Shown here: positions 1-64,000 of the stretch, piece by piece
Numbering within the stretch: the first letter of the stretch is position 1
How the letters are laid out: each line of letters starts with the position of its first letter
DNA from: Cohnella faecalis
GTDB lineage: Bacteria; Bacillota; Bacilli; Paenibacillales; Paenibacillaceae
Length of the DNA stretch: 64,000 nt
Assembly: GCF_003570905.1 (NCBI RefSeq)
Contig: NZ_QXJM01000030.1
Location: 62,001-126,000, forward strand
Direction of reading: 5' to 3'
Made by a program: the position numbers and the translations under genes
The notes under the pieces: model-generated
The model's database searches: none
Seen by the model: the letters and a program-made list of their open reading frames with translations, nothing else
Told to the model about the DNA's origin: nothing

Positions 1-603
1 ATAGTTCGGCACGATTCCCGCCGTCTTCTCGACATAAATCTGCCGGCTTCCCTTGGCTGCGAATTTTTTGACCTTGATGTCGACAAATTTGTTCGGAACG
101 GGATTGCCGGAGTTGGCATTAAGGAGGATGATGGGACGGATGCCGTGTTTTTTGAGTGCTGCGATTATTTTTTCAAAGCCCTTTATTTGAGGCTCTTTTA
201 ATTTGGCCTCGTTATCGAAAGAGATATTTCCCCAGCCGATTTCGACACGAGCCGAGCGGACTCCGGCCTCAGAGAGCAATTGGGCGGTCGCGTCGGCTTC
301 ATTGTCGGAGACGTTGAAGACGACACCGAGAGTTTCCAGATAGCGGCTGGCGTCCCATGTATCCATATAGGAACGCCAAGGAGCCAAATCAAACGAGGAG
401 ACTCCGAAGGGGATTTGTTGTTGTTTCCAGTCGACATAGGAGCGGTTTAATTCTCCTTGGACCGGAACGGAGGAAGCCGAGGCGGTGTAATCGGATTGAC
501 CCGGAATAGGATCCCAAGAAGCGAATAGCCATAGCAACAAGGAGATAAGGGCAACCGCAACGGTCGATATGACCCATTTCGGCCGTAAAAAGCGAAATTC
601 CAA
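1..603 (-). CDS. Secreted glycosidase-like protein, 5' part only
   Basis: The reading frame starts at TTG (603-601) and runs without a stop to the window edge, giving 201 residues of a longer protein. The start is set by AGGAGGA seven bases upstream. Residues 1-10 are basic (MEFRFLRPKW), followed by a hydrophobic stretch at about 11-27, so it is exported or membrane-anchored. From about residue 55 the text (IPFGVSSFDLAPW, then ARVEIGWGNISFD, then IRPIILLNANSGNP) reads as the first strands of a TIM-barrel glycoside hydrolase of the kind found in GH39/GH5-like clans. The exact family and catalytic residues lie outside the window. It diverges from the lasso operon and may be polysaccharide-related, which is inference. 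Confidence 0.6.
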   Translation of the reverse strand, partial: MEFRFLRPKWVISTVAVALISLLLWLFASWDPIPGQSDYTASASSVPVQGELNRSYVDWKQQQIPFGVSSFDLAPWRSYMDTWDASRYLETLGVVFNVSDNEADATAQLLSEAGVRSARVEIGWGNISFDNEAKLKEPQIKGFEKIIAALKKHGIRPIILLNANSGNPVPNKFVDIKVKKFAAKGSRQIYVEKTAGIVPNY

Positions 604-635
604 TTGATTATCCTCCTATCAAGTTCTAATTATTT

Positions 636-650
636 GATACAAATCGTAAC
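636..650. promoter_or_regulatory. Operator-like site GATAC-N5-GTAAC
   Basis: GATACAAATCGTAAC matches the recurring palindrome GATAC-N5-GTATC at all but one arm position. It lies between the divergent minus-strand glycosidase gene and the lasso operon promoter, about 33 bases upstream of the former's start codon. It could serve either gene. No regulator is known for it. Confidence 0.4.
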
Positions 651-703
651 ATATAATGCGAAAAAAATCGAGTTTTGAGATTAAGATTTTTTAAAAAAAG
701 TGA

Positions 704-731
704 TTGACACACCTGATACACGTATTATACA
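704..731 (+). promoter_or_regulatory. Promoter of the lasso peptide operon
   Basis: TTGACA at 704-709 is a perfect -35 box. A 16-base spacer leads to TATACA (726-731) as the -10, preceded by an A/T-rich stretch that could act as UP element. The TTG of the -35 box is also the first in-frame start of the downstream reading frame, but it has no ribosome site, so it is read here as promoter, not start codon. Confidence 0.6.
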
Positions 732-744
732 GTAAAACTCAAAT

Positions 745-759
745 GATACAGATAGTATC
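745..759. promoter_or_regulatory. Operator-like palindrome downstream of the lasso promoter
   Basis: GATACAGATAGTATC is a perfect inverted repeat of GATAC/GTATC around a 5-base centre. It begins 13 bases after the -10 box, where a bound protein would block initiation or early elongation. The same arms occur in the exopolysaccharide promoter (9539-9553) and, imperfectly, in the 50.5-kb promoter. Confidence 0.55.
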
Positions 760-787
760 AACTCGACGATCGGAAGGGGGTGCCGGA

Positions 788-1783
788 TTGGTAGCAACGC
801 TCCTTCGTTTCCTCTATGACAAGGAGACGCCCGCGCCGCATAACGAAGCGGTCTACCGGGGATTTCTGGAAGAGATCGAGTTGTTCGGTATCGCCTCTCA
901 AGTTCTGACCGCGCTTCAGCAATCGGGGAAGACGGATCAAGTGCCTGAAGACTTTGTCCGGCGCCTCAAAAGATACGCCGAGCCCGGCCGTTTCCGGAAC
1001 ATCAGGATTCAATGGTTCGAACGGCAGCTGTTCCGGATATTCGAGCAAGCGAACATTCCCGTCGTTCCATTAAAAGGAATCCAGTTCGCGGCCAACTATT
1101 TCGGACATTTCACCGCCCGCTCTACCGGGGACATCGATCTTCTCGTTCGGCCCGAGCAGCTGCAGGATGCGATCGAATGGCTGAAAGCTTTCGGTTACCG
1201 GCACGAGGAGACCATTCACAATCATGCGGTCCTTCGGAAAGCGGTTGACGGCGCGCCCTTGGTAGAGCTGCATTGGACGCTGGATAAGCCGGGATGGTCC
1301 GAATTGGATCCCGAACCGTTCTGGCGAGACTCCGCGCCGCTCGGACAATTCCGATTCGTACGGGAGCTGTCGGTTACGCATACGTTCTACGCGATTTGCC
1401 TCCATGGCGTCCGCCATCGGATGGAATCCCTCAGATATTTGCTGGATATCGCGCAGATGCTTTATCGGTTCGGCTCCTCGATTGATTACGCCGAGCTGTT
1501 CGCCCAGGCGGCCGCCGATCGAACGGTGAACCGGCTGAAGGCAGCGCTGTCGATCGTATACCGCGTTTTTCCGAAGCTTGATCAGCTCAAGCCTTTGCCC
1601 TTTGAGCCTAGGCGAACGCTGTGGAGCTACCCGGCCATCCGGGATGCCCGGCTTCGCGTCAAAAGCGTGCGTTACTACAAATACAGACTGTACTTCAAGC
1701 TGTTCATCTTCGACACATGGAAGCATGGATGGCACGCAAGAAGGCGAATAACGTCGAAATATTCGGAATATTCGACAAACTAA
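788..1783 (+). CDS. Nucleotidyltransferase-like protein of lasso cluster
   Basis: The start chosen is TTG at 788, seven bases after GGAAGGGGG; longer versions would begin inside the promoter. The 331-residue protein belongs to the uncharacterised nucleotidyltransferase family PF14907. It has LKG at 95-97, the metal-binding GDIDLLV at 114-120 and ELHW at about 160-163, the same three blocks as the paralogues at 5678 and 48343. Such genes accompany phosphorylated lasso peptides. In the pseudomycoidin system a homologue was reported to add hexoses to the phosphorylated peptide. Here it is the first gene of the operon, and modification of the phosphorylated C-terminus is the likely but unproven role. 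Confidence 0.75.
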   Translation: MVATLLRFLYDKETPAPHNEAVYRGFLEEIELFGIASQVLTALQQSGKTDQVPEDFVRRLKRYAEPGRFRNIRIQWFERQLFRIFEQANIPVVPLKGIQFAANYFGHFTARSTGDIDLLVRPEQLQDAIEWLKAFGYRHEETIHNHAVLRKAVDGAPLVELHWTLDKPGWSELDPEPFWRDSAPLGQFRFVRELSVTHTFYAICLHGVRHRMESLRYLLDIAQMLYRFGSSIDYAELFAQAAADRTVNRLKAALSIVYRVFPKLDQLKPLPFEPRRTLWSYPAIRDARLRVKSVRYYKYRLYFKLFIFDTWKHGWHARRRITSKYSEYSTN

Positions 1784-1825
1784 TTCAATCTATCAACTTG
1801 ACGCGGTTACAGTGGAGGTAAGAGC

Positions 1826-3763
1826 ATGAGCGCGATAGTCGGCATTTATCAGAACGACGGGGAATCCGTGCCTCAAGATCACGGTATGGGCTTGATGAGA
1901 GCGTTAGCGTCATACCCTTCCGACGATTCTCGGATTTGGCAACATTCCTCCGTTTTTCTCGGCTGCCATGCGCAATGGATTACGCCCGAATCGATCGGCG
2001 AAATATTGCCTTGCTACGATCAACAAAGGCAGCTGGCGATTACGGCGGACGCCATTCTCGACAACCGCGAAGAGCTGTTCGAAAAGCTGCAGGTCGATCG
2101 GTCGATTCGAAAGATTATTCCGGACAGTCAGCTCATTCTGCTGGCTTACGGCAAATGGGGCGACGAATCCCCGAGTCATCTGGTCGGAGATTTCGCTTTC
2201 ATGATCTGGGACGAAGCGGAGCGGAGGCTGTTCGGAGCTAGGGACTTCTCGGGAAACCGTACGCTTTACTTCGCCAGGGCAAGCGGGAGGTTCGCCTTCA
2301 GCACAATAATCAAACCGTTATTTTCGCTTCCTTATATAAGCAACGCTTTGAACGAGCAATGGCTAGCCGAATACTTGGCCAATCCCGGCAGACTGGAAAC
2401 CGTGGATGCCGGTTCCACCGTACACCGCCAAATCGAGCAATTGCCCCCGTCCCACTTCATCAGCGTAACGGACGGAGCGGTCAAAATAAGCCGATACCGG
2501 ACTTTCGAAGAGGCGCGCACGTTGCGTCTGAAGAACGACGGAGAGTACGAGGAAGCGTTCAGGGATGTGTTCCGGACTTCGGTTGCATCGCGGCTTCGGA
2601 CATTTCGCCAGGTAGGCTCCTTCTTGAGCGGCGGGCTTGATTCCGGCTCCGTGGCCAGCTTTGCGGCCAAAGCTTTGAGACGGGACAATAAGCAGCTGTT
2701 CACCTACAGCGCGATTCCTCTGAAAAGCTTCGACGATTGGACGACGAAGAGCCGGGTCGCCGACGAAAGGCCGTTGATTCGCTCGACGGTCGAGCATGTG
2801 GGCAACATCAAGGACCACTACCTCGATTTTGAAGGAAAGAGCCCTCTGACCGAGATGGACGAATGGCTGGACACGATGGAAATGCCCTACAAATTCGTCG
2901 AAAATTCTTACTGGTTCAACGGCATCTACGAGACGGCCAAGCGCAACGACGTCGGCGTTCTCTTGAATGGCGGAAGAGGCAACTTCACGGTGTCCTTCGG
3001 TCCGGCGCTCGAATACTACGTTCAGCTGTTGAAGAGGCTCAAATGGTTTACGCTGCACCGGGAGCTTTACCTCTACAGCCGGAACAAAGGCATCGGAAGA
3101 CGCCGACTGCTTGGTTATATGAAGGATAGGCTGTTTCCTCCCCGGATTTCGCCGGGCGACCGTTCCGTTCTCAGCCAGCTGATCCATCCGGCGTTCGCCG
3201 AGCGGACGCAAGCGTACGAGAAGCTGCAACGGAACGGCATCGACCTGTCGGGCTCTGCGATTCCCGATATGATCCACGCCAGAACGAAGCAATTCGAGGA
3301 GTGCTACCATTGGACGAACAGCGGAACGAGCGGAACGAAATTGTCGCTGCGCCACGGAATGTGGTATCGCGACCCGACGAACGACTTGCGCGTCATTCGG
3401 TTCTGCTTGTCGGTGCCGATCGACCAATACGTTCGGGACGGGATGGACAGGGCGCTTATTCGAAGATCGACCGTTAATCTCCTCCCGGATCAAATCCGGT
3501 TGAATTATAAGACGAGAGGCATCCAAGGAGCGGACGGCATTCAACGAATGGCGCCGGCATGGAAGTCTTTCATCCGGGAGGTAGATCGGCTGTGCGAGGA
3601 TAGAGAGATGGCGGAATGGCTTAACATTCCGGTCGTCAAAGCGGCGGCTTCCAAGTATCGCGAAGTGCCGGATCCGAGACAGATTTATACGGCCGAGTTC
3701 ACGATATTAATGCGCAGTCTCATCGTGTACCGGTTCGCCCATCGCTTGAGAGGAGGTGAATAA
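1826..3763 (+). CDS. Lasso macrolactam synthetase (asparagine synthase-like, C protein)
   Basis: 645 residues, start at ATG 1826 after GGAGGT. The N-terminal half is a class II glutamine amidotransferase fold, but the protein begins MSAIVG, so the catalytic Cys2 of true asparagine synthetases is missing, as is usual in lasso C proteins. The C-terminal half is an ATP-pyrophosphatase synthetase domain with the PP-loop SGGLDS at 268-273. By family it adenylates the side-chain carboxylate of the ring Asp/Glu and closes the isopeptide bond to the core N-terminus. The precursor gene starts one base after its stop codon, so the two are translationally linked. Confidence 0.9.
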   Translation: MSAIVGIYQNDGESVPQDHGMGLMRALASYPSDDSRIWQHSSVFLGCHAQWITPESIGEILPCYDQQRQLAITADAILDNREELFEKLQVDRSIRKIIPDSQLILLAYGKWGDESPSHLVGDFAFMIWDEAERRLFGARDFSGNRTLYFARASGRFAFSTIIKPLFSLPYISNALNEQWLAEYLANPGRLETVDAGSTVHRQIEQLPPSHFISVTDGAVKISRYRTFEEARTLRLKNDGEYEEAFRDVFRTSVASRLRTFRQVGSFLSGGLDSGSVASFAAKALRRDNKQLFTYSAIPLKSFDDWTTKSRVADERPLIRSTVEHVGNIKDHYLDFEGKSPLTEMDEWLDTMEMPYKFVENSYWFNGIYETAKRNDVGVLLNGGRGNFTVSFGPALEYYVQLLKRLKWFTLHRELYLYSRNKGIGRRRLLGYMKDRLFPPRISPGDRSVLSQLIHPAFAERTQAYEKLQRNGIDLSGSAIPDMIHARTKQFEECYHWTNSGTSGTKLSLRHGMWYRDPTNDLRVIRFCLSVPIDQYVRDGMDRALIRRSTVNLLPDQIRLNYKTRGIQGADGIQRMAPAWKSFIREVDRLCEDREMAEWLNIPVVKAAASKYREVPDPRQIYTAEFTILMRSLIVYRFAHRLRGGE

Positions 3764-3764
3764 G

Positions 3765-3887
3765 ATGAACAAAGAGTGGAAACAACCATCGCTTGAAGTG
3801 CTTGACGTGAAAATGACTTTCGCAGGTCCAGGTGTTACGATTCCGGACTCCTTGGATCCGGACGAAGCTACGCAGCACCACAGCTAA
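3765..3887 (+). CDS. Lasso peptide precursor, paeninodin-like
   Basis: 40 codons, ATG 3765, with AGGAGGTG overlapping the end of the synthetase gene. Leader residues 1-19 begin MNKEWKQPSLEVLDV, which contains the aromatic-x-x-P recognition motif bound by B1 proteins, and end in Thr-Phe, with the conserved Thr at -2. The 21-residue core starts at Ala20 (codon 3822) with AGPGVTIPD, where Asp at core position 9 would close a nine-residue macrolactam, and ends QHHS. Paeninodin has the same AGPG start, ring size and C-terminal Ser, the residue phosphorylated by its kinase. The computed monoisotopic mass of the cyclised core is 2124.97 Da, or 2204.94 Da with one phosphate. Confidence 0.93.
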   Translation: MNKEWKQPSLEVLDVKMTFAGPGVTIPDSLDPDEATQHHS

Positions 3888-3900
3888 TGCCCGCCTTACC

Positions 3901-3935
3901 AAAGGCCCTTATACGCATTACGTATGAGGGCCTTT
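3901..3935 (+). terminator. Hairpin after the lasso precursor gene (attenuator-like)
   Basis: AAAGGCCCT (3901-3909) pairs perfectly with AGGGCCTTT (3927-3935), and the inner bases ATACG/CGTAT extend the stem. No uninterrupted T-run follows, only TTTGTCATT. It sits between the precursor and the first modification gene, so it more likely stabilises the precursor mRNA or reduces read-through than stops transcription fully. The inner CATTACGTATG also resembles a half of the operator palindrome. Confidence 0.6.
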
Positions 3936-3969
3936 GTCATTAACGATCGAGACGTTGGAGTGAAGACAA

Positions 3970-4911
3970 ATGGTTCATACGATTCAGAAGCAGCTGTACC
4001 GGGCGTTCGGCTTTGCCGTCGAAAGCGGATTTGCGCTTCCCGAGCTTCCGCGTCTGGAAGGGGAAGCCGAATTGGCGGATGTCGTTATCGAAGCCGCGGA
4101 TTTGACGGCGGACTGGAACCGACTGGTCGAGCCTAACCGGAAATCCGTCGTTCTGGAAAACCGGATCTTGTTCCAAATACCCGGCACGGCGACGTTCGAT
4201 ATTCAGGACGGTAAGAAAATCAGAGTATGCCCCGCCGAAGACGCCGACGAAGACCAGGTTCGCCTGTATATATTGGGCACTTCCATGGGAGCCTTGCTGC
4301 TCCAACGGCGAATTTTGCCGCTTCATGGAAGCGCGATAGCCGTTGACGGCAAAGCGTACGCGATTATTGGAGAATCGGGCGCCGGCAAGTCGACGCTTGC
4401 TTCCGCTTTCCTCCGTCAAGGGTACTCTCTCGTGAGCGACGACGTTATCGCCGTAACGTTCGCCGAAGACGGAACGCCGATGGTGACGCCGTCCTATCCC
4501 CAGCAAAAGCTTTGGCAGCAAAGCTTGGACGGCTTCGGGATGTCGAACGAGCACTATCGCCCGATTTTCCGGAGAGAATCCAAATTCGCCGTTCCCGTCG
4601 TCTCCAGCTATCATACGGAGCCGCTGCCTTTGGCCGGCTTGTTCGAGCTGGTGAAGTCGGATGGCGAAGAGCCTTCGCTTGCGCCCGTTCGAAGCTTGGA
4701 GCGGCTTGCGGTTCTGCATGCGCACACGTACCGCCAGTTTTGGATTCCGCGGCTTGGTCTGACCGACTGGCATTTTCAGAAGACGGCGCAGTTGTCCGGC
4801 AAAGCCGGGATTTACCGTCTGCAGCGTCCGGCGACAGGATTTACCGCTCCCGAGCTGGCCGCTATCATTCTCAATACGATACAAAAGGATGGATCGACCT
4901 ATGGCAACTGA
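3970..4911 (+). CDS. HPr kinase-like lasso peptide kinase
   Basis: 313 residues, ATG 3970 preceded by GGAGTGAAG. The protein is an HprK/PEP-carboxykinase-type P-loop kinase: Walker A GESGAGKST at 134-142, then LVSDDV at about 155-160 as the catalytic/metal region. The N-terminal 120 residues are variable. In the paeninodin system the homologue PadeK phosphorylates the C-terminal Ser side chain of the precursor. The precursor here also ends in Ser and the P-loop is intact, so the same reaction is expected. The stop overlaps the following B1 gene. Confidence 0.88.
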   Translation: MVHTIQKQLYRAFGFAVESGFALPELPRLEGEAELADVVIEAADLTADWNRLVEPNRKSVVLENRILFQIPGTATFDIQDGKKIRVCPAEDADEDQVRLYILGTSMGALLLQRRILPLHGSAIAVDGKAYAIIGESGAGKSTLASAFLRQGYSLVSDDVIAVTFAEDGTPMVTPSYPQQKLWQQSLDGFGMSNEHYRPIFRRESKFAVPVVSSYHTEPLPLAGLFELVKSDGEEPSLAPVRSLERLAVLHAHTYRQFWIPRLGLTDWHFQKTAQLSGKAGIYRLQRPATGFTAPELAAIILNTIQKDGSTYGN

Positions 4912-5209
4912 CACGAAGTTGAACGCGACGAATTACGTACTGCAAGGCGAGGGCAACGTCGTAAGCGACATGGACGGGGAAAAGGTCATGCTGAGCGTGA
5001 GTAACGGAAAATATTACAACCTGGGCGAAATAGGAGGGCGAATTTGGGATTTGATCGCATCTCCGATCAGCATCGGTCAAGTTGTCAATCTGCTGCTGGA
5101 GGAATTCTCGGTCGATCGGGCGGAATGCGAGCGGCATGTGCTGGTTTTTCTGGAGCAATTGTCGGCGGAAAAGCTGATCCATGTCGGTGAGACGGTTAAG
5201 CTCAAATGA
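4901..5209 (+). CDS. PqqD-like RiPP recognition protein (lasso B1)
   Basis: 102 residues. ATG 4901 was preferred over ATG 4889 because AAGGATGG lies about eight bases upstream of it; either would overlap the kinase gene. The protein has the PqqD/RRE fold signature: a beta hairpin ending in YYNLGEIGGRIWDLI at about 40-54, then helices with a VDRAECERHV stretch. B1 proteins bind the leader and deliver it to the B2 protease. The stop codon overlaps the B2 start as ATGA, indicating translational coupling. Confidence 0.9.
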   Translation: MATDTKLNATNYVLQGEGNVVSDMDGEKVMLSVSNGKYYNLGEIGGRIWDLIASPISIGQVVNLLLEEFSVDRAECERHVLVFLEQLSAEKLIHVGETVKLK

Positions 5210-5688
5210 ACGCGGCGAAGCATGCGATCAAGTTTTTTTCCATGCGTGACGGGTACAGGGGGCTGCTGATCGAATCGTTCCTGTATTTGGCTTGGGCCCG
5301 ATTTTTGATCGCTCTGCCTTTTACCAAAGTCGCTCCTTCCTTAGGAAGCCCTATGGAGGAAACTCCGCATGAACCCGGAACGGCGGACAGGAACGAATTG
5401 AAAAAAATATCCGCTGCGCTCCACATGGTCAGCCGCCATACGCTCTGGAGCAGCAAATGCCTCGTTCGCGCGATCGCCGGGATGAAAATGCTGGAAAGAC
5501 GCCGAATCGAGAGCACCTTGTATCTCGGCACCGCCAAGGACAAGAACGGGGAGATGATCGCCCACGCTTGGCTCCGCAGCGGTACGTTCTACTTGACAGG
5601 CGCGGAAGAAATGAGAAAGTTCACCGTCGTGGGGAAATTCGCCAAAAGTATAAATCACGAAGGACTAGAGGGATGGAATGATGGCTAG
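5206..5688 (+). CDS. Lasso leader peptidase (transglutaminase-like, B2)
   Basis: 160 residues, ATG 5206 overlapping the B1 stop. It matches the B2 family of cysteine proteases with a transglutaminase-like fold. The catalytic Cys is expected at 85 (SSKCLVRA) and the His at 120 (AHAWL), followed by TFYLTG where the third residue of the triad normally lies. It cuts after leader residue 19 to free Ala1 for cyclisation. B1 and B2 are separate genes here, as in Firmicute clusters, rather than fused as in proteobacteria. Confidence 0.9.
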   Translation: MNAAKHAIKFFSMRDGYRGLLIESFLYLAWARFLIALPFTKVAPSLGSPMEETPHEPGTADRNELKKISAALHMVSRHTLWSSKCLVRAIAGMKMLERRRIESTLYLGTAKDKNGEMIAHAWLRSGTFYLTGAEEMRKFTVVGKFAKSINHEGLEGWNDG

Positions 5689-6856
5689 AAGCTCAACGGA
5701 TATTGACGGATTGCCCCAGGAGCTGCGGCTGTTGCTACGCATGCTGAGTACGGAGAACGGAGGGGAGCCGCTGTCTGCGGAGGCGGCGCCGTACGAGGAC
5801 ATCGATTGGGGCCGGTTTCAACGGCTCGCCATGCATCATCGCGTGTATCCGAGCTTGTACGCGATCTTGAAAAAAGCGGCTTTGCCGTGGGTTCCGCAGC
5901 CGTTGATTCAAGACTTGAGCCGCGAATACAAGAAGAACACGTTTCGGATGCTTCGTCTGACCGGAGAGATGGAGAGAATTTGCGCGCTGCTTGCCGATCA
6001 AGGGGTTCGCTCGATCGTGCTGAAAGGCCCGCCGCTTGCTCGCGAGCTATACGGGGACGTGTCTCTTCGCACCTCGAAGGATCTCGATATTATGATCCCT
6101 ATCGACGATGTGGACAAGACGGATCGGTTGTTGACGCAGCTGGGATATAAGTGCGTGGACTTCGTGCCGAACATTCTGAACGGCTGGAGATGGAGACAGC
6201 ACCATGCGGGCTACGATCATCCCGACTTGCCTATTAATCTCGAAATTCATTGGAGATTAAGCCCCGGGCCTTCGAGAGAGCCCGGATTCGAAGAGCTGTG
6301 GGAGCGAAGAAGAATATCTGAGATGACTCCCACTCCCATTCATTACCTCGGAGCCGAGGATTCATTCTTGTATCTGGTCACTCACGGCGCCAGACACGGC
6401 TGGTTTCGGGTTCGTTGGCTCGGTGATATCGACATTCTGGCTTGCAGGCATGCGGACGAGTGGGCAAAGATCGAAGCTCTGATGGATCGCTATCAAGCCC
6501 GCGACATGGTCGGCCAATCGCTGTACCTGATCTCGGCTCTCTGGAGCACGCCGCTAACCCCGGATATGCGCCGCTATTCGTCTGGAACGAAGGCGCAGAC
6601 GTTGGGACGGCAAGCGTTGTATTTCATTCGCGAGATGGTCGAGAATCCGCCTCCGGAATTGGAGCGGAAGCACAAGCAGTATTTGTTCTCCCTGAAATCG
6701 TTTCGGCAGAAGATTTTGTACGCCCTAAGCTTTCTGTATCCTTATCCGAAGGATGTCGAGACGCTGCCGCTGCCCAAACCGGTTCACTTCCTGTACTTTC
6801 CTCTCCGTCCTTTTTTGTGGATGTGGAGAAAGGCCAGAAAACACGCATGGACTTAG
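5678..6856 (+). CDS. Second nucleotidyltransferase-like protein of lasso cluster
   Basis: 392 residues, ATG 5678 overlapping the end of B2 by 11 bases. It has the same PF14907 block order as the first gene of the operon: VLKG at 114-117, the acidic pair KDLDIMI at 134-140 (Asp135, Asp137), and EIHW at about 189-192. The usual Gly before the first Asp is Lys here. The C-terminal half is alpha-helical and specific to this subfamily. Two such genes in one lasso operon suggest two substrates or successive additions, which is inference. Confidence 0.75.
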   Translation: MMARSSTDIDGLPQELRLLLRMLSTENGGEPLSAEAAPYEDIDWGRFQRLAMHHRVYPSLYAILKKAALPWVPQPLIQDLSREYKKNTFRMLRLTGEMERICALLADQGVRSIVLKGPPLARELYGDVSLRTSKDLDIMIPIDDVDKTDRLLTQLGYKCVDFVPNILNGWRWRQHHAGYDHPDLPINLEIHWRLSPGPSREPGFEELWERRRISEMTPTPIHYLGAEDSFLYLVTHGARHGWFRVRWLGDIDILACRHADEWAKIEALMDRYQARDMVGQSLYLISALWSTPLTPDMRRYSSGTKAQTLGRQALYFIREMVENPPPELERKHKQYLFSLKSFRQKILYALSFLYPYPKDVETLPLPKPVHFLYFPLRPFLWMWRKARKHAWT

Positions 6857-6869
6857 GAGGGTATCCGGA

Positions 6870-8711
6870 ATGGAACCAATCTGGTTTTTTATAAGGCGGC
6901 TTTACGAGTTTACCGGCAACAAAATTTTGTTCAACGTCTCGGGGATGGTGTTCGTCAGCTTCCTGGAGGGGCTTGGCATCGTGATGCTCGTGCCGATGCT
7001 TACGTTGAGCGGAATGTCCGGCCTGCAGGACGACGAGGTCCCGTTGGCAAAATGGTTCGGATTCATTCATGAAATACCGGCGCCATGGGTACTGCCCGCC
7101 ATATTGGGGCTGTTCGTTCTGGTCGTTACGACTCAGAGCTTCTTAAAGCGCCAGGTGACGCTTCAGAACATCAAGATCAATCAGAGCTTCGATTTGGCGA
7201 CGAGAACGGAGACGTACCGGCTGCTGCTGCAGGCCAATTGGGATTTCTTCATCAAAAGAAGGAAGTCGGACATGATCAGCTCGCTTACTTCGGAGATCGC
7301 CCGGATTAACGGCGGAATTACCCTGTCCTTGCAATTGCTCGCGACGGTCATCTACACGATGATTCAAATCGGCTTGGCGTTCTGGCTGTCTCCCGAGGTT
7401 ACCGCTTTCGTGCTCGCCAGCGGAATCGTCCTTGCCTTGTTTTCTCGCAAATTCATTCGCAGAGCCAAAAAGCTGGGAACGCAATCGACGGAACTGGCTC
7501 GACTCTACTTGGCCGGCATTACCGACCAAATGAACGGGATCAAGGATATTAAGACCCATACGCTCGAATATTCGCGCCTTGGCTGGATGCGAGCGATGAG
7601 CTCGCGCGTGCTGCAGGAGCAATCCGAATTTATCAAATTGAAAACGACGACGCAGTTCTTCTACCAGATCGCGTCTGCCATATTAATCTCGGGCTTCATT
7701 CTGCTGTCGGTTCAAATTTTTCATACCCCGTGGGCGCAGCTGCTCCTCATTGTTATCATCTTCACCAGACTGTGGCCGAGATTTACCGGGTTTCAATCCA
7801 ACGTGGAGCAGATCGCATCGTTCTATCCCGCGTACAAGAACGTCCTTCGGCTCCAGCAGGAATGTCGGGAAGCCGCCGAATTCGCCATCGGGGACGAAGC
7901 CGACCATCCCGTCCGCCCATTGGAGGTCAAAACTTCCCTCGAATGCCGGGATGTCTCTTTCCGTTACAACCGTCAGGACGAGCGATTCGCCTTGCAAAAT
8001 ATCGACTTGGAAATACCGGCGAATCGAATGACCGCAATTGTCGGGAAATCCGGCGCCGGCAAAAGCACGCTTATCGATCTGTTCATGGGCTTGATGCTCC
8101 CGGAGGTTGGACAAGTGGTCGTGGACGGGGTTCCTCTGACCAACGCCCATTTGGTGGCGCTGCGGCGTTCGATCAGCTACGTGCCGCAGGATCCTTTCCT
8201 GTTCAACGATACGATACGGGAAAATTTGCTTATGGTGAAGCCCGGCGCAGAGGAGGGCGAGCTGTGGGAGGCGCTCGATTTCGCGGCGTGCTCGGAGTTC
8301 GTGCGCAAGCTGCCCAAAGGCCTCGATACGTTCATCGGTGACCGGGGAGTACGGCTGTCGGGAGGAGAGCGCCAACGGCTCGTGCTGGCGAGGGCGATTC
8401 TGCGAAAGCCGTCGGTACTCGTTCTGGACGAGGCGACAAGCGCGCTCGATACGGAGAACGAATCGAAAATCCAGGAAGCGATCGAGAGATTGAAAGGGAA
8501 AATGACGATCATCGTAATCGCCCATCGTCTGTCGACCATTCGCAACGCCGATCAAGTTGTCGTGATCGACCAAGGCCGAATCGTCCAGAGAGGGCGGTTC
8601 GGCCAGCTGGCCAAGGATAAGAGAAATCTGTTCAGTCATTTGCTGGGCAATCAGTCCGATGACGAGTCGAATGCAGAAGGAGAAGAACGGATTAGAGATG
8701 TGCGAGGATGA
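6870..8711 (+). CDS. ABC transporter for lasso peptide export (membrane plus ATPase domains)
   Basis: The start is ATG 6870, after AGGAGGG. The first possible in-frame ATG, 117 bases earlier, lies inside the previous gene and gives a non-membrane N-terminus. 613 residues: six predicted membrane helices in the first 320, then an ATPase domain with Walker A GKSGAGKST (392-400), signature LSGGERQR (496-503) and Walker B VLVLDEATSALD. This is the half-transporter type (D protein) that exports the mature peptide and gives self-immunity in lasso systems. It is the last gene of the operon, four bases from a convergent acetyltransferase gene. Confidence 0.88.
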   Translation: MEPIWFFIRRLYEFTGNKILFNVSGMVFVSFLEGLGIVMLVPMLTLSGMSGLQDDEVPLAKWFGFIHEIPAPWVLPAILGLFVLVVTTQSFLKRQVTLQNIKINQSFDLATRTETYRLLLQANWDFFIKRRKSDMISSLTSEIARINGGITLSLQLLATVIYTMIQIGLAFWLSPEVTAFVLASGIVLALFSRKFIRRAKKLGTQSTELARLYLAGITDQMNGIKDIKTHTLEYSRLGWMRAMSSRVLQEQSEFIKLKTTTQFFYQIASAILISGFILLSVQIFHTPWAQLLLIVIIFTRLWPRFTGFQSNVEQIASFYPAYKNVLRLQQECREAAEFAIGDEADHPVRPLEVKTSLECRDVSFRYNRQDERFALQNIDLEIPANRMTAIVGKSGAGKSTLIDLFMGLMLPEVGQVVVDGVPLTNAHLVALRRSISYVPQDPFLFNDTIRENLLMVKPGAEEGELWEALDFAACSEFVRKLPKGLDTFIGDRGVRLSGGERQRLVLARAILRKPSVLVLDEATSALDTENESKIQEAIERLKGKMTIIVIAHRLSTIRNADQVVVIDQGRIVQRGRFGQLAKDKRNLFSHLLGNQSDDESNAEGEERIRDVRG

Positions 8712-8715
8712 GAGC

Positions 8716-9231
8716 TCATTGCTCGGCTCTTAGCGATATAACCTTGGCCGGAACTCCGGCGACGATCGAATAAGGCGGCGTATCCTTCGTTACGACGGCG
8801 CCGGCGGCGACGACGGTTCCTCTCGAAATCGTGACGCCCGGGACGACGATAACGCCTGCCCCCAGCCAACAGTCGGATTCGACGGACACGTCCTTCGCGT
8901 GTTGCTCCTGTCGCTCGATGAGCAGATCCTTCCGAATTCCGTGATTGGAGGCAAACAGTTGGACGTAGGGGCCGAGCAACACGTCGTCGCTTACCGTTAT
9001 TTTACCGGTTCCCGGCCACAGTACGCAGCCATGCCCGATGTGAACGTTGCGGCCGAGATAGATTTGCTCCGGCTGCTTCAAGGATACGGTAGAGTCGATA
9101 ATCGCTCCATTGTAAGCTCCTAGCTTCGTTATGGCGACCGAATGCTCGTCATACCTTTTTAGCAGCGAAATAATCGTGAATTTCCAAAAACCGGGACGAA
9201 GCAGTTGCAGTAAAATTTTCGACTTCAACAT
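8716..9231 (-). CDS. Hexapeptide-repeat O-acetyltransferase
   Basis: 171 residues, ATG at 9231 after GGGGGAG. The left-handed beta-helix is seen from repeated [LIV]-G-x4 units: [50 protein letters not shown]. The catalytic His is probably in FASNHGI. It ends AGVPAKVISLR, typical of WcaF/WbbJ-type acetyltransferases acting on sugars. It is transcribed towards the lasso operon; a TATAAT -10 lies on the minus strand at 9266-9261. It could acetylate the exopolysaccharide. Acetylation of the lasso peptide is less likely, because known lasso acetyltransferases belong to another fold. Confidence 0.8.
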   Translation of the reverse strand: MLKSKILLQLLRPGFWKFTIISLLKRYDEHSVAITKLGAYNGAIIDSTVSLKQPEQIYLGRNVHIGHGCVLWPGTGKITVSDDVLLGPYVQLFASNHGIRKDLLIERQEQHAKDVSVESDCWLGAGVIVVPGVTISRGTVVAAGAVVTKDTPPYSIVAGVPAKVISLRAEQ

Positions 9232-9370
9232 GACTCCCCCTCTTCGTTAATCTTGTTTTAATTATACCATTATTTAGTATTAATTCTATCGATAACCAAC
9301 AATCGGAAAGCTTATAATTTATTCATTTCATCGATAGAGAGAGCTGCCGAGAGGCGCTTCTCCATGGAGG
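9232..9370 (+). promoter_or_regulatory. Upstream leader region of the exopolysaccharide locus, possible structured RNA
   Basis: No gene lies on the plus strand here, yet two terminator-like hairpins follow, so a plus-strand transcript probably begins here. A weak promoter is possible: TTGTTT (9253-9258), 16-base spacer, TAGTAT (9275-9280). The transcript would contain GAGA-N6-TCTC and the palindrome CTCCATGGAG (9360-9369) before the first terminator. It was compared by eye with c-di-GMP, T-box and other common riboswitch cores and no match was recognised. Confidence 0.3.
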
Positions 9371-9371
9371 T

Positions 9372-9406
9372 CCGATCCCGCTGGACAGCGGGATTCGGGC
9401 TTTTTT
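9372..9406 (+). terminator. Intrinsic terminator upstream of exopolysaccharide operon
   Basis: CCGATCCCGCT (9372-9382) pairs with AGCGGGATTCGG (9387-9398) around a GGAC loop with one bulged T. GC and six T follow (9401-9406). This is a textbook Rho-independent terminator on the plus strand with no plus-strand gene before it, which suggests attenuation of a leader transcript. Confidence 0.75.
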
Positions 9407-9441
9407 GTTTTCGACAAATCAATGTTCCGAAACGTAACATA

Positions 9442-9456
9442 ATGAAAGCGCTTAAT
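9442..9456. promoter_or_regulatory. Candidate CcpA cre site
   Basis: ATGAAAGCGCTTAAT agrees with the Bacillus cre consensus WTGNAARCGNWWWCA at 13 of 15 positions; the last two bases differ. It lies about 75 bases upstream of the -35 box of the exopolysaccharide promoter, a position compatible with catabolite control. The call rests on pattern match only. Confidence 0.4.
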
Positions 9457-9458
9457 AG

Positions 9459-9485
9459 AAAAAACCTGCTGCAACGGGCTTTTTT
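9459..9485 (+). terminator. Second terminator-like hairpin before the exopolysaccharide promoter
   Basis: Six A (9459-9464) and CCTG pair with CGGG and six T (9480-9485), with one bulged C and a six-base loop. The A- and T-runs make it potentially bidirectional. It ends exactly where the first operator-like repeat begins. Confidence 0.45.
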
Positions 9486-9588
9486 GATACATTACGTATG
9501 AAAATAGACGACAAAACTCCAAGAAACCCCATTGACAAGATACATTATGTATCATAAACTAAAGCTACATTACGATACGTTACGTAGC
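9486..9588. promoter_or_regulatory. Operator array at the exopolysaccharide promoter
   Basis: Four copies or partial copies of one 15-bp palindrome occur in about 100 bases: GATACATTACGTATG (9486-9500), GATACATTATGTATC (9539-9553, perfect), GCTACATTACGATAC (9564-9578) and GATACGTTACGTAGC (9574-9588). The perfect copy fills the spacer of the promoter. The spacing of about one to five helical turns would allow cooperative binding of a dimeric repressor. The regulator is unknown. Confidence 0.6.
9532..9560 (+). promoter_or_regulatory. Main exopolysaccharide operon promoter
   Basis: TTGACA (9532-9537), a 17-base spacer and TAAACT (9555-9560). The spacer consists of one base, the perfect palindrome GATACATTATGTATC, and one base. 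The promoter at 50471 has the same arrangement to the base. Occupancy of the palindrome would exclude RNA polymerase. Confidence 0.7.
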
Positions 9589-9630
9589 AAATTGTGCAGA
9601 ACGATTCAGTTGCTACGAGGAGGAAAAAAC

Positions 9631-10377
9631 ATGGAAATCGAAATGAAGCGTTATGTTTCCGCCTTGAAGGCGCGGCTCTGGATCGTGCTGCTGATCGTAG
9701 CGGCGGCCACCGCATCAGCTTACATGTACACGAAGAACTTTACGCCAAGCTATTACACGGCGAACACAAAGCTGATCGTCAACAAAACGATCGAAGCGTT
9801 CGGCGCCGAGCAAATGGATTTCTCGTCGATCGGCACCAGCATCAGGCTTATCGAAACATACAAACAAATTATTCAAACGCCCGCAATCATGGATAAGGTC
9901 GTGGAAAAGTACCCCGAGCTCGGGCTCACTGCCAACCAGTTGATCGGGATGGTCAACGTATATGCCGTCAACGAAACGCAGGTCATGTCCCTCTCCGCTA
10001 CAGACTCCAATTACGTTCTCGCCGCGCGAGTCGTCAACGCGGTATCGGAAGTGTTCAAAGCCGAAATCCCCAAAATTATGAAGGTCGACAACGTGACCAT
10101 CCTGACGAAAGCGAAGGAAAATGAGCCGACCCGCCCTTACGGTCAAAATCTCAAGCTTAACGTCGCCGTTACGTTCGCCGTCTCGCTCATGCTATCCGCC
10201 GGCTTAATCGTCCTGCTGGAGTACTTGGACAATTCGATCAAGTCGGAGGAAGAAATATGGCAGCTCGTCGGCGTTCCGTCCTTCGCCGCCATACCGAAGA
10301 TGAAGAAACGCGATTTCAAACGGAGATATTCCGGCCCCACATCCAAATCGCTGCAGGCAGGTGAGCAAGCGCTATGA
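9631..10377 (+). CDS. Wzz/CapA-type polysaccharide co-polymerase, module 1
   Basis: Start at ATG 9631 after GAGGAGG; an upstream in-frame TTG is the promoter -35 box. 248 residues: membrane helix at about 17-35, an extracytoplasmic Wzz domain, and a second helix at about 175-195 followed by a short cytoplasmic tail (PSFAAIPKM). In Gram-positives this protein sets chain length and is the membrane adaptor that activates the separate tyrosine kinase encoded next. The stop overlaps that gene as ATGA. Confidence 0.88.
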   Translation: MEIEMKRYVSALKARLWIVLLIVAAATASAYMYTKNFTPSYYTANTKLIVNKTIEAFGAEQMDFSSIGTSIRLIETYKQIIQTPAIMDKVVEKYPELGLTANQLIGMVNVYAVNETQVMSLSATDSNYVLAARVVNAVSEVFKAEIPKIMKVDNVTILTKAKENEPTRPYGQNLKLNVAVTFAVSLMLSAGLIVLLEYLDNSIKSEEEIWQLVGVPSFAAIPKMKKRDFKRRYSGPTSKSLQAGEQAL

Positions 10378-11024
10378 GTAAATCGACCGCAAAACCGGCG
10401 TTGCTGATGGAACTGAATCCTCTCTCGCAAATATCGGAAATCTATCACAGCCTTCGCTCGAACATCGAATTTTCGACGGCCAAGCAAGAGGCCCGGGTAC
10501 TCGCCTTAACGTCCTCGCATCGAGGAGAAGGCAAGACGACGACAGCCGTCAACCTGGCTCTCGCCTATTCCAGATCCGGCAAAAAAGTGCTGCTCGTCGA
10601 CGCGGACCTTCGCAATCCTTCGCTTCATTCGATTTTGGACCAGCCCAGAAGGGAAGGACTGAGCAACTATTTGCTCGATCAATCCGCCATCTGGGACGTG
10701 ATCAAGGAAACGTCCTATCCTAACCTCCATGTCATTACTTCGGGCGCTCTTCCCGCCAATCCGACCGAGCTGCTCTCGTCGAAAAATTTGAGCGAGCTGT
10801 TCAAGGAGCTCAAAGGAACCTTCGACCGGATCATCGTAGACTCTCCCCCTCTGTTGTCGGCAGCCGACTCTCAAATTTTGGCATCCTCCACGGACGGAGT
10901 CGTTCTCGTCATCGAATATGCCAAGACCCCCCGGGCGCAAATTCAGAAAGCGGCGAAGACGCTGGAGCATATCGGCACGCCGCTGCTCGGAACCGTCATC
11001 AACAAATCCAAACGCAAAATTTAA
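10374..11024 (+). CDS. CapB/EpsB-type tyrosine kinase, module 1, without Tyr-rich tail
   Basis: 216 residues. P-loop GEGKTT at 51-56, Walker A' LLVDADLR at 73-80 and Walker B DSPPLLSAAD identify a bacterial tyrosine kinase of the MinD-like superfamily. These kinases normally end in a cluster of autophosphorylated tyrosines. This one ends VINKSKRKI with no Tyr cluster, unlike its paralogue at 33273. It may work as an ATPase switch for the co-polymerase, or be phosphorylated elsewhere. No frameshift that would restore a Tyr tail is visible downstream. Confidence 0.87.
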   Translation: MSKSTAKPALLMELNPLSQISEIYHSLRSNIEFSTAKQEARVLALTSSHRGEGKTTTAVNLALAYSRSGKKVLLVDADLRNPSLHSILDQPRREGLSNYLLDQSAIWDVIKETSYPNLHVITSGALPANPTELLSSKNLSELFKELKGTFDRIIVDSPPLLSAADSQILASSTDGVVLVIEYAKTPRAQIQKAAKTLEHIGTPLLGTVINKSKRKI

Positions 11025-11039
11025 TCGAATAGCGCCAAA

Positions 11040-11165
11040 CGAGCTTTAGGTAATGTCTACTGCACCTTTATCACTGTAGGCACTCGGCCATGCTGTGGGT
11101 TGGAAAGCCTTAGACGTGAATCGTCGAGGGTATGGCGTGAGGAGGGGTTAGATGCCCTGGTCTTA
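11040..11165 (+). ncRNA. Candidate EAR (epsC) antitermination RNA element
   Basis: The 189-base gap between the kinase gene and galU holds a G-rich, structured stretch: GACG-TGAAT-CGTC hairpin (about 11113-11125), TAGGC pairing with GCCTTA, GCCAT pairing with ATGGC, and GGG-TTAGATG-CCC. The EAR element of Bacillus eps operons is about 120 bases, lies inside the operon just after the Wzz/kinase pair and promotes processive antitermination. Position, size and structure fit, and a 41-kb operon would need it. I could not compare it with the covariance model. Confidence 0.5.
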
Positions 11166-11213
11166 TTTTTTCGAACTGCGAGCACAGACGAATTTGAATT
11201 GGAGGTGGATTTG

Positions 11214-12104
11214 ATGAAAAAAGTGAGAAAAGCGATTATTCCCGCAGCGGGACTCGGCACTCGTTTTTTGCCGGCGACCAAGGCAATGCCCAAAGAAATG
11301 CTGCCTATCATCGACAAGCCGACTATTCAATACATCGTGGAAGAAGCGGTCGAATCCGGAATTGAGGATATTCTCATCGTAACGGGGAAAGGCAAGCGGG
11401 CGATCGAGGATCATTTCGACCATGCATTCGAGCTCGAAAGCAATTTGGTCGAAAAAGGGAAGCTGAAGCTTCTGGAGGAAGTTCAAAGGTCTTCCAAGGT
11501 CGATATTCACTACATCCGGCAAAAGGAGCCCAAAGGGCTCGGTCACGCCATTTGGTGCGCCAGGCGCTTCATCGGCGACGAGCCGTTCGCCGTTCTTCTC
11601 GGAGACGATATCGTTCGTTCTGAGGTTCCGTGCCTGAAGCAAATGATTCAGCAGTACGACCATGTAGGAGCCTCGATTATTGGCGTTCAGCCCGTATCGG
11701 ATATCGAGACGCAGCGTTACGGCATTATCGATCCTTCGGGCAAGGAAGGCCAGCTCTACCGGGTAAACAATTTTGTGGAAAAGCCGCCTCTCGGCATGGC
11801 ACCTTCGAATTTGGCGATCATGGGCCGCTACGTTCTAACGGCCGATATTTTCCCGTTCCTAGAGACGCAAGAAACCGGAGTAGGCGGAGAAATCCAACTG
11901 ACGGACGCCATTCAGAAATTGAACGAGATTCAGCAAGTATACGCTTATCACTTCTACGGAACGCGTTACGACGTAGGGGAAAAGCTCGGATTCATCCAGA
12001 CGACGATCGATTTCGCCATGAGCAACGAAGAACTCCGCGCTCCTCTGCTGGAATCCATGGAGAGGATTGTGCGTGCCGAGTATGTGGCCCGCGTAATCGG
12101 ATAA
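11214..12104 (+). CDS. galU: UTP-glucose-1-phosphate uridylyltransferase
   Basis: 296 residues, ATG 11214 after GGAGGTGG. The text starts [19 protein letters not shown], with the nucleotide-binding GLGTR loop, and continues with [19 protein letters not shown], both diagnostic of the GalU/GtaB family. It makes UDP-glucose from UTP and glucose-1-phosphate. With the UDP-glucose dehydrogenase two genes on, it supplies UDP-glucose and UDP-glucuronate to the exopolysaccharide. Confidence 0.93.
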
Positions 12105-12116
12105 TAGGGGGCTCTT

Positions 12117-12812
12117 ATGGCGGAACCTTCGAAGGAATTGGATTTTGCATACGGAAGCGGAACTTATTTCCCCGGCGCCAGGACGCAAGTCAACCAGAAG
12201 GGACTTCGTTTTTATGTGGGCTTCAAGCGTATGATGGACGTCGTTATCGCGACCGCGGCGCTTGTCGTCCTAAGTCCGTTTCTAGTGATCATCGCCGCAG
12301 GCGTCAAAATGAGCGATCGCCAAGGCAGCGTGTTTTTTCGCCAAATCCGGATAGGCAAAAACGGCCGGCCGTTCCATATGATCAAATTCCGCACGATGGT
12401 CACGAATGCCGAATCCATGCTTGGAGATTTGCTGAACCGCAACGAAGTAGCCGGCAAAATGTTCAAGATGAAGGAAGACCCCCGTATTACGAAGCTGGGT
12501 AAAATTTTGCGAAAAACGAGCGTCGACGAGCTGCCGCAGCTGATCAACGTGATCCGGGGCGAAATGAGCCTCGTAGGACCTCGGCCGCCTCTGCAGCGCG
12601 AGGTGGATGAATATTCCGCGCGGGATCGGCAGCGCCTTGAAGTGACTCCGGGCTGTACCGGACTGTGGCAGGTGAGCGGCAGAAACGCGCTTAGCTTCGA
12701 CGAGATGGTAGAGCTTGATTTGTTGTACATCAGCAGCCGGAGTATCCGTATGGACATCCGAATCATCCTTAAGACGGTCAAGGTCATGATTTTTCCTAAT
12801 AATGCTTATTGA
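12117..12812 (+). CDS. Initiating sugar-phosphate transferase (undecaprenyl-phosphate type)
   Basis: 231 residues, ATG 12117 after GGGGG. A short N-terminal tail is followed by KRMMDVV and one membrane helix at about 41-62, then the catalytic bacterial sugar transferase domain (PF02397) with IKFRTM, DELPQL and GLWQVSGR blocks. It lacks the polytopic N-terminal part of WbaP/WcaJ, so it is a minimal enzyme. It transfers hexose-1-phosphate to undecaprenyl phosphate, the first step of repeat-unit assembly. It is the only such enzyme seen, so both assembly modules may depend on it. Confidence 0.9.
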   Translation: MAEPSKELDFAYGSGTYFPGARTQVNQKGLRFYVGFKRMMDVVIATAALVVLSPFLVIIAAGVKMSDRQGSVFFRQIRIGKNGRPFHMIKFRTMVTNAESMLGDLLNRNEVAGKMFKMKEDPRITKLGKILRKTSVDELPQLINVIRGEMSLVGPRPPLQREVDEYSARDRQRLEVTPGCTGLWQVSGRNALSFDEMVELDLLYISSRSIRMDIRIILKTVKVMIFPNNAY

Positions 12813-12836
12813 ATCTACACCGGTCGGAGGATCCTT

Positions 12837-14201
12837 ATGAACGTTACTGTAATAGGTACGGGGTACGTCGGTCTGACGACCGGCGTATCTTTGGCTTTTA
12901 TCGGACATAGCGTGACGTGCGTAGATATCGACGAACGCAAGATCGAGAATCTGCTTGCGGGCGTCATGCCGATTCACGAGCACGGGCTGGAATCGCTGTT
13001 CGAAGCGGTTCGCCCGCGTCTGCATTTCACCGTCTCCTACGCGGAAGCGGTTCGAAACGCCGAAGTGGTTATTCTAGCGATCGGCACCCCGGCGAGAGAG
13101 GACGGCTCGCCTAATCTCTCTTACTTGCACGAGGCCGTCGATCAGGTGCTTGGCTCCCTCGCGGGCAAGCTAACGCCGACGCTGCTCGTCAACAAGAGCA
13201 CGGTGCCCGTTGGCACCGGCGATCGTCTGGCGGAGAAAGTCGCCGCCCGAGGGTTGAGCGCGCGGGTGTCGGTCGCGTCGAATCCCGAGTTTTTGCGTCA
13301 AGGCAGAGCTTTATCGGACACCCTGTACCCGGAACGAATCGTTGTGGGGGGCAAGCCGGAAGGCTGGCGGACGCTGCGGGAGCTCTACCTTCCGCTGCTG
13401 GAGCAGAAGTTCGAGGAGCCCTTCGATTTGCCTCGGCCTCGGGGGCTTGCTCCGGTGAAGTTCATTACGGTGACGCTTCGCAGCGCCGAGCTTGGCAAAT
13501 ATGCAGCGAACGCTTATCTCGCCATGAAGATCAGCTTTATTAACGAAATGGCCAATTTGTGCGACAGAGTAGGCGCGGACGTGATCGACATCGCCGGCAT
13601 TATCGGAACGGACACCCGAATCGGCGGCGCTTTTCTCCAAGCCGGAATCGGTTACGGAGGAAGCTGCTTTCCGAAGGATACGCGGGCGCTTCACTATATC
13701 GCCGACGCGAACGGCTACGATTTCAAGCTGTTGTCCGCCGTCATCGAAGTGAATCGGTCCCAGAAGTTTACGCTTATCGATAAGCTCCGTTCGGAGCTTA
13801 TTGACTTTCGCGGTCGCAAAATCGCGGTGCTCGGCCTTACGTTCAAGCCGGGAACGGACGATTTGAGGGAAACGCCCAGCCTTCCGATTGTCGAAGCGCT
13901 CTTGGCGGAAGGAGCCGTCGTCGCCGTTCACGATCCGGTAGCGCTCGATAAAGCCAGGTCGTTGCTTCCGGCGAGCGTACAGGCGTCCTCCGATTTGGAA
14001 GAGACGCTCCAGGATGCGGAAGCGGCGCTGCTCGTAACGGAATGGCCGATTTATTTGGCGTTGGACGGACATCGCCTGCGGGAGCTGATGAAACGACCGC
14101 TCTTCATCGACGGGAGAAACGCCTTGCCCCCGGAGCGCCGAATCCATCTCGACTATCGCGGGATCGGCACGGGAGCCGCCGAAGCGGCCTTGATTACTTA
14201 A
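12837..14201 (+). CDS. ugd: UDP-glucose 6-dehydrogenase
   Basis: 454 residues, ATG 12837 after GGAGGAT. Rossmann motif GTGYVGLTTG at 7-16 and active-site GGSCFPKD with the nucleophilic Cys at 277; the C-terminal domain has LGLTFKPGTDDLRETPS for UDP binding. It oxidises UDP-glucose to UDP-glucuronate with two NAD+. The product implies an acidic polymer. That fits a GH105-like unsaturated-uronyl hydrolase in the same locus. Confidence 0.93.
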   Translation: MNVTVIGTGYVGLTTGVSLAFIGHSVTCVDIDERKIENLLAGVMPIHEHGLESLFEAVRPRLHFTVSYAEAVRNAEVVILAIGTPAREDGSPNLSYLHEAVDQVLGSLAGKLTPTLLVNKSTVPVGTGDRLAEKVAARGLSARVSVASNPEFLRQGRALSDTLYPERIVVGGKPEGWRTLRELYLPLLEQKFEEPFDLPRPRGLAPVKFITVTLRSAELGKYAANAYLAMKISFINEMANLCDRVGADVIDIAGIIGTDTRIGGAFLQAGIGYGGSCFPKDTRALHYIADANGYDFKLLSAVIEVNRSQKFTLIDKLRSELIDFRGRKIAVLGLTFKPGTDDLRETPSLPIVEALLAEGAVVAVHDPVALDKARSLLPASVQASSDLEETLQDAEAALLVTEWPIYLALDGHRLRELMKRPLFIDGRNALPPERRIHLDYRGIGTGAAEAALIT

Positions 14202-14217
14202 AGGGTGATGATCGAAA

Positions 14218-15311
14218 ATGATGAGCTCACGAATACGAAAGATCGCGGTCATTGCTTACGAGCTGCCTTCCCCGAAGGAACGCACGGGAGGCGTCAGCCA
14301 TTTCAATCACCGGTTTTGCAACATGCTGTCGGAGCGGGGCTACGACGTAACGGCGTTTACGGTACGTCCGGAAGTGCCGGGGGCGGAGTACCGCGTGAAG
14401 GTCATTCCCGGGGAACGAGCGGGCGGCCGGTTGAACCGCTACTACAAAGCCCCATTGCAAGCGAGAGGACTGGAGCTTGGAGAATACGATCTTGTCGTAT
14501 CCAGCGGCGACGATTGGGCGATGCGGAGAGGACGCTCGCCGTGGATCCGGATTATGCACGGAAGCGCGTGGAGGGAGCTGCAGCATAATAAGCGCCCCTT
14601 CGGAAAGCGAATTTGGCGCTGCTTTACTTGCTGGAGCTGCTGTCGTCGCTTCGGGCGGACGTAACTCTGTTTAATTCCAGAGACACCCGCAAGCTGTATC
14701 CGAGACGGAAGAAGGACCGCATCGTTCATTTGCCGGTCGATACGAGAGTATTTTACCCTATCGATTCGAGTGAGAAGATGGCAGATCCGCCGACCCTGCT
14801 CTTCGTCGGAGGGTTGGACAGCCGCAAGCGCGGAGGCTGGCTGCTCGAATTGTTCGTTACCCGAATCCGGCCGGCTCTGCCGAATGCAAGATTGTGGATG
14901 GTATGCGATCCCGGCAAGCCTTGCGAAGGAGTGGAATACTTCCAGCACGCTTCGATCGAGCAATTGGCGGAATTATATCGCCGCGCGAACGTATTCTGCA
15001 TGCCGTCCACCTATGAAGGGTTCGGGATACCGTACCTGGAGGCGATGGCTAGCGGCACGTTGGTCGTCACGACCCCGAATCCGGGAGCGGAAGAGCTGCT
15101 CGAAGACGGTCGTTACGGCTGGATCGTGTCCGATGAGGAGCTTGCCGATGCGCTGATCAGGGCGCTGGAGAGGCCCGAATCGCATGCGAAGTGGACGGAG
15201 CCCGCGCTGGAATGGGCAAGAAGCCACGACTGGTCCGTCATGCTGCAGCAATTTTTGAACGAAGAGCCCGTCATAAAGAATGCCGATTCCTTCGCGGCAA
15301 AGGGGGGATAG
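14218..15311 (+). pseudogene. GT4-family glycosyltransferase, frameshifted near 14605
   Basis: The N-terminal part (14218-14664) starts MMSSRIRKIAVIAYELP and has the GGVSHFNHRF donor-domain loop. It runs to about GKRIW and then becomes Cys-rich nonsense (WRCFTCWSC). The proper continuation (LLYLLELLSSLRADVTLFNS) is in the frame of 14613-15311, which carries LLFVGGLDSRKR and the nucleotide-sugar motif EGFGIPYLEAMASG. One missing base near 14600-14620 explains the break, giving about 364 residues if restored. It is probably a sequence error, because both halves are well conserved, but a real inactivation cannot be excluded. Confidence 0.75.
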
Positions 15312-15313
15312 GT

Positions 15314-16732
15314 ATGATAGAAGCCGCTATTCGATTGTTCAAGCTGCGGGGCTGGCCGTTCTGGTTTCAGAACATAGCCTTGCTGCTGGCAGGAATTCCC
15401 GCCGCCATATGGGTGGGCGAATATACGAGCCGGAATCCCGGACTGCTTCTCCAGCTCGCCATTGTCATTCTACTGTTAATTCCAGCCTTCATCCTTGCTT
15501 CCACTCAATCCACTTACTTGATTCCTTACATCCTATTGATTTGGCTGGTCGGCGCGGAAATTCGAAGACTCGCAGATTGGTCGCTGGGACAATTCTCATC
15601 GATTAATCTGCTGAGCGTAAGCCCGCTCATCGTGTCGGGGATGCTCGTATTCGCTCTTGCCAAACAGCGGATCGTCATGGAACCGAAAGCGATCGAACTG
15701 CTCAAGGCTTACTTTATTCCTTTTGCTTACGCGGCGGTGATCGGCGTACTCCTGAATAAGGCGGCGGGAATCTACAGCACGGCCAACTACTTTATCCCCG
15801 TTCTTGTTTTCATTTATTTGGCCGTTAACCCTCCGACGGAAGAGCAGAAGGAAAAGTGGATACGAATATACGTCACGATGGCCGTCGTCCTGTCGATTTA
15901 CGGCTGGTACCAGTATGTGACTTTGCCGCCATGGGACCGATTTTGGATGACCTCGGTCAACATGGTTTCTTTAGGTACGCCCGAAGAGTTCGGCTTTCGG
16001 ATATTCTCGACGCTGAATTCGACCGGACCGCTTGCGGTGTTTCTCGTGTCGGCCTTGATTCCCGCCATCGTGAACAAGAAGTGGCGAGGCCCTTTCGGCT
16101 TGATCGGAATCCCGATCATGGTGTCGGCGCTGGCGCTCACGCTCGTTCGGGCTTCGTGGATTACGCTGATCGCCGGAGTCGTCGCTTATTTCATGTTCGG
16201 CTCCAACGCCAACCGGTGGAGAATGCTGGCGGCGGTCGCCATATTGACGGTCATCGGTTTTATCGCTTTTCCGCTCTTGCCGGGCGGCGCCGAAGTAACC
16301 GATCGCGTGTCGACGCTGGGAAGTCTGGAGTCGGATCAATCGGCGAACTCCAGATGGGGGCTGCTGCTATACGCCATTCCCGAGGTGTTGAGCCATCCGT
16401 TCGGAACCGGCTTCGGCAGCATCGGCAGAAGCACGGCGTTGAACGGCGGCGAGGCGTTCGCGGGACTGGGCTCGATCGATAACGGCTATCTCGGCGTATT
16501 CGCCGCTTTCGGCATATTCGGAGGAATCCTTTATTTTCGCGCGACGTGGATGCAGTGGAGCTATACGCTGAACGTCGACAAGAGAAACCCGTATCGGACG
16601 CTGGGCATCGTTAATATGGTTCAGTTGGCCGTCGGATTTCTGTTCGGCGGCGCGCTGTTTTCGTTGAATGCGATTATTTTTTGGCTGTTTTCCGGGCTGA
16701 TATTTACGAAGACGCAAAACAAAGACAAGTGA
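15314..16732 (+). CDS. O-antigen polymerase/ligase-like membrane protein (Wzy), module 1
   Basis: ATG 15314, three bases after the previous stop, with GGGGGGATA upstream. 472 residues with about ten to twelve hydrophobic helices. The large outside loop is followed by HPFGTGFGSIGR and GSIDNGYLGVFAAFG, blocks of the O-antigen ligase family (PF04932). It probably polymerises undecaprenyl-linked repeat units on the outer face of the membrane. A second Wzy-like protein is encoded at 34010. Confidence 0.82.
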   Translation: MIEAAIRLFKLRGWPFWFQNIALLLAGIPAAIWVGEYTSRNPGLLLQLAIVILLLIPAFILASTQSTYLIPYILLIWLVGAEIRRLADWSLGQFSSINLLSVSPLIVSGMLVFALAKQRIVMEPKAIELLKAYFIPFAYAAVIGVLLNKAAGIYSTANYFIPVLVFIYLAVNPPTEEQKEKWIRIYVTMAVVLSIYGWYQYVTLPPWDRFWMTSVNMVSLGTPEEFGFRIFSTLNSTGPLAVFLVSALIPAIVNKKWRGPFGLIGIPIMVSALALTLVRASWITLIAGVVAYFMFGSNANRWRMLAAVAILTVIGFIAFPLLPGGAEVTDRVSTLGSLESDQSANSRWGLLLYAIPEVLSHPFGTGFGSIGRSTALNGGEAFAGLGSIDNGYLGVFAAFGIFGGILYFRATWMQWSYTLNVDKRNPYRTLGIVNMVQLAVGFLFGGALFSLNAIIFWLFSGLIFTKTQNKDK

Positions 16733-16752
16733 TCGTGTAGGAGGCCGGCATT

Positions 16753-17868
16753 TTGGAACTCGAACGTATCGTAATCGTCAATCATGTCGCCCAACTGGGC
16801 GGAGCGGAACGCGTGCTTATGAACTGGCTGGAGAAGCTCGACCAGAAGAGAGTCAAGGCCGAGCTGGTTCTGCTGGAGGACGGGCCGCTGGCGGATCAAG
16901 CGGAGCAGCTGGGCTTTGGGGTTCATATTCTACCGCCCGGGCGCATTCGCAATCCCGGTCATTATCGGAGAACGGTAGCTTCCATTCGCGAAATTATCCG
17001 GAAATCCGGCGCGAAGCTCGTCGTCAGCTGGTCTCCCAAGCCCCACATGTACGGCGGAGCGGCGGCATGGCTGGAGAAAATTCCGGCCGTGTGGTGGCAG
17101 CACGGGGTGCCGTCCGGCAATTTTTTCGACCGGCTCGTCGGCTATCTTCCGTCCCATTCCATCATTTGCCCGTCGGCCGTCGTGTCGGAGGCGCAGCAGA
17201 AGCTGAGTCCGCGCAAAAGAGTCGTCGTGCAGCATCCCGGCATTCCGATGGCCGAGTTCTTGCTTGACCCGCAAGTGAGATCGGAAGTAAGGAAGGAGTT
17301 CGGAATTTCGGAATCGGCTACCGTATTCGCCTTCATCGGACGGCTCCAGCGCTGGAAGCGGGCCGAGATCGTTATCCAGGCGTTTCGGGATGCGCTCAAG
17401 GGGAAGGATGCTTGCCTTTTCATTATTGGGGGGGCGCTGTTCGGAGTTGAAGAGGAGCTGGAGTCGGAGCTGAAGCAGCTCGTTCGGGAAGCCGGGCTGG
17501 AGAGCCAGGTGATTTTCACGGGGCATCAAAGCCGGATTGCTCCTTACTTGTGGGCGAGCGACGCCGTCGTGCACACCTCTCTGTTCGAGCCGTTCGGAAT
17601 GGTTTTGCTGGAGGCGATGGCATCCGGGAGAATCGTGCTGGCCGTTAATCGCGGAGGGCCCGCCGAAATTATCGAGGACGGGGTGGACGGCATTCTCTAT
17701 GACGGGAGCGTCCGTCAATTAACGATTCTTATGGAACAGATCGGGGAAGAGAAGCGGAATTTCGAAAAGCTAGGCGCGGCCGCTATCGTGACCGTCCGCG
17801 AGAAGTTCGCTTCCGGAGTAATGACGGAGCGATTCGGAAGGCTGTTGTCGGCCGCAATTCCAAGGTGA
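16753..17868 (+). CDS. GT4-family glycosyltransferase
   Basis: TTG start at 16753, with AGGAGG upstream. 371 residues with two Rossmann-like halves. N-terminal VNHVAQLGGAERVLMNWLE is the acceptor-domain loop. C-terminal FAFIGRLQRWKR and EPFGMVLLEAMASG at about 279-292 contain the E-x7-E motif of retaining GT-B enzymes. The sugar donor cannot be told from sequence. It lies between the polymerase and the flippase of module 1. Confidence 0.85.
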   Translation: MELERIVIVNHVAQLGGAERVLMNWLEKLDQKRVKAELVLLEDGPLADQAEQLGFGVHILPPGRIRNPGHYRRTVASIREIIRKSGAKLVVSWSPKPHMYGGAAAWLEKIPAVWWQHGVPSGNFFDRLVGYLPSHSIICPSAVVSEAQQKLSPRKRVVVQHPGIPMAEFLLDPQVRSEVRKEFGISESATVFAFIGRLQRWKRAEIVIQAFRDALKGKDACLFIIGGALFGVEEELESELKQLVREAGLESQVIFTGHQSRIAPYLWASDAVVHTSLFEPFGMVLLEAMASGRIVLAVNRGGPAEIIEDGVDGILYDGSVRQLTILMEQIGEEKRNFEKLGAAAIVTVREKFASGVMTERFGRLLSAAIPR

Positions 17869-17905
17869 CGCAACTCCATAGGCCAAGAGAGGAAGTTTTA
17901 CGACC

Positions 17906-19198
17906 ATGAAGCGATTGTTCATGTCCAGTTTCGTACTTAATATCGCCGTCATGGTGCTCAATATCGCGACCGGCATCTTGATGGCGCGATGGCTCGGGCC
18001 TTACGGCAGAGGCGAATTCGCGGCTGCGACGAGGTGGGCCGGCCTTCTGGTCGGGCTGTCGGCGGTCGGCTTGCCTGGCGCGATTATCTATTTGGGCAAG
18101 CAATATCGCGAGCGGCAGCGCGAATTGTTCGGCGCGTACCTGCTGCTCGGAATGGGATTCGGGTTGCTGGGGCTGCTCATCGGAGAGATGCTGCTGCCTT
18201 TTTTAATGGGCGGACAATCGAAGGAGCTGCTTCAATACGCGAGAATAGCGATGCTGTGCCTGCCGTTCGCCGTATTGACCGACGGCTTGATCGGGACGCT
18301 GCAAAGCTTGAATCTGTTCCGCAAGGTCATGTTCCTGAGACTTATGAGTCCGATCGGATCGCTGGCCGTTATCGGCGGTCTGGCGTTCGCCGGACGAATC
18401 GATGTCCCGGGACTCATCTGGTGGAACACCGTCCTGTGGGGCTTGTTCACCTTCCTGATTACTCTCGTTTGGGTATATCGGACGCTGCGTCCCAAGCTGT
18501 CCGGGCTTAAGGACAACGTCCGTCAGCTGTTCCGCAACGGGGTGAAAATTTACGGAGGCTCGCTTGTATCCATATTCGGCGGAAACTTCGACCAATTGGT
18601 ATTATCGCTTGCTCTGTCGCCGTATGCTCTGGGCTTATATGCGGTGGCCAGCAGCGTAGGAGGGATATTGCCTTCCGTCGTATTCGGCGCGTTGAACGTC
18701 TTTTTGTGGCCGAAGCTGATGGATTTGCCGAGAGAGCAGCGACAGCGCAAGGTGGAGCGCATTCATGCCCTTCTGTTTTACGGAACGTCGGGCGCGACAT
18801 TGATCGGAGCCGCCTTGCTTCCTTTTGCGCTGCCGTTGCTCTACGGACATGAATACGAGCCGGCCGTATGGATGGGAATGCTGATGCTGGCCGCCGCGCC
18901 GGTCCGAATCGGCTGCACGGTGCTGCTCAACTATTTGAACACGGAAGGGAAATTCCATACCGTCAGCCTGTCGGAGGCAGTCAGTGTAGGGACCGGCTTC
19001 GCGGTCATGATGGCGCTGCTGTCGTTTGCGGGAGAAGAGGCGGCCGCAATCGGCATCGTCGCGGCGACCGTCGTGAAATGGCTCTTCGTGTGGATAGCCT
19101 CCCGCAAGCTGGGCATCCGCTTCGGAGCGCTATTCGTCGTTCATTGGCGGGAAGATCTCCACAGGCTGTCGTCGTTCCGCAAAACCCAGAAGGCGTAA
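17906..19198 (+). CDS. Polysaccharide flippase (Wzx-like), module 1
   Basis: 430 residues, ATG 17906 after GAGGAAG. About twelve hydrophobic helices; the N-terminus VLNIATGILMARWLGPYGRGEFAA is typical of the polysaccharide biosynthesis/MATE-like superfamily (PF01943). It would move lipid-linked repeat units across the membrane for the Wzy polymerase. A second flippase is at 40004. Confidence 0.86.
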   Translation: MKRLFMSSFVLNIAVMVLNIATGILMARWLGPYGRGEFAAATRWAGLLVGLSAVGLPGAIIYLGKQYRERQRELFGAYLLLGMGFGLLGLLIGEMLLPFLMGGQSKELLQYARIAMLCLPFAVLTDGLIGTLQSLNLFRKVMFLRLMSPIGSLAVIGGLAFAGRIDVPGLIWWNTVLWGLFTFLITLVWVYRTLRPKLSGLKDNVRQLFRNGVKIYGGSLVSIFGGNFDQLVLSLALSPYALGLYAVASSVGGILPSVVFGALNVFLWPKLMDLPREQRQRKVERIHALLFYGTSGATLIGAALLPFALPLLYGHEYEPAVWMGMLMLAAAPVRIGCTVLLNYLNTEGKFHTVSLSEAVSVGTGFAVMMALLSFAGEEAAAIGIVAATVVKWLFVWIASRKLGIRFGALFVVHWREDLHRLSSFRKTQKA

Positions 19199-19233
19199 CA
19201 GAGGAAATAAGCTTATGAGGCAGGTGCAAGGGC

Positions 19234-20172
19234 ATGTCGAACATATCGGTTATCGTTCCTACCTATAGAAGACCTGCGGACTTATTGCGATGCTTGAACG
19301 GCATCGACGGCCAGGAGCTGGCTCCGCATGATGTCGTCGTTATTTACCGGGATACGGACGACGATTCGATTCGAGTGATCCGGGAGTGGCAGAGCGTTCC
19401 GGGCAAGTACGGGAAAAAGTCGGTACAAGTGACCGAGCCGGGCGTACTGGTCGCCATGAAGGAAGGGACGAAAGCCGCCGGAGGAGAGATCGTCGCCTAT
19501 ACGGACGACGATGCGGTTCCCAGAGCCGATTGGCTGAAGCGGATGTCGGCGCATTACGCCGATCCGTCCGTCGGAGGCGTCGGCGGCCGGGACGTTCAGG
19601 AAGGCGTCAAAGAAGGGGCCGCAGGAGAAAAGGTCGGCGAGGTGACCTGGTACGGCAAGCTGATCGGCAACCATCATATCGGCACGGGCGCGGCTAGAGA
19701 GGTTGACGTGCTTAAGGGAGTAAACATGTCCTTCCGGAAGTCGTTGATCAAATTCCCGGAAGGCCTCTTGGGAAGCGGTGCGCAGGTTCACTTCGAGGTT
19801 CATCTGTGCTTGAGGGTGAGAAGGTTCGGGCGAAAGCTGATTTACGATCCGGCGATTCTGGTCGACCACTACCCTGCGCAAAGGTTCGATACGGACCAGC
19901 GCAACCGCGTCGTTCCGGAAGCGGTCAGACATGCCGCGTACAACATGCATCTCGGCATTCTGAACTGGGGGGGAGCCGTACGGGCACCGGCGCGGATCGT
20001 CTATTCGGTGACGGTCGGCGATCGGAGCGCCCCCGGCTTGGCCCGGTTGCTGATCGCTTGTCTGAGAAGAGAACGAGACGTGCTTCAATCGTTCGTTCCC
20101 GGGCAGCAAGGGCAGTGGAAAAGCTTATGGTTCCGGCTCCGGCAAGGTCCGCCGCCGCGAATGCGACCTTAA
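19234..20172 (+). CDS. GT2-family glycosyltransferase
   Basis: 312 residues, start ATG 19234. It begins SNISVIVPTYRRPADLLRCL, the GT-A fold start of family 2, with the metal-binding DDD at 91-93 (AYTDDDAVPRADW). VNMSFRKSL and a C-terminal helix follow. It is an inverting transferase acting on a lipid-linked acceptor at the cytoplasmic face. Donor unknown. Confidence 0.85.
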   Translation: MSNISVIVPTYRRPADLLRCLNGIDGQELAPHDVVVIYRDTDDDSIRVIREWQSVPGKYGKKSVQVTEPGVLVAMKEGTKAAGGEIVAYTDDDAVPRADWLKRMSAHYADPSVGGVGGRDVQEGVKEGAAGEKVGEVTWYGKLIGNHHIGTGAAREVDVLKGVNMSFRKSLIKFPEGLLGSGAQVHFEVHLCLRVRRFGRKLIYDPAILVDHYPAQRFDTDQRNRVVPEAVRHAAYNMHLGILNWGGAVRAPARIVYSVTVGDRSAPGLARLLIACLRRERDVLQSFVPGQQGQWKSLWFRLRQGPPPRMRP

Positions 20173-20197
20173 CGGCTCGGAAAGCGAGGAGAACAAG

Positions 20198-21343
20198 ATG
20201 AAAATTCTGTTGACGATTCATCATTACCTTAACCCGAACGCGGGAGCGGAGGGGGTGACGATGCAGTTGGCGGAAGCGTACCGGAGACTGGGGCACGAAG
20301 CGGAATTGTTCGCTTACGACCATCTTCCTAAGAAGCTGCCTTTCCATGCGAAAAGGCTGTTGTTTCCCTATTTCGTGAGCCGGGCGCTGAGATCCGCCGC
20401 CGCCGCTTACGATATCGTCGACGCATCGAGCGGAGACGCTTGGGTATGGGCGACGGCGGGCGGCCGAGGAAGAAGAAAGGGGCCGACGCTCGTCGCCCGC
20501 AGCCACGGCCTGGAGCATCTCGTGCACGAGGTTCTCGTGCAGAGGGCGAAGGACGGCCAGCATCGCTTGTCTTGGAAGTACCCGATTTACCACGGCGGCT
20601 TCCGATTGTGGGAAGTGGCCCAATCGTTCCGCAAAGCCGACGGAGCGGTATTCCTGAATCAAGCGGAGCAGAGCTACGGCCGGGATAAGTTCGGAATGAA
20701 TTTCACGGCGGTAATCGGCAACGGCATCCCGGCTTATCTGATCGGTCGGGAAATCGCACAAACCCCGCTTGAAGCCGATTCGAACGTCGCGATTGCGGTC
20801 GTCGGGAGGTACGGTACGTTGAAGGGGAGCCTCGACGCGGCGAAAGCGCTGGCGCCGCTTATGCGGTCCCGAGCCAATGTAACGGTTACTTTTCTCGGCA
20901 CCCAATGCGAAGCGTCGAAGGTGCACGAAGACTACCCGGCCGAGCTCCACGCTCGAATCCGGGTCATTCCCCGTTATAAGCACGAAGAGCTGCCCGAGCT
21001 GTTGAAGGGACATCACATCAAGCTGTTCGCGACCGTGAAGGAAGGTTTCGGAATGGCGCTGGTCGAAGCGATGGCTTGCGGCCTCGCTCCGGTGACGACG
21101 AAGATTCCAGGCCCTTCCGATATCGTGACGGACGGCCATGACGGATTTCTGCTCGCTCCGGGAGACGCAGACGGCATGTACCGGGCGCTGGATAAGCTCG
21201 TCTCCGACCGGCCGCTGTTGAACCGGATTCGGACCGAAGCCTATCGGACGGCCCAACGGTACGGTTGGGACGACATCGCGCGGCGGACGCTGGCTTATTA
21301 CGAGGAGTGCCGCGACAACAAGCGCAGGAAATCGTCGTCGTAA
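20198..21343 (+). CDS. GT4-family glycosyltransferase
   Basis: 381 residues, ATG 20198 after GAGGAGA. N-terminal HYLNPNAGAEGVTMQLAEAY is the GT-B acceptor loop. VAVVGRYGTLKGS opens the donor domain and KEGFGMALVEAMACG provides the paired glutamates. GPSDIVTDGHDGFLL completes the family pattern. Cytoplasmic, part of module 1; linkage and donor cannot be assigned. Confidence 0.85.
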   Translation: MKILLTIHHYLNPNAGAEGVTMQLAEAYRRLGHEAELFAYDHLPKKLPFHAKRLLFPYFVSRALRSAAAAYDIVDASSGDAWVWATAGGRGRRKGPTLVARSHGLEHLVHEVLVQRAKDGQHRLSWKYPIYHGGFRLWEVAQSFRKADGAVFLNQAEQSYGRDKFGMNFTAVIGNGIPAYLIGREIAQTPLEADSNVAIAVVGRYGTLKGSLDAAKALAPLMRSRANVTVTFLGTQCEASKVHEDYPAELHARIRVIPRYKHEELPELLKGHHIKLFATVKEGFGMALVEAMACGLAPVTTKIPGPSDIVTDGHDGFLLAPGDADGMYRALDKLVSDRPLLNRIRTEAYRTAQRYGWDDIARRTLAYYEECRDNKRRKSSS

Positions 21344-21396
21344 CCCGGAAGGGCGTTCGAGCGGAATGCGTATCATGGATGGGATGGGTGGTACAG

Positions 21397-22574
21397 TTGA
21401 ACATCTTGCAGGTAGCGGATCATTTCGGCCCCTTCGGCGGGTTGGAGAAGTTTATTTACGATTTTTCGCGCAAGCTGGCCGGGCAAGGGGATACGACGGC
21501 CATTGCCGTTATCGATAAGGAGGAGCGGCACGATTGGGGCTCCGAAACGATCGATACGGCGTTGATTCCCCGGGACGAGGAGCAATGGCTGGCGTTTGCC
21601 AAGCGTTATCGCCCGGATTTGATCGTCTGGCACACCGGTCCTGCGACCGCAAGCTTCGTAGATCGGCTGTCGACGCTGGCGCCCGTGATTGCCACGGTTC
21701 ACAGCCCGGTATGTCCTGCCGGAACCCGCTTGTTTCGCGACAAAGACGAAATATGCTGCCATCCGACGGGGGCGGCATGCCTGATGCGTTGGTATACGCG
21801 TCGCTGCGGCACCCATCCCGAGCCTTGGCTCGCCTTGGAGGCTATGACGAGAAACGGCAAGATGCTGAAGACGCTTCGAAGCTGCGACCGGGTATACACG
21901 GTCAGCGAATCGCTCAGCCGGTTCATCGAGATCGAAGGGATCAAGCCGGATCGCCTGCGAATATTCGACAATACGTTCGGCGACGGAACGGGGGGAGCGA
22001 GACGCTGCCTCCCTTGCAAATACCGGGAGACAAGGAAGAGCTGCACCTGCTCTTCGTAGGCCGAATCAGCTACGGCAAAGGCGTTCAATATTTGCTGAAG
22101 GCCGTCCGCCATCTGCTCGATCAAGGCTGCTCGGTCAGCGGGACGATCGTCGGGGACGGCTGGTACGCGGAGAAGCTGCGCGCCTTGTGCGCTCAGCTCG
22201 GAATCGAACGGAGCATCCGGTTTGCGGGCCAAGTTCCGGGAACGGAAATGGATGCTTTTTACGATACGGCCGACATCGTCGTCGTGCCTTCCGTCTGGCC
22301 GGAGCCTGCCGGACTGGTCGTTCCCGAGGCTCGCCGCAGAGGCAAGCCCGTCGTTGTGTTCGATGCGGGCGGGCTTCCCGAGTGGCAGGCGCATATGGAC
22401 GGAATTTACGTGGCGGGCCATGCGGATGTCGCAAATTTGGCGCAAACCATTACGGACGCCGCCTTCGGAAAGCCGGGTACGCGAAACGCGCGGGCAGGCT
22501 CCGGAAGGCTCGATCTCATCGACGATCTTCGCGGATTTATTCAACTCATTCGAAAGGAAGCGGCCCGGTTATGA
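21397..22574 (+). pseudogene. GT4-family glycosyltransferase, frameshifted in a G6 run
   Basis: The frame starts at TTG 21397 (MNILQVADHFGPFGGLEKF); ATG 21379 is an alternative. It has a Cys-rich middle (CPAGTRL, EICCHPTGAACL), often seen in GT4 enzymes of this type. At G6 (21990-21995) the sense text jumps frame: before it IFDNTFGDGTG, after it LPPLQIPGDKEELHLLFVGRISYGKGVQYLL in the other frame. This ends at 22574 with [16 protein letters not shown]. One missing G restores a full enzyme of about 393 residues. Homopolymer sequencing error is most likely. Phase variation is a possible alternative. Confidence 0.78.
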
Positions 22575-23743
22575 ATGTGCCGATTTACATGGGAAGCTCC
22601 AGCGGCTTCGGAGAAGGCGGCTTGGGAGGACATCTCGGCTTTATTTATCGCGCCGCGCAATCGACCGGCCGGGATATCCGCGTCATCTGCCGCGGCCAGC
22701 CGCAGCTTCCGGACGGCGAATTCGTGTCCGTGCCTCCTCCCGTATGGGCGAAGAACGTCAAATATACGCCGCTTCGATGGTCGCCGGCTCTCCAAACGAA
22801 CTGGTCGGGAAGCCAATTCGATCGAATAGCGGCTTCACGGCTCCCCAACGAGCCGATCGTCTACCACTCGTTCCCCGGCTTCGCGGAAAATTCGTTCCGA
22901 AAAGTAAAGAAGCGAGGAGGGATAACCGTGCTAGAGGCCGCGACGACGCATGCCCAAAATGTTTACGAGGTGACCGAGGAGGAGCATCGTCGGTTCGGCA
23001 TGGGCGGAAATCACTTCTCGCGAGGATGGTTGAAGCGAGTACTTCAGGAATACGAGCTGGCGGATTTCATTACGATCGCCTCCGACCTGCAGCGCCAGAC
23101 GTTCCTCGATCGGGGCTTTCCCGCCGAGAAGCTGCTGTACGCTCCGCTCGGCATCGATACGAACCGATTCTCTCCTCCTGCCGACGGCATCCGCCGCCGG
23201 ACGCCCGGCCAGCCCTTCCGCATCGTGCAGGTCGGGCAGGTTACTCTCCGCAAAGGGTTCCTTTATTTGCTGGAGGCTGTGCGCCGTCTGAACGATCCGG
23301 ATATCGAGATCATTCTGTTCGGAGGAATCGGCTGGCGGGCCATTCGGCATTCGCTCGCTTCCTACCGTCAGCTCGGTATCGGCGTGCGGCAGCAATCGGG
23401 AGATCCGCTGTCCGTTCTCAGAGACGCACACTTGTGCGTGCACGCCTCGGTAGAGGACGGCTTCGGATTGGCGCCGCTCGAAGCGATGGCCGCCGGACTT
23501 CCCGTCATTGTAAGCGACCAGACGGGAATGAAGGATCTGGTCGAGCACGGGAAGGAAGGCTTCATCGTGCCGAGCCGGGATGCGGATCGGCTGGCCGAAG
23601 CGATTGCGGGCTTGAAGAGGAACGAGGAAGCGAGAAGGGCGATGGGCGCCGCCGCGGCAGCCAAGGCGAAGCAGTACGATGCTTCGGCATGCGCGGACCG
23701 GTACGCCGAAGCATTGAGGCCGGCCTGGGTGAATGCCTTATGA
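22571..23743 (+). CDS. GT4-family glycosyltransferase
   Basis: ATG 22571 overlaps the previous stop as ATGA; longer in-frame text upstream is only a shadow of that gene. 390 residues. N-terminal [20 protein letters not shown] is the acceptor loop, [15 protein letters not shown] opens the donor domain, and [15 protein letters not shown] carries the paired glutamates. The stop overlaps the next gene as ATGA. Confidence 0.85.
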
Positions 23744-24474
23744 AGACGCGGGAGCGAAAAATAAAGCTGGCCGGACGGCTGAACAAATGGCTGCGTTTCA
23801 TCCAATACTGGTCGGCGCAGAAGAACGGCGGCAACGTCGATCCGAGCGTAACGATAGAGGTCGGCAGCCGCGTAAGCCCCGGAGCGGCGATCGGGCGGTA
23901 CACGTATGTCGGCCATAACACGCATATCGCGGCGGGCCAAATCGGAGCGTTCTGCTCGATTTCCTGGAATGTCACCATCGGAGCCGACGAGCATCCGATT
24001 ACCGGAGTATCGAAGCATCCGTTCTGGTATTCGCCTTCGCATCCGTCATTCGCGGCCGACGAGCTTAGATGGACGCAAATCAAGGAAGAACCGGTCATCG
24101 GGAACGATGTCTGGATCGGGGCGGGCGCGACGATCCTTCGCGGAGCCGTCATCGAGGACGGAGCCGTCGTCGCGGCGGGAGCGGTCGTCACCGGACGGGT
24201 GCCTGCCTACGCCGTCGTCGGAGGAATACCGGCCAAGATTATTCGGACGCTGTTCGACGAAGAGACCGCGCAGGCGATAAGACGCACGAAATGGTGGGAG
24301 TGGGACGCCGGGAGGCTTCGGGAGGCGGCTCCTTATTTCTCCGATCCGGCGCAATTCATTCGTCGCTTCGCCGTCGCCGGGGCCGACAGAACGGAGGAAC
24401 CTTCATATGCTGGACAACGCCAAGCGGAAAGCCGCTCTGCTGCTTCACCGGTTTCTGCAATATTGGACGACTAG
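23740..24474 (+). CDS. Hexapeptide acetyltransferase 1 of tandem pair
   Basis: ATG 23740 overlaps the preceding stop. 244 residues. The left-handed beta-helix includes [19 protein letters not shown]. The loop [20 protein letters not shown] contains the His expected to activate the acceptor hydroxyl. [25 protein letters not shown] and GIPAKIIR complete the xenobiotic/sugar acetyltransferase pattern. It overlaps the next gene by 68 bases, far more than other overlaps in the locus, so its last 20 residues may be unreliable. It probably acetylates a sugar of the repeat unit. Confidence 0.82.
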
Positions 24475-25129
24475 GGCGGTCAAGGAGCAGCCGCGCATCG
24501 ATCCGACCGTCTATGTGATGCCGAACGCATACGTCTCCGCCGAAGTTGCCGTCGGACGATACAGCTACATACGAGGCGGAGCCCAATTGGAATCCGGAAG
24601 CGTAGGCGCGTTCTGCTCGATCGCCCCGGACGTCCTCATCGGCGGAGACGAGCACCCGCTGGACGCGGTGTCCACTCATCCGTTCTGGTATTCGCCGGGC
24701 GGCTTGACGGTCCCGACCGGTCCCGGAGAAGACGGCGGGGCTTCGCTTTGGAGCCAGCCGAAGCCAGCGCCGATCATCGGCAACGACGTCTGGATCGGAG
24801 CGGGCGCCAAGGTGATGAGGGGAGCCGTTATCGAGGACGGCGCCGTCATCGGCGCGGGAGCGATCGTCACCGGCCATATTCCGGCGTACGCCATTGCGGT
24901 CGGCATACCGGCCAAGGTCGTTCGATATCGATTCGAGCCCGCTCAATGCGAGAGACTGCGGCAAACGCGCTGGTGGGAATGGCCCGAAGCCAAAATTCGA
25001 GAAAACAGGCGCTTGTTCGGCGACGCCGACGCTTTTCTCTCCGGCTTCGAAGACGAGCAAAGATCGTCGGAGGAGTCCGGTCGAGAGACGGGACGCTTGA
25101 ACGGCATACGGAAAGGAGCTGCCTTATGA
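24407..25129 (+). CDS. Hexapeptide acetyltransferase 2 of tandem pair
   Basis: 240 residues, ATG 24407 after GAGGAAC. It is a clear paralogue of the preceding protein: [39 protein letters not shown] and GIPAKVVR align block for block, and both have KWWEW/RWWEW near the C-terminus. An insertion of about 15 residues ([20 protein letters not shown]) follows the catalytic loop. Tandem duplication followed by divergence suggests two acetylation positions. The stop overlaps the next gene as ATGA. Confidence 0.85.
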
Positions 25130-26308
25130 ATATATTAACGACGGGAATGGGCTGGATCGATCATACGCCCGGAGGGCTGAACCGTTATTTCGCCGATTAC
25201 GTGAAGGCGATGACGCAGCAAGGCCATTCCATTCGCGCTTATATAACGGCGGGAGGCGAGAAAACCTCGGCGCCGGAATACGTGGAAGAGGTATTGCGGG
25301 AGCAAGGACGCAAAGGCACCTTGGACCGGGTAAGGGCATTCCGGCAAGCGGTCGGAAGCCGCGATTCGAGGTGGACTCCCCAAGTATACAACCCCCACTT
25401 CGCATTGTACGCCTCGCTGATCGGCAGGGGGCAGCTGCCTCGCGGCATCCCGATTGTCACCCACTTTCACGGGCCGTGGGCGAGGGAATCGATGGTGGAG
25501 GACCGAGGAGCTTCGTCGGGCCAGCAAATTCGGTATCGTATGAAAAAGACGGTCGAAAAGCTGGCCTACAACCGTTCCGACAAGTTCGTCGTACTGAGCG
25601 GCTATTTCCAAACCGTGCTGGAGCAGGAATACGGGGTGGCAAGCGACCGAATCCATCGCATACCGGGAGCGGTCGATACCGATCGGTTCCGCCCGGCGGA
25701 TAACAGGGAGCAAATCCGAAGAGAGCTGGGCTTTGCGGACGGCGATCGGGTTCTCTTCTGCATTCGGAGGCTCGTTCGAAGAATGGGCATCGATCGGCTG
25801 ATCCGGGCGATGGCGAAGGTGAAGTCGGACGTCCCCGGAGCGAAGCTGGTCATCGCCGGAGACGGAACGATGAGAAGCGAGCTTGAGCGGCTTACGGCCG
25901 AGCTCGGCCTCGGGGACAGCGTTCGATTCGTCGGACGCGTATCCAACGAGGATCTGGTGCGATGGTACCAGGCAGCCGATTTCAGCATCGTACCGACGGT
26001 TACGCTGGAAGGCTTCGGACTCGTTACCGTCGAGTCTCTCGCATGCGGAACGCCCGTGCTCGGGACCCGAACGGCGGAACGAAGGAAATATTGGAGCCGT
26101 TCCACCCGGAGCTGCTGTTCCGCGACGATTCGCCCGAAGCGCTCGCCTATACGATTTCCGCCGTCCTTCGGGGAACGTCGTCGTGCCGGATCGAGCGTCC
26201 TGCCGGGAGCACGTCATGCAGCGCTACACGTGGCAGCAGGTTGCCAGAACCGTAACCGGAGTGCTGGAGCAAGCGATCGGCGAGAGGCATAAGCGGGTGG
26301 TGCGATGA
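25126..26308 (+). pseudogene. GT4-family glycosyltransferase with two apparent frameshifts
   Basis: Starts [21 protein letters not shown] at ATG 25126 and reads normally through VIAGDGTMRSELERL and LEGFGLVTVESLACGTPVLGT. After GGGACCC (26062-26068) the sense continues one frame away (PNGGTKEILEPFHPELLFRDDSPEALAY). After G4 (26170-26173) it changes frame again (NVVVPDRASCREHVMQRYTW) and ends at 26308. Each change needs one added base. The restored enzyme is about 394 residues. Two independent lesions in a gene that otherwise reads intact favour sequencing error. Confidence 0.78.
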
Positions 26309-28647
26309 GAATCGGATTCTATAACCATACGTCGGTCGTAAGCGGGGCGGAAATCAGCATGCTGCTGACGGCCAAAAATCTAAAAAACGCAGAGCCTGTC
26401 GTCTTCGCGCCGGAAGGCGAGCTCGGAGACCGGGCGCGCGTGTCGGGCGTCGCTTTCGAGCCGATATCGGGCTATCGCGCGAGATTGACGAAAAACCCGT
26501 TCGTTCTCGTTCGCCACTTGGCGGGAATGGCGGCCGAAGGCTGGCGGCTGGCGAAGCGATTCAAAAGCGCGGAAGTCGATATCGTCCATGCCAATTCCAT
26601 TCGCGCCGGTCTAATCGTCTCGCTGTTCGGGTGGCTTCACCGTCGCCCTATCGTTTGGCACATTCGCGACAATCCGCCGGGCGGCTGGATCGGAAGAGCG
26701 ATCGATTTCATCGCGAAACGTACGGTCAAAGAGCTGATTTGCATTTCCGAGTCTGTCAAAGCTGGCATGGGCGAAGAGCTGCGAACGCTGGCGAAGGTCG
26801 TGCACAACGGCGTGGAGCTGTCATTCGCGACCGCCGAGGAGAAGGCGAAGTATCGCCGAGCGATTCGCGAGGAGCTTGGCGCGTCGCCATCCGCAAGAGT
26901 GATAGCGGTCATCGGCCAGATCGCTCCATGGAAACGGCAGATGGATGCGCTCATCGCGGCGCGCTTGCTGCTGGACGACGGCTGCGACATTCAAGTGTGG
27001 ATCGTCGGCGAGCCGAAGTTTCGCGAGGAGAACGAAGCTTACGCAGAGCGGTTGCGACAAATGGCAAGCGGGAAGGAATGGCAAGGAAAAGTCGTCTTCA
27101 CCGGTTTTCGCGAGGACGTGAAGGAGATCTGCTGCGCAGCGGATCTTCTTTTTTTGTGCTCGGATAACGAGCCGTTCGGCAGGGTGCTCATCGAGTCGAT
27201 GGCGCAGGGGACCCCTGTTGTGGCGACGAGGGCCGGCGGCGTGCCGGAGATTGTCGTCGACGGAAGCTGCGGCTTGCTCTACGAGGTCGGAGACACGGAA
27301 GGGCTGGCCCGCTGCGCCGGCCGGCTGCTCGGCGACGAGGAGCTGCGGGCTTCGATGGGGCGCGAAGCCGTGTTGAGAGTGAAGCAATGTTTCGGCATCG
27401 ACCGGACGGCCGAGAAAGTCGAGGAGGCTTACCGGCGGATTTTGCCGGAGAAGCCGTTCAAGACGGCTATCGTTCACGATTATTTGAACCAGATGGGGGG
27501 CGCGGAACGGGTTGTCGCCTCCTTAAGGCGGATGTTCCCGGACGCCCCGATTTACACGACGATCGTGGATCGTCCCGCCTTGCTGGAGGAGCTGAAGGAC
27601 GCAGACATCCGAACGACGTGGATGCAGCGGATTCCCGGCGTGCTGAAAAGGTTCAAGCTGTACTTCTGGCTGTTTCCGTTCGCCGTAAGGTCCATGGACT
27701 TCCGGGAATACGACCTGATCGTCAGCTCCAGCAGCGCTTATGCGAAGGGGATCAAGAAGCCGAGAGGAGCGGTTCACGTCTGCTATTGCCATACGCCGAT
27801 GAGGTTCGCTTGGGACTTCGAAGGCTACGTGCAAGGAATGAAAATTCCGTTCCTGCTGAAATGGGCTTCCCGCTTGTTCATCGTTCCGCTGAGACGATGG
27901 GATGCGCGCAATTCGGCCCGGGTCGACGAGATCGTGGCCAACTCCACCATCGTCAAGGAGCGAATTCGCAATCATTACGGCAAAGACGCTTCGATCGTCT
28001 ACCCTCCGGTGCAATTGGAACGATTCGGGCCTGTGGAGGCAGACGGCGGCCGTGGGCCGGACGATTACTTTCTCGTCGTTTCCCGGCTAGTCTCCTACAA
28101 GAAGATCGAGCTGGCGGTCAAGGCTTGCACGCTTCTGTCGGAAAGGCTGATCGTCGTCGGCGACGGACCCGACCGCCAGCGGCTGGAGAGAATGGCGGGG
28201 CCGACCGTCAGCTTCGCGGGGAGGCTGCCGGACGATCAGGTCGAGAGGCTTATGCGCGGCTGCCGCGCTCTGCTGTTTCCCGGCATCGAGGATTTCGGCA
28301 TTACGCCGCTTGAAGCGAATGCGTGCGGAAGGCCGGTCATCGCCTTCGGCGCAGGAGGGGCGCTCGATACGGTCGATCCCGGCTTGAACGGCTTGTTCTT
28401 CGACAGCCAGACTCCCGAATCGCTGGCGGGCACGCTGCGGAGATTCGCGCTTCACGAGTGGAATCCGGCGCTTATTCGGCGGCACGCCGAATCGTTCGGC
28501 GAGCGGCGCTTCGAGACCGAGCTGAGGAGCTTGATCGGCTCCGCTCTGCAAGCGCGGGGCAAACGGTTATTCGCGGCTTCGACAGCCGCGCCGGCGACGG
28601 GAGCAAGCATGACTGCGAATACGACAACGAAGGAAGTGACGGCATGA
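26305..28647 (+). CDS. Fused double GT4 glycosyltransferase
   Basis: 780 residues, about twice the usual length, in one open frame. Residues 1 to about 385 form one GT4 enzyme (HTSVVSGAEISMLL; VIGQIAPWKRQMD; EPFGRVLIESMAQG). From about 390 a second begins (AIVHDYLNQMGGAERVVASL; CYCHTPMRFAWDFEG; EDFGITPLEANACG), resembling WbaZ-type mannosyltransferases. The join (YRRILPEKPFKTAIVHDY) has no linker and no internal ATG with a ribosome site. It may be a true fusion that makes a disaccharide step processive. ManC follows directly, so GDP-mannose is a plausible donor for the second half. Confidence 0.82.
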   Translation: MRIGFYNHTSVVSGAEISMLLTAKNLKNAEPVVFAPEGELGDRARVSGVAFEPISGYRARLTKNPFVLVRHLAGMAAEGWRLAKRFKSAEVDIVHANSIRAGLIVSLFGWLHRRPIVWHIRDNPPGGWIGRAIDFIAKRTVKELICISESVKAGMGEELRTLAKVVHNGVELSFATAEEKAKYRRAIREELGASPSARVIAVIGQIAPWKRQMDALIAARLLLDDGCDIQVWIVGEPKFREENEAYAERLRQMASGKEWQGKVVFTGFREDVKEICCAADLLFLCSDNEPFGRVLIESMAQGTPVVATRAGGVPEIVVDGSCGLLYEVGDTEGLARCAGRLLGDEELRASMGREAVLRVKQCFGIDRTAEKVEEAYRRILPEKPFKTAIVHDYLNQMGGAERVVASLRRMFPDAPIYTTIVDRPALLEELKDADIRTTWMQRIPGVLKRFKLYFWLFPFAVRSMDFREYDLIVSSSSAYAKGIKKPRGAVHVCYCHTPMRFAWDFEGYVQGMKIPFLLKWASRLFIVPLRRWDARNSARVDEIVANSTIVKERIRNHYGKDASIVYPPVQLERFGPVEADGGRGPDDYFLVVSRLVSYKKIELAVKACTLLSERLIVVGDGPDRQRLERMAGPTVSFAGRLPDDQVERLMRGCRALLFPGIEDFGITPLEANACGRPVIAFGAGGALDTVDPGLNGLFFDSQTPESLAGTLRRFALHEWNPALIRRHAESFGERRFETELRSLIGSALQARGKRLFAASTAAPATGASMTANTTTKEVTA

Positions 28648-30017
28648 AATTGATTTTATTGTCCGGAGGATCCGGCAAAAGATTATGGCCTCTATCGAAC
28701 GAATCCCGTTCCAAGCAGTTTTTGAAAGTGTTGAAAAGGGAAGACGGGACTATGGAATCGATGGTTCAGCGGGTATGGAGACAGTTGGGGCGCGCGGGCT
28801 TGGCCGAGCATGCCTACGTCGCGACGGGAACCCAGCAGGCCGAGATGATCAAGGGACAGCTCGGAGACGTTCCGGTCGTGCTGGAGCCTTCAAGGCGGGA
28901 TACGTTCCCGGCTATCGCGCTGACCGCGGTATACCTCTACTCGATCGAAGGCGTGTCCTTGAACGAGATGGTTGCGGTGCTGCCGGTCGACCCGTACGTC
29001 GAGGATCGCTTCTTCCCTTGCGTTGCGGAGCTGGAATCGGTGCTGGAACGGTCCGGCGCGTCGCTTGCGCTCATGGGAGTCAAGCCGGTCCATCCTTCGG
29101 AAAAATACGGCTACATCGTGCCGCGCGAATCCGAGACGTCTGCGGGGAGCGAGACCGCTTCCTCGCCTCGGCTCGTGGAGCGCTTCACCGAGAAGCCGAC
29201 GCAAGCGGAAGCCGAGGCTCTCATCTCGCAAGGCGCTCTTTGGAATTGCGGAGTGTTCGCTTTCCGGCTGGGCTACTTGATCGATCTATTGATCGAGAAG
29301 CAGATTCCACTGCACTTCGAGGAGCTCTCCAAGCATTACGACAAGCTTCCGAAGATCAGCTTCGACTACGAAGTCGTCGAGAAAGCTTCTCCGATCGCCG
29401 TCATGGAATACGACGGCTATTGGAAGGATCTCGGCACATGGAACACGTTAACCGAAGAGATGGAGCCGGGCATTATCGGCAAAGGAGTGTTGGGCGAAAA
29501 CTCGGACAACACCCACGTCATCAACGAGCTTGGAGTTCCGATTGTCGTCATGGGCTTGCCCAACGTTGTCGTTACCGCCAGTCCCGACGGCATACTCGTC
29601 GCGGATAAGCAAACAAGTCCGAGGATCAAGGAAGTAGTAGGCAGCTGGGACGATCGCCCGATGTTCGAGGAACGGCTGTGGGGGTCATACCGGGTGCTCG
29701 ATTATAACGTTCACGAGGATGGGATACAATCGATGGTTCGAAGGATCCATATCGAAGCAAGCAAGCATCTGAGCTATCACTTTCACGCTTCCCGAAGCGA
29801 GACATGGACGATCGTGTCCGGCGAAGGCGAAATGGTCATGGACGGCTCCTGGCGCAAGCTCTACGCGGGGGATACGGTCTACATTCCGCCCTACGCCAAG
29901 CATAGCGTCCTGGCGGTGTCGGACTTGGTCATCGTCGAGGTTCAAAGCGGCTCGGATTTGTCGGACGAGGATCTGTTCGAGACTTCCGTGAACTGGAAAG
30001 AAATAAGCGCTCAATAA
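28644..30017 (+). CDS. manC: Mannose-1-phosphate guanylyltransferase with cupin domain
   Basis: ATG 28644 overlaps the previous stop as ATGA; 457 residues. N-terminal LILLSGGSGKRLWPLSNESRSKQFL is the GTP-binding signature of GDP-mannose pyrophosphorylases. The C-terminal 110 residues form a cupin (LSYHFHASRSETWTIVSGEG), the mannose-6-phosphate isomerase-like domain of bifunctional ManC/AlgA proteins. It provides GDP-mannose for the exopolysaccharide. Confidence 0.9.
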   Translation: MKLILLSGGSGKRLWPLSNESRSKQFLKVLKREDGTMESMVQRVWRQLGRAGLAEHAYVATGTQQAEMIKGQLGDVPVVLEPSRRDTFPAIALTAVYLYSIEGVSLNEMVAVLPVDPYVEDRFFPCVAELESVLERSGASLALMGVKPVHPSEKYGYIVPRESETSAGSETASSPRLVERFTEKPTQAEAEALISQGALWNCGVFAFRLGYLIDLLIEKQIPLHFEELSKHYDKLPKISFDYEVVEKASPIAVMEYDGYWKDLGTWNTLTEEMEPGIIGKGVLGENSDNTHVINELGVPIVVMGLPNVVVTASPDGILVADKQTSPRIKEVVGSWDDRPMFEERLWGSYRVLDYNVHEDGIQSMVRRIHIEASKHLSYHFHASRSETWTIVSGEGEMVMDGSWRKLYAGDTVYIPPYAKHSVLAVSDLVIVEVQSGSDLSDEDLFETSVNWKEISAQ

Positions 30018-30037
30018 GGCCGGGGAGAGGGTACCTA

Positions 30038-30264
30038 TTGGAACTAAAAAGCTTGTCAAATGGGGAATCGAATACAAACGCCGCGTCTACTGCCAAGTAT
30101 ACGGGAAGAAAAACGCGTACGAGCTGCTATTCCGGCTGAGCTATTGCGTGAACGGGCTGTCCGTCGTTCCCCTTGCGACGGAACGCCGCTCCGGCAAGGA
30201 GGAGGAGCTTCTTGAGGACTCGGACGATAGGGAGATGGAACAGGAATGGTCGCATGGAGGCTAG
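30038..30264 (+). pseudogene. Small conserved-looking protein, apparent one-base deletion at its start
   Basis: A frame from 30037 to 30264 reads KKLVKWGIEYKRRVYCQVYG and on, rich in Lys/Arg then acidic, and ends WSHGG. It has no ATG, GTG or TTG start, only ATT. A TTG at 30038 lies after GGGGAGAGGG but in the neighbouring frame, broken by a stop. One more A in the run 30046-30050 would join them as MELKKLVKWGIEYKRR, about 75 residues. The function is not recognised. Its end overlaps the VanZ-like gene. Confidence 0.4.
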
Positions 30265-30757
30265 GAAGCTGCTTTATTTGTTCCCTGCAATCCTGTGCTT
30301 GATCATGGTGTTCGGTTTTTCCTCCCAGCCGTATAACCAGCAATCCGTCATCCCGTTTTTGCAAAAGCACATTACGGAGTATCGGCTCGCCGAAATTCTC
30401 CCCAACATTCATTTCCGGTACGGGCATACGGAGCTATGGTCGAAGATAGCTCCCTATCAATTCGTAGAATTCGTCTTTCGCAAATGCGCTCACATCTTCA
30501 GCTATTCGGCGCTGGGCTGCAGCCTGTATTACGCATTCTCGGCTTTCGGAGCAGCGGTCTGGAAGCCGGGATTGCGAATAATTGCCATGATGCTAGGGCT
30601 GCTCGCCGTTGCGGCATTGGACGAGTGGAATCAGATCCGCGTCTCCATGCGCACGGGACAGCCCATCGATGTGGCGTTGGACGTCATCGGAGGGACGCTG
30701 GGCGCGCTTTCGGCGCTTTTCGTCTTCGGACGGGTGAGAGCCCGGTGGCGCAACTAA
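30254..30757 (+). CDS. VanZ-like membrane protein
   Basis: 167 residues; ATG 30254 chosen because an upstream in-frame ATG gives a charged, non-family N-terminus. Four predicted membrane helices. KCAHIFSYSALGCSLYYAF and ALDEWNQIRVSMRTGQPIDV match the VanZ-like family (PF04892), with the conserved acidic DEW-Q and D-x-x-x-N/D-type region. VanZ proteins give low-level teicoplanin resistance in one context, but most homologues, including those in polysaccharide loci, have no known function. Confidence 0.8.
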   Translation: MEARKLLYLFPAILCLIMVFGFSSQPYNQQSVIPFLQKHITEYRLAEILPNIHFRYGHTELWSKIAPYQFVEFVFRKCAHIFSYSALGCSLYYAFSAFGAAVWKPGLRIIAMMLGLLAVAALDEWNQIRVSMRTGQPIDVALDVIGGTLGALSALFVFGRVRARWRN

Positions 30758-30782
30758 CTTTGACAGGAAAGGAGGAACGCCG

Positions 30783-31961
30783 TTGGAAAGGCTGGATCAG
30801 TTGGATTCCATGCGGGGGCTTGCCGCCGCAACCGTCCTGATTGGACATTGCTTGGGCGTCTATTCCGTCTTTTGGGTCGATACTTACGGTCAAGCGCAAT
30901 ACGGGCTAGTGAATCTATTGAAGTTCACCCCGCTTAGCATCGTAATCGCAGGACACGAAGCGGTCGTGTTCTTTTTCGTATTGAGCGGCTTCGTGTTAAT
31001 GCTTCCTTTTTTGTCCGCCAAGCCCTTCTCGTACGGAACTTTCGTCGCCAGGCGGTTTTTGCGAATTTATTTGCCTTATTATGGAGCGATATTGCTCGCG
31101 CTCCTCATTCGGAGCTTGCTTGCGCAGCCGGATACGAACGTCTACAGCGAATGGATCGGCTTGCAATGGCAGTCTTCGCTCACATGGGAACTGCTCGTCC
31201 AGCATTTGTTCCTCATAGGCGATTTCGACAGCAACAGCTTGAATCCCGTCATCTGGTCGCTCGTTCATGAGATGCGCATTTCCCTCGTGTTCCCGCTGCT
31301 GGCGCTCATCGCGCTCAGATGGAATTGGAAGGCGGCCGTCGCGCTCGTTCCGGCTTTGTCTTTGCTGGGATACGTCTTCGTCTATTTGAGCTTTCATTCG
31401 CCCCCGAGGATCGAGAGCGTGTTTCAAGCGCTGGACAGCATGCAGTACGTTTCGTTCTTTCTCGCGGGAGCGCTGCTGGCCAAGTATCGGACGAACGCCG
31501 TTCGGTGGTGGAAAAGGAAAAGCCTTCTCTTCAAAGCGGCGCTCGTCGGTCTGGGGTGGGTCGCGTACACTTACGCCTACACGGTGCTTCCAGGGCAATC
31601 CGCCATCCACAAATCGTTCATGAACGAATTCGCGACGATGCTCGGGGCGCTGATAGCCATTCTGGCCGCCATCGGCTCCGCTCGCTCAAGGAAGCTGCTG
31701 CTGTGGCAGCCGATCCGCCGTCTTGGCCAAATGTCCTATAGCCTCTACCTGTATCATTTTATCATTCTCATGGCTTTGTTATGGATCGTTCCCCATTCGA
31801 TTCCGCTGCCCCTGGTTCTAGCCGCGATAGTCGTACTCTCCCTTGCCGCCGCCTATGCGTCGTACAGGTGGGTGGAATTGCCCTCCATCAGGTGGGGCAA
31901 ATCGTTGTTCGCGAAAACAGGCAAGCCGGGCGGAATGGCAAGCTTGGAAAAAACGGGATGA
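30783..31961 (+). CDS. Acyltransferase-3 family membrane protein (O-acetyltransferase)
   Basis: TTG start at 30783 after AAAGGAGG. 392 residues with about ten membrane helices. RLDQLDSMRGLAAATVLIGH carries the family Arg and catalytic His (PF01757), and VVFFFVLSGFVL plus FVARRFLRIYLPYYG are typical of OafA/ExoZ enzymes. It transfers acetyl groups to sugars from the membrane and is the third acetyltransferase of module 1. Confidence 0.87.
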   Translation: MERLDQLDSMRGLAAATVLIGHCLGVYSVFWVDTYGQAQYGLVNLLKFTPLSIVIAGHEAVVFFFVLSGFVLMLPFLSAKPFSYGTFVARRFLRIYLPYYGAILLALLIRSLLAQPDTNVYSEWIGLQWQSSLTWELLVQHLFLIGDFDSNSLNPVIWSLVHEMRISLVFPLLALIALRWNWKAAVALVPALSLLGYVFVYLSFHSPPRIESVFQALDSMQYVSFFLAGALLAKYRTNAVRWWKRKSLLFKAALVGLGWVAYTYAYTVLPGQSAIHKSFMNEFATMLGALIAILAAIGSARSRKLLLWQPIRRLGQMSYSLYLYHFIILMALLWIVPHSIPLPLVLAAIVVLSLAAAYASYRWVELPSIRWGKSLFAKTGKPGGMASLEKTG

Positions 31962-31980
31962 CCCCGTTGCCAATCATTCG

Positions 31981-32004
31981 AAATGGAGAAGCAACTCTCC
32001 ATTT
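31981..32004 (+). other. Hairpin before the PilZ gene
   Basis: AAATGGAGA (31981-31989) pairs perfectly with TCTCCATTT (31996-32004) around AGCAAC. No T-run follows, and the PilZ ribosome site GGAGGGAT is eight bases downstream. It is a candidate mRNA-stability or translation-control element at the junction of the two modules. Confidence 0.4.
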
Positions 32005-32021
32005 CCCGTCGGAGGGATAGT

Positions 32022-32498
32022 ATGTTTCAGAGCATGCAGCATGAACGAGCTGAAGCGGACAACCGCCGGCGCCACGTCCGGCTTCAGCTCGCCGAGCAAT
32101 CTCATGCGCTCATTCGAATTGTGAAGCTGGAAGGCTACGAGGTGGATATGAATCCCGGCGTTATTCTTCTGGAGAACCTGAGTCCCGACGGCTGCGGCTT
32201 TCGCACGGGGCTCCGGTTTCCGGCCCATTCCAAAGTTATCTATAAAGTGGAATGGGAGACGGAAGGCAAGCGGATGGAGCTGAGGGGAACGATCCGCTGG
32301 CGATCCAAGGACGAGAACGGTTACCGGTACGGCCTTCGTTTTTTGCCTAACATTGCGGAGCGGATGCTGCTTACCGGTATATTGAACCGCTTGATTCTCA
32401 AGACGTGCCCGGGTCAGGAAAGAATCCACCGGCTATACCGGTCGCAGATCGGTGCCGATCGCAGCTTCGGGTTCGTGCAACGGAAAGGGAAATTCTAA
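32022..32498 (+). CDS. PilZ-domain protein (candidate c-di-GMP sensor)
   Basis: ATG 32022, preceded by GGAGGGAT; 158 residues. RRRHVRL at about 16-22 corresponds to the RxxxR c-di-GMP-binding arm. ENLSPDGCGFRTG at about 50-62 corresponds to the (D/N)xSxxG block of PilZ. A single domain with no catalytic partner suggests an adaptor. Its place between the two assembly modules suggests c-di-GMP control of polymer synthesis or export, as in other EPS systems; this is inference. Confidence 0.8.
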   Translation: MFQSMQHERAEADNRRRHVRLQLAEQSHALIRIVKLEGYEVDMNPGVILLENLSPDGCGFRTGLRFPAHSKVIYKVEWETEGKRMELRGTIRWRSKDENGYRYGLRFLPNIAERMLLTGILNRLILKTCPGQERIHRLYRSQIGADRSFGFVQRKGKF

Positions 32499-32527
32499 TT
32501 CCACAGGTCTCTAACGGAGGTAAGTTC

Positions 32528-33292
32528 ATGGAGCTCAAAGAAAGCTTTCGCGTATTGCGCAAGAGGATGTGGTTGATCTCTATAACCGTAATAATGACGT
32601 GTGCGTTAGTCGGCATTTACAGCCAATTTTTCGTATCTCCGACGTATCAAGCGTCCTCCAAGCTTCTTATCAATCACGAAGCTCGCGCGGACGGAACGGC
32701 CGTTCTCGATTTGAACAGCGTCAACACCAACATCAGGCTTATGAATTCGTATAAGGAAATCATTCAGTCCGAAGCCATTCTGAACAAGGTAGCCAGCGAG
32801 CATCCGGAATTCGGCTTGACAGGCAAAATGCTCATGGGCTACATATCGGCCGCGTCCGCGTCGGACTCCCAGATCATGACGGTAACCGCCCGGCACGGTG
32901 AGTACGCGCAGGCGGCCGCGATGGCGAACGCGGTAGCGGAAGCGTTCAAGGAAGAAATTCCCGCCATCATGAACGTCAACAACGTGACGATTCTGACCGT
33001 GGCCGATCCGAAGGCGACAGCTTATCAAGTGTCTCCCAACACGAAGCTCAACGTGCTCATGGCGTTCCTGCTCTCCTCGATTCTGGTCATCGGGCTCTCC
33101 TTCCTTTTGGAGTATTTGGACGACACGATCAAATCCGAGGCGGACATCGAGAAGATTCTCGGGCTGCCTACCCTTAGCCAAGTCCACTCCATACGCAAAG
33201 ACGACTTGTCTCCGAAATCGGCGGAGCCGATGAAGCCTTCCCAACAAAAGCAAACGGCGGGTGATCCCAATTATGTCACGATCAAGCACTGA
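32528..33292 (+). CDS. Wzz/CapA-type polysaccharide co-polymerase, module 2
   Basis: ATG 32528 after GGAGGT, 254 residues. Same plan as the protein at 9631: first membrane helix at about 18-36, second at about 174-196, and shared blocks LDLNSVNTNIRLMNSYKEII and NNVTILTVADP. It ends in a short cytoplasmic tail that would contact the following tyrosine kinase. It opens the second assembly module; the kinase gene overlaps its end. Confidence 0.88.
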   Translation: MELKESFRVLRKRMWLISITVIMTCALVGIYSQFFVSPTYQASSKLLINHEARADGTAVLDLNSVNTNIRLMNSYKEIIQSEAILNKVASEHPEFGLTGKMLMGYISAASASDSQIMTVTARHGEYAQAAAMANAVAEAFKEEIPAIMNVNNVTILTVADPKATAYQVSPNTKLNVLMAFLLSSILVIGLSFLLEYLDDTIKSEADIEKILGLPTLSQVHSIRKDDLSPKSAEPMKPSQQKQTAGDPNYVTIKH

Positions 33293-33977
33293 GGCTAAGC
33301 TGGTTACCCATACGAATCCGTCGTCTCCTCTGTCGGAAGCGTATCGGGCGCTGCGCACGAACATTCAATTTTCCGGCATCGACGAACGCATCCAAACGCT
33401 GATGGTCGCTTCGGCCCAATCCGGGGACGGCAAATCGACCTCGATATCCAATCTGGCTATCGCTTATGCGCAGGAAGGGAAGCAGGTGCTGCTAATAGAC
33501 GGAGATTTGCGCAAGCCCAGCTTGCATCACATGTTCCTGCTGTCCAATCGGCTCGGGTTGACCAACGTGCTGTTAGGCGGACAGTCGTGGAAGCAATCGG
33601 TGCGGGAGACGCACGTTCCGAACTTGTCCGTTATGCCCGCGGGCGCGATTCCCCCTAACCCGTCCGAAATTTTAGCGTCCCAAAAAATGAAAACGCTTAT
33701 GGACGAGCTGAGGGAGCATTTCGATATTATTCTGTTCGACACGCCGCCCATTCTGGCCGTATCGGACGGGATCATCGTATCCTCGATGTGCGACGGGGTC
33801 GTCATCGTCGTCAATTCCGGCAAGACCAAGTACGCCGTCGCCAAGAAGCTTCAGCAAAGCTTGGATCGGGCGAAGGCAAGGGTGCTGGGAGTTCTTCTGA
33901 ACAACGTCAAGCGCAAGGGCAACGAGGGTTATTACTACAACTATTACGCGTACGGCAGCAATGCCAAGAAATCGTAA
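33273..33977 (+). CDS. CapB/EpsB-type tyrosine kinase, module 2, with Tyr-rich tail
   Basis: 234 residues from ATG 33273; GTG 33261 is an alternative. P-loop GDGKST at 51-56, Walker A' LLIDGDLR at 73-80, Walker B DTPPILAVSD. Unlike the module 1 paralogue it ends in a tyrosine cluster (YYYNYYAY), the autophosphorylation site that controls oligomerisation and polymer length in this family. It overlaps the module 2 Wzz gene. Confidence 0.9.
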   Translation: MSRSSTEAKLVTHTNPSSPLSEAYRALRTNIQFSGIDERIQTLMVASAQSGDGKSTSISNLAIAYAQEGKQVLLIDGDLRKPSLHHMFLLSNRLGLTNVLLGGQSWKQSVRETHVPNLSVMPAGAIPPNPSEILASQKMKTLMDELREHFDIILFDTPPILAVSDGIIVSSMCDGVVIVVNSGKTKYAVAKKLQQSLDRAKARVLGVLLNNVKRKGNEGYYYNYYAYGSNAKKS

Positions 33978-34009
33978 ACAACGGCGCGTATTCAAAGCGG
34001 GTGCGAGGT

Positions 34010-35473
34010 ATGTTCTTGCTCAAAAAAATGAACGGAAAGAGCATGGTTTCCGTCTGCTCCGCGATCGCGATCGCTTTGGGAAGCTCGATGCTCTTGCAAT
34101 GGCTTCTGCAGAGAGGCTCGTCCTTTACGTTGTTTTTCGTAGTCTTCGTCGTTATCGGAATCGGCTACGCTCTGGCGTGCTGTCTTTACGATCCTCTGAA
34201 AGTCTATCTCGCCGGTTCCGTGTTTCTGATGATGATCAACGCGAAGGTGATATTCGATCCCGTAACGGATTATATCGGGGGCGTCGGAGCAGGCAAGTTC
34301 TATGCGGGTGTGCCTCATCTGGTCGTAGGGCTTGGAATTGTCTCCTTCGTCATCGATAAGCTCCGGTTTCCGGACCGGCTGTCGTTTCGAATCGGCAAAT
34401 CGGAGTTTTACGTTATTCTATTTACCGTCATTACGCTGACAGCCGGTCTCGTCGCCCCGTTCAAGGCGGCCAGCGTCGTGCAATCGAATTTCTACATCGT
34501 GCTGCTCGCGCTTTATTTGTTGTGGTCGAACGCCTTCCGCAGCTTGGGAAGGGACAGGGCGACGAAGCTGTTCGTCCGCGCGCTTTCCGTCGGGATGCTC
34601 GTTCAATTCGGTCTATGCTTGCTGCAATTGTCCTTGGGCAAAGAAATCGGATTGGCCTTCATAGGGGAAGGCGTGCTGGAGGAGCGGGCGGGGCTGAACG
34701 GCTCGAGCATAACGGGCACGTTCAACCATCCGGGGCCGTTATCGTTGTTCTTCTTGATCGGCGTTTCTCTGCTGTTCCCTCTCGTTCTGCAAAAGCGCAA
34801 CTTCTCGGCCGTCGTTTGTTTTATAGCGGCGATAGTCGGACTCGTGCTGACGTACTCCCGGACGAGTCTCGTGATCGGCGCGGCGGTGCTGCTGCTGGAA
34901 TGGCTGGTGCTGGCTTATTTTTCGAACAAAATATCCAAAAACCGGGCGGCGCTGGTCGCCATAGTCGTCATAGTCGTCGCGTTCAGCATGGGCGACAGCA
35001 TTGCCGCCCGCTTTTCGAGCCTGGAAAACAATTCGAACGACGACCAGATCGCCCATAGGCTGGACCATTATCGCATGGCATGGGACTACATTCAGCAGAA
35101 GCCGTGGCTAGGCAACGGCCTGAACAATTGGTCGTACGTTACCCAGCATACGCAGCTGTTGACGAGTGTGGGCAGCGATATTTTTTACTACACGAATCCC
35201 GTGCACAACATCTATTTGTATGTGTGGTTCGAAGGCGGCCTTCTAATGCTGGCGGGCTTTTTGCTCGTTATTATTCACACTCTTATCGGGTTGCTCCGGA
35301 AGATCAAACGGAGAAAAGAGCTGGATATCGGCTTGATCGCGAGCATCGTCTGCGTATTGGCTTACGGAATTACGGGCTGGGGATTGTTCAACGGCGGCCA
35401 GATGCTCTACATTTTTTATTTCATCCTGTGCGTCTCCAATATCAAGTCGGACGAGCTTGCAGAAGATCAATAA
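34010..35473 (+). CDS. O-antigen polymerase/ligase-like membrane protein (Wzy), module 2
   Basis: ATG 34010 was taken as the first Met of a membrane-protein N-terminus, but GAGGT lies directly against it. ATG 34043, with GGAAAG before it, could be the true start. About 487 residues and ten or more hydrophobic helices. HPGPLSLFFLIGVSLLF, LTYSRTSLVIGAAVL and KPWLGNGLNNWSYVT match the O-antigen ligase family. It is the second Wzy-like protein of the locus. Confidence 0.82.
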   Translation: MFLLKKMNGKSMVSVCSAIAIALGSSMLLQWLLQRGSSFTLFFVVFVVIGIGYALACCLYDPLKVYLAGSVFLMMINAKVIFDPVTDYIGGVGAGKFYAGVPHLVVGLGIVSFVIDKLRFPDRLSFRIGKSEFYVILFTVITLTAGLVAPFKAASVVQSNFYIVLLALYLLWSNAFRSLGRDRATKLFVRALSVGMLVQFGLCLLQLSLGKEIGLAFIGEGVLEERAGLNGSSITGTFNHPGPLSLFFLIGVSLLFPLVLQKRNFSAVVCFIAAIVGLVLTYSRTSLVIGAAVLLLEWLVLAYFSNKISKNRAALVAIVVIVVAFSMGDSIAARFSSLENNSNDDQIAHRLDHYRMAWDYIQQKPWLGNGLNNWSYVTQHTQLLTSVGSDIFYYTNPVHNIYLYVWFEGGLLMLAGFLLVIIHTLIGLLRKIKRRKELDIGLIASIVCVLAYGITGWGLFNGGQMLYIFYFILCVSNIKSDELAEDQ

Positions 35474-35488
35474 ACGGAGTGAGAAAAG

Positions 35489-36718
35489 ATGCCCAAATTC
35501 GTTATTTCCGGCGTATCCGGCTTTCGAAACCGCGGAGTCAACGCGCTTGTCGCGACAACGGTCGAGGGGATTAAGACGATCGATCCGGCCGCCAAAATTA
35601 CGATTATTTCGGATACGTCCGACTACGACGTACTGCACGGCAAGAAGCTGACCGCCCGATTTTTGCAGGATGTGTTCCGAACGCGGCGGGGCAAGCTGGT
35701 CAGGAAAGTCAGCCTTGTATCCAAAAAGCTGGCGAACCGGCTGTCCTCATCTTTCATCGAGGCGATGGACGCCGTCGAAGACACGGATATCGTCATCGCT
35801 TCCGGGGGAGACATCTTCAGCTCGGATTACGGGGACCAGAAGGATTTTTTGATTCCGCTCAAAATCGCCCAGAAAGCCGGAAAAAAGGTAGTGTTCATGG
35901 GACATTCGATCGGCCCGTTCAAGACGAGGCAGGAAGCGGACATGTGGCTGGAGGTCGCCAATAAGAGCGTGCTGATTACGGTACGCGAATCGCTGTCCTA
36001 TCAATACGTGTGCCAGCAATTGGGCGTGCCGGAGAACAAGGTGTTCCTCACAGCCGATTCCGCGTTCGTATTGGCGCTGCCGGAGCAAGCCCAAATCGGC
36101 CGATTGGCTTCCTTCTACGGAATCGACTCCGGGAAGCCGCTCGTCGCATTGAGCGTCAGCCAGGGGATTATCAAATTTTCGGGCGCCGACGCCGCTTCCC
36201 ACTTCGAGGTTTGGAAAAAGATCATATCGACGCTGCTTAACGATCTGGGAGCGCAAGTGCTGCTCGTCCCTCACGTTCAGGAACGGGCCGCCTTCAACGA
36301 CGACCGAATTATCCAGTCCGCTCTCGTCAAGGAATTCGATTACGACGACAGGATCAAGCTCGTATCCGGCGATCATAACGCTTCCGAATTGAAGGGGCTG
36401 ATCAGTCTGGCGGATCTGGTCATCGCGGAAAGAATGCATGCCGGCATCGCCGGGCTGTCGAGCGGAGTGCCTACGGCATTGATCGGCTACAGCGTCAAGG
36501 CGCGGGGCGTTATCCACGATATTTTCGGAGAGATGGCCGAGGAGCTTGAACTGCTCGTTTCCGTTCAAGATTTGGTCAACGGCACGAGTACGGAAAAGTG
36601 GCTGAAGGGGCTATGGAGCAACCGCGCAAAAATCGCATTCCGGCTCTCCGCGGAGCTGCCTAAATTCCGCAGTCTCGCCCGCAAAAACTTCGAGCTGCTC
36701 GGCGCTCTCCTCAAATAA
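35489..36718 (+). CDS. Polysaccharide pyruvyltransferase family protein
   Basis: 409 residues, ATG 35489 after GGAGTGAG. GVSGFRNRGVNALVATTVEG at the start, SGGDIFSSDYGDQKDF and GHSIGPFKTRQEADMWLEVA, and the C-terminal AERMHAGIAGLSSGVPT match the CsaB/WcaK family (PF04230). These transfer pyruvate from PEP to sugars as ketals, adding negative charge. Pyruvylated sugars are common in Paenibacillus EPS. Confidence 0.87.
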   Translation: MPKFVISGVSGFRNRGVNALVATTVEGIKTIDPAAKITIISDTSDYDVLHGKKLTARFLQDVFRTRRGKLVRKVSLVSKKLANRLSSSFIEAMDAVEDTDIVIASGGDIFSSDYGDQKDFLIPLKIAQKAGKKVVFMGHSIGPFKTRQEADMWLEVANKSVLITVRESLSYQYVCQQLGVPENKVFLTADSAFVLALPEQAQIGRLASFYGIDSGKPLVALSVSQGIIKFSGADAASHFEVWKKIISTLLNDLGAQVLLVPHVQERAAFNDDRIIQSALVKEFDYDDRIKLVSGDHNASELKGLISLADLVIAERMHAGIAGLSSGVPTALIGYSVKARGVIHDIFGEMAEELELLVSVQDLVNGTSTEKWLKGLWSNRAKIAFRLSAELPKFRSLARKNFELLGALLK

Positions 36719-36741
36719 GGGAGAAAGGGAGTGTCGCCATA

Positions 36742-37949
36742 ATGAGAATTTTGTACGTCACCCCTTATTTGCCCTATGAGGGCGTTCCTTACGCGGGCGG
36801 CTATTTTCTCTACGAGTATTTGGTTCGATTGTCGGCCTATGTGGACGTACAAGTCATCGCTCCGAGAACGGAGGAGAACGAGCTCGCCGCCGCCAAGCTC
36901 CGTCATGAATTCAAAGTGGAGCTGCTTGGCGATAAGCCCGTCAAAAAATCGAAGGCGGCTCGGCTGCTGCCCATTCTGTGGAACCATCTGGTCCATCCGA
37001 TGAACATTCCCGAAATGGACAACCTGTCGAAGGAGTTGGGCAAGCCAGGCTATCTGGACGATTTCGACGCGGTGGAGATGCACTTCTCGCAGGCGTTGCC
37101 GCTGGCGAAAGTCGTGAAGAAGGCGAGGCCGGAGCTGCCGACCGTCATTTTCGCTCACGACGTTTTTTCCCAAAGCGTTCATAGGAGGGTTCGAGGGGCT
37201 CCTTTCTCGCCCGGCAAGCTGCTGAACGCGATCAAATCGCTCAGGGTAAGCTCCGTCGAAGCATCGTATATGAACCGGTGCGACGGGGCTTTTGTGTTTA
37301 GCGATAAGGACAAGAACATTCTCGGAGGCATGGGAGTCCGAACGAGGGTCGAGGTGCTGGTGCCGTCCGTGGAGCTGCCGCGGCGAACGGCGCCGCTGGA
37401 GGGAGGGCCCGTCTGTCTGTTCGTAGGCGCGATGGACAGGCCGGAAAATCACGAGGCCGCCTCCTGGCTCCTCTCCAACGTATGGCCGGACGTGCTCGAA
37501 CGGGTTCCGGAGGCGAGCTTGAAAATCGTAGGGGCAATCCTCCGGCCCATTTGACCGATCGTGCTTTCGAGAATGTTACGGTCACCGGATTCGTCAAGGA
37601 GCTCGATCCTTACTACCGGGAAGCGAGCGTATGCGTGGCTCCCCTCCTGACGGGAGCCGGCGTGAAATTCAAGGTGCTCCAGGCGATGGCCTACGGACTG
37701 CCGGTCGTGACGACGCCGGTAGGAGCGGAAGGCATTGCGGAGAACGAGCCGAAGCCGCTGCTCGAATTCGTCACGACGGACCCCGGAGCTTTCTCCGACG
37801 GCGTCGTCCGTTATTTGCAGGACGAGAGCCTGCGCAAGCGAGACGGCTTTCAGCTGCGAAGATGGATGGAAAACCATTACGATTTCGAGAAGAACACCGT
37901 GCAGAAAGCGTTGCTCTTCTATGAAACCTTCTACCCGGACGAGGAGTGA
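36742..37949 (+). pseudogene. GT4-family glycosyltransferase, frameshifted in a G4 run
   Basis: Starts MRILYVTPYLPYEGVPYAGGYFLYEY at ATG 36742 and reads normally to PEASLKIVG. After G4 (37531-37534) the first frame stops at 37554. The sense continues one frame away with NPPAHLTDRAFENVTVTGFVKELDPYY and the motif GAGVKFKVLQAMAYGLPVVTT to 37949. One missing G restores about 402 residues. It belongs to the GT4 group with a KVLEAMA-type motif. Same class of lesion as the other three glycosyltransferases. Confidence 0.78.
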
Positions 37950-37954
37950 TTTTC

Positions 37955-39982
37955 ATGAGTTTCATACGCAAAAAGATGTTGGCGTTGCTCGCGGCTTCGC
38001 TAGTCTTGCTGGGGCTGCCGGCCGCGGCTTTCGCAAGCGGCGAGTCCAGCCCCGTCGAGGTCGTGCTCGACGGAGCTAAGCTTCAGTTCGATTCCCCTCC
38101 CGTCATTAAGGGAGGATTTACGCTTGTCCCTATCCGCAAAATCGTGGAAGCGATCGGCGCGGATGTGAAATGGGATCCGGTCGGCAAAACGGTTCTCATT
38201 TCGAAGCAGGGCTCGACGGTGCAATTGAAGGTCGGCGACAAGAAGGCTTTCGTGAACGGCAAAGCCGTAACGTTGGATTATGAAGCGACCGTAGTGAACG
38301 AGAGAACGCTAATCCCTCTGCGATTCGTCAGCGAATCGTTCGACGTGCTCGTCGATTGGGAGAACGCGACCCGAACCGTGTACTTGACCTCTCTGGATTC
38401 GGAGCCCGGCGGGTTCGATTACAGCGGCGTAACTCTCGCCAGCGTCCGCGATTCGAACGTGACGCCTTCGCAGGAAATCAAATACGACAAGCTCGTCTTG
38501 ATTTCGGGCGAAGGGGCGAACGAGAAGAAGGTGTTCGTGAAATTCGATCTGTCCTCCTTCCAGGGGAAGAAAATCAAGAAAGCCTACCTCCACATGTTCA
38601 GCAACGAAACGTTGGAGACGAATTCCGAGAGAACGATAACGGTTAACAAAAGCTTGCGGGATTGGACCGGCGGAATCGACTGGAGAACGTACGACGGAGC
38701 CCGCAATTGGGACTCTCCCGGAGCCGCCGGAGCTGGCGACGAAGTGAAGAACATCGCTTCCCAGACGGTGTTCCGCATCATCGGCTGGGAGCCGAGCTGG
38801 TTTATCGACGTGAGCCCGACCGTTCGCGCCTGGGCGGACGGAACGGCTCCCAATTACGGATTGTCGCTCAGCTTCGACCGTTATTTTTCCATGATCGGGT
38901 TTCCCGTCAGCAAGCTGAACCCGAATTTGGTGCCGACGCTCGTCATCGAGCTGGACGATTACGACGCCGGAAACCCGTCGGCCGCATACTCGAAGAAAAT
39001 CAAGACCGGGCTCGATTTTATCGCAAGAAAATACCATATGCTCCCTTGGGGCGACGACAGCATCGGGATATTGAACTCGCAGTACAATCTGGGCAAGCTC
39101 GGCTTCGGCGATGCGTATACGGCCAACGTCCGCAACTATTTCGATTACTTCGTGGACGAGAGCGGAGCGTTCAGGCGGGGAGCCGTTCCGAAGGCTTCCT
39201 TCTACAACGGGGTGTTCGGCTCGCTGCTGCTCGATTTGTACAAGGATACGGGCAAGGAAAACTATTTGACGGCCGCCAAAACGATCAGAGCGAGCTACGA
39301 CACGCTGCCCCGGCTGAACGGCCTCTTCACGGAGAACGACGTCATTCAGGCGGAGCTGACCTTTCTCGGTCTTGATTTTCTGGCCCGCTACGGCGACCGG
39401 CTGGCGGATTCGGCGTCGACCGATTTGGCTGTGACGCAAGCTATCGCATTGTACGACAAGCTGACCGCTTTGGAGAAGGACGGCATTCCGGCGACTATTA
39501 TTTTTGCCGACGGCAAGACGATAGGAAAAGGCTGGGGGCGGGGAATCGGCTGGTATTTCGGCGGCTTCGGCAAGCTGTTCCAGTATGCAAGCGTCAAGAG
39601 CCACCCCCGCTATGCGGAGCTGGAATCCAGATACAAGGCTCTCGCGCTTAAGATCGCGAGGTATCAGGATTCCTCCGGATTGTGGAGGAACATTATCCAG
39701 GACCCGGCGAGCGCCTTCGAAACGTCGGGCACGTCATTGATCGCGATCGGCTACGAATACGGCGTCAATGCGGGCGTACTGGACAAGAAATACGCCAAGG
39801 TCGTCGACCGCGCCATTAACGGCTTGCAGCGTTATTCCAAGACGGGCGCGGAAATGTCTCAAGCGTTCCCGAGCAATCAGGATTTGGTGTACACGTATAC
39901 GAACTATTCGAACACTAGGAAAAGCTACGGCTTCTGGTTCGAATTGCTGACGACAAGGGAGAGGAACGGTCGAAAAATCTAG
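37955..39982 (+). CDS. Secreted multidomain protein with GH105-like domain
   Basis: ATG 37955, with AGGAGTGA upstream; 675 residues. Signal peptide at 1-28 ending PAAAFASG. A copper-amine-oxidase N-terminal type domain, common in Paenibacillus cell-surface proteins, spans about 32-150 (GGFTLVPIRKIVEAIGADV). A DNRLRE/CBM-like beta domain spans about 155-320 (KKVFVKFDLSSFQGKKIKKA). The rest resembles the alpha/alpha barrel of GH105/GH88 unsaturated-uronyl hydrolases (GWGRGIGWYFGGF, QDSSGLWRNI, ETSGTSLIAIGYEYG). It probably acts on the uronate-containing polymer outside the cell. Catalytic Asp residues are not assigned. Confidence 0.75.
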   Translation: MSFIRKKMLALLAASLVLLGLPAAAFASGESSPVEVVLDGAKLQFDSPPVIKGGFTLVPIRKIVEAIGADVKWDPVGKTVLISKQGSTVQLKVGDKKAFVNGKAVTLDYEATVVNERTLIPLRFVSESFDVLVDWENATRTVYLTSLDSEPGGFDYSGVTLASVRDSNVTPSQEIKYDKLVLISGEGANEKKVFVKFDLSSFQGKKIKKAYLHMFSNETLETNSERTITVNKSLRDWTGGIDWRTYDGARNWDSPGAAGAGDEVKNIASQTVFRIIGWEPSWFIDVSPTVRAWADGTAPNYGLSLSFDRYFSMIGFPVSKLNPNLVPTLVIELDDYDAGNPSAAYSKKIKTGLDFIARKYHMLPWGDDSIGILNSQYNLGKLGFGDAYTANVRNYFDYFVDESGAFRRGAVPKASFYNGVFGSLLLDLYKDTGKENYLTAAKTIRASYDTLPRLNGLFTENDVIQAELTFLGLDFLARYGDRLADSASTDLAVTQAIALYDKLTALEKDGIPATIIFADGKTIGKGWGRGIGWYFGGFGKLFQYASVKSHPRYAELESRYKALALKIARYQDSSGLWRNIIQDPASAFETSGTSLIAIGYEYGVNAGVLDKKYAKVVDRAINGLQRYSKTGAEMSQAFPSNQDLVYTYTNYSNTRKSYGFWFELLTTRERNGRKI

Positions 39983-40003
39983 TTTCTCGGCAGGGTGGCG
40001 CAT

Positions 40004-41482
40004 ATGAAGATCCATTCGAAGATGATAGGCCCGGCGATGCTGATCGGAGCCCAATACTCGACGCAGATTATCGCGCCGCTGGTCAGCTTGCTGGTCGTCC
40101 GCTATTTGGGCTCCGAGCAGTTCGGGCTGTACGCCTCCGCGATGGCGATAACCGCCTTGCTGTCGGTCATGCCCGATTTCGGCCTGCAGCAGGCGGCGCT
40201 CAACATGAGCGCCCGCAAAGAATGGACGATTCAAGCCATTCTTCGAAAGTCGCTGACCGTCGGTTTGCAATACTCGCTCATTACCTTCCTTCTGACGGTC
40301 GTCTGGCTGTACGCGATCGACTATGAAATGACGACGAGATTGCTGGGCTTGATGCTCGGATTAACGTTCTTTCGGATTTCAATCGTTACCGTTCTGACTA
40401 CCGGGCTGCAAATCCAGGGCAAATACGGAACGATCGCGGTCTGGAATGTCGCGGTCGGAGCCAGCCAGTGGATATCGACGCTCGCGGCCATTCTGGCGGG
40501 GGCAAGCTTATACTGGCTCGTACTCGGCCCGATTGTCGTCAGCCTCGTTCTCGCTTGTCTTATGCTTGTCGCGGTTGGAAGAAAGCTAGGCTTGTTCCCA
40601 GGCGCGAACGGGGGAGCCGACCGCTCGCTCATTCCGGTGAAGCAGCTGCTGAACGGCTCATGGAACTACGGCCTTGCCGCTTCGATGCACCAGCTGTACT
40701 ACAAGTCGGACGTCGCGATCTTGTCGGCGACCCGCCAGCCTGTCGAAGTCGGGCAGTACACCGTCGCTTTCCGGATTATCGAATTGTTTTTTCTGTTTCC
40801 GGGCGTCGTCTTCAATCAAGTGCTGTATCCCAAATATTGCATTTGGTGCCGGGAAAATATTCCGAAGTTAAGACTTTACTACGGAATAATGAATAAGGTC
40901 ATGGTGGCCGCCGGGCTGCTCGCTGCAATGATTCTCGTTCTGTTCGGCAAGGAAATCGTCGGTCTTCTGTTCGGCGAATCGCAGCTTGAAGCGGCGGGCT
41001 TCCTTCTCATTCTCGCCTTGGCGATCCCGCTGCGGTTCTGGGTAAGCTCCGCCGGAGCGGTGCTGACGAACGACGGTCTGATCAAGACGAAGCTGAAAAT
41101 CCAATGCGGAATCGCCGTTCTGAACGTCGGGCTTAACGTTCTGTTCATCCCTCGGTTCGGAGGAGAAGCCGCGGCGATCAATATGATCGTCACCCACATC
41201 GTTCTGCTCGCAGCCTATACGTATGCCGCTCACCGGTATTTGCTGGGCTTCGCCAGGCTGCGGACGTTCGACTGGGCGCTTCCCGCCGCGCTCACGGCCG
41301 CTTCCTTGCTCGGCTTGTTCATTCTGTACCGCGACAATCTGCCCGTACGAATCGCGGGAGGGGGGCTGCTGGTCGCGGCGGTTGCCGTTGCCTTCGTTTT
41401 TTGGTTCCGCCGCTATGAAAGAAACGAGATCAGGCAGCTTTTCTCCAGAGGGGAGAAGCAAGCGGCAAGACTCGGCTTATAA
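40004..41482 (+). CDS. Polysaccharide flippase (Wzx-like), module 2
   Basis: ATG 40004 after AGGGTGG; GTG 39995 is an alternative. 492 residues, about twelve to fourteen hydrophobic helices. LLVVRYLGSEQFGLYASAMAI near the N-terminus is the polysaccharide biosynthesis family signature (PF01943/PF13440). It is the second flippase of the locus and is not close in sequence to the first. Confidence 0.87.
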   Translation: MKIHSKMIGPAMLIGAQYSTQIIAPLVSLLVVRYLGSEQFGLYASAMAITALLSVMPDFGLQQAALNMSARKEWTIQAILRKSLTVGLQYSLITFLLTVVWLYAIDYEMTTRLLGLMLGLTFFRISIVTVLTTGLQIQGKYGTIAVWNVAVGASQWISTLAAILAGASLYWLVLGPIVVSLVLACLMLVAVGRKLGLFPGANGGADRSLIPVKQLLNGSWNYGLAASMHQLYYKSDVAILSATRQPVEVGQYTVAFRIIELFFLFPGVVFNQVLYPKYCIWCRENIPKLRLYYGIMNKVMVAAGLLAAMILVLFGKEIVGLLFGESQLEAAGFLLILALAIPLRFWVSSAGAVLTNDGLIKTKLKIQCGIAVLNVGLNVLFIPRFGGEAAAINMIVTHIVLLAAYTYAAHRYLLGFARLRTFDWALPAALTAASLLGLFILYRDNLPVRIAGGGLLVAAVAVAFVFWFRRYERNEIRQLFSRGEKQAARLGL

Positions 41483-41497
41483 GGAGGTGACAAAGGC

Positions 41498-42403
41498 ATG
41501 CGGCCCAAGGTCTCTTTCGTCGTGCTCAACTGGAACAATTTCAAGGATACGAAGGAAATCGTGCAATGCCTGGAGCGGCTGGACTACCCGAACTTCGACA
41601 TCGTCATTGTGGACAACGACTCCCGGGACGGATCCGCGCGAATGCTGGAGGATTGCTTTCCGGAGCATCCCTTCATCCGAAGCCCCGTGAATTCGGGGTA
41701 TTCAGGCGGCAATAACCTCGGGATCGAGTACGCGCTGAGAATGAAAGCGGATTACGTGGCGATCGTGAACAACGACATCGTCATCGATAACGACAAGCTG
41801 CTCGCAGAGGTTATCGCTTATATGGAGGACAGCGGCGCGGAAATTCTCGGTCCGAAGATCGAAAGGCTGGAGACGCGGGAGACGGTATCCGTCTACAACG
41901 ATTCTCCCTGGTGGAATCTGGTCCGCAAGGTGATGGTGAAGAACCGGCGAACTCGCGAGGACGACGCTCAAGAGGAATACAACAGCTTGCTTCTGTTAGG
42001 GGCTTTCCTGGTCATCAAGAGCGAGGTGTTCGGAACAATCGGGAAAATGAACGAAGATTTCTTCATGTATTGCGAAGAAAACGAGCTGCTGCTGCGAGCG
42101 AACCTGCATCGGGTCGCCATTTCGTATTATCCGCAAGTTAAGGTGCTTCGAAAGATGGGGAAGGACGAAAGAAACTATCATATTCGCAGGCTGTACTACA
42201 TGTCCCGGAACAAGATCCACATGTTCAAGCTGCATTCGTCCGGCTGGAGCCTGCTGTTTCTTCTCTTCATCAACTTCGTAAGCGACGTCAAAAAAATAGT
42301 GAGATTTTTATTCGAAGGCAAGTTTGCGTTCGCCGCTACGATCGTCAAGGGAGTAATCGACGGCACTGGCCATGTGACCGGCATTAACCCTCGCTATCAT
42401 TAG
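41498..42403 (+). CDS. GT2-family glycosyltransferase, rhamnosyltransferase-like
   Basis: 301 residues, ATG 41498 after AAGGAGGTGA. It begins RPKVSFVVLNWNNFKDTKEI; VDNDSRDGS and NNDIVIDND contain the GT-A metal and nucleotide residues. The C-terminal region has a predicted membrane-associated stretch (SGWSLLFLLFINFVSDV). The WbbL-like rhamnosyltransferase subfamily is suggested by the start motif and by the dTDP-rhamnose genes in the same module. Confidence 0.83.
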   Translation: MRPKVSFVVLNWNNFKDTKEIVQCLERLDYPNFDIVIVDNDSRDGSARMLEDCFPEHPFIRSPVNSGYSGGNNLGIEYALRMKADYVAIVNNDIVIDNDKLLAEVIAYMEDSGAEILGPKIERLETRETVSVYNDSPWWNLVRKVMVKNRRTREDDAQEEYNSLLLLGAFLVIKSEVFGTIGKMNEDFFMYCEENELLLRANLHRVAISYYPQVKVLRKMGKDERNYHIRRLYYMSRNKIHMFKLHSSGWSLLFLLFINFVSDVKKIVRFLFEGKFAFAATIVKGVIDGTGHVTGINPRYH

Positions 42404-42437
42404 CCGTCCGAATAAAAAAAAGGTTGTGGCTGATCCG

Positions 42438-43823
42438 ATGAACATTTTGCATGTGTCGTTAGGCCTTCCGCCTTACCGTACGGGCGGACTTACGAAGTAT
42501 TCCGTCGACTTGATGCTGGCCCAGAGGGAGGCGCGGCACGAAGTGTCCGTGCTGTATCCCGGTCACTTCGCCATAGGGTCGTTATCCATCAAGCCCAATG
42601 CGGAATTCGAAGGAATTCGGGTGTACGAAATCGTTAATCCGCTGCCGGTGTCTTTGCTGGGAGGGGTGAGGCAGCCGTCCCGGTTTTACAATGCGGTCGA
42701 GCGGAAACCCTACGAAGATTTTCTAAGCAAGCTGAACCCCGACGTTATTCATATTCACTCGTTGATGGGCGTGCATTACGAGTTTTTCCTGGCGGCCAAG
42801 AAGCGGGGCATCAAGCTTGTGTTCACGACCCACGATTATTACGGGATTTGCCCGAAGGTAAATCTGCTGAACAGGGACGAGAGCATCTGCAACGATTACG
42901 GGGACGGCCTCGGCTGCGCGCAATGCAACGGGACGGGATACAGCATGCTGAAGCTTTATCTCATGCAATCCCGGACTTACCGCCATCTGAAAAACAGCCC
43001 CTTCGTCAGGAAAATGAGGCAGCGCGAAAAAAGCAGGCAAACGATCGCGGCCAGCCGTCCGATTGCGCCGGGGGACAGGCTGGAGGAAGAGAAACGGGCT
43101 CCGGAGTTCGTCCGGCTTCGGAAGTATTATCTGGATATTCTGTCTCTCGTCGATACGTTTCACTTCAACAGCAGCATCGCCAAAGAAGAATACAATCGGC
43201 ATATGGACGCGCGCGGTACGATTATTCCCGTTACGCATCGCGACATTAGGGATTCCCGTACGGTAAAGCGGCGGGCGAACGGCGGCAAGCTCGTGAGATT
43301 GGCCTATTTGGGGCCTGTGGACAAGTACAAGGGCTTCTTTTTGTTAAAAGAAAGCTTGGCCCTGCTGTCGCATCGGAAGGATTGGATTCTTGACGTATAT
43401 GGAAATTCATCGATCGATTCGGACGACTATGACCCGGTTCGCTTTGCTTTTCACGGCAGCTACAGCTACGGAGATTTGAGCCGCATATTCGACCGGACGG
43501 ACTTATTGATCATGCCTAGCATCTGGAAAGAGACTTTCGGCTTCGTCGGACTAGAGGCTTTTTCCTATGGAGTTCCGGTTATGGTATCCGAGCATATGGG
43601 CTTCAAAGACGTCGTCTCCGACGGCGAGACGGGAATCGTTTTCGGCGACGGCGCGGCCCGGCTCGCATCCGAGCTGGAGAGAATAATGGACAACAGGGAG
43701 CTTCTGTCCGCGATGAATCGGAATATCGTTCAGATGGATTTTCCGTTCTCGATGGAGCGGCATGCCGCGCAAATGATGGAGCTGTACGGGGAAATGGGAG
43801 TGGCGGGAAGGAGGATCGTATGA
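42438..43823 (+). CDS. GT4-family glycosyltransferase
   Basis: ATG 42438 starts the family N-terminus MNILHVSLGLPPYRTGGLTKY; GTG 42426 would add four residues. 461 residues, longer than usual because of an insertion of about 100 residues after TTHDYYGICPKVNLLNRDES that holds a CxxC pair (LGCAQCNGTGY). The donor domain has AYLGPVDKYKGF and KETFGFVGLEAFSYG. Its end overlaps the next gene as ATGA. Confidence 0.83.
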   Translation: MNILHVSLGLPPYRTGGLTKYSVDLMLAQREARHEVSVLYPGHFAIGSLSIKPNAEFEGIRVYEIVNPLPVSLLGGVRQPSRFYNAVERKPYEDFLSKLNPDVIHIHSLMGVHYEFFLAAKKRGIKLVFTTHDYYGICPKVNLLNRDESICNDYGDGLGCAQCNGTGYSMLKLYLMQSRTYRHLKNSPFVRKMRQREKSRQTIAASRPIAPGDRLEEEKRAPEFVRLRKYYLDILSLVDTFHFNSSIAKEEYNRHMDARGTIIPVTHRDIRDSRTVKRRANGGKLVRLAYLGPVDKYKGFFLLKESLALLSHRKDWILDVYGNSSIDSDDYDPVRFAFHGSYSYGDLSRIFDRTDLLIMPSIWKETFGFVGLEAFSYGVPVMVSEHMGFKDVVSDGETGIVFGDGAARLASELERIMDNRELLSAMNRNIVQMDFPFSMERHAAQMMELYGEMGVAGRRIV

Positions 43824-45094
43824 AAAACATATTCATCCTGGGATCGAAGGGAATTCCGGCCAGATACGGCGGCTTCGAGACGTTCGTCGACCAACTGACG
43901 TCGCGGCGGTCCGATCCGGAAATCCGATACCATGTCGCCTGTCTCGCGGAATGGAACGCCGAGACCGAGCATAACGGGGCGCGCTGCTTCCACGTGAAGG
44001 TGCCGAAGATCGGCGCGGCTCGGGCCGTCTTGTACGATTTGCTCAGTCTCAGGCGAACGATTCGCTATATTCGCAGCAACGGTCTGACGGACAATGCCGT
44101 GTACATTCTGGCGTGCCGCATCGGGCCGTTTTTGTTTTGGTACAAGAAAAAGCTGCGGAAACTCGGCGCATCCTTGTACGTCAATCCGGACGGCCAAGAA
44201 TGGAAACGAAGCAAATGGAAGCCTTGGATTCAGCGCTATTGGAAAAGGTCGGAGCGGCTCATGATCAAGCATGCCGACCGTGTCGTATGCGATTCGAAGG
44301 GAATCGAGAATTACATAAACCGGGAATACGCGGAATATCGTCCGGACACGGTCTATCTCTCGTACGGCGCCGATTTAACCCCTTCGAAGCTCGGGGACAA
44401 CTCCGAGCCCATTCAAGAATGGTTCGCCCGGCATACGATTCAAGAAGGCGGTTACTACTTGATGGTCGGGCGGTTCGTGCCGGAGAACAATTACGAGCTC
44501 GTATTGAAGCAGTTCATGAGCTCGAACACCGAAAGAACTCTGGTCATCGTATCCAACGTGACGCAGAACCGCTTTTATGAGCAACTGCGCGACAAAACCG
44601 GCTTCGAACGCGACCCTCGCGTCAAATTCGTCGGCACCGTATACGACCAGGAGCTGCTCAAGAAAATCCGGGAGCTCGCCTACGGTTACATTCACGGTCA
44701 CGAGGTCGGCGGCACCAACCCGTCGCTTCTGGAAGCGATGGCGTCTACTTCCATGAATCTGCTGCTCGACGTTGTGTTCAACAAGGAGGTAGGCGGGAAC
44801 GGAGCGCTTTACTTCAACAAGTATGCGGGCTCCTTAAAGCTTCTGCTGGAAGAGGCGGACCGGATGGAGGAGGACGCCATCCTTGCGCTTCAGAGGAACG
44901 CCAGGCGCAGAATCGAGCGGCATTACGACTGGCAGGAAATCGTGGAGAAGTACGAAGGGGTTTTCCAACAAACGGATCCCTATGAGAGGAAGGAGCGAAG
45001 CGACCATGAAAGGAATCGTGCTGGCCGGAGGAAGCGGGACGAGGCTCTATCCCTTGACGAAGTCCGTCTCGAAGCAACTTCTACCGATTTATGA
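43820..45094 (+). CDS. Cps2T-type rhamnosyltransferase, C-terminus possibly extended by a frameshift
   Basis: It begins [22 protein letters not shown], the signature of the DUF1972/Cps2T beta-1,4-rhamnosyltransferase group. [17 protein letters not shown] is the donor-domain motif. The expected end is near residue 396 (YERKERS); the frame runs 30 residues further into rfbA. A TGA at 45007-45009 would give the usual ATGA overlap if one base were missing upstream. This is the same direction of shift as the other broken genes, so the last 30 residues are probably not real. Confidence 0.8.
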
Positions 45095-45905
45095 CAAACC
45101 GATGATTTATTATCCGTTGTCCGTGCTGATGCTGGCGGGAATCCGGGACATCCTGATCATTTCTACCCCGTCGGACACGCCGCTATTTCAACATTTGCTC
45201 GGAGACGGTTCGGCTTGGGGATTGAACGTGACGTACGCGGTTCAGCCTTCTCCCGACGGCATCGCGCAGGCGTTCCGGATCGGGGAGACGTTCATCGGCG
45301 GCGATTCCGTAGCTCTCATTCTAGGCGACAATCTGTTCTACGGTCACGGCTTGACGGAATTGCTGCACAAGGCGTCCGCGAGAGAACGGGGGGCGACCGT
45401 GTTCGGCTATTCGGTGAAGGACCCGGAACGGTTCGGCGTCGTCGACTTCGACGAATCGGGACGGGTGCTGTCCATCGAAGAAAAGCCTCGTCGGCCGGCT
45501 TCTCCCTTTGCGGTCACCGGCCTCTATTTCTATGACAATCGGGTCGTTGAAATCGCGGAATCGATCGCTCCGTCGGCCAGGGGAGAGCTGGAGATTACGG
45601 ATGTGAACAAGGTTTATTTGGAATTGGGAGAGCTGCACGTAGAGCTTCTCGGCCGAGGCTATACGTGGCTTGATTCGGGCACGCACGAATCGCTGCTGGA
45701 GGCATCGCAATTCATCGAGACGATCGAGAAGCGGCAGAGCTTGAAAATCGCCTGTCTGGAAGAAATCGCGTATACGTGCGGCTATATATCGGCCGAGGAC
45801 GTCTTGACGCTCGCTCAGCCGATGGCCAAAAACGAATACGGCCAATATTTGCTTAATCTCATCAACCGGAACAGAAATAGGAAATTCGCCAAGGCGTACG
45901 CGTAA
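45006..45905 (+). CDS. rfbA: Glucose-1-phosphate thymidylyltransferase
   Basis: 299 residues, ATG 45006. [20 protein letters not shown] is the nucleotidyl-binding signature, followed by [17 protein letters not shown], and [10 protein letters not shown] is typical of RmlA. It makes dTDP-glucose from dTTP and glucose-1-phosphate, the first step of dTDP-L-rhamnose synthesis. It opens the set rfbA-rfbC-rfbB-rfbD, all within 3.4 kb. Confidence 0.94.
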
Positions 45906-45919
45906 GGAGGAGGGCTGGC

Positions 45920-46498
45920 ATGAAGCTGATAACGACCGAATTGGACGGAGTATGGATTATCGAGCCGCAAGTTCATGTCGACAACCGCGGTTTTTTTATG
46001 GAGAGCTACAACGATGCGTTCGTTAGGGGGCTAGGTATCCCGTCGGCGTTCGTGCAGGACAATCATTCCTTGTCCAAGGAGGCCGGAACGCTTCGGGGGC
46101 TGCACTTTCAATCCGCTCCCCGGGCTCAGACCAAGCTGGTGAGAGCGGCCAGCGGAGCTATATACGACGTAGCCGTCGACATTCGTCCCCGATCCGCGAC
46201 CTTCGGTCGCTGGGTCGGGGTTATTTTATCTGCGGATAACCGGAGGCAGTTGCTCATTCCGCAAGGGTTCGCGCACGGCTTCTGCACCTTGGTCCCGAAC
46301 ACCGAGGTGCTCTACAAGGTGGATGATTATTATTCGCGCGAGCATGACGGTGGGGTTGCCTGGGACGACCCGGACTTGGGAATTCCTTGGCCGTTCGCGC
46401 AGCCGGTGCTGTCGGAGAAGGACGGCCGTCATCCGCGGCTAAGGGATTTGAGTCCGAATGCGAATACGGAAGCGGATAAGGAGGCGGATGCGGTATGA
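45920..46498 (+). CDS. rfbC: dTDP-4-dehydrorhamnose 3,5-epimerase
   Basis: 192 residues, ATG 45920 after GGAGGAGG. A cupin-type epimerase with VDNRGFFMESYN and FVQDNHSLSKEAGTLRGLHFQ, where the active-site His lies in RGLHFQ, and the catalytic Tyr region DDYYSREHDGGV. Third enzyme of dTDP-rhamnose synthesis. The stop overlaps rfbB as ATGA. Confidence 0.94.
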   Translation: MKLITTELDGVWIIEPQVHVDNRGFFMESYNDAFVRGLGIPSAFVQDNHSLSKEAGTLRGLHFQSAPRAQTKLVRAASGAIYDVAVDIRPRSATFGRWVGVILSADNRRQLLIPQGFAHGFCTLVPNTEVLYKVDDYYSREHDGGVAWDDPDLGIPWPFAQPVLSEKDGRHPRLRDLSPNANTEADKEADAV

Positions 46499-47484
46499 AT
46501 GTGCTCGTAACCGGAGGAGCGGGCTTTATCGGCAGCAATTTCGTGCATTACATGATGCGCCGATACCCGGACTATCGCATCGTCGTGCTCGACAAATTGA
46601 CTTACGCGGGCAATCTTGACAATCTGGCCGATGTCGCGTCATTGCCCGGATTTGTTTTCGTTCGAGGGGATATCGGCAACGGGGGGCTTGTGGAGGAGCT
46701 TCTGTCCGCTTATCGGATCGATGCGGTTATCAACTTTGCCGCCGAATCGCATGTCGATCGCAGCATTGCCGATCCGTCCGTATTCGTCGTATCGAACGTG
46801 CTCGGAACGCAGACGCTGCTCGAAGCTGCGCGGAAGGCCGGCGTAGGCAAGTTCGTGCAAATTTCCACCGACGAGGTGTACGGGACGCTTGGAAGCGAAG
46901 GCTTGTTCACGGAGACGACCCCGCTTGCGCCCAACAGCCCTTATTCGGCGAGCAAGGCCGGAGCGGATCTGCTGGCAAGAGCCTATTACGAAACGTACGG
47001 AATGAACGTCAATATTACCCGATGCTCGAATAACTACGGCCCCTTCCACTATCCCGAAAAGCTGATTCCCCTTATCGTAACGCGCGCTCTGCAAGATCAG
47101 GCTATTCCCGTTTACGGAGACGGATTGAACGTCAGAGATTGGCTTCACGTCCGCGATCACGCCGCGGCCGTCGATCTCGTGCTCCATAACGGCAGGCCGG
47201 GCGAGGTGTACAACATAGGCGGGAACAACGAACGGACGAATTTGGACATCGTCCGGTTTGTGCTGGGGCAGCTGGGCAAGCCGGAGACTTTGATTCGCTA
47301 CGTGGAGGATCGCCTCGGTCATGACCGAAGGTATGCGATCGATGCGGCCAAAATTCGCGCGGAGCTTGGCTGGAAGCCGGAAGTGGATGTGGAGCGGGGG
47401 CTGCAAGAAACGATTCATTGGTTTGTGAACCATCGCGATTGGTGGCAGGGAACGAGCTCGGGAGAGCGGTCCTATGGAACGTAA
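46495..47484 (+). CDS. rfbB: dTDP-glucose 4,6-dehydratase
   Basis: 329 residues. NAD-binding VTGGAGFIGSNFVHY at the N-terminus, the Ser/Thr-Asp-Glu active-site block STDEVYGTLG, and catalytic YSASKAG. A short-chain dehydrogenase/reductase-fold enzyme for the second step of dTDP-rhamnose synthesis. It overlaps rfbC upstream and rfbD downstream. Confidence 0.94.
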   Translation: MNVLVTGGAGFIGSNFVHYMMRRYPDYRIVVLDKLTYAGNLDNLADVASLPGFVFVRGDIGNGGLVEELLSAYRIDAVINFAAESHVDRSIADPSVFVVSNVLGTQTLLEAARKAGVGKFVQISTDEVYGTLGSEGLFTETTPLAPNSPYSASKAGADLLARAYYETYGMNVNITRCSNNYGPFHYPEKLIPLIVTRALQDQAIPVYGDGLNVRDWLHVRDHAAAVDLVLHNGRPGEVYNIGGNNERTNLDIVRFVLGQLGKPETLIRYVEDRLGHDRRYAIDAAKIRAELGWKPEVDVERGLQETIHWFVNHRDWWQGTSSGERSYGT

Positions 47485-48346
47485 GCGGATAGCGGTTACC
47501 GGAGCGGGAGGGCAGCTGGGCCGGGATTTATGTCCGCTGCTGGAGCGATCCGGGTACGATCCGATAGGTTGGGACCGATCGGATCTGGACATTACGGACG
47601 CTCAAGCGGTTATGCGGAAGATAGAGGAGTTTCGCCCGGATGCGGTCGTTCACACGGCAGCTTACACGAAGGTGGATCAAGCCGAGAAGGACTCGGAAGC
47701 GGCCTATTCGGTCAATGCCGTCGGCACTCGCAACGTTGCGCTTGCCGCCGAAGCCGTGGGAGCGAAGCTTGTCTACATTAGCACCGACTACGTATTTCCC
47801 GGAACAGGCCGCGATCCATGGCACGAAAGCAGGGAGACGGAGCCGCTTAACGTGTACGGACATTCCAAGAGAGCCGGCGAATGGATCGTATCCAGCGTTC
47901 ACTCTCGCTGGTTCGTCGCCAGAACGTCATGGGTGTACGGCTCTCACGGCCACAATTTCGTAAAGACGATGCTACACCTTGCCGGCGAGAAGGACGTCCT
48001 GGAGGTCGTGAACGATCAGGTAGGCTGCCCGACTTATACGGTCGATTTGTCCCAGGCCATCATAAGGCTGCTCGAATCGGAAAAATACGGTACTTATCAC
48101 GTATCGAATTCAGGCCAATGCTCCTGGTTTGAATTCGCCAAGCGCTTGTTCGAGCTTGCCGGAGTCTCCGTTCAGGTAAATCCGGTGACGTCCGAGCGGT
48201 ATCCCCGTCCGGCGAAGCGCCCGGCCTATTCGGTGTTCGAGCATCGGGCGCTTAAAGCCAACGGGTTTCCGCCGATGCGCCCTTGGGAGGAAGCGCTTTC
48301 GGAATTCGTAACCCATTATTCGGATAAAGAGAGGCGCGGTGGATGA
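47474..48346 (+). CDS. rfbD: dTDP-4-dehydrorhamnose reductase
   Basis: 290 residues, ATG 47474, overlapping rfbB by 11 bases. VTGAGGQLGRDL for NADPH binding, STDYVFPG and the catalytic YGHSKRAGE-type block. Last enzyme of dTDP-L-rhamnose synthesis. The end overlaps the next gene as ATGA, so the nucleotidyltransferase that follows is translationally coupled to it. Confidence 0.94.
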   Translation: MERKRIAVTGAGGQLGRDLCPLLERSGYDPIGWDRSDLDITDAQAVMRKIEEFRPDAVVHTAAYTKVDQAEKDSEAAYSVNAVGTRNVALAAEAVGAKLVYISTDYVFPGTGRDPWHESRETEPLNVYGHSKRAGEWIVSSVHSRWFVARTSWVYGSHGHNFVKTMLHLAGEKDVLEVVNDQVGCPTYTVDLSQAIIRLLESEKYGTYHVSNSGQCSWFEFAKRLFELAGVSVQVNPVTSERYPRPAKRPAYSVFEHRALKANGFPPMRPWEEALSEFVTHYSDKERRGG

Positions 48347-49467
48347 TAACGATCAAGCTGCTTAACCGATTGTTTCGGAATCAGCGGCCGTTATTGAACG
48401 GCGATGCGGAGTATGAAGCGGCGCTCGCGGAGATCAGGCGGCAGTCGCTTGCGGGGCAAATCCATCATTTGCTTATCGAGCACGGGATGACATCCGAGCC
48501 CCCTTCCTTTTTCCTGAACGATCTGGCCGAGCTTCAACGCGCGGAGTGGATGACGAACATGACGCTGAAGCTGGAAGCGGAGCCTGTCATCGCGAGCTTG
48601 GAGAGCAACGGAATCCGCACGATCGTGCTCAAAGGGATTTGGCTGTCGCGCATTTTGTACGGCAAAGAGGGAGTACGGAGAACGGGAGACATCGATATTC
48701 TCGTTCGCCCGGAGGATGTGGACAGAGTGACGGCCGTGCTCGCCGAGCGGCAATTCCATGCAGCTTCCAACGATTGCGGCTACCCCTACCACGCCCTCTT
48801 CTACAAGCCCGCCGCCAACGGCAAAAAAATCGCTATCGAGCTTCATTGGCATCTGATTTCGTCCGGAAGCTGCATGCTGGATTGCAATCGTCTGTGGGAG
48901 CAGTCCGTTCCGCTGACCGGTTATGCGCATATGCGCGAATTTGCCATTCCGGATCAGTTCTATACGTTGGCGATTCACGGAGCCAAGCATGTGATGTGCT
49001 CGGTCAAGCACGTGCTTGATCTCGTCAGAATGCTTCATCTCTATCGGGAGCTTATCGATTATCCTTCTTTGCTGGAACGGGCGAGAAGAGAACATACGTA
49101 TGGCATGGTCGTCATGGCGCTGTCCGTCGCGTACCGGCTCTTTCCGCATCTGCACGTATGGAAGCCGTTCCCGGAGTGCCGCCGTTGGTTTTCATGGGAT
49201 CAAGGGCTGGCTTTTCGTCGAAACGCGGGCTTTCGAAAGTTCAAAGGCTTCAGGTTCTATGGCCAGCAGCTCGTATTTCAATTGGCCAAGCTGGATAACA
49301 CCCGCTACCGGCTCCGCTATGTGAAGAGGCTTGTCTTCCCGCATAAGGTGGAGATGCGCGCCTATCTCGGGCTTCCGGATACGACGCCAGGCTGGCGCCT
49401 GTACGTCGGCTGGCACGGCCGTTTTCTTACGTCGGGCCGCAGCCGTCGTCATGCGGGATCGTCATAG
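48343..49467 (+). CDS. Third nucleotidyltransferase-like protein, in the exopolysaccharide operon
   Basis: 374 residues, ATG 48343 coupled to rfbD. It has the same PF14907 block order as the two lasso-cluster proteins: VLKG at 95-98, GDIDILV at 115-121 with both metal-binding Asp, and IELHWHL at about 165-171. A lasso-associated enzyme inside a polysaccharide operon is unexpected. It could act on the polymer, on an export intermediate, or on a peptide linked to the HPr-kinase-like/PqqD pair 1.1 kb downstream. No substrate can be assigned. Confidence 0.75.
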   Translation: MITIKLLNRLFRNQRPLLNGDAEYEAALAEIRRQSLAGQIHHLLIEHGMTSEPPSFFLNDLAELQRAEWMTNMTLKLEAEPVIASLESNGIRTIVLKGIWLSRILYGKEGVRRTGDIDILVRPEDVDRVTAVLAERQFHAASNDCGYPYHALFYKPAANGKKIAIELHWHLISSGSCMLDCNRLWEQSVPLTGYAHMREFAIPDQFYTLAIHGAKHVMCSVKHVLDLVRMLHLYRELIDYPSLLERARREHTYGMVVMALSVAYRLFPHLHVWKPFPECRRWFSWDQGLAFRRNAGFRKFKGFRFYGQQLVFQLAKLDNTRYRLRYVKRLVFPHKVEMRAYLGLPDTTPGWRLYVGWHGRFLTSGRSRRHAGSS

Positions 49468-49484
49468 GAAAGGAATGGCGGAAG

Positions 49485-50414
49485 ATGAAAAGATGGATTT
49501 GGATCAGCGCCGGAGCCGCTGTCGTTATTCTGCTCGGCATTGTCGGAACGGGAGGGTACGCTTACTTTTCGTTGAAGCATACGGCCAAGCAAGTGTACGT
49601 CCCGCTCCCCGACAAGCCGAAATACGTCAGCAAGGATACCGAGCTTAAGCGCCCGGAGACGATCGATACGAGCAAGCTTTCCCCGTTCACCGTCCTGCTG
49701 CTTGGGGTGGACGAGCGCCAAGGGGATCGGGGCAGATCGGACACGATTCTCGTGCTGACCGTAAACCCGAAGCAGGAAAAGGCGCTTCTGTTCAACATTC
49801 CGAGAGATACCCGAACCGAAATAGCGGGGAGGAAGAGCCAGGACAAAATCAATCATGCCTACGCGTTCGAAGGGGTTGCGGGCTCGCTTGCGACGGTGGA
49901 AAATTTCCTGGACATGCCTATCGATTATTACGTGGAAGTTAATATGGAAGGGTTCAAGTCTATCGTCGATACGCTGAATGGGGTCGACGTCGTCAACGCA
50001 TTCGCGTTCTCCTACGAAGGCTCCGAATTTCCTGCCGGAGAGCAGCATTTGGACGGAGATCAGGCGCTCAAATTTTCCCGAATGCGCTACGACGATCCTC
50101 GCGGAGACTTCGGAAGGAACGAACGGCAACGGCAAATCGTCCGGGACGTGCTGCATCGCGCGAGCCAGTGGAACAACCTTTGGGAGTTGCCGGATGTGCT
50201 CAAGACGGTTGGCAACCATGTCAGAACGAATATGACCTTCGACGAAATTCAGGACCTCGCGACGAAATACCGGACGCGAATAGCGAAGGTAGAGAGCACG
50301 GAAATCCGGGGAAAAGGCTCCATGATTAACGGCATTTACTATTATCTTGTCGACGAGAAGGAGCGGGACCGGATCCATTCCGATATGAAAAAGCTGCTGA
50401 TGGAGCCTTCCTAA
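49485..50414 (+). CDS. LytR-CpsA-Psr (LCP) family glycopolymer ligase
   Basis: 309 residues, ATG 49485 after AAAGGAA. A single N-terminal membrane helix at about 4-28, then an extracellular LCP domain (PF03816): LLGVDERQGDRGRSDTILVL, FNIPRDTRTEI with the catalytic Arg residues, KINHAYAFEG and the lipid-pocket block GFKSIVDTLNGVDVV. LCP enzymes move undecaprenyl-linked glycopolymers onto peptidoglycan by a phosphodiester bond. It suggests that part of the polymer is wall-attached. Last gene of the 41-kb block. Confidence 0.9.
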   Translation: MKRWIWISAGAAVVILLGIVGTGGYAYFSLKHTAKQVYVPLPDKPKYVSKDTELKRPETIDTSKLSPFTVLLLGVDERQGDRGRSDTILVLTVNPKQEKALLFNIPRDTRTEIAGRKSQDKINHAYAFEGVAGSLATVENFLDMPIDYYVEVNMEGFKSIVDTLNGVDVVNAFAFSYEGSEFPAGEQHLDGDQALKFSRMRYDDPRGDFGRNERQRQIVRDVLHRASQWNNLWELPDVLKTVGNHVRTNMTFDEIQDLATKYRTRIAKVESTEIRGKGSMINGIYYYLVDEKERDRIHSDMKKLLMEPS

Positions 50415-50470
50415 GAGAAGAGTACATGCGAGAAACGTGTCGTTTTGGAGCAAAATGTGACAAAATTCAA

Positions 50471-50499
50471 TTGACATGATACATTTTGTAGCTTATGAT
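50471..50499 (+). promoter_or_regulatory. Promoter of the HPr-kinase-like/PqqD operon, with embedded operator
   Basis: TTGACA (50471-50476), 17-base spacer, TATGAT (50494-50499), a strong SigA-type promoter. The spacer is one base, GATACATTTTGTAGC (50478-50492), one base. This is the same geometry, base for base, as in the exopolysaccharide promoter, with two changes in the palindrome. It marks a separate transcription unit after the LCP gene. Confidence 0.7.
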
Positions 50500-50532
50500 C
50501 TTCTCAAACGAAAGTCTTTATTCATAGGACGA

Positions 50533-50598
50533 ATGAACGATGGAAGAGAAAGGCCGAAGCCTCTCTCTTCCGAACGTTGGGGAGGACTCTGTACATGA
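50533..50598 (+). CDS. Possible 21-codon leader peptide
   Basis: ATG 50533 to TGA 50598 encodes a peptide beginning MNDGRERPKPLSSERWGGL. Its stop overlaps the start of the next gene as ATGA. The ribosome site is weak (AGGA three bases from ATG). It could be a translational leader, or chance. It does not look like a lasso precursor, having no recognition motif and no suitable ring residue spacing. Confidence 0.2.
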   Translation: MNDGRERPKPLSSERWGGLCT

Positions 50599-51392
50599 TC
50601 GAGAAATGGCGTCATATCGGCGAGGAAATTATCCGGTTCCGGTTAGCGGACGAGGAAGCCGCGAGGGTAACCCGAGCGGTTCTCGGCGAAATGTTCTCTT
50701 ATCGGAGCAGCGAAGCGATTGCGGATATGACGGTAACGATCCGTTCGGGGTATGGGAGCCGTTACGCGGATCATACTTCGGTCGCGATCGGCAGGGACGA
50801 TAACGGCCTGTTTTTCGATCGCCAAGATTTCCAACTGCGGATCAGCGCCGACGATCTGCAGGCGGAAATTCGATTCCATGATTATTATGGGTTGCGCACG
50901 GCTTTGCTTAGCTGGTACAGCTCCATCATTAATCGGGCGGATTGGGGAATCGTCGTTCGCTCTTCATGCGTCGTCAACGAGGGACAAGCCTGCTTGTTTA
51001 TCGGAGCGTCCGACGCGCGCGAGTCGACGATCGCTTCGTTATCCCGTCCCCGCGTCCTGCTCTCGGATGAAACGTCGCTCATTCGCATTTTTTCCGAAGG
51101 AAGCGTCAGAGTGTACGATTCCCCTTTCCGGAACGTCTGCAAGGAGCCCGCGAATGTAGGCTTCGCTCCTTTGCAGCGCATCTATCTGTTGAGGGAGTCG
51201 CCAATTGTACGTACGACGCCGCTGCCCAAGGACGAAGCGATGCTGATGCTGTTGAACGAAGTTGTGCACGAGAATCGCGATGCAGGGGAATCGGCCAAGC
51301 TTGTTCGGATGTGCAAGCGGCTGGTCGAACGAGTTCCTGTCTATGAGATGGAGCTTGAAAAAAACAAACGGGTTTGGGGGGCTATATCGTGA
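50595..51392 (+). CDS. HPr kinase-like protein with degenerate P-loop
   Basis: ATG 50595, eight bases after GGGGAGGA; 265 residues. The fold pattern follows the lasso kinase at 3970: a variable N-terminus, then QACLFIGASDARES and LLSDETSLIR in place of the P-loop and LVSDDV. The P-loop reads GASDARES at 137-144, lacking the Lys of GxxGxGKS, and the second acidic residue is changed. It is probably a non-catalytic binder rather than a kinase. It is coupled to the following PqqD-like gene by a GTGA overlap. Confidence 0.65.
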   Translation: MIEKWRHIGEEIIRFRLADEEAARVTRAVLGEMFSYRSSEAIADMTVTIRSGYGSRYADHTSVAIGRDDNGLFFDRQDFQLRISADDLQAEIRFHDYYGLRTALLSWYSSIINRADWGIVVRSSCVVNEGQACLFIGASDARESTIASLSRPRVLLSDETSLIRIFSEGSVRVYDSPFRNVCKEPANVGFAPLQRIYLLRESPIVRTTPLPKDEAMLMLLNEVVHENRDAGESAKLVRMCKRLVERVPVYEMELEKNKRVWGAIS

Positions 51393-51667
51393 GCGTAGTT
51401 TATCGGCGTCTGGATCAAGTAGAGGTCGTCGAGCTGGATGGAGAGACATTGGTTCTGAACCCGGAGACGTTCGCCGTTACCAAGCTTAACGAAGTAGGAG
51501 GATGGGTGTGGCGGACGATGGACGATTGCGCGACTTTCGAGCAGTTGGAGCAACGTATGACGGAAACCTTTGATGCCGATCGCCGTCGAATGAGCGCGGA
51601 TTTAACCTTGTTTTTGAACGAGATGATAGGGATCGGCCTCATTAAGATCGCGAAGGACACGGAATGA
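51389..51667 (+). CDS. PqqD-like RiPP recognition protein, orphan
   Basis: GTG start at 51389 overlapping the upstream stop, with a G-rich ribosome site; 92 residues. PqqD/RRE pattern: ETLVLNPETFAVTKLNEVGGWVWRTMDD, then helices ending LNEMIGIGLIKIA. Such domains bind leader peptides of RiPPs. No Asn synthetase, protease or precursor is recognised next to it, so the peptide partner, if any, is elsewhere. It may also serve the lasso cluster in trans. Confidence 0.78.
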   Translation: MSVVYRRLDQVEVVELDGETLVLNPETFAVTKLNEVGGWVWRTMDDCATFEQLEQRMTETFDADRRRMSADLTLFLNEMIGIGLIKIAKDTE

Positions 51668-51727
51668 GCCGCACTGTGCATTCGGTTCCCAAGCGGCGGT
51701 AACCCATTCCGGAGAGGAAGGTTGGCT

Positions 51728-51919
51728 GTGAATATAGACAACCCGGAAAGCTTCTATTGTATCGTGTGCAATAGAATGTACCGGCAAGACAAGGCGTACC
51801 TATTGTTCCGAACGGGCTTTTTTCGAGTCATGTACCCTCTCGGCTGCTGTCTAAGCTGCCGGGCCGCGATTCAATTCGACGAAGGTCGATTCAAGCCCAT
51901 AGCGAAGGATCAGTCCTAA
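51728..51919 (+). CDS. Small two-CxxC zinc-ribbon-like protein
   Basis: GTG 51728, six bases after GGAGAGGAAGG; TTG 51722 is possible. 63 residues with FYCIVCN at about 9-15 and GCCLSCR at about 41-47, a spacing suitable for one tetrahedral zinc site. The function is not recognised. It is the last gene before a strong terminator and so belongs to the operon beginning at 50471. Confidence 0.6.
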   Translation: MNIDNPESFYCIVCNRMYRQDKAYLLFRTGFFRVMYPLGCCLSCRAAIQFDEGRFKPIAKDQS

Positions 51920-51922
51920 TCG

Positions 51923-51957
51923 GAGCCTGCCGTTTTCTTGCAGGCTCTTAATTTTTT
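51923..51957 (+). terminator. Intrinsic terminator of the 50.5-kb operon
   Basis: GAGCCTGC (51923-51930) pairs perfectly with GCAGGCTC (51940-51947) around a nine-base loop, followed by TTAATTTTTT. Clear Rho-independent terminator three bases after the zinc-ribbon stop codon. Confidence 0.88.
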
Positions 51958-51979
51958 CTAAAGATTGTTATGCGCGCAT

Positions 51980-52008
51980 TCGGATTTTCGAGGTAAACTG
52001 CTATAATA
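51980..52008 (+). promoter_or_regulatory. Promoter of ABC transporter operon
   Basis: A perfect -10 box TATAAT lies at 52003-52008. The -35, 17 bases upstream, is TTCGGA, a poor match. No GATAC palindrome is present, so this unit seems outside the shared regulation. Confidence 0.5.
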
Positions 52009-52047
52009 GATGGGACTCTTATCCAAATTGATGTCGGAGGGAAACGA

Positions 52048-52968
52048 ATGACACAAGGTCCTATCGTTCGGCTCACGAATGTGACGAAACGCATCGGGAA
52101 CCGAACGCTCATCGACCGCGTATCGTTAGACGTGCACGCGGGCGAAGTATTCGGGTTCCTGGGTCCGAATGGCTCGGGCAAGACGACGACCATCCGGATG
52201 ATGGTTGGATTGACGCGAATTAACGAGGGAGATATACAAATCGCGGGCCACAGCATCCGCACGGAATATGCCAAGGCGATCGTGAATGTGGGCGCTATCG
52301 TCGAGAACCCGGAGATGTACAAGTTTTTGACGGGTTATCAGAACTTGCTGCATTTCGCTCGCATGAATCCGGCGGTTACCCGGAAGCGGATCGACGAAGC
52401 GATCGAATTGGTCGGTTTGCAAGGCCGAATTCACGATAAAGTGAGGAAATACTCGCTGGGCATGCGTCAGCGGCTGGGCGTTGCGCAGGCGATCATGCAT
52501 AGACCGAAGCTGCTTATTCTGGACGAGCCGACGAACGGACTCGATCCGGCGGGCATCCGGGAGCTTCGCGATTATTTGCGCCGTCTGTCGAGGGAAGAAG
52601 GCACTGCGGTATTCGTGTCCTCTCACTTGCTGTCGGAGATGGAGCTTATGTGCGATCGCGTCGCCATTCTGCAGAACGGCAAGATCATCGATACCCGGTC
52701 GCTTCGCGGAGAGGAAGAGACTGTCCGGGCTGCGGATATCGTGCAGTTCGACGTCGATCATCCCGATGCGGCGCTCGGCATTCTGGAGGGGGCGGGCTCG
52801 GCGCGAATCGTCGATGGCCTGCTGACGTTCGAAGCGGATCGGGGCACGGTCGCTTCCGTTAACCGCAAGCTGGTCGAAGCCGGGATCAACGTCTACGCCA
52901 TCCGCGTAAAAACGAAATCTCTGGAAGACCAATTCCTTGAAATGACGGGGGGCGAGTCGGTTGGTTAA
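52048..52968 (+). CDS. ABC transporter ATP-binding protein (BcrA/NatA type)
   Basis: 306 residues, ATG 52048 after GGAGGGAA. Walker A GPNGSGKTT at 39-47, signature variant YSLGMRQRLG, Walker B LLILDEPTNGLDPAG. The C-terminal 80 residues form the accessory domain of DrrA/BcrA-type exporters. Together with the ABC-2 permease next to it, it probably exports a hydrophobic drug or peptide, or handles membrane stress. The substrate is unknown; lasso export is possible but has its own transporter. Confidence 0.87.
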   Translation: MTQGPIVRLTNVTKRIGNRTLIDRVSLDVHAGEVFGFLGPNGSGKTTTIRMMVGLTRINEGDIQIAGHSIRTEYAKAIVNVGAIVENPEMYKFLTGYQNLLHFARMNPAVTRKRIDEAIELVGLQGRIHDKVRKYSLGMRQRLGVAQAIMHRPKLLILDEPTNGLDPAGIRELRDYLRRLSREEGTAVFVSSHLLSEMELMCDRVAILQNGKIIDTRSLRGEEETVRAADIVQFDVDHPDAALGILEGAGSARIVDGLLTFEADRGTVASVNRKLVEAGINVYAIRVKTKSLEDQFLEMTGGESVG

Positions 52969-53782
52969 TTTCCTGAAGCTCGTTCAGAACGAAAACATGA
53001 AGATTTACCGTAGATTGCGTACATGGATTATGCTTGGCGCCATCGTGCTGATTCCTATCTTGATTTCTATAATATGGAAGCTCACGACAGACGGACCGGA
53101 TCCTTCAAACTGGCACGCTACGAACCAGGAGTTCGGCTTCGTACTTATGCTGATCACTATTTTCACGGTCGTCCAGTCGGCTGAATCGGTTGCGGGGGAA
53201 TTTACGTGGGGGACGATCAAGCTGCTGCTCATTCGTCCGTGGAGCCGATCGGTCATCCTGTTGTCGAAGTACTTGTCGCTTATACTGTTCGCGCTGTTTT
53301 TTACGGTTATCGCCTTTGCGGTAACGCTGTTGGCCAATATCGCTATTTTCGGCTATACGGACAACCCGGGCGACTATTTGGCCCGCTTCAGCATGGGAGG
53401 GCAGCTTGCGGTCGATCTTTCTCCGTGGACGTTAATGCTTGAAGACATTGGGCTGCAATTGGTGAGCCTCGTAATGATTGTATCCTTTGCGTTCATGCTG
53501 TCATCCGCGTTCCGCAGCGGCGGCCTCGCAATCGGCTTGTCCATATTCCTTCTATTCGCGGGCAGCATTATTACGGCGATTCTCGCATCGGCCAATGGCA
53601 CATGGGTGAAATACGTCATGTTCATTCATTTGGATTTGTCTTCCTATCTCAACGGGGGAGACGGTCCGATCCCGAATCATCCGATGACGATGTCCTTTTC
53701 TCTCGCCGTGCTGGCCGTTTACTTTATTATTTTCAACCTTGTTTCCTGGACCGTGTTCGTCAAGCGCGACGTGGCGGCTTAA
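52961..53782 (+). CDS. ABC-2 type permease
   Basis: TTG start at 52961, overlapping the ATPase gene by eight bases, with GGGGGGCGAG upstream. 273 residues with six hydrophobic helices, the first at about 20-40. GEFTWGTIKLLLIRPWSRSV is the NosY/BcrB-type cytoplasmic coupling helix region (PF12679/PF12730). It pairs with the preceding ATPase. A convergent terminator follows. Confidence 0.85.
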   Translation: MVNFLKLVQNENMKIYRRLRTWIMLGAIVLIPILISIIWKLTTDGPDPSNWHATNQEFGFVLMLITIFTVVQSAESVAGEFTWGTIKLLLIRPWSRSVILLSKYLSLILFALFFTVIAFAVTLLANIAIFGYTDNPGDYLARFSMGGQLAVDLSPWTLMLEDIGLQLVSLVMIVSFAFMLSSAFRSGGLAIGLSIFLLFAGSIITAILASANGTWVKYVMFIHLDLSSYLNGGDGPIPNHPMTMSFSLAVLAVYFIIFNLVSWTVFVKRDVAA

Positions 53783-53802
53783 TGGACGCTTAATAGAAGA
53801 AG

Positions 53803-53839
53803 ACGAAGCAGGCGGGATTATCCCGCCTGCTTCGTTTTT
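53803..53839. terminator. Bidirectional terminator between ABC permease and bactofilin
   Basis: ACGAAGCAGGCGGGA (53803-53817) and TCCCGCCTGCTTCGT (53821-53835) form a perfect 15-bp stem with a three-base loop, followed by TTTTTC on the plus strand. The plus-strand right arm contains the last codons of the convergent bactofilin gene. Confidence 0.88.
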
Positions 53840-54237
53840 CCACCTCCGCTTCCGCCGTCATGGCCGACGGCTGCCGCCTTGCCGAATTCGGCGCGCTCCA
53901 TCTTGCTGGAGCCGTTAAGGACGCCGCCCTCCTGTACGATAAGCGTCGCTGCGTAGGAGTCGCCGTGCAATTGGCCGCTCGACGTAATAACAAGCTTTCC
54001 TCTCGTATGGACGTCCCCGTGCACTTTTCCGGCGATCGTCACGTCTCTGGCCGTGATGCTCGATTTCGCCTCGCCTTTTTCCCCGATGACCAAATCGCCC
54101 TTGCAGTCGATATCTCCCGTGAACGTTCCGTCGATTCGAACGCCCGCTTCGGATCTCAGACGGCCCTCCATCTCCGTTCCATGACCGATGAGCGTATCCG
54201 TTTCCCCGGCGGAAAGCTTGAATTTTTCCTTGAACAT
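53818..54237 (-). CDS. Bactofilin (polymer-forming cytoskeletal protein)
   Basis: 139 residues, ATG at 54237. The core is a beta-helix of about six-residue repeats: SEAGVRIDGTFTGDIDCKGD, SITARDVTIAGKVHGDVHTRG, LVITSSGQLHGDSYAATLIV, as in PF04519. Bactofilins form nucleotide-independent filaments at the membrane. It is encoded directly downstream of an M23 peptidase, a conserved pairing in which the filament positions the cell-wall enzyme. Confidence 0.9.
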   Translation of the reverse strand: MFKEKFKLSAGETDTLIGHGTEMEGRLRSEAGVRIDGTFTGDIDCKGDLVIGEKGEAKSSITARDVTIAGKVHGDVHTRGKLVITSSGQLHGDSYAATLIVQEGGVLNGSSKMERAEFGKAAAVGHDGGSGGGKTKQAG

Positions 54238-54244
54238 GGCGGCA

Positions 54245-55234
54245 CTAATCCTCCTTCACCATTCGCAAATAAGGGAGCGGACTGACCGGCTCATCCTGCA
54301 CGACGACTTGAAAATGCAAATGAGGCCCCGTGCTTCTCCCGGTATTGCCCAATCTTCCGATCACTTCGCCGCGGCCGACGATTGCTCCGGTCTTGACGCT
54401 TATGCGCCGCAAATGCATGTACCATGATTCCAGTCCACTGCGATGGGTAATAATGATATAATTGCCACGAGAGCTATTGAAGCCGGTTTCCTTGACTGTG
54501 CCGCTGCCCGCGGCAAAGACGGGATCGTCCTCGTCTCCGGAAATGTCGATCCCGGCATGAAAGGTAGAGCGCCCGTTGATCGGGTCGCGCCGATATCCGA
54601 AGCCGGAAGTGAGCTTGCGCGAGACCGTCGGCCATCCGGATGGACGGGACTCGATCTCGGCTTGACGCTGCCGCGCTTTACGAAGATTGCTTGCCATCGT
54701 ATCGGCGAGGCTGTCCAACAGCTCCGACAGCTCTTCGAAATCCGCGATGGCGGAAGCCATGGACTCGTCGGACACACCGTCCTCCGTCGACTTGGCGGCG
54801 GCGACGCTGCTCTCCGCCAGTATGGAAGAAGTCCGGTATGAATCGTCGGTCAAGCCGGGCAGCGCACTCTCTTGCTTGCCGATAAATTGTCTCAGCTTCG
54901 TCTCCAACTCGCGCAAGCCTTGCATGCGGGTTTTCAGATCGTCGGCTTGTTCGTTCAGACTGGCCAGCTCTTGTCGAAGCGTGCCGATCTCCTCGTCCTT
55001 GCCGTTCTCCGAGCCGGATAGCTGCTCGGATTGCCGGGCGATTAGCGATTCGAGCTCCTGTATGCGATAAAGCGACTTCAGCTCCAGCCCCGCGATTACT
55101 CCGGCAATCGTCAGCGCCGCGGCGACCGGGACAATAAAGACGGTTTTTCCCGACACTTGAATTCGCTTGACCTGTTGGCCGGGTCCTCTAATGAGAAGGA
55201 ACGACCACCTTGGCTTTCGTTTGCTAGCAGTCAT
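54245..55234 (-). CDS. M23-family cell-wall endopeptidase (LytM type) with coiled coil
   Basis: ATG at 55234 was chosen for its GGAGA four bases upstream; ATG 55249 with GGAG is an alternative. 329 residues: basic N-terminus, membrane helix at about 28-48, coiled coil at about 55-110, and a C-terminal M23 domain with the zinc ligands HAGIDI and HLHF (STGPHLHFQVV). It cleaves peptide cross-links in peptidoglycan. It lies eight bases upstream of the bactofilin gene, in one operon. Confidence 0.87.
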   Translation of the reverse strand: MTASKRKPRWSFLLIRGPGQQVKRIQVSGKTVFIVPVAAALTIAGVIAGLELKSLYRIQELESLIARQSEQLSGSENGKDEEIGTLRQELASLNEQADDLKTRMQGLRELETKLRQFIGKQESALPGLTDDSYRTSSILAESSVAAAKSTEDGVSDESMASAIADFEELSELLDSLADTMASNLRKARQRQAEIESRPSGWPTVSRKLTSGFGYRRDPINGRSTFHAGIDISGDEDDPVFAAGSGTVKETGFNSSRGNYIIITHRSGLESWYMHLRRISVKTGAIVGRGEVIGRLGNTGRSTGPHLHFQVVVQDEPVSPLPYLRMVKED

Positions 55235-55349
55235 CGTCTCTCCTTTCATCGGGCTCCTTTTTTGCTTGGCTGTCGAACGCGTTCTATTGACTTTTATTCT
55301 TGAAAACGAGTGTTCATACCTCATAATTCCCTAGAAGGAGAATCCGGCC

Positions 55350-56777
55350 TTGACTTGGATCGTCTTGTTTCTGCTCGTCATTTTATTCCAGGCGGCAACG
55401 ATTCTGCTGCTCGAATTTCGCAGGCCGGCTCACGCGACGGCATGGCTGTTCATCTTGTTCCTGTTTCCGCTTGTCGGATTCATTCTTTACTACTTTCTGG
55501 CACACGAATATAGAAGAAGCCGCTCCGTCAAACGCAGGGGGAGAATGGACGAGCGGCGACGAGCGATCAGGCTGCGCAAGAGCACCCTATTGACGCGTCC
55601 GTCCCAGCTGCCGGACGAGAAGCTTTCGGAAAACGGACGGCTGTTCCGAATGCTGGTGAAAGGCGGAGAGTTCCCTATTACGGGAGCCAACCGCACTCGT
55701 CTGTTCAATAACGGGCACGATACTTACGATGCGATGCTGGAAGCGATTCGGTCGGCCAAGCACCACATTCATATGTCGTCTTATATCGTAAGGGACGACC
55801 ATATGGGACGTCTTTTTCGCGACACGCTCGCCGACAAAGCGAGACAAGGGGTCGAGGTAAGGTTTTTGTTCGACGGGTTGGGCAGCTACAAGCTGAAGGC
55901 CGCTTATTTCAAGCCGCTCCTGGAGGCAGGGGGACGGTTTGCTTGTTTTTTTCCGATTCGGATTTCGTTTTTGAAAAAAAGGCTCAACTATCGGAACCAC
56001 CGAAAAATTCTTGTCGTCGACGGGCTGAAAGGATTTGTGGGCGGCATTAATTTAGGGGACGAGTATGTCGGCAAGGATAGAAGGCTCGGGTATTGGCGCG
56101 ACACTCATCTGGAGATCGAGGGAGATGCCGTGTACGGTTTGCAGGAGGTATTTCTGAAGGACTGGGAGCTGGCGACGAAGGAGCGGCCTAGTCATCCGGA
56201 CTATTTTCCCGATCATGCGTGCGAGGGACGGGAGCCTGTCCAGATCGTGTCGGGCGGTCCGAACAGGAGAGGCGATGCCATTCATGACGCCGTCTACGCG
56301 CTAATATCTTCAGCCAGAGAGAGGATATGGATCACGACGCCGTATTTCATTCCGAGCGCGGCGATCTCCATGGCGCTTCACGATGCGGCGATGAGCGGAC
56401 TGGACGTTCGGATTCTCATCCCCTCGATACCCGATACCTACCTCGTTCATTGGGCGACTCTTTCTTACGTGGAGGAGCTGATGAAGTCGGGAGTTCGGGT
56501 ATGGCAGTATCAAAAAGGGTTCGTTCACGCGAAGACGATCGTCATCGACAAGATGGCGGCGACGGTGGGGACGGCGAATATGGATTTGCGCAGCTTCTTC
56601 AGCAACTTCGAGCTGAACGCGCATCTGTTCGATGCGGAAGCGATTAGCCGAGTCGAGAATCATTTTCTTGAAGATTTGCAGGACAGCACGGAGATGAGGC
56701 TTCAATTGTTCCGCGAGCGCTCGAAGAAGCAGAAGACAAGGGAAGCGCTCGCTCGTCTGCTGTCACCGCTGCTTTAG
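55350..56777 (+). CDS. cls: Cardiolipin synthase
   Basis: TTG start at 55350, nine bases after GAAGGAG; 475 residues. Two N-terminal membrane helices, then two phospholipase D HKD motifs: NHRKILVVDG and VHAKTIVIDKMAATVGTANMD. It makes cardiolipin from two phosphatidylglycerols at the membrane. The 3' end overlaps the convergent LigD polymerase gene by 15 bases. No terminator is visible between them. Confidence 0.9.
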   Translation: MTWIVLFLLVILFQAATILLLEFRRPAHATAWLFILFLFPLVGFILYYFLAHEYRRSRSVKRRGRMDERRRAIRLRKSTLLTRPSQLPDEKLSENGRLFRMLVKGGEFPITGANRTRLFNNGHDTYDAMLEAIRSAKHHIHMSSYIVRDDHMGRLFRDTLADKARQGVEVRFLFDGLGSYKLKAAYFKPLLEAGGRFACFFPIRISFLKKRLNYRNHRKILVVDGLKGFVGGINLGDEYVGKDRRLGYWRDTHLEIEGDAVYGLQEVFLKDWELATKERPSHPDYFPDHACEGREPVQIVSGGPNRRGDAIHDAVYALISSARERIWITTPYFIPSAAISMALHDAAMSGLDVRILIPSIPDTYLVHWATLSYVEELMKSGVRVWQYQKGFVHAKTIVIDKMAATVGTANMDLRSFFSNFELNAHLFDAEAISRVENHFLEDLQDSTEMRLQLFRERSKKQKTREALARLLSPLL

Positions 56778-57674
56778 GAACGAAGCGATGCCGCCGAGCA
56801 CAGGAGCAAGACTTTGCGGAGGGACGGCTGCGATCAGATCGCCCCGGGTTTGCAGACGTTCTATGATATTGCGCAAATGGAAGTCGGCGGGCTTCGCTCC
56901 CGAACGCACTTCTTCCCAGGTTAGCGGAGTGGATACCGTAGCTCCGGGCCTGGCGCGCGGAGAATAGGGAGCGGGGAGCGTACGCCCGCTGTAGTGCTGG
57001 AGATAATCGAGGTAGATGAGCTCGCCTCGGTTCTTCGTCATCCGTTCCACGGTGAACAGCCCGGGATGTTGGGCTACGAGATATTCGGAGCAAAATTTCC
57101 CGAAGCTCCGCAGCTCGTCGAATGTCGGTCCGCGTTCGATCGGCATGACGATTTGAACGCCGGTAGCGCCCGAAGTTTTCGGGACGGCTTGCAGGCCCAA
57201 GGAGCGAAGCAATTCGAGGACATGGTCGGCCGCCTCCATAATTCGCGGCTCGTCCGGCAGCGTCGGATCGATATCGAGCATCCAGACGTTAGGCGTTGGT
57301 GCGAGTTGTCCGATTTCCTCGCAAGAGGCGTGGAATTCAAGCGCGTAGAGGCTTCCCATCCACATGAGGGCAGGGAGCGAGTCCAGCACTACATAACGGA
57401 TATCGCCCGCGATCGCCGTCCGGACATAGTCGGGCGTCGGCCGCGGGCTGTTTTTTTGGTAAAAGGATGTGCCGTGAATGCCTTCGGGATAACGAATCGT
57501 CGTCAAATAACGGTTGGTCGTATAAGGGAGCAGGTACGGCGCCAGCTTGGCAAGCGTCTGCACATACTCGAGCTTCGTAATGCCGGCCTCCGGCCATAGC
57601 AGCTTGTCGGGGTGGGAGACGGCCAGCTCATAGTCGCCCATACGCAAAATCGTGCGGTTCGGTGCGGTCGGCAT
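56763..57674 (-). CDS. LigD-type DNA polymerase/primase domain protein
   Basis: ATG at 57674 was chosen because the family begins shortly before HPDKLLWPEAGITKLEY; longer starts are possible. AAAGGAG lies 11 bases upstream. 303 residues, matching the stand-alone polymerase domain of LigD. MLDIDPTL contains the metal-binding acidic pair, and VPKTSGATGVQIVMPIERG the nucleotide site. It would add nucleotides during non-homologous end joining. It diverges from the ligase gene; no Ku gene is in the window. Confidence 0.87.
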   Translation of the reverse strand: MPTAPNRTILRMGDYELAVSHPDKLLWPEAGITKLEYVQTLAKLAPYLLPYTTNRYLTTIRYPEGIHGTSFYQKNSPRPTPDYVRTAIAGDIRYVVLDSLPALMWMGSLYALEFHASCEEIGQLAPTPNVWMLDIDPTLPDEPRIMEAADHVLELLRSLGLQAVPKTSGATGVQIVMPIERGPTFDELRSFGKFCSEYLVAQHPGLFTVERMTKNRGELIYLDYLQHYSGRTLPAPYSPRARPGATVSTPLTWEEVRSGAKPADFHLRNIIERLQTRGDLIAAVPPQSLAPVLGGIASFLKQR

Positions 57675-57826
57675 AGGGGCTGGAGCTCCTTTCGGTTCGA
57701 TGGAAAGTAATTTAACCCCCGGATACGCGCGATATTCGTCGCCAACGTCGTGACGCATGATGCGATGCGATGCCGCATTGCTGCGCATACTAAATCTCCA
57801 GGTCACCGCCCAGATAGGAGATGTGA

Positions 57827-58773
57827 ATGTGCATGAGCATGAAGCCGATTGTCCCTTTCGAGCCTGTTCGTTCTACTGAAATACCGCAAGGCGGTAACTG
57901 GGTGCATCAGATCAAGTGGGACGGTGTAAGAATCGTAGCGTATTTTGACGGCAAGGCCGTGCGGCTGTTCAATCGACAAAAGAACGAACGGACGCAGCAG
58001 TACCCGAATTGGTTGAGCCGACGTATTGCGGGGCCAAATCTTTTATTTTGGATGGGGAAGTAATAGCTTTGGCTGCGGACGGCAAGCCTTCTTTTCATGA
58101 AGTGATGCGCCGGGACGGGATTCGGGTAACGGCCCGAGTGCCGCAAGCTATGCGGAACGTTTCGGTTGCTTATATGGTATTTGACATTCTTTTTTACAAC
58201 GGCGAGTGGGTCAACCAACTGCCTTTGCATGAACGGCAACAACTGCTGGCGAGCGTGATTATTCCCGGCGAATATGTCCAGCCGGTTGCATCTCATAAGG
58301 ATGGCGGCGCACTCTTCGAGGTTATCCGCGGCCAAAGCATGGAAGGGATCGTCTCCAAAGAGCTGGATAGCTCTTACCCGTTGGAAGGCAAGGACGGAAG
58401 ATGGGTAAAAGTCAAAAATTACGGCGACATCATTGCGGTCATCGGCGGGTTTCGGATGGGAGACGGCGTTGTCGGATCGGTGCTGGCGGGACTTTATCAG
58501 GAGGGCCGATTGCTGTTTATCGGCAAGGTGGGAACCGGCAAGCTGACCTCGTCCGACTGGCGCGAGCTGACAGCGATGCTGACGGCCATCGAAATTCCAG
58601 AATGCCCCTTCGCCAATCGGAGCGAAGAATTCAAAGGAGCAAGATGGGTCAAGCCTCTAATCACCGTTAAAATCCAATATTCCGAGTGGAGGAGGAGCGA
58701 AGGCAGAACGATGCGGCAACCGAGCATTCAAGCTTTCGTAGACAAGCCTCCGGAAGAATGCGTTTTTGAGTAG
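57827..58773 (+). pseudogene. ATP-dependent DNA ligase (LigD ligase domain), frameshifted at CCC 58003-58005
   Basis: ATG 57827 follows AGGAG. The first frame has the adenylation motif IKWDGVR (catalytic Lys in HQIKWDG) and runs to TQQYPNWLSRR. The expected text YP-ELVEPTYCGAKSFILDGE is split: the second part lies one frame away and continues to 58773 with EGIVSKELDSSY and KPLITVKIQYSEW. One more C in the CCC run restores YPELVEPT and about 315 residues. It is therefore probably an intact ligase gene with a sequence error. It ends DKPPEECVFE directly before a tandem array. Confidence 0.82.
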
Positions 58774-58934
58774 CCGATTCCCCGCCGCCAATAGCCCGCT
58801 CCGGCGTGGCTAATTGCTCGCCGGTGCGCATCCCGCCGCCGGTAGCCCGCTCCGGCGTGGCTAATTGCTCGCCGGTGCGCATCCCGCCACCAGTAACCCG
58901 CCCCGGCGGGGCTAAACGCTTGCAGTTGCGCCTT
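58774..58934. repeat. 51-bp tandem array B, left part (3 copies)
   Basis: The copies are marked by CAATAGCCC (58789), CGGTAGCCC (58840) and CAGTAACCC (58891), exactly 51 bases apart, and begin directly after the ligase stop codon. Each unit also holds GTGGCTAA and a CATCCCGCC block. The same unit resumes at 59995 after array A. Confidence 0.88.
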
Positions 58935-59994
58935 CGCATCCACAAATCGCCGAAAGAATGTTACCTCGTCCCACTGTTGAGCGTTCGCACCCTCAAATCG
59001 CCGAAAGAATGTTACCCCGTCCCACTGTTGAGCCTCCGCGCCCTCAAATCGTCGAAAGAATGTTACCTCGTCCCACTGTTGAGCCTCCGCACCCACAAAT
59101 CGCCGAAAGAATGTTACCCCGTCCCACTGTTGAGCGTTCGCATCCACAAATCGCCGAAAGAATGTTACCTCGTCTCACTGTTGAGCCTCCGCACCCACAA
59201 ATCGCCGAAAGAATGTTACCCCGTCCCACTGTTGAGCGTTCGCACCCACAAATCGTCGAAAGAATGTTACCTCGTCCCACTGTTGAGCGTTCGCATCCAC
59301 AAATCGCCGAAAGAATGTTACCTCGTCCCACAGTTGAGCGTTCGCACCCACAAATCGCCGAAAGAATGTTACCTCGTCCCACAGTTGAGCGTTCGCATCC
59401 ACAAATCGCCGAAAGAATGTTACCCCGTCCCACTGTTGAGCGTTCGCATCCACAAATCGCCGAAAGAATGTTACCCCGTCCCACTGTTGAGCGTTCGCAC
59501 CCTCAAATCGCCGAAAGAATGTTACCTCGTCCCACTGTTGAGCGTTCGCATCCACAAATCGCCGAAAGAATGTTACCCCGTCCCACTGTTGAGCGTTCGC
59601 ACCCTCAAATCGCCGAAAGAATGTTACCCCGTCCCACTGTTGAGCCTCCGCGCCCTCAAATCGTCGAAAGAATGTTACCTCGTCCCACTGTTGAGCGTTC
59701 GCATCCACAAATCGCCGAAAGAATGTTACCCCGTCCCACTGTTGAGCGTTCGCACCCTCAAATCGCCGAAAGAATGTTACCCCGTCCCACTGTTGAGCCT
59801 CCGCATCCAAATCGCCGAAAGAATGTTACCTCGTCCCACTGTTGAGGGTTTGCATCCACAAATCGCCGAAAGAATGTTACCTCGTCCCACTGTTGAGCGT
59901 TCGCATCCACAAATCGCCGAAAGAATGTTACCCCGTCCCACTGTTGAGCGTTCGCATCCACAAATCGCCGAAAGAATGTTACCTCGTCCCACTG
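58935..59994. repeat. 51-bp tandem array A (21 copies)
   Basis: GAATGTTACC recurs 21 times from 58956 to 59974 with a period of 51 bases and a single 2-base deletion near 59810. Units differ at a few positions (CTCGT/CCCGT, GTTCGCATC/CTCCGCACC), and variants are mixed along the array. Because 51 is a multiple of three and the unit lacks stops, long frames are open on both strands. None has a ribosome site or a recognisable domain, so no gene is called. The unit resembles the last codons of the adjacent ligase gene. Confidence 0.92.
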
Positions 59995-60523
59995 CATCGC
60001 ATCCCGCCGCCAGTAACCCGCTCCGGTGTGGCTAAACGCTCGCAGCATCGCATCCTGCCGCCGGTAACCCGCTCCGGTGTGGCTAAACGCTCGCAGCATC
60101 GCATCCCGCCGCCGGTAACCCGCTCCGGTGGGGCTAAACGCTCGTAGCATCGCATCCCGCCGCCAGTAACCCGCTCCGGTGTGGCTAAACGCTCGCAGCA
60201 TCGCATCCCGCCGCCGGTAACCCGCTCCGGCGTGACTAAACGCCCGCAGCATCGCATCTCGCCGCCAGTAACCCGCTCTGGCGTGGCTAAACGCTCGCAG
60301 CATCGCATCTCGCCGCCAGTAACCTGCTCTGGCATGGCTAAATTCCCGCAGCATCGCATCCCCGCCGCCAGTAACCCGCTCTGGCATGGCTAAAAGCTCG
60401 CAGCATCGCATCCCCGCCGCCAGTAACCCGCTCTGGCGTGGCTAAATGCTCGCAGCATCGCATCCCCGCCGCCAGTAACCCGCTCCGGCGTGACTAAACG
60501 CCCGCAGCATCGCATCCCCGCCA
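59995..60523. repeat. 51/52-bp tandem array B, right part (10 copies)
   Basis: TAACC(C)GCTC units recur at 60011, 60062, 60113, 60164, 60215, 60266, 60317, 60369, 60421 and 60473. The period is 51 until 60317 and then 52, through one added C in CATCCCCGCC. The array stops at the histidine kinase stop codon. With the left part it brackets array A. Confidence 0.88.
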
Positions 60524-63500
60524 TCAGCTTTGGCCGGAGACGAGCGGCAGCTTCAGGAACAGCCGGCACCCTGCCGGTCCGTCGTTGCCAGCATTTCCGA
60601 TCGTGACCGTCCCGCCGAGAAGATGAACCCTCTCCATCATCGATGTGAGGCCGAAGCCTGGCTTGGCGTTGCCGTAAGGCTCGCCGTCGCAGGTCAGAAC
60701 GAACAGCAGAGAGCCGTCTTCCGGGTAAAGCTCGAAGCGGAATCGGCTGGCCCGGCCGTGCCGAATCCCGTTGGTCAGCCCCTCCATTAAAGCGTGGTAG
60801 ACGACTCGTCCGGACAATTCGCTAAGAGGAGGCAGCGGCACCGGGTCGAAGGCGACGGCGACCTCCGCATGCTCCGTTGTCTCGCGGATCAGCTCCTGCA
60901 AGGCATCCTCAAGATTGAAATAGATGCTGTCGTCTTTGAGCATGCGCACCGTTCGGCGGACTTCGTCCAACGACTTGCGTACGAGATCGCCGGTAACGAC
61001 AATTCGCTCGACCGATTTTCCAAAATCGCGCTCCGCCCACTTTTTGGCCGCTTCGACCTGAATGATCGCTGCCGTCAGCGTATGGCCGACAACGTCGTGC
61101 ATTTCGTTAGCGATGCGATTGCGCTCTTCGAGCACGGACACCTCGGCCAAAGCCTCGGCCGTTTCCCGTACCGAGCCGGCTAATATCCTGTTCGTCTCCT
61201 CAAGGTCTTCCGTCCGTTTGGCAACCAGCTCCTCCAACGATAGATGGAGCCGGGACAGCTGAAGCTGGATTTCCGTCCGGGCGAGCAGCTCGCCTTGGGT
61301 GAACGGCTTGGTTAAGTAATCGTTCGCCCCAGCCTCGAAGCCCAGCTTTAAATCCCGCAGCCGGTTTTGGGCGGACAGCAGAATGACGGGAAGCTCGCCC
61401 GGTCCCCATCGCTCCCGGGTTCTGCGGCATACTTCATACCCGTTCATCCCCGGCATCATGACGTCAAGCAGCAGCAAGGCCGGTTTCTCTCCGTTCTCCA
61501 GAAGGTCCAGCGCTTCGGCCCCATCCTTGGCTTGCGCGATCCGGTAGGAGCCCCCGCGCAAAAAATGCCGGAGAACTTGAAGGTTGATAGGCTCGTCGTC
61601 CGCAATCAGGATAAGAGGACGATCTTCCGATTGTTTGTCTTCCCGCAGAGAGTCCGGGATGACCGGCAGCACCGTACCGATTTCTTCGGACTGCTCGGCG
61701 AGGCCGGATAGTCGCTCCATCACGCTTTCCGAGATGTCAACGACCGTCGTCTCACCCGCTGCTGCCGGGAGGGTGAAGTTGACCTTGGTGCCAAGCCCGT
61801 GACTGGAATCGATGGCGAGCGAGCCGCCATGGAGCTCGACCAGCCGCTTGGAGGTGGAAAGACCAAGTCCCGTCCCTCCTCCGTAATGATTCTCCGCCGC
61901 GGCGAATGGCTCGAACAAGCGGGCAAGACGCTCCGGAGCTATTCCCGGGCCGTCGTCCTCGATTGTAATTCGAACATCCGCACTCCCCCGCTCGCCAATG
62001 GCCTCCGCGCTTTCGATCCGCGCGACGATGGAGCCCGGCGCTGCGTAGCGGATAGCATTGCCAAGCAGGTTGTACAGAATCTGCTCCAGGCGGGCTGAGT
62101 CGGCGAGCGCGGCAGGAGGCTCGCCGACGGCTTCGACCGCAAGCTTGGCGATTTCCTTCGACTTAGCGAGGGGAGCCAGCGAGGCCGCGACCGCTTCCGC
62201 CGTCTGGACGACGTTGACCGGCCCAAGCGTCAGCTTGATATCCCCGTGCTTGAGCCGGTTCCAATCGAGGATGTCGTTCACAAGCCTTAGAAGCCTGTCG
62301 GCGCTGTTCCGGATCAGCTTCAGGTCGCGCCTGACGCGATCCCCGACAGGACCCGACGCTCCTTCCATCAACGACTCCGACAAACCGGCAATTCCGTGAA
62401 GGGGGGTGCGCAGCTCGTGCGTCGTGTTGCGGAGGAAGTCGTCCTTCAGCCGTCCGAGCGTCTCCATCTCGGCATTCGCGACGGCAAGCTCATCCGCGGT
62501 TTGCTTCAACCGGCGGTAGACGTTTTTGAATCGGCTGAGAAGCACCATTCCCAGACAACCGATGAACAGCGTCAGGCCGATCGGGAGTGCCAACGCGATG
62601 ATGGTTCCTGTTATTCCCGGCAACGAGTACAATTCGTTGTACGTGTTCGGATTTGCGTTCAAATACAGGTGAACGGCCGCGGAGCCGGTCAGGCTTGCGT
62701 AGCCGCCGAGCAGCCATCGGAACTCGCCCGAACGCGGGCGGTTTCTCTCTCGTCCGTATCGAAAGAGAGTATAGGACATATACAGCAGAATAGGAGTCAG
62801 CAAGTAAGACAAGTAGACGATCGTCATTTTCCGGAACAGCTCGCTGTCGACTAAGGAGGCCCATGCCGTTGCCAACGTATAGATGAATAAGCCCGCTGCG
62901 ATCCATCGGTACGCCCGGCCGTAACGATCGCGAAGCGCCGATCCGTAAAAACCCGCGAATCCCGTCACGCCCAGAGGGAGCAGCAAGTCTCGAAAATAAT
63001 AGACCGGGTCCATCGGCAAGCTCCGACTCCAGGACAGCGAGGACGACATGAGGCCGATCCCGGCGCCTGCGCATCCGGTTACGAGCGCAAACCAGAGGTA
63101 GAGACGCTCCTCGCGGCGGTGCCAATAGACGAACAACGCCGCTATGCAGGCCATGGAAAAGACGATCGAGAACGCGGCAAGCTGTTGATTGCTCTGTGCG
63201 ATCGTCCGATCGATCAGCGTCCGTTCCCCGATGCCGTGCCAGCCGTTCCAATACGCTGCGCCTTCCCACCGCCATTTGACATATAGCGTGCGCCCCTTGT
63301 CCGCCGGGTCAAAGCTAACGATTCGCTGCGTCATATTCGGGTTGACGTAACGGCTTGCTTTTTCCATGTTGAAGGAATCGAGCAGCCGGTCGTCGACGTA
63401 AGTTTCCACCGATTTGGAATAGGTGAGGAGCATCGAAGGGTCGCGCTCCGGAAGAGGCGGCATTTTTCTTTTCAGCCATACGATCCCATGGTAGCCTTTG

Positions 63501-63736
63501 AACTTGAGCTGCTCCCGTTCGTCCAGCGGAACCCAACGGTCTGCCGGCGTTCCGGTTTTTTCGCCCCACAGCACGGTCCAGCCTTGTTGAAAGAAATAAA
63601 GAATATGAGAGTAATCGAGGTTATCCTTCGCCGCGCCGGACGAAGCTTGCGGAACGAGAGAGAACAACGCCAGGGAAAGGATGACGATTCGCAAGGAGCC
63701 GCGCCCCATTCCCTTGACGAAATCAAACGATCTCAT
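60524..63736 (-). CDS. Hybrid sensor histidine kinase with two kinase cores and a receiver domain
   Basis: 1070 residues, ATG at 63736. Signal or anchor helix at 11-31, an extracellular 7TMR-DISM-type region to about 180, seven membrane helices at about 185-405, then HisKA with His440 (NTTHELRTPLHG), HATPase (NLLGNAIRYA; GTGLGLSTSKRL), and a receiver domain with phospho-acceptor Asp758 (LLLLDVMMPG). Finally a second, NarL-type HisKA_3 core with His880 (ERNRIANEMHDVVGH) and its own ATPase. The last core matches the LuxR-type regulator encoded upstream, which it overlaps by 14 bases. It probably integrates an extracellular, possibly carbohydrate, signal. Confidence 0.88.
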   Translation of the reverse strand: MRSFDFVKGMGRGSLRIVILSLALFSLVPQASSGAAKDNLDYSHILYFFQQGWTVLWGEKTGTPADRWVPLDEREQLKFKGYHGIVWLKRKMPPLPERDPSMLLTYSKSVETYVDDRLLDSFNMEKASRYVNPNMTQRIVSFDPADKGRTLYVKWRWEGAAYWNGWHGIGERTLIDRTIAQSNQQLAAFSIVFSMACIAALFVYWHRREERLYLWFALVTGCAGAGIGLMSSSLSWSRSLPMDPVYYFRDLLLPLGVTGFAGFYGSALRDRYGRAYRWIAAGLFIYTLATAWASLVDSELFRKMTIVYLSYLLTPILLYMSYTLFRYGRERNRPRSGEFRWLLGGYASLTGSAAVHLYLNANPNTYNELYSLPGITGTIIALALPIGLTLFIGCLGMVLLSRFKNVYRRLKQTADELAVANAEMETLGRLKDDFLRNTTHELRTPLHGIAGLSESLMEGASGPVGDRVRRDLKLIRNSADRLLRLVNDILDWNRLKHGDIKLTLGPVNVVQTAEAVAASLAPLAKSKEIAKLAVEAVGEPPAALADSARLEQILYNLLGNAIRYAAPGSIVARIESAEAIGERGSADVRITIEDDGPGIAPERLARLFEPFAAAENHYGGGTGLGLSTSKRLVELHGGSLAIDSSHGLGTKVNFTLPAAAGETTVVDISESVMERLSGLAEQSEEIGTVLPVIPDSLREDKQSEDRPLILIADDEPINLQVLRHFLRGGSYRIAQAKDGAEALDLLENGEKPALLLLDVMMPGMNGYEVCRRTRERWGPGELPVILLSAQNRLRDLKLGFEAGANDYLTKPFTQGELLARTEIQLQLSRLHLSLEELVAKRTEDLEETNRILAGSVRETAEALAEVSVLEERNRIANEMHDVVGHTLTAAIIQVEAAKKWAERDFGKSVERIVVTGDLVRKSLDEVRRTVRMLKDDSIYFNLEDALQELIRETTEHAEVAVAFDPVPLPPLSELSGRVVYHALMEGLTNGIRHGRASRFRFELYPEDGSLLFVLTCDGEPYGNAKPGFGLTSMMERVHLLGGTVTIGNAGNDGPAGCRLFLKLPLVSGQS

Positions 63737-64000
63737 CGTTAAGCAGCTCCCTCAGGAAAGCCATGGCGGCTTTGCGGTCGTTCGTTCCGATTTTGCTGTA
63801 GATAATGCTTACGTAGTTGCGAACCGTGCCTTCGCTCATGAACAAGGAAATAGCGATTTGCTTGTTGGAGTGGCCTTGCAGCATAAGCAGGATAATCTTC
63901 CGTTCACGGTCGGTGAAGATAAGTCCGTTGCGCTGAAGCGCGCCTTCATCGAATTCGTTGGAGCCTTGGGGCGATAGAGTTGCAAGCTTGGCAGCCAGCT
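63723..64000 (-). CDS. LuxR/NarL-type response regulator, C-terminal part
   Basis: The frame enters from the window edge and ends at TGA 63725-63723, inside the kinase start. The visible 92 residues hold the helix-turn-helix: LIFTDRERKIILLMLQGHSN, then KQIAIS and EGTVRNYVSIIYSKIGTNDR, then a short C-terminal helix. This is the DNA-binding domain of NarL/FixJ regulators; the receiver domain lies outside the window. It is the cognate partner of the downstream kinase by operon arrangement. Confidence 0.9.
   Translation of the reverse strand, partial: LAAKLATLSPQGSNEFDEGALQRNGLIFTDRERKIILLMLQGHSNKQIAISLFMSEGTVRNYVSIIYSKIGTNDRKAAMAFLRELLNDEIV

Follow-up and report, generated by a model that had tools for sequence, protein, structure and literature searches.

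The window, by which the whole 64,000-nucleotide stretch of Cohnella faecalis DNA analysed here is meant, carries a set of genes of the lasso peptide type: a nucleotidyltransferase (NT1), a cyclase (C), a precursor (A), a kinase (K), a RiPP recognition element (RRE; B1), a leader peptidase (B2), a further nucleotidyltransferase (NT2), and an exporter (D), with a hairpin between A and K (Table 1). The promoter-like site ahead of NT1 counts for little as promoter evidence, because the whole scan barely exceeds shuffled sequence (8 sites versus a shuffled mean of 5.0, sd 2.3). The start of NT1 was placed at TTG 788, which has GGAAGGGGG 7 nt upstream and is likelier than TTG 704, since the latter falls inside the promoter-like site; NT1 ends 42 nt before C.

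Table 1. Positions of the features of the window discussed in the text
Feature	Position	Strand	Basis
Promoter-like site, possibly of the lasso operon	704–733	+	TTGACA-18-TACAGT; 10/12 consensus matches
NT1, second nucleotidyltransferase (PF14907), LppN lineage	788–1783	+	PF14907, 141.5 bits (cut-off 31.2)
C, lasso macrolactam cyclase (asparagine-synthetase-like)	1826–3763	+	NF033535, 361.3 bits; Asn_synthase over cut-off
A, lasso precursor gene	3765–3887 (ATG 3765, TAA 3887)	+	40 aa; NF033524 match
Hairpin between A and K	3900–3936	+	16-bp stem, 5-nt loop; contains CCCTTATAC...GTATGAGGG
K, HPrK-related kinase	3970–4911	+	Hpr_kinase_C, 31.8 bits, just below Pfam's 33.3
B1, RRE (PqqD-like)	4889–5209	+	NF033536, 131.9 bits (cut-off 80)
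B2, leader peptidase (transglutaminase-like)	5206–5688	+	NF033537, 102.3 bits (cut-off 33)
NT2, lasso-type nucleotidyltransferase	5678–6856	+	PF14907, 203.5 bits; open frame
D, ABC exporter (start inferred)	6870–8711	+	ABC_tran and ABC_membrane over cut-off; open frame
PF14907 nucleotidyltransferase, linear polyphosphorylated-peptide (LPP) lineage	48343–49467		Tree placement; part of partial LPP-like set, 48343–51667
271-aa protein	50577–51392		By eye resembles LPP kinase with degenerate P-loop; no Pfam or NCBIfam hit
Second RRE (PqqD-like)	51374–51667		KLNEVGG, i.e., Asn, LPP type; alignment by eye

The start of A is preceded by a strong ribosome-binding site (AGGAGGTGA), which overlaps the 3′ end of C. 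The 40-residue lasso precursor that a preliminary description had placed between the synthetase and kinase genes is borne out by a match to NCBIfam NF033524 (paeninodin family lasso peptide) at 60.6 bits (E 8.7e-17, cut-off 27), a match not due to chance, since the score exceeds the cut-off and precursors of this type were detected in none of 14 control genomes. The leader, MNKEWKQPSLEVLDVKMTF (3765–3821), contains W-x-x-P with the Trp at −15, i.e., about 15 residues before the core, and Thr at −2. The 21-residue core, AGPGVTIPDSLDPDEATQHHS (3822–3884), contains Asp9, the acidic residue required at position 8 or 9 for macrolactam formation, and an HHS end with the C-terminal Ser21. Taken together, these features point to a member of the paeninodin family with an Ala1–Asp9 ring, the proposed cleavage site, and phosphorylation of the C-terminal Ser, as the same description had suggested. 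The masses that it quoted, 2124.97 and 2204.94 Da, are correct; the recomputed monoisotopic values are 2124.971 Da for the lasso peptide, 2204.938 Da with phosphate, and 2366.990 Da with phosphate and one hexose.

Cyclase, RRE, and B2 peptidase all lie alongside the precursor, with the cyclase scoring below the NF033535 cut-off of 525 but retaining SGGLDS. For K, B1, B2, and C, the columns in which at least 90% of the relatives' rows agree were inspected, and departures were found at 1 of 60, 0 of 7, 0 of 39, and 2 of 164 columns, respectively; the departing residues are a Cys-to-Ser exchange in K, and Ala-to-Ser and Trp-to-Phe exchanges in C, none in motifs taken as catalytic. In B2, the columns of Cys85 and His120 are kept in 101 of 101 rows each. 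In K, His119, Lys140, Asp157, and Asp158 stand in conserved columns (126, 126, 126, and 122 of 126 rows) of an alignment of relatives other than PadeK and ThcoK. A His-Lys-Asp-Asp set has been reported to be essential in the kinase (PMC9266682), and we take these four residues to correspond to it. C is below its NCBIfam cut-off and K just below that of Pfam, yet both fit their relatives, and the earlier statement that all processing genes are present and intact holds for K, B1, B2, and C by their conserved columns, with NT2 and D being open frames with domain matches.

The block C-A-K-B1-B2-NT-D is present in 67 of 128 related loci and forms the whole string in 29; these loci were gathered through the precursor family or through a cyclase similar to that of the window, and they include a few duplicates; the counts therefore describe relatives rather than lasso clusters at large. 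The placement of the precursor between C and K was considered as an unusual trait and rejected, this being the usual position in related loci. Of 394 genomes of the bacterial family, 239 have NF033524-family precursors, as do 20 of the 37 from the genus. The 128 loci contain 157 precursor ORFs, 154 of which were parsed into 144 distinct leader–core pairs, 143 with a usable core; the three ORFs missed by the parser still show W-x-x-P. Among the 144 distinct precursors, the leader Trp is found in 143 (the exception being a misparsed row) and Thr at −2 in all, and among the 143 cores, the terminal Ser is universal, Asp9 is found in 125, an AGPG start in 38, and an HHS end in 11, including that of the window.

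These counts bear on how new the peptide is. At least 5 of the 36 other genomes in the genus have the identical core (loci L073, L075, L102, L103, and L104, in genomes G008, G021, G031, G022, and G009, respectively), in precursors with 36–37 of 40 residues identical to those of the window, and near copies occur in three more genomes (L065, L071, and L074; 34–35 of 40 residues identical). These counts of recurrence are lower bounds, drawn from those precursor places in the genus that were read. Moreover, paeninodin-like clusters in Cohnella have already been published (PMC10308117). Thus, the peptide had been described as a new paeninodin-family lasso peptide, of which the family assignment stands, whereas "new" applies only in a relative sense. 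Similarly, the His-His pair near the C-terminus is present but not peculiar, with some of the HHS ends occurring in other genera. Neither it nor W-x-x-P was retained as an unusual trait, as both recur in relatives and the latter is the family norm. With its common gene block, normal W-x-x-P, universal terminal Ser, and widespread precursors, the lasso class is an ordinary one.

The same genome, a 6.43-Mb draft in which the window is C23:62001–126000, contains two further family precursors, at C57:43451 and C20:101505. The former (L063) belongs to a complete cluster and has the core YGKGMTNIDFVTTEDMDIYSPS. The latter (L064, G000:C20:93001–112000) is accompanied by C-A-K-D only, without B1, B2, or NT, an arrangement that forms the whole string in 9 of the 128 loci; clusters of this kind presumably rely in trans on the B1 and B2 of a different cluster. 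Elsewhere in this genome, L215 (G000:C33:85001–104000) holds K-B1-B2-D-C of a further lasso-like cluster in which no family precursor was detected.

Comparison with characterised relatives suggests how the window's peptide would be produced, phosphorylated, and glycosylated. Paeninodin (PadeA, Paenibacillus dendritiformis C454; NF033524) shares with it the family model, Thr at −2, the nine-residue ring with Asp9, the terminal Ser, the kinase, the split B1/B2, and the exporter, and differs in that the window has an additional LppN-type nucleotidyltransferase ahead of C. The window's 21-residue core, with its own loop and HHS end, presumably differs from that of paeninodin. The paeninodin precursor likewise follows C, as the name of the construct pET41a-padeCAB1B2D implies (PMC5067487). 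Pseudomycoidin (psm cluster, Bacillus pseudomycoides DSM 12442) is alike in combining a kinase with a nucleotidyltransferase, of which PMC9266682 names one, compared with two in the window's operon; its (poly)phosphorylated C-terminal Ser carries one or two hexoses (PMC9266682). By analogy with these systems, B1 would bind the leader through W-x-x-P, K would phosphorylate Ser21 of the precursor, B2 would cleave after Phe−1, C would close the Ala1–Asp9 macrolactam around the tail, one of the nucleotidyltransferases would add hexose to the phosphate, as PsmN for pseudomycoidin, and D would export the product.

The hexose step has an unlikely competitor, in which the product is a phosphorylated, unglycosylated lasso peptide, as is paeninodin in E. 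coli, with NT2 and NT1 being idle or acting elsewhere—for example, on the neighbouring polysaccharide. An exopolysaccharide locus indeed adjoins the lasso operon, and PMC9266682 describes the addition of hexose for PsmN of pseudomycoidin alone and leaves open whether PsmN itself is the glycosyltransferase. However, 67 of the 128 loci have a nucleotidyltransferase between B2 and D, and the LKG, DxD, and HW positions are kept in all four nucleotidyltransferases compared, both of which count against this competitor.

The proposed leader recognition can be compared with published work on RREs. The Trp of W-x-x-P is nearly invariant in paeninodin-like leaders, in which this motif is the norm, and paeninodin RREs have a Gly, Gly42 in PbaB1, at the position of an Asn in LppB, the Gly-containing RREs favouring W-x-x-P (PMC13381572). 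The window's B1 matches the solved chain 9x90_B (E 7.7e-31), which is probably PbaB1, because, when its numbering is started at the Met of chain residue 19, Gly, Glu, and Gln fall at 42, 75, and 79, in agreement with PMC13381572. In B1, the Gly (Gly46, in NLGEIGG) and the Glu are kept, and His replaces Gln; by the criterion of PMC13381572, the Gly supports a paeninodin-type RRE favouring W-x-x-P. Paeninodin-like and LPP clusters are also both often found in capsule loci (PMC13381572), a setting that fits the genes for a chain-length protein, a tyrosine autokinase, a sugar transferase, and a UDP-glucose dehydrogenase at 9595–14198. This exopolysaccharide locus continues at 40000–48346 with glycosyltransferases and dTDP-rhamnose-type genes, as judged by eye, and its two parts sit between the lasso operon and the partial LPP-like set of Table 1, which also includes a LytR_cpsA_psr protein.

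NT1, on which the preliminary description was silent, as it was on the hairpin 3′ of A, belongs to a different lineage from NT2. In a tree of 60 nucleotidyltransferases, NT1 and four Cohnella proteins form a supported clade (100/96) nested in a 16-row clade (100/98) that includes LppN of P. alginolyticus, and NT2 falls in a 37-row clade of lasso nucleotidyltransferases from paeninodin-type clusters; the NT2 rows of this tree were hand-picked, and long branches were flagged by the tree tool. NT1 shows 38% identity to P. alginolyticus LppN and 19% to NT2. In the LPP cluster (lppAKBSDN, P. alginolyticus DSM5050; PMC13381572), lppA comes first, followed by the genes for the kinase, RRE, signal peptidase, exporter, and LppN and then by lasso C, such that NT1 stands where LppN stands. 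Unlike in that cluster, NT1 has neither an LPP precursor nor an LPP kinase nor a signal peptidase beside it. The LPP precursor motif YxxP...FET yielded candidates in 15 other loci and none in the window, whose lasso precursor has W-x-x-P without FET, and no archaeal-type signal peptidase was detected in the window or just upstream. The lasso locus itself was thus rejected as an LPP cluster, there being no LPP precursor or signal peptidase in the window.

That NT1 serves a separate LPP pathway, unrelated to the window's lasso peptide, comes close to an even chance. NT1-type genes occur in 14 of 120 lasso loci (repeats removed), 9 of which also have the archaeal-type signal peptidase of LPP clusters, and among the five without a detected one (the window, L071, L140, L170, and L216), L170 keeps LPP-like genes ahead. 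Two of the four closest relatives of NT1 (L218 and L220) lie in loci without a detected lasso gene, and in P. alginolyticus LppN directly precedes C. The genome's one signal-peptidase match lies on contig C20 (270371–270766, − strand), with a P-loop protein also on the − strand within 270–273.6 kb and, 2.4 kb from the match, a candidate LPP-type precursor preceded by a good ribosome-binding site (YTAPQVLLHENVRFET; L214:11394–11558, + strand), which NT1 could serve, all within L214 8359–11558 (G000:C20:270359–273558), where no nucleotidyltransferase was detected. Given these genes and the nucleotidyltransferase, kinase-like protein, and RRE of the window at 48–52 kb, the genome may have the LPP pathway in pieces. 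Against a separate role for NT1, however, neither an LPP precursor nor a signal peptidase was found beside it, it lies immediately ahead of C with the nearest promoter-like site in front of it, L071 and L216 likewise have NT1-type genes next to complete lasso clusters, and no LPP genes within the stretch covered, and the other LPP-lineage nucleotidyltransferase of the window (Table 1) could serve an LPP pathway instead. It is solely by position that NT1 would be tied to the lasso product. Most likely, NT1 is an enzyme of the LppN type that remains from an LPP cluster or was acquired from one, the simplest story being that the other LPP genes were lost at this locus.

The hairpin is the other feature by which the operon gains interest. 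Folding of 3885–3972 gave −31.1 kcal/mol (z −5.1), and none of 200 shuffles was as stable. A stem test was applied with a 203-nt reach, a 9-base left arm matching CCCTTATAC at 8 or more positions, and 8 or more of 9 pairs. It detected the stem CCCTTATAC/GTATRAGGG in 98 of 153 distinct stretches downstream of A genes, compared with 0 of 633 downstream of K, B1, B2, NT1, NT2, and D genes and 0 of 1530 single-base shuffles; the 19 of 161 found behind C genes were obtained with a reach that runs past the short A gene. When only 6 matches and 7 pairs are required, the controls also match often, and the loose hairpin list alone is therefore no evidence. When hairpins were picked by energy alone, a 9-mer with at least 8 matches was present in 92 of 153, versus 0 of 180 behind D, NT2, and B2. 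A stricter pattern had 70 sense-strand matches in 2.31 Mb of loci, a few of which are repeats, and all 70 were within 200 nt behind A; in the 6.4-Mb draft genome of the window its one match is the hairpin of Table 1. This stricter pattern is present in 106 of the 394 genomes of the bacterial family, including some that lack a family precursor (e.g., G065, G067, and G260). In tandem precursor runs (L095 and L098), the stem follows the last gene only. A covariance model applied to 37 genus genomes placed 19 of its 20 best places (E ≤ 2e-4) beside a family precursor, several of these 19 being training rows and the exception being G015:C7:139659. In the window's genome, it found only the window and C57 hairpins at E ≤ 0.1; the third cluster, L064, lacks the motif, with a poor match in the loose search only and none by the covariance model.

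Among 86 aligned hairpins, 12 of 14 pairs showed two-sided changes (96 cells versus 40.5 in shuffles, above all slid versions), a test that leans towards structure because the hairpins were chosen partly by pairing. U-G pairs are frequent on the sense strand (for two of the pairs, 12 and 13 of 86), and reading the antisense strand instead lowers the number of full nine-pair stems from 84 to 48 of 153, pointing to an RNA element and not a DNA operator.

It is reasonably probable that this hairpin is an ordinary intrinsic terminator or mRNA-stabilising stem whose sequence plays no specific role, its likeness between species reflecting common descent and the usual look of Bacilli terminators. In 76 of 138 hairpins, T makes up at least 5 of the 10 nt that follow the arm, and the hairpin model (R1) at E ≤ 3e-4 matched 72 of 250 genomes of the class. 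A family precursor is present in 26 of the 250 and lies beside a match in 18 of these, whereas 54 of the 72 have none beside a match; the model is unspecific outside the family, and similar stems occur elsewhere in Bacilli. However, the stem sequence is kept behind A in 98 of 153 cases although the relatives' cyclases are only 50–65% identical to that of the window, and it is absent behind 633 other operon genes. In the window, moreover, the stem itself continues behind the arm, no T-run follows, and the terminator scan did not report the hairpin, which argues against a plain terminator there. Rfam contains nothing that matches the hairpin, its two weak hits in 1–10000 (E 1.5 and 3.3) lying elsewhere. 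The words "hairpin," "terminator," and "intergenic" are absent from the main texts of PMC13381572, PMC5067487, and PMC11705953, and the paper titles surveyed include nothing relevant on a hairpin or terminator in lasso operons; the original reports on paeninodin and pseudomycoidin, which lie outside this scope, may mention one. Conserved behind the precursor and terminator-like in many species, the stem probably tunes the precursor-to-enzyme ratio, most likely by stabilising the 3′ end of a C-A message or by partial termination.

As a whole, the gene set, the inferred steps, the hairpin, and the origin of NT1 are very probably best explained by a complete paeninodin-type lasso operon of Cohnella, which would add one undescribed member to a widespread family. 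The bolder combination, in which a protein or nuclease recognises the sequence of the paeninodin-family hairpin and thereby sets the precursor-to-enzyme ratio, and in which the Cohnella lasso peptide is also modified by a nucleotidyltransferase taken over from the LPP pathway, is improbable; if true, the peptide would be decorated by enzymes of two pathways. Hairpin and NT1 are modest, testable leads, and more useful than the peptide. The former bears on the balance between precursor and enzymes in these operons and on their refactoring, and an LPP-lineage enzyme in a lasso operon bears on the exchange of parts between both pathways.

At its end, the lasso operon is faced by a hexapeptide-repeat acetyltransferase gene (8716–9231, − strand). 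On the same contig upstream of the window, L062 621–1100 and 10761–11420 contain short-repeat-peptide ORFs—that is, tandem DNA repeats.
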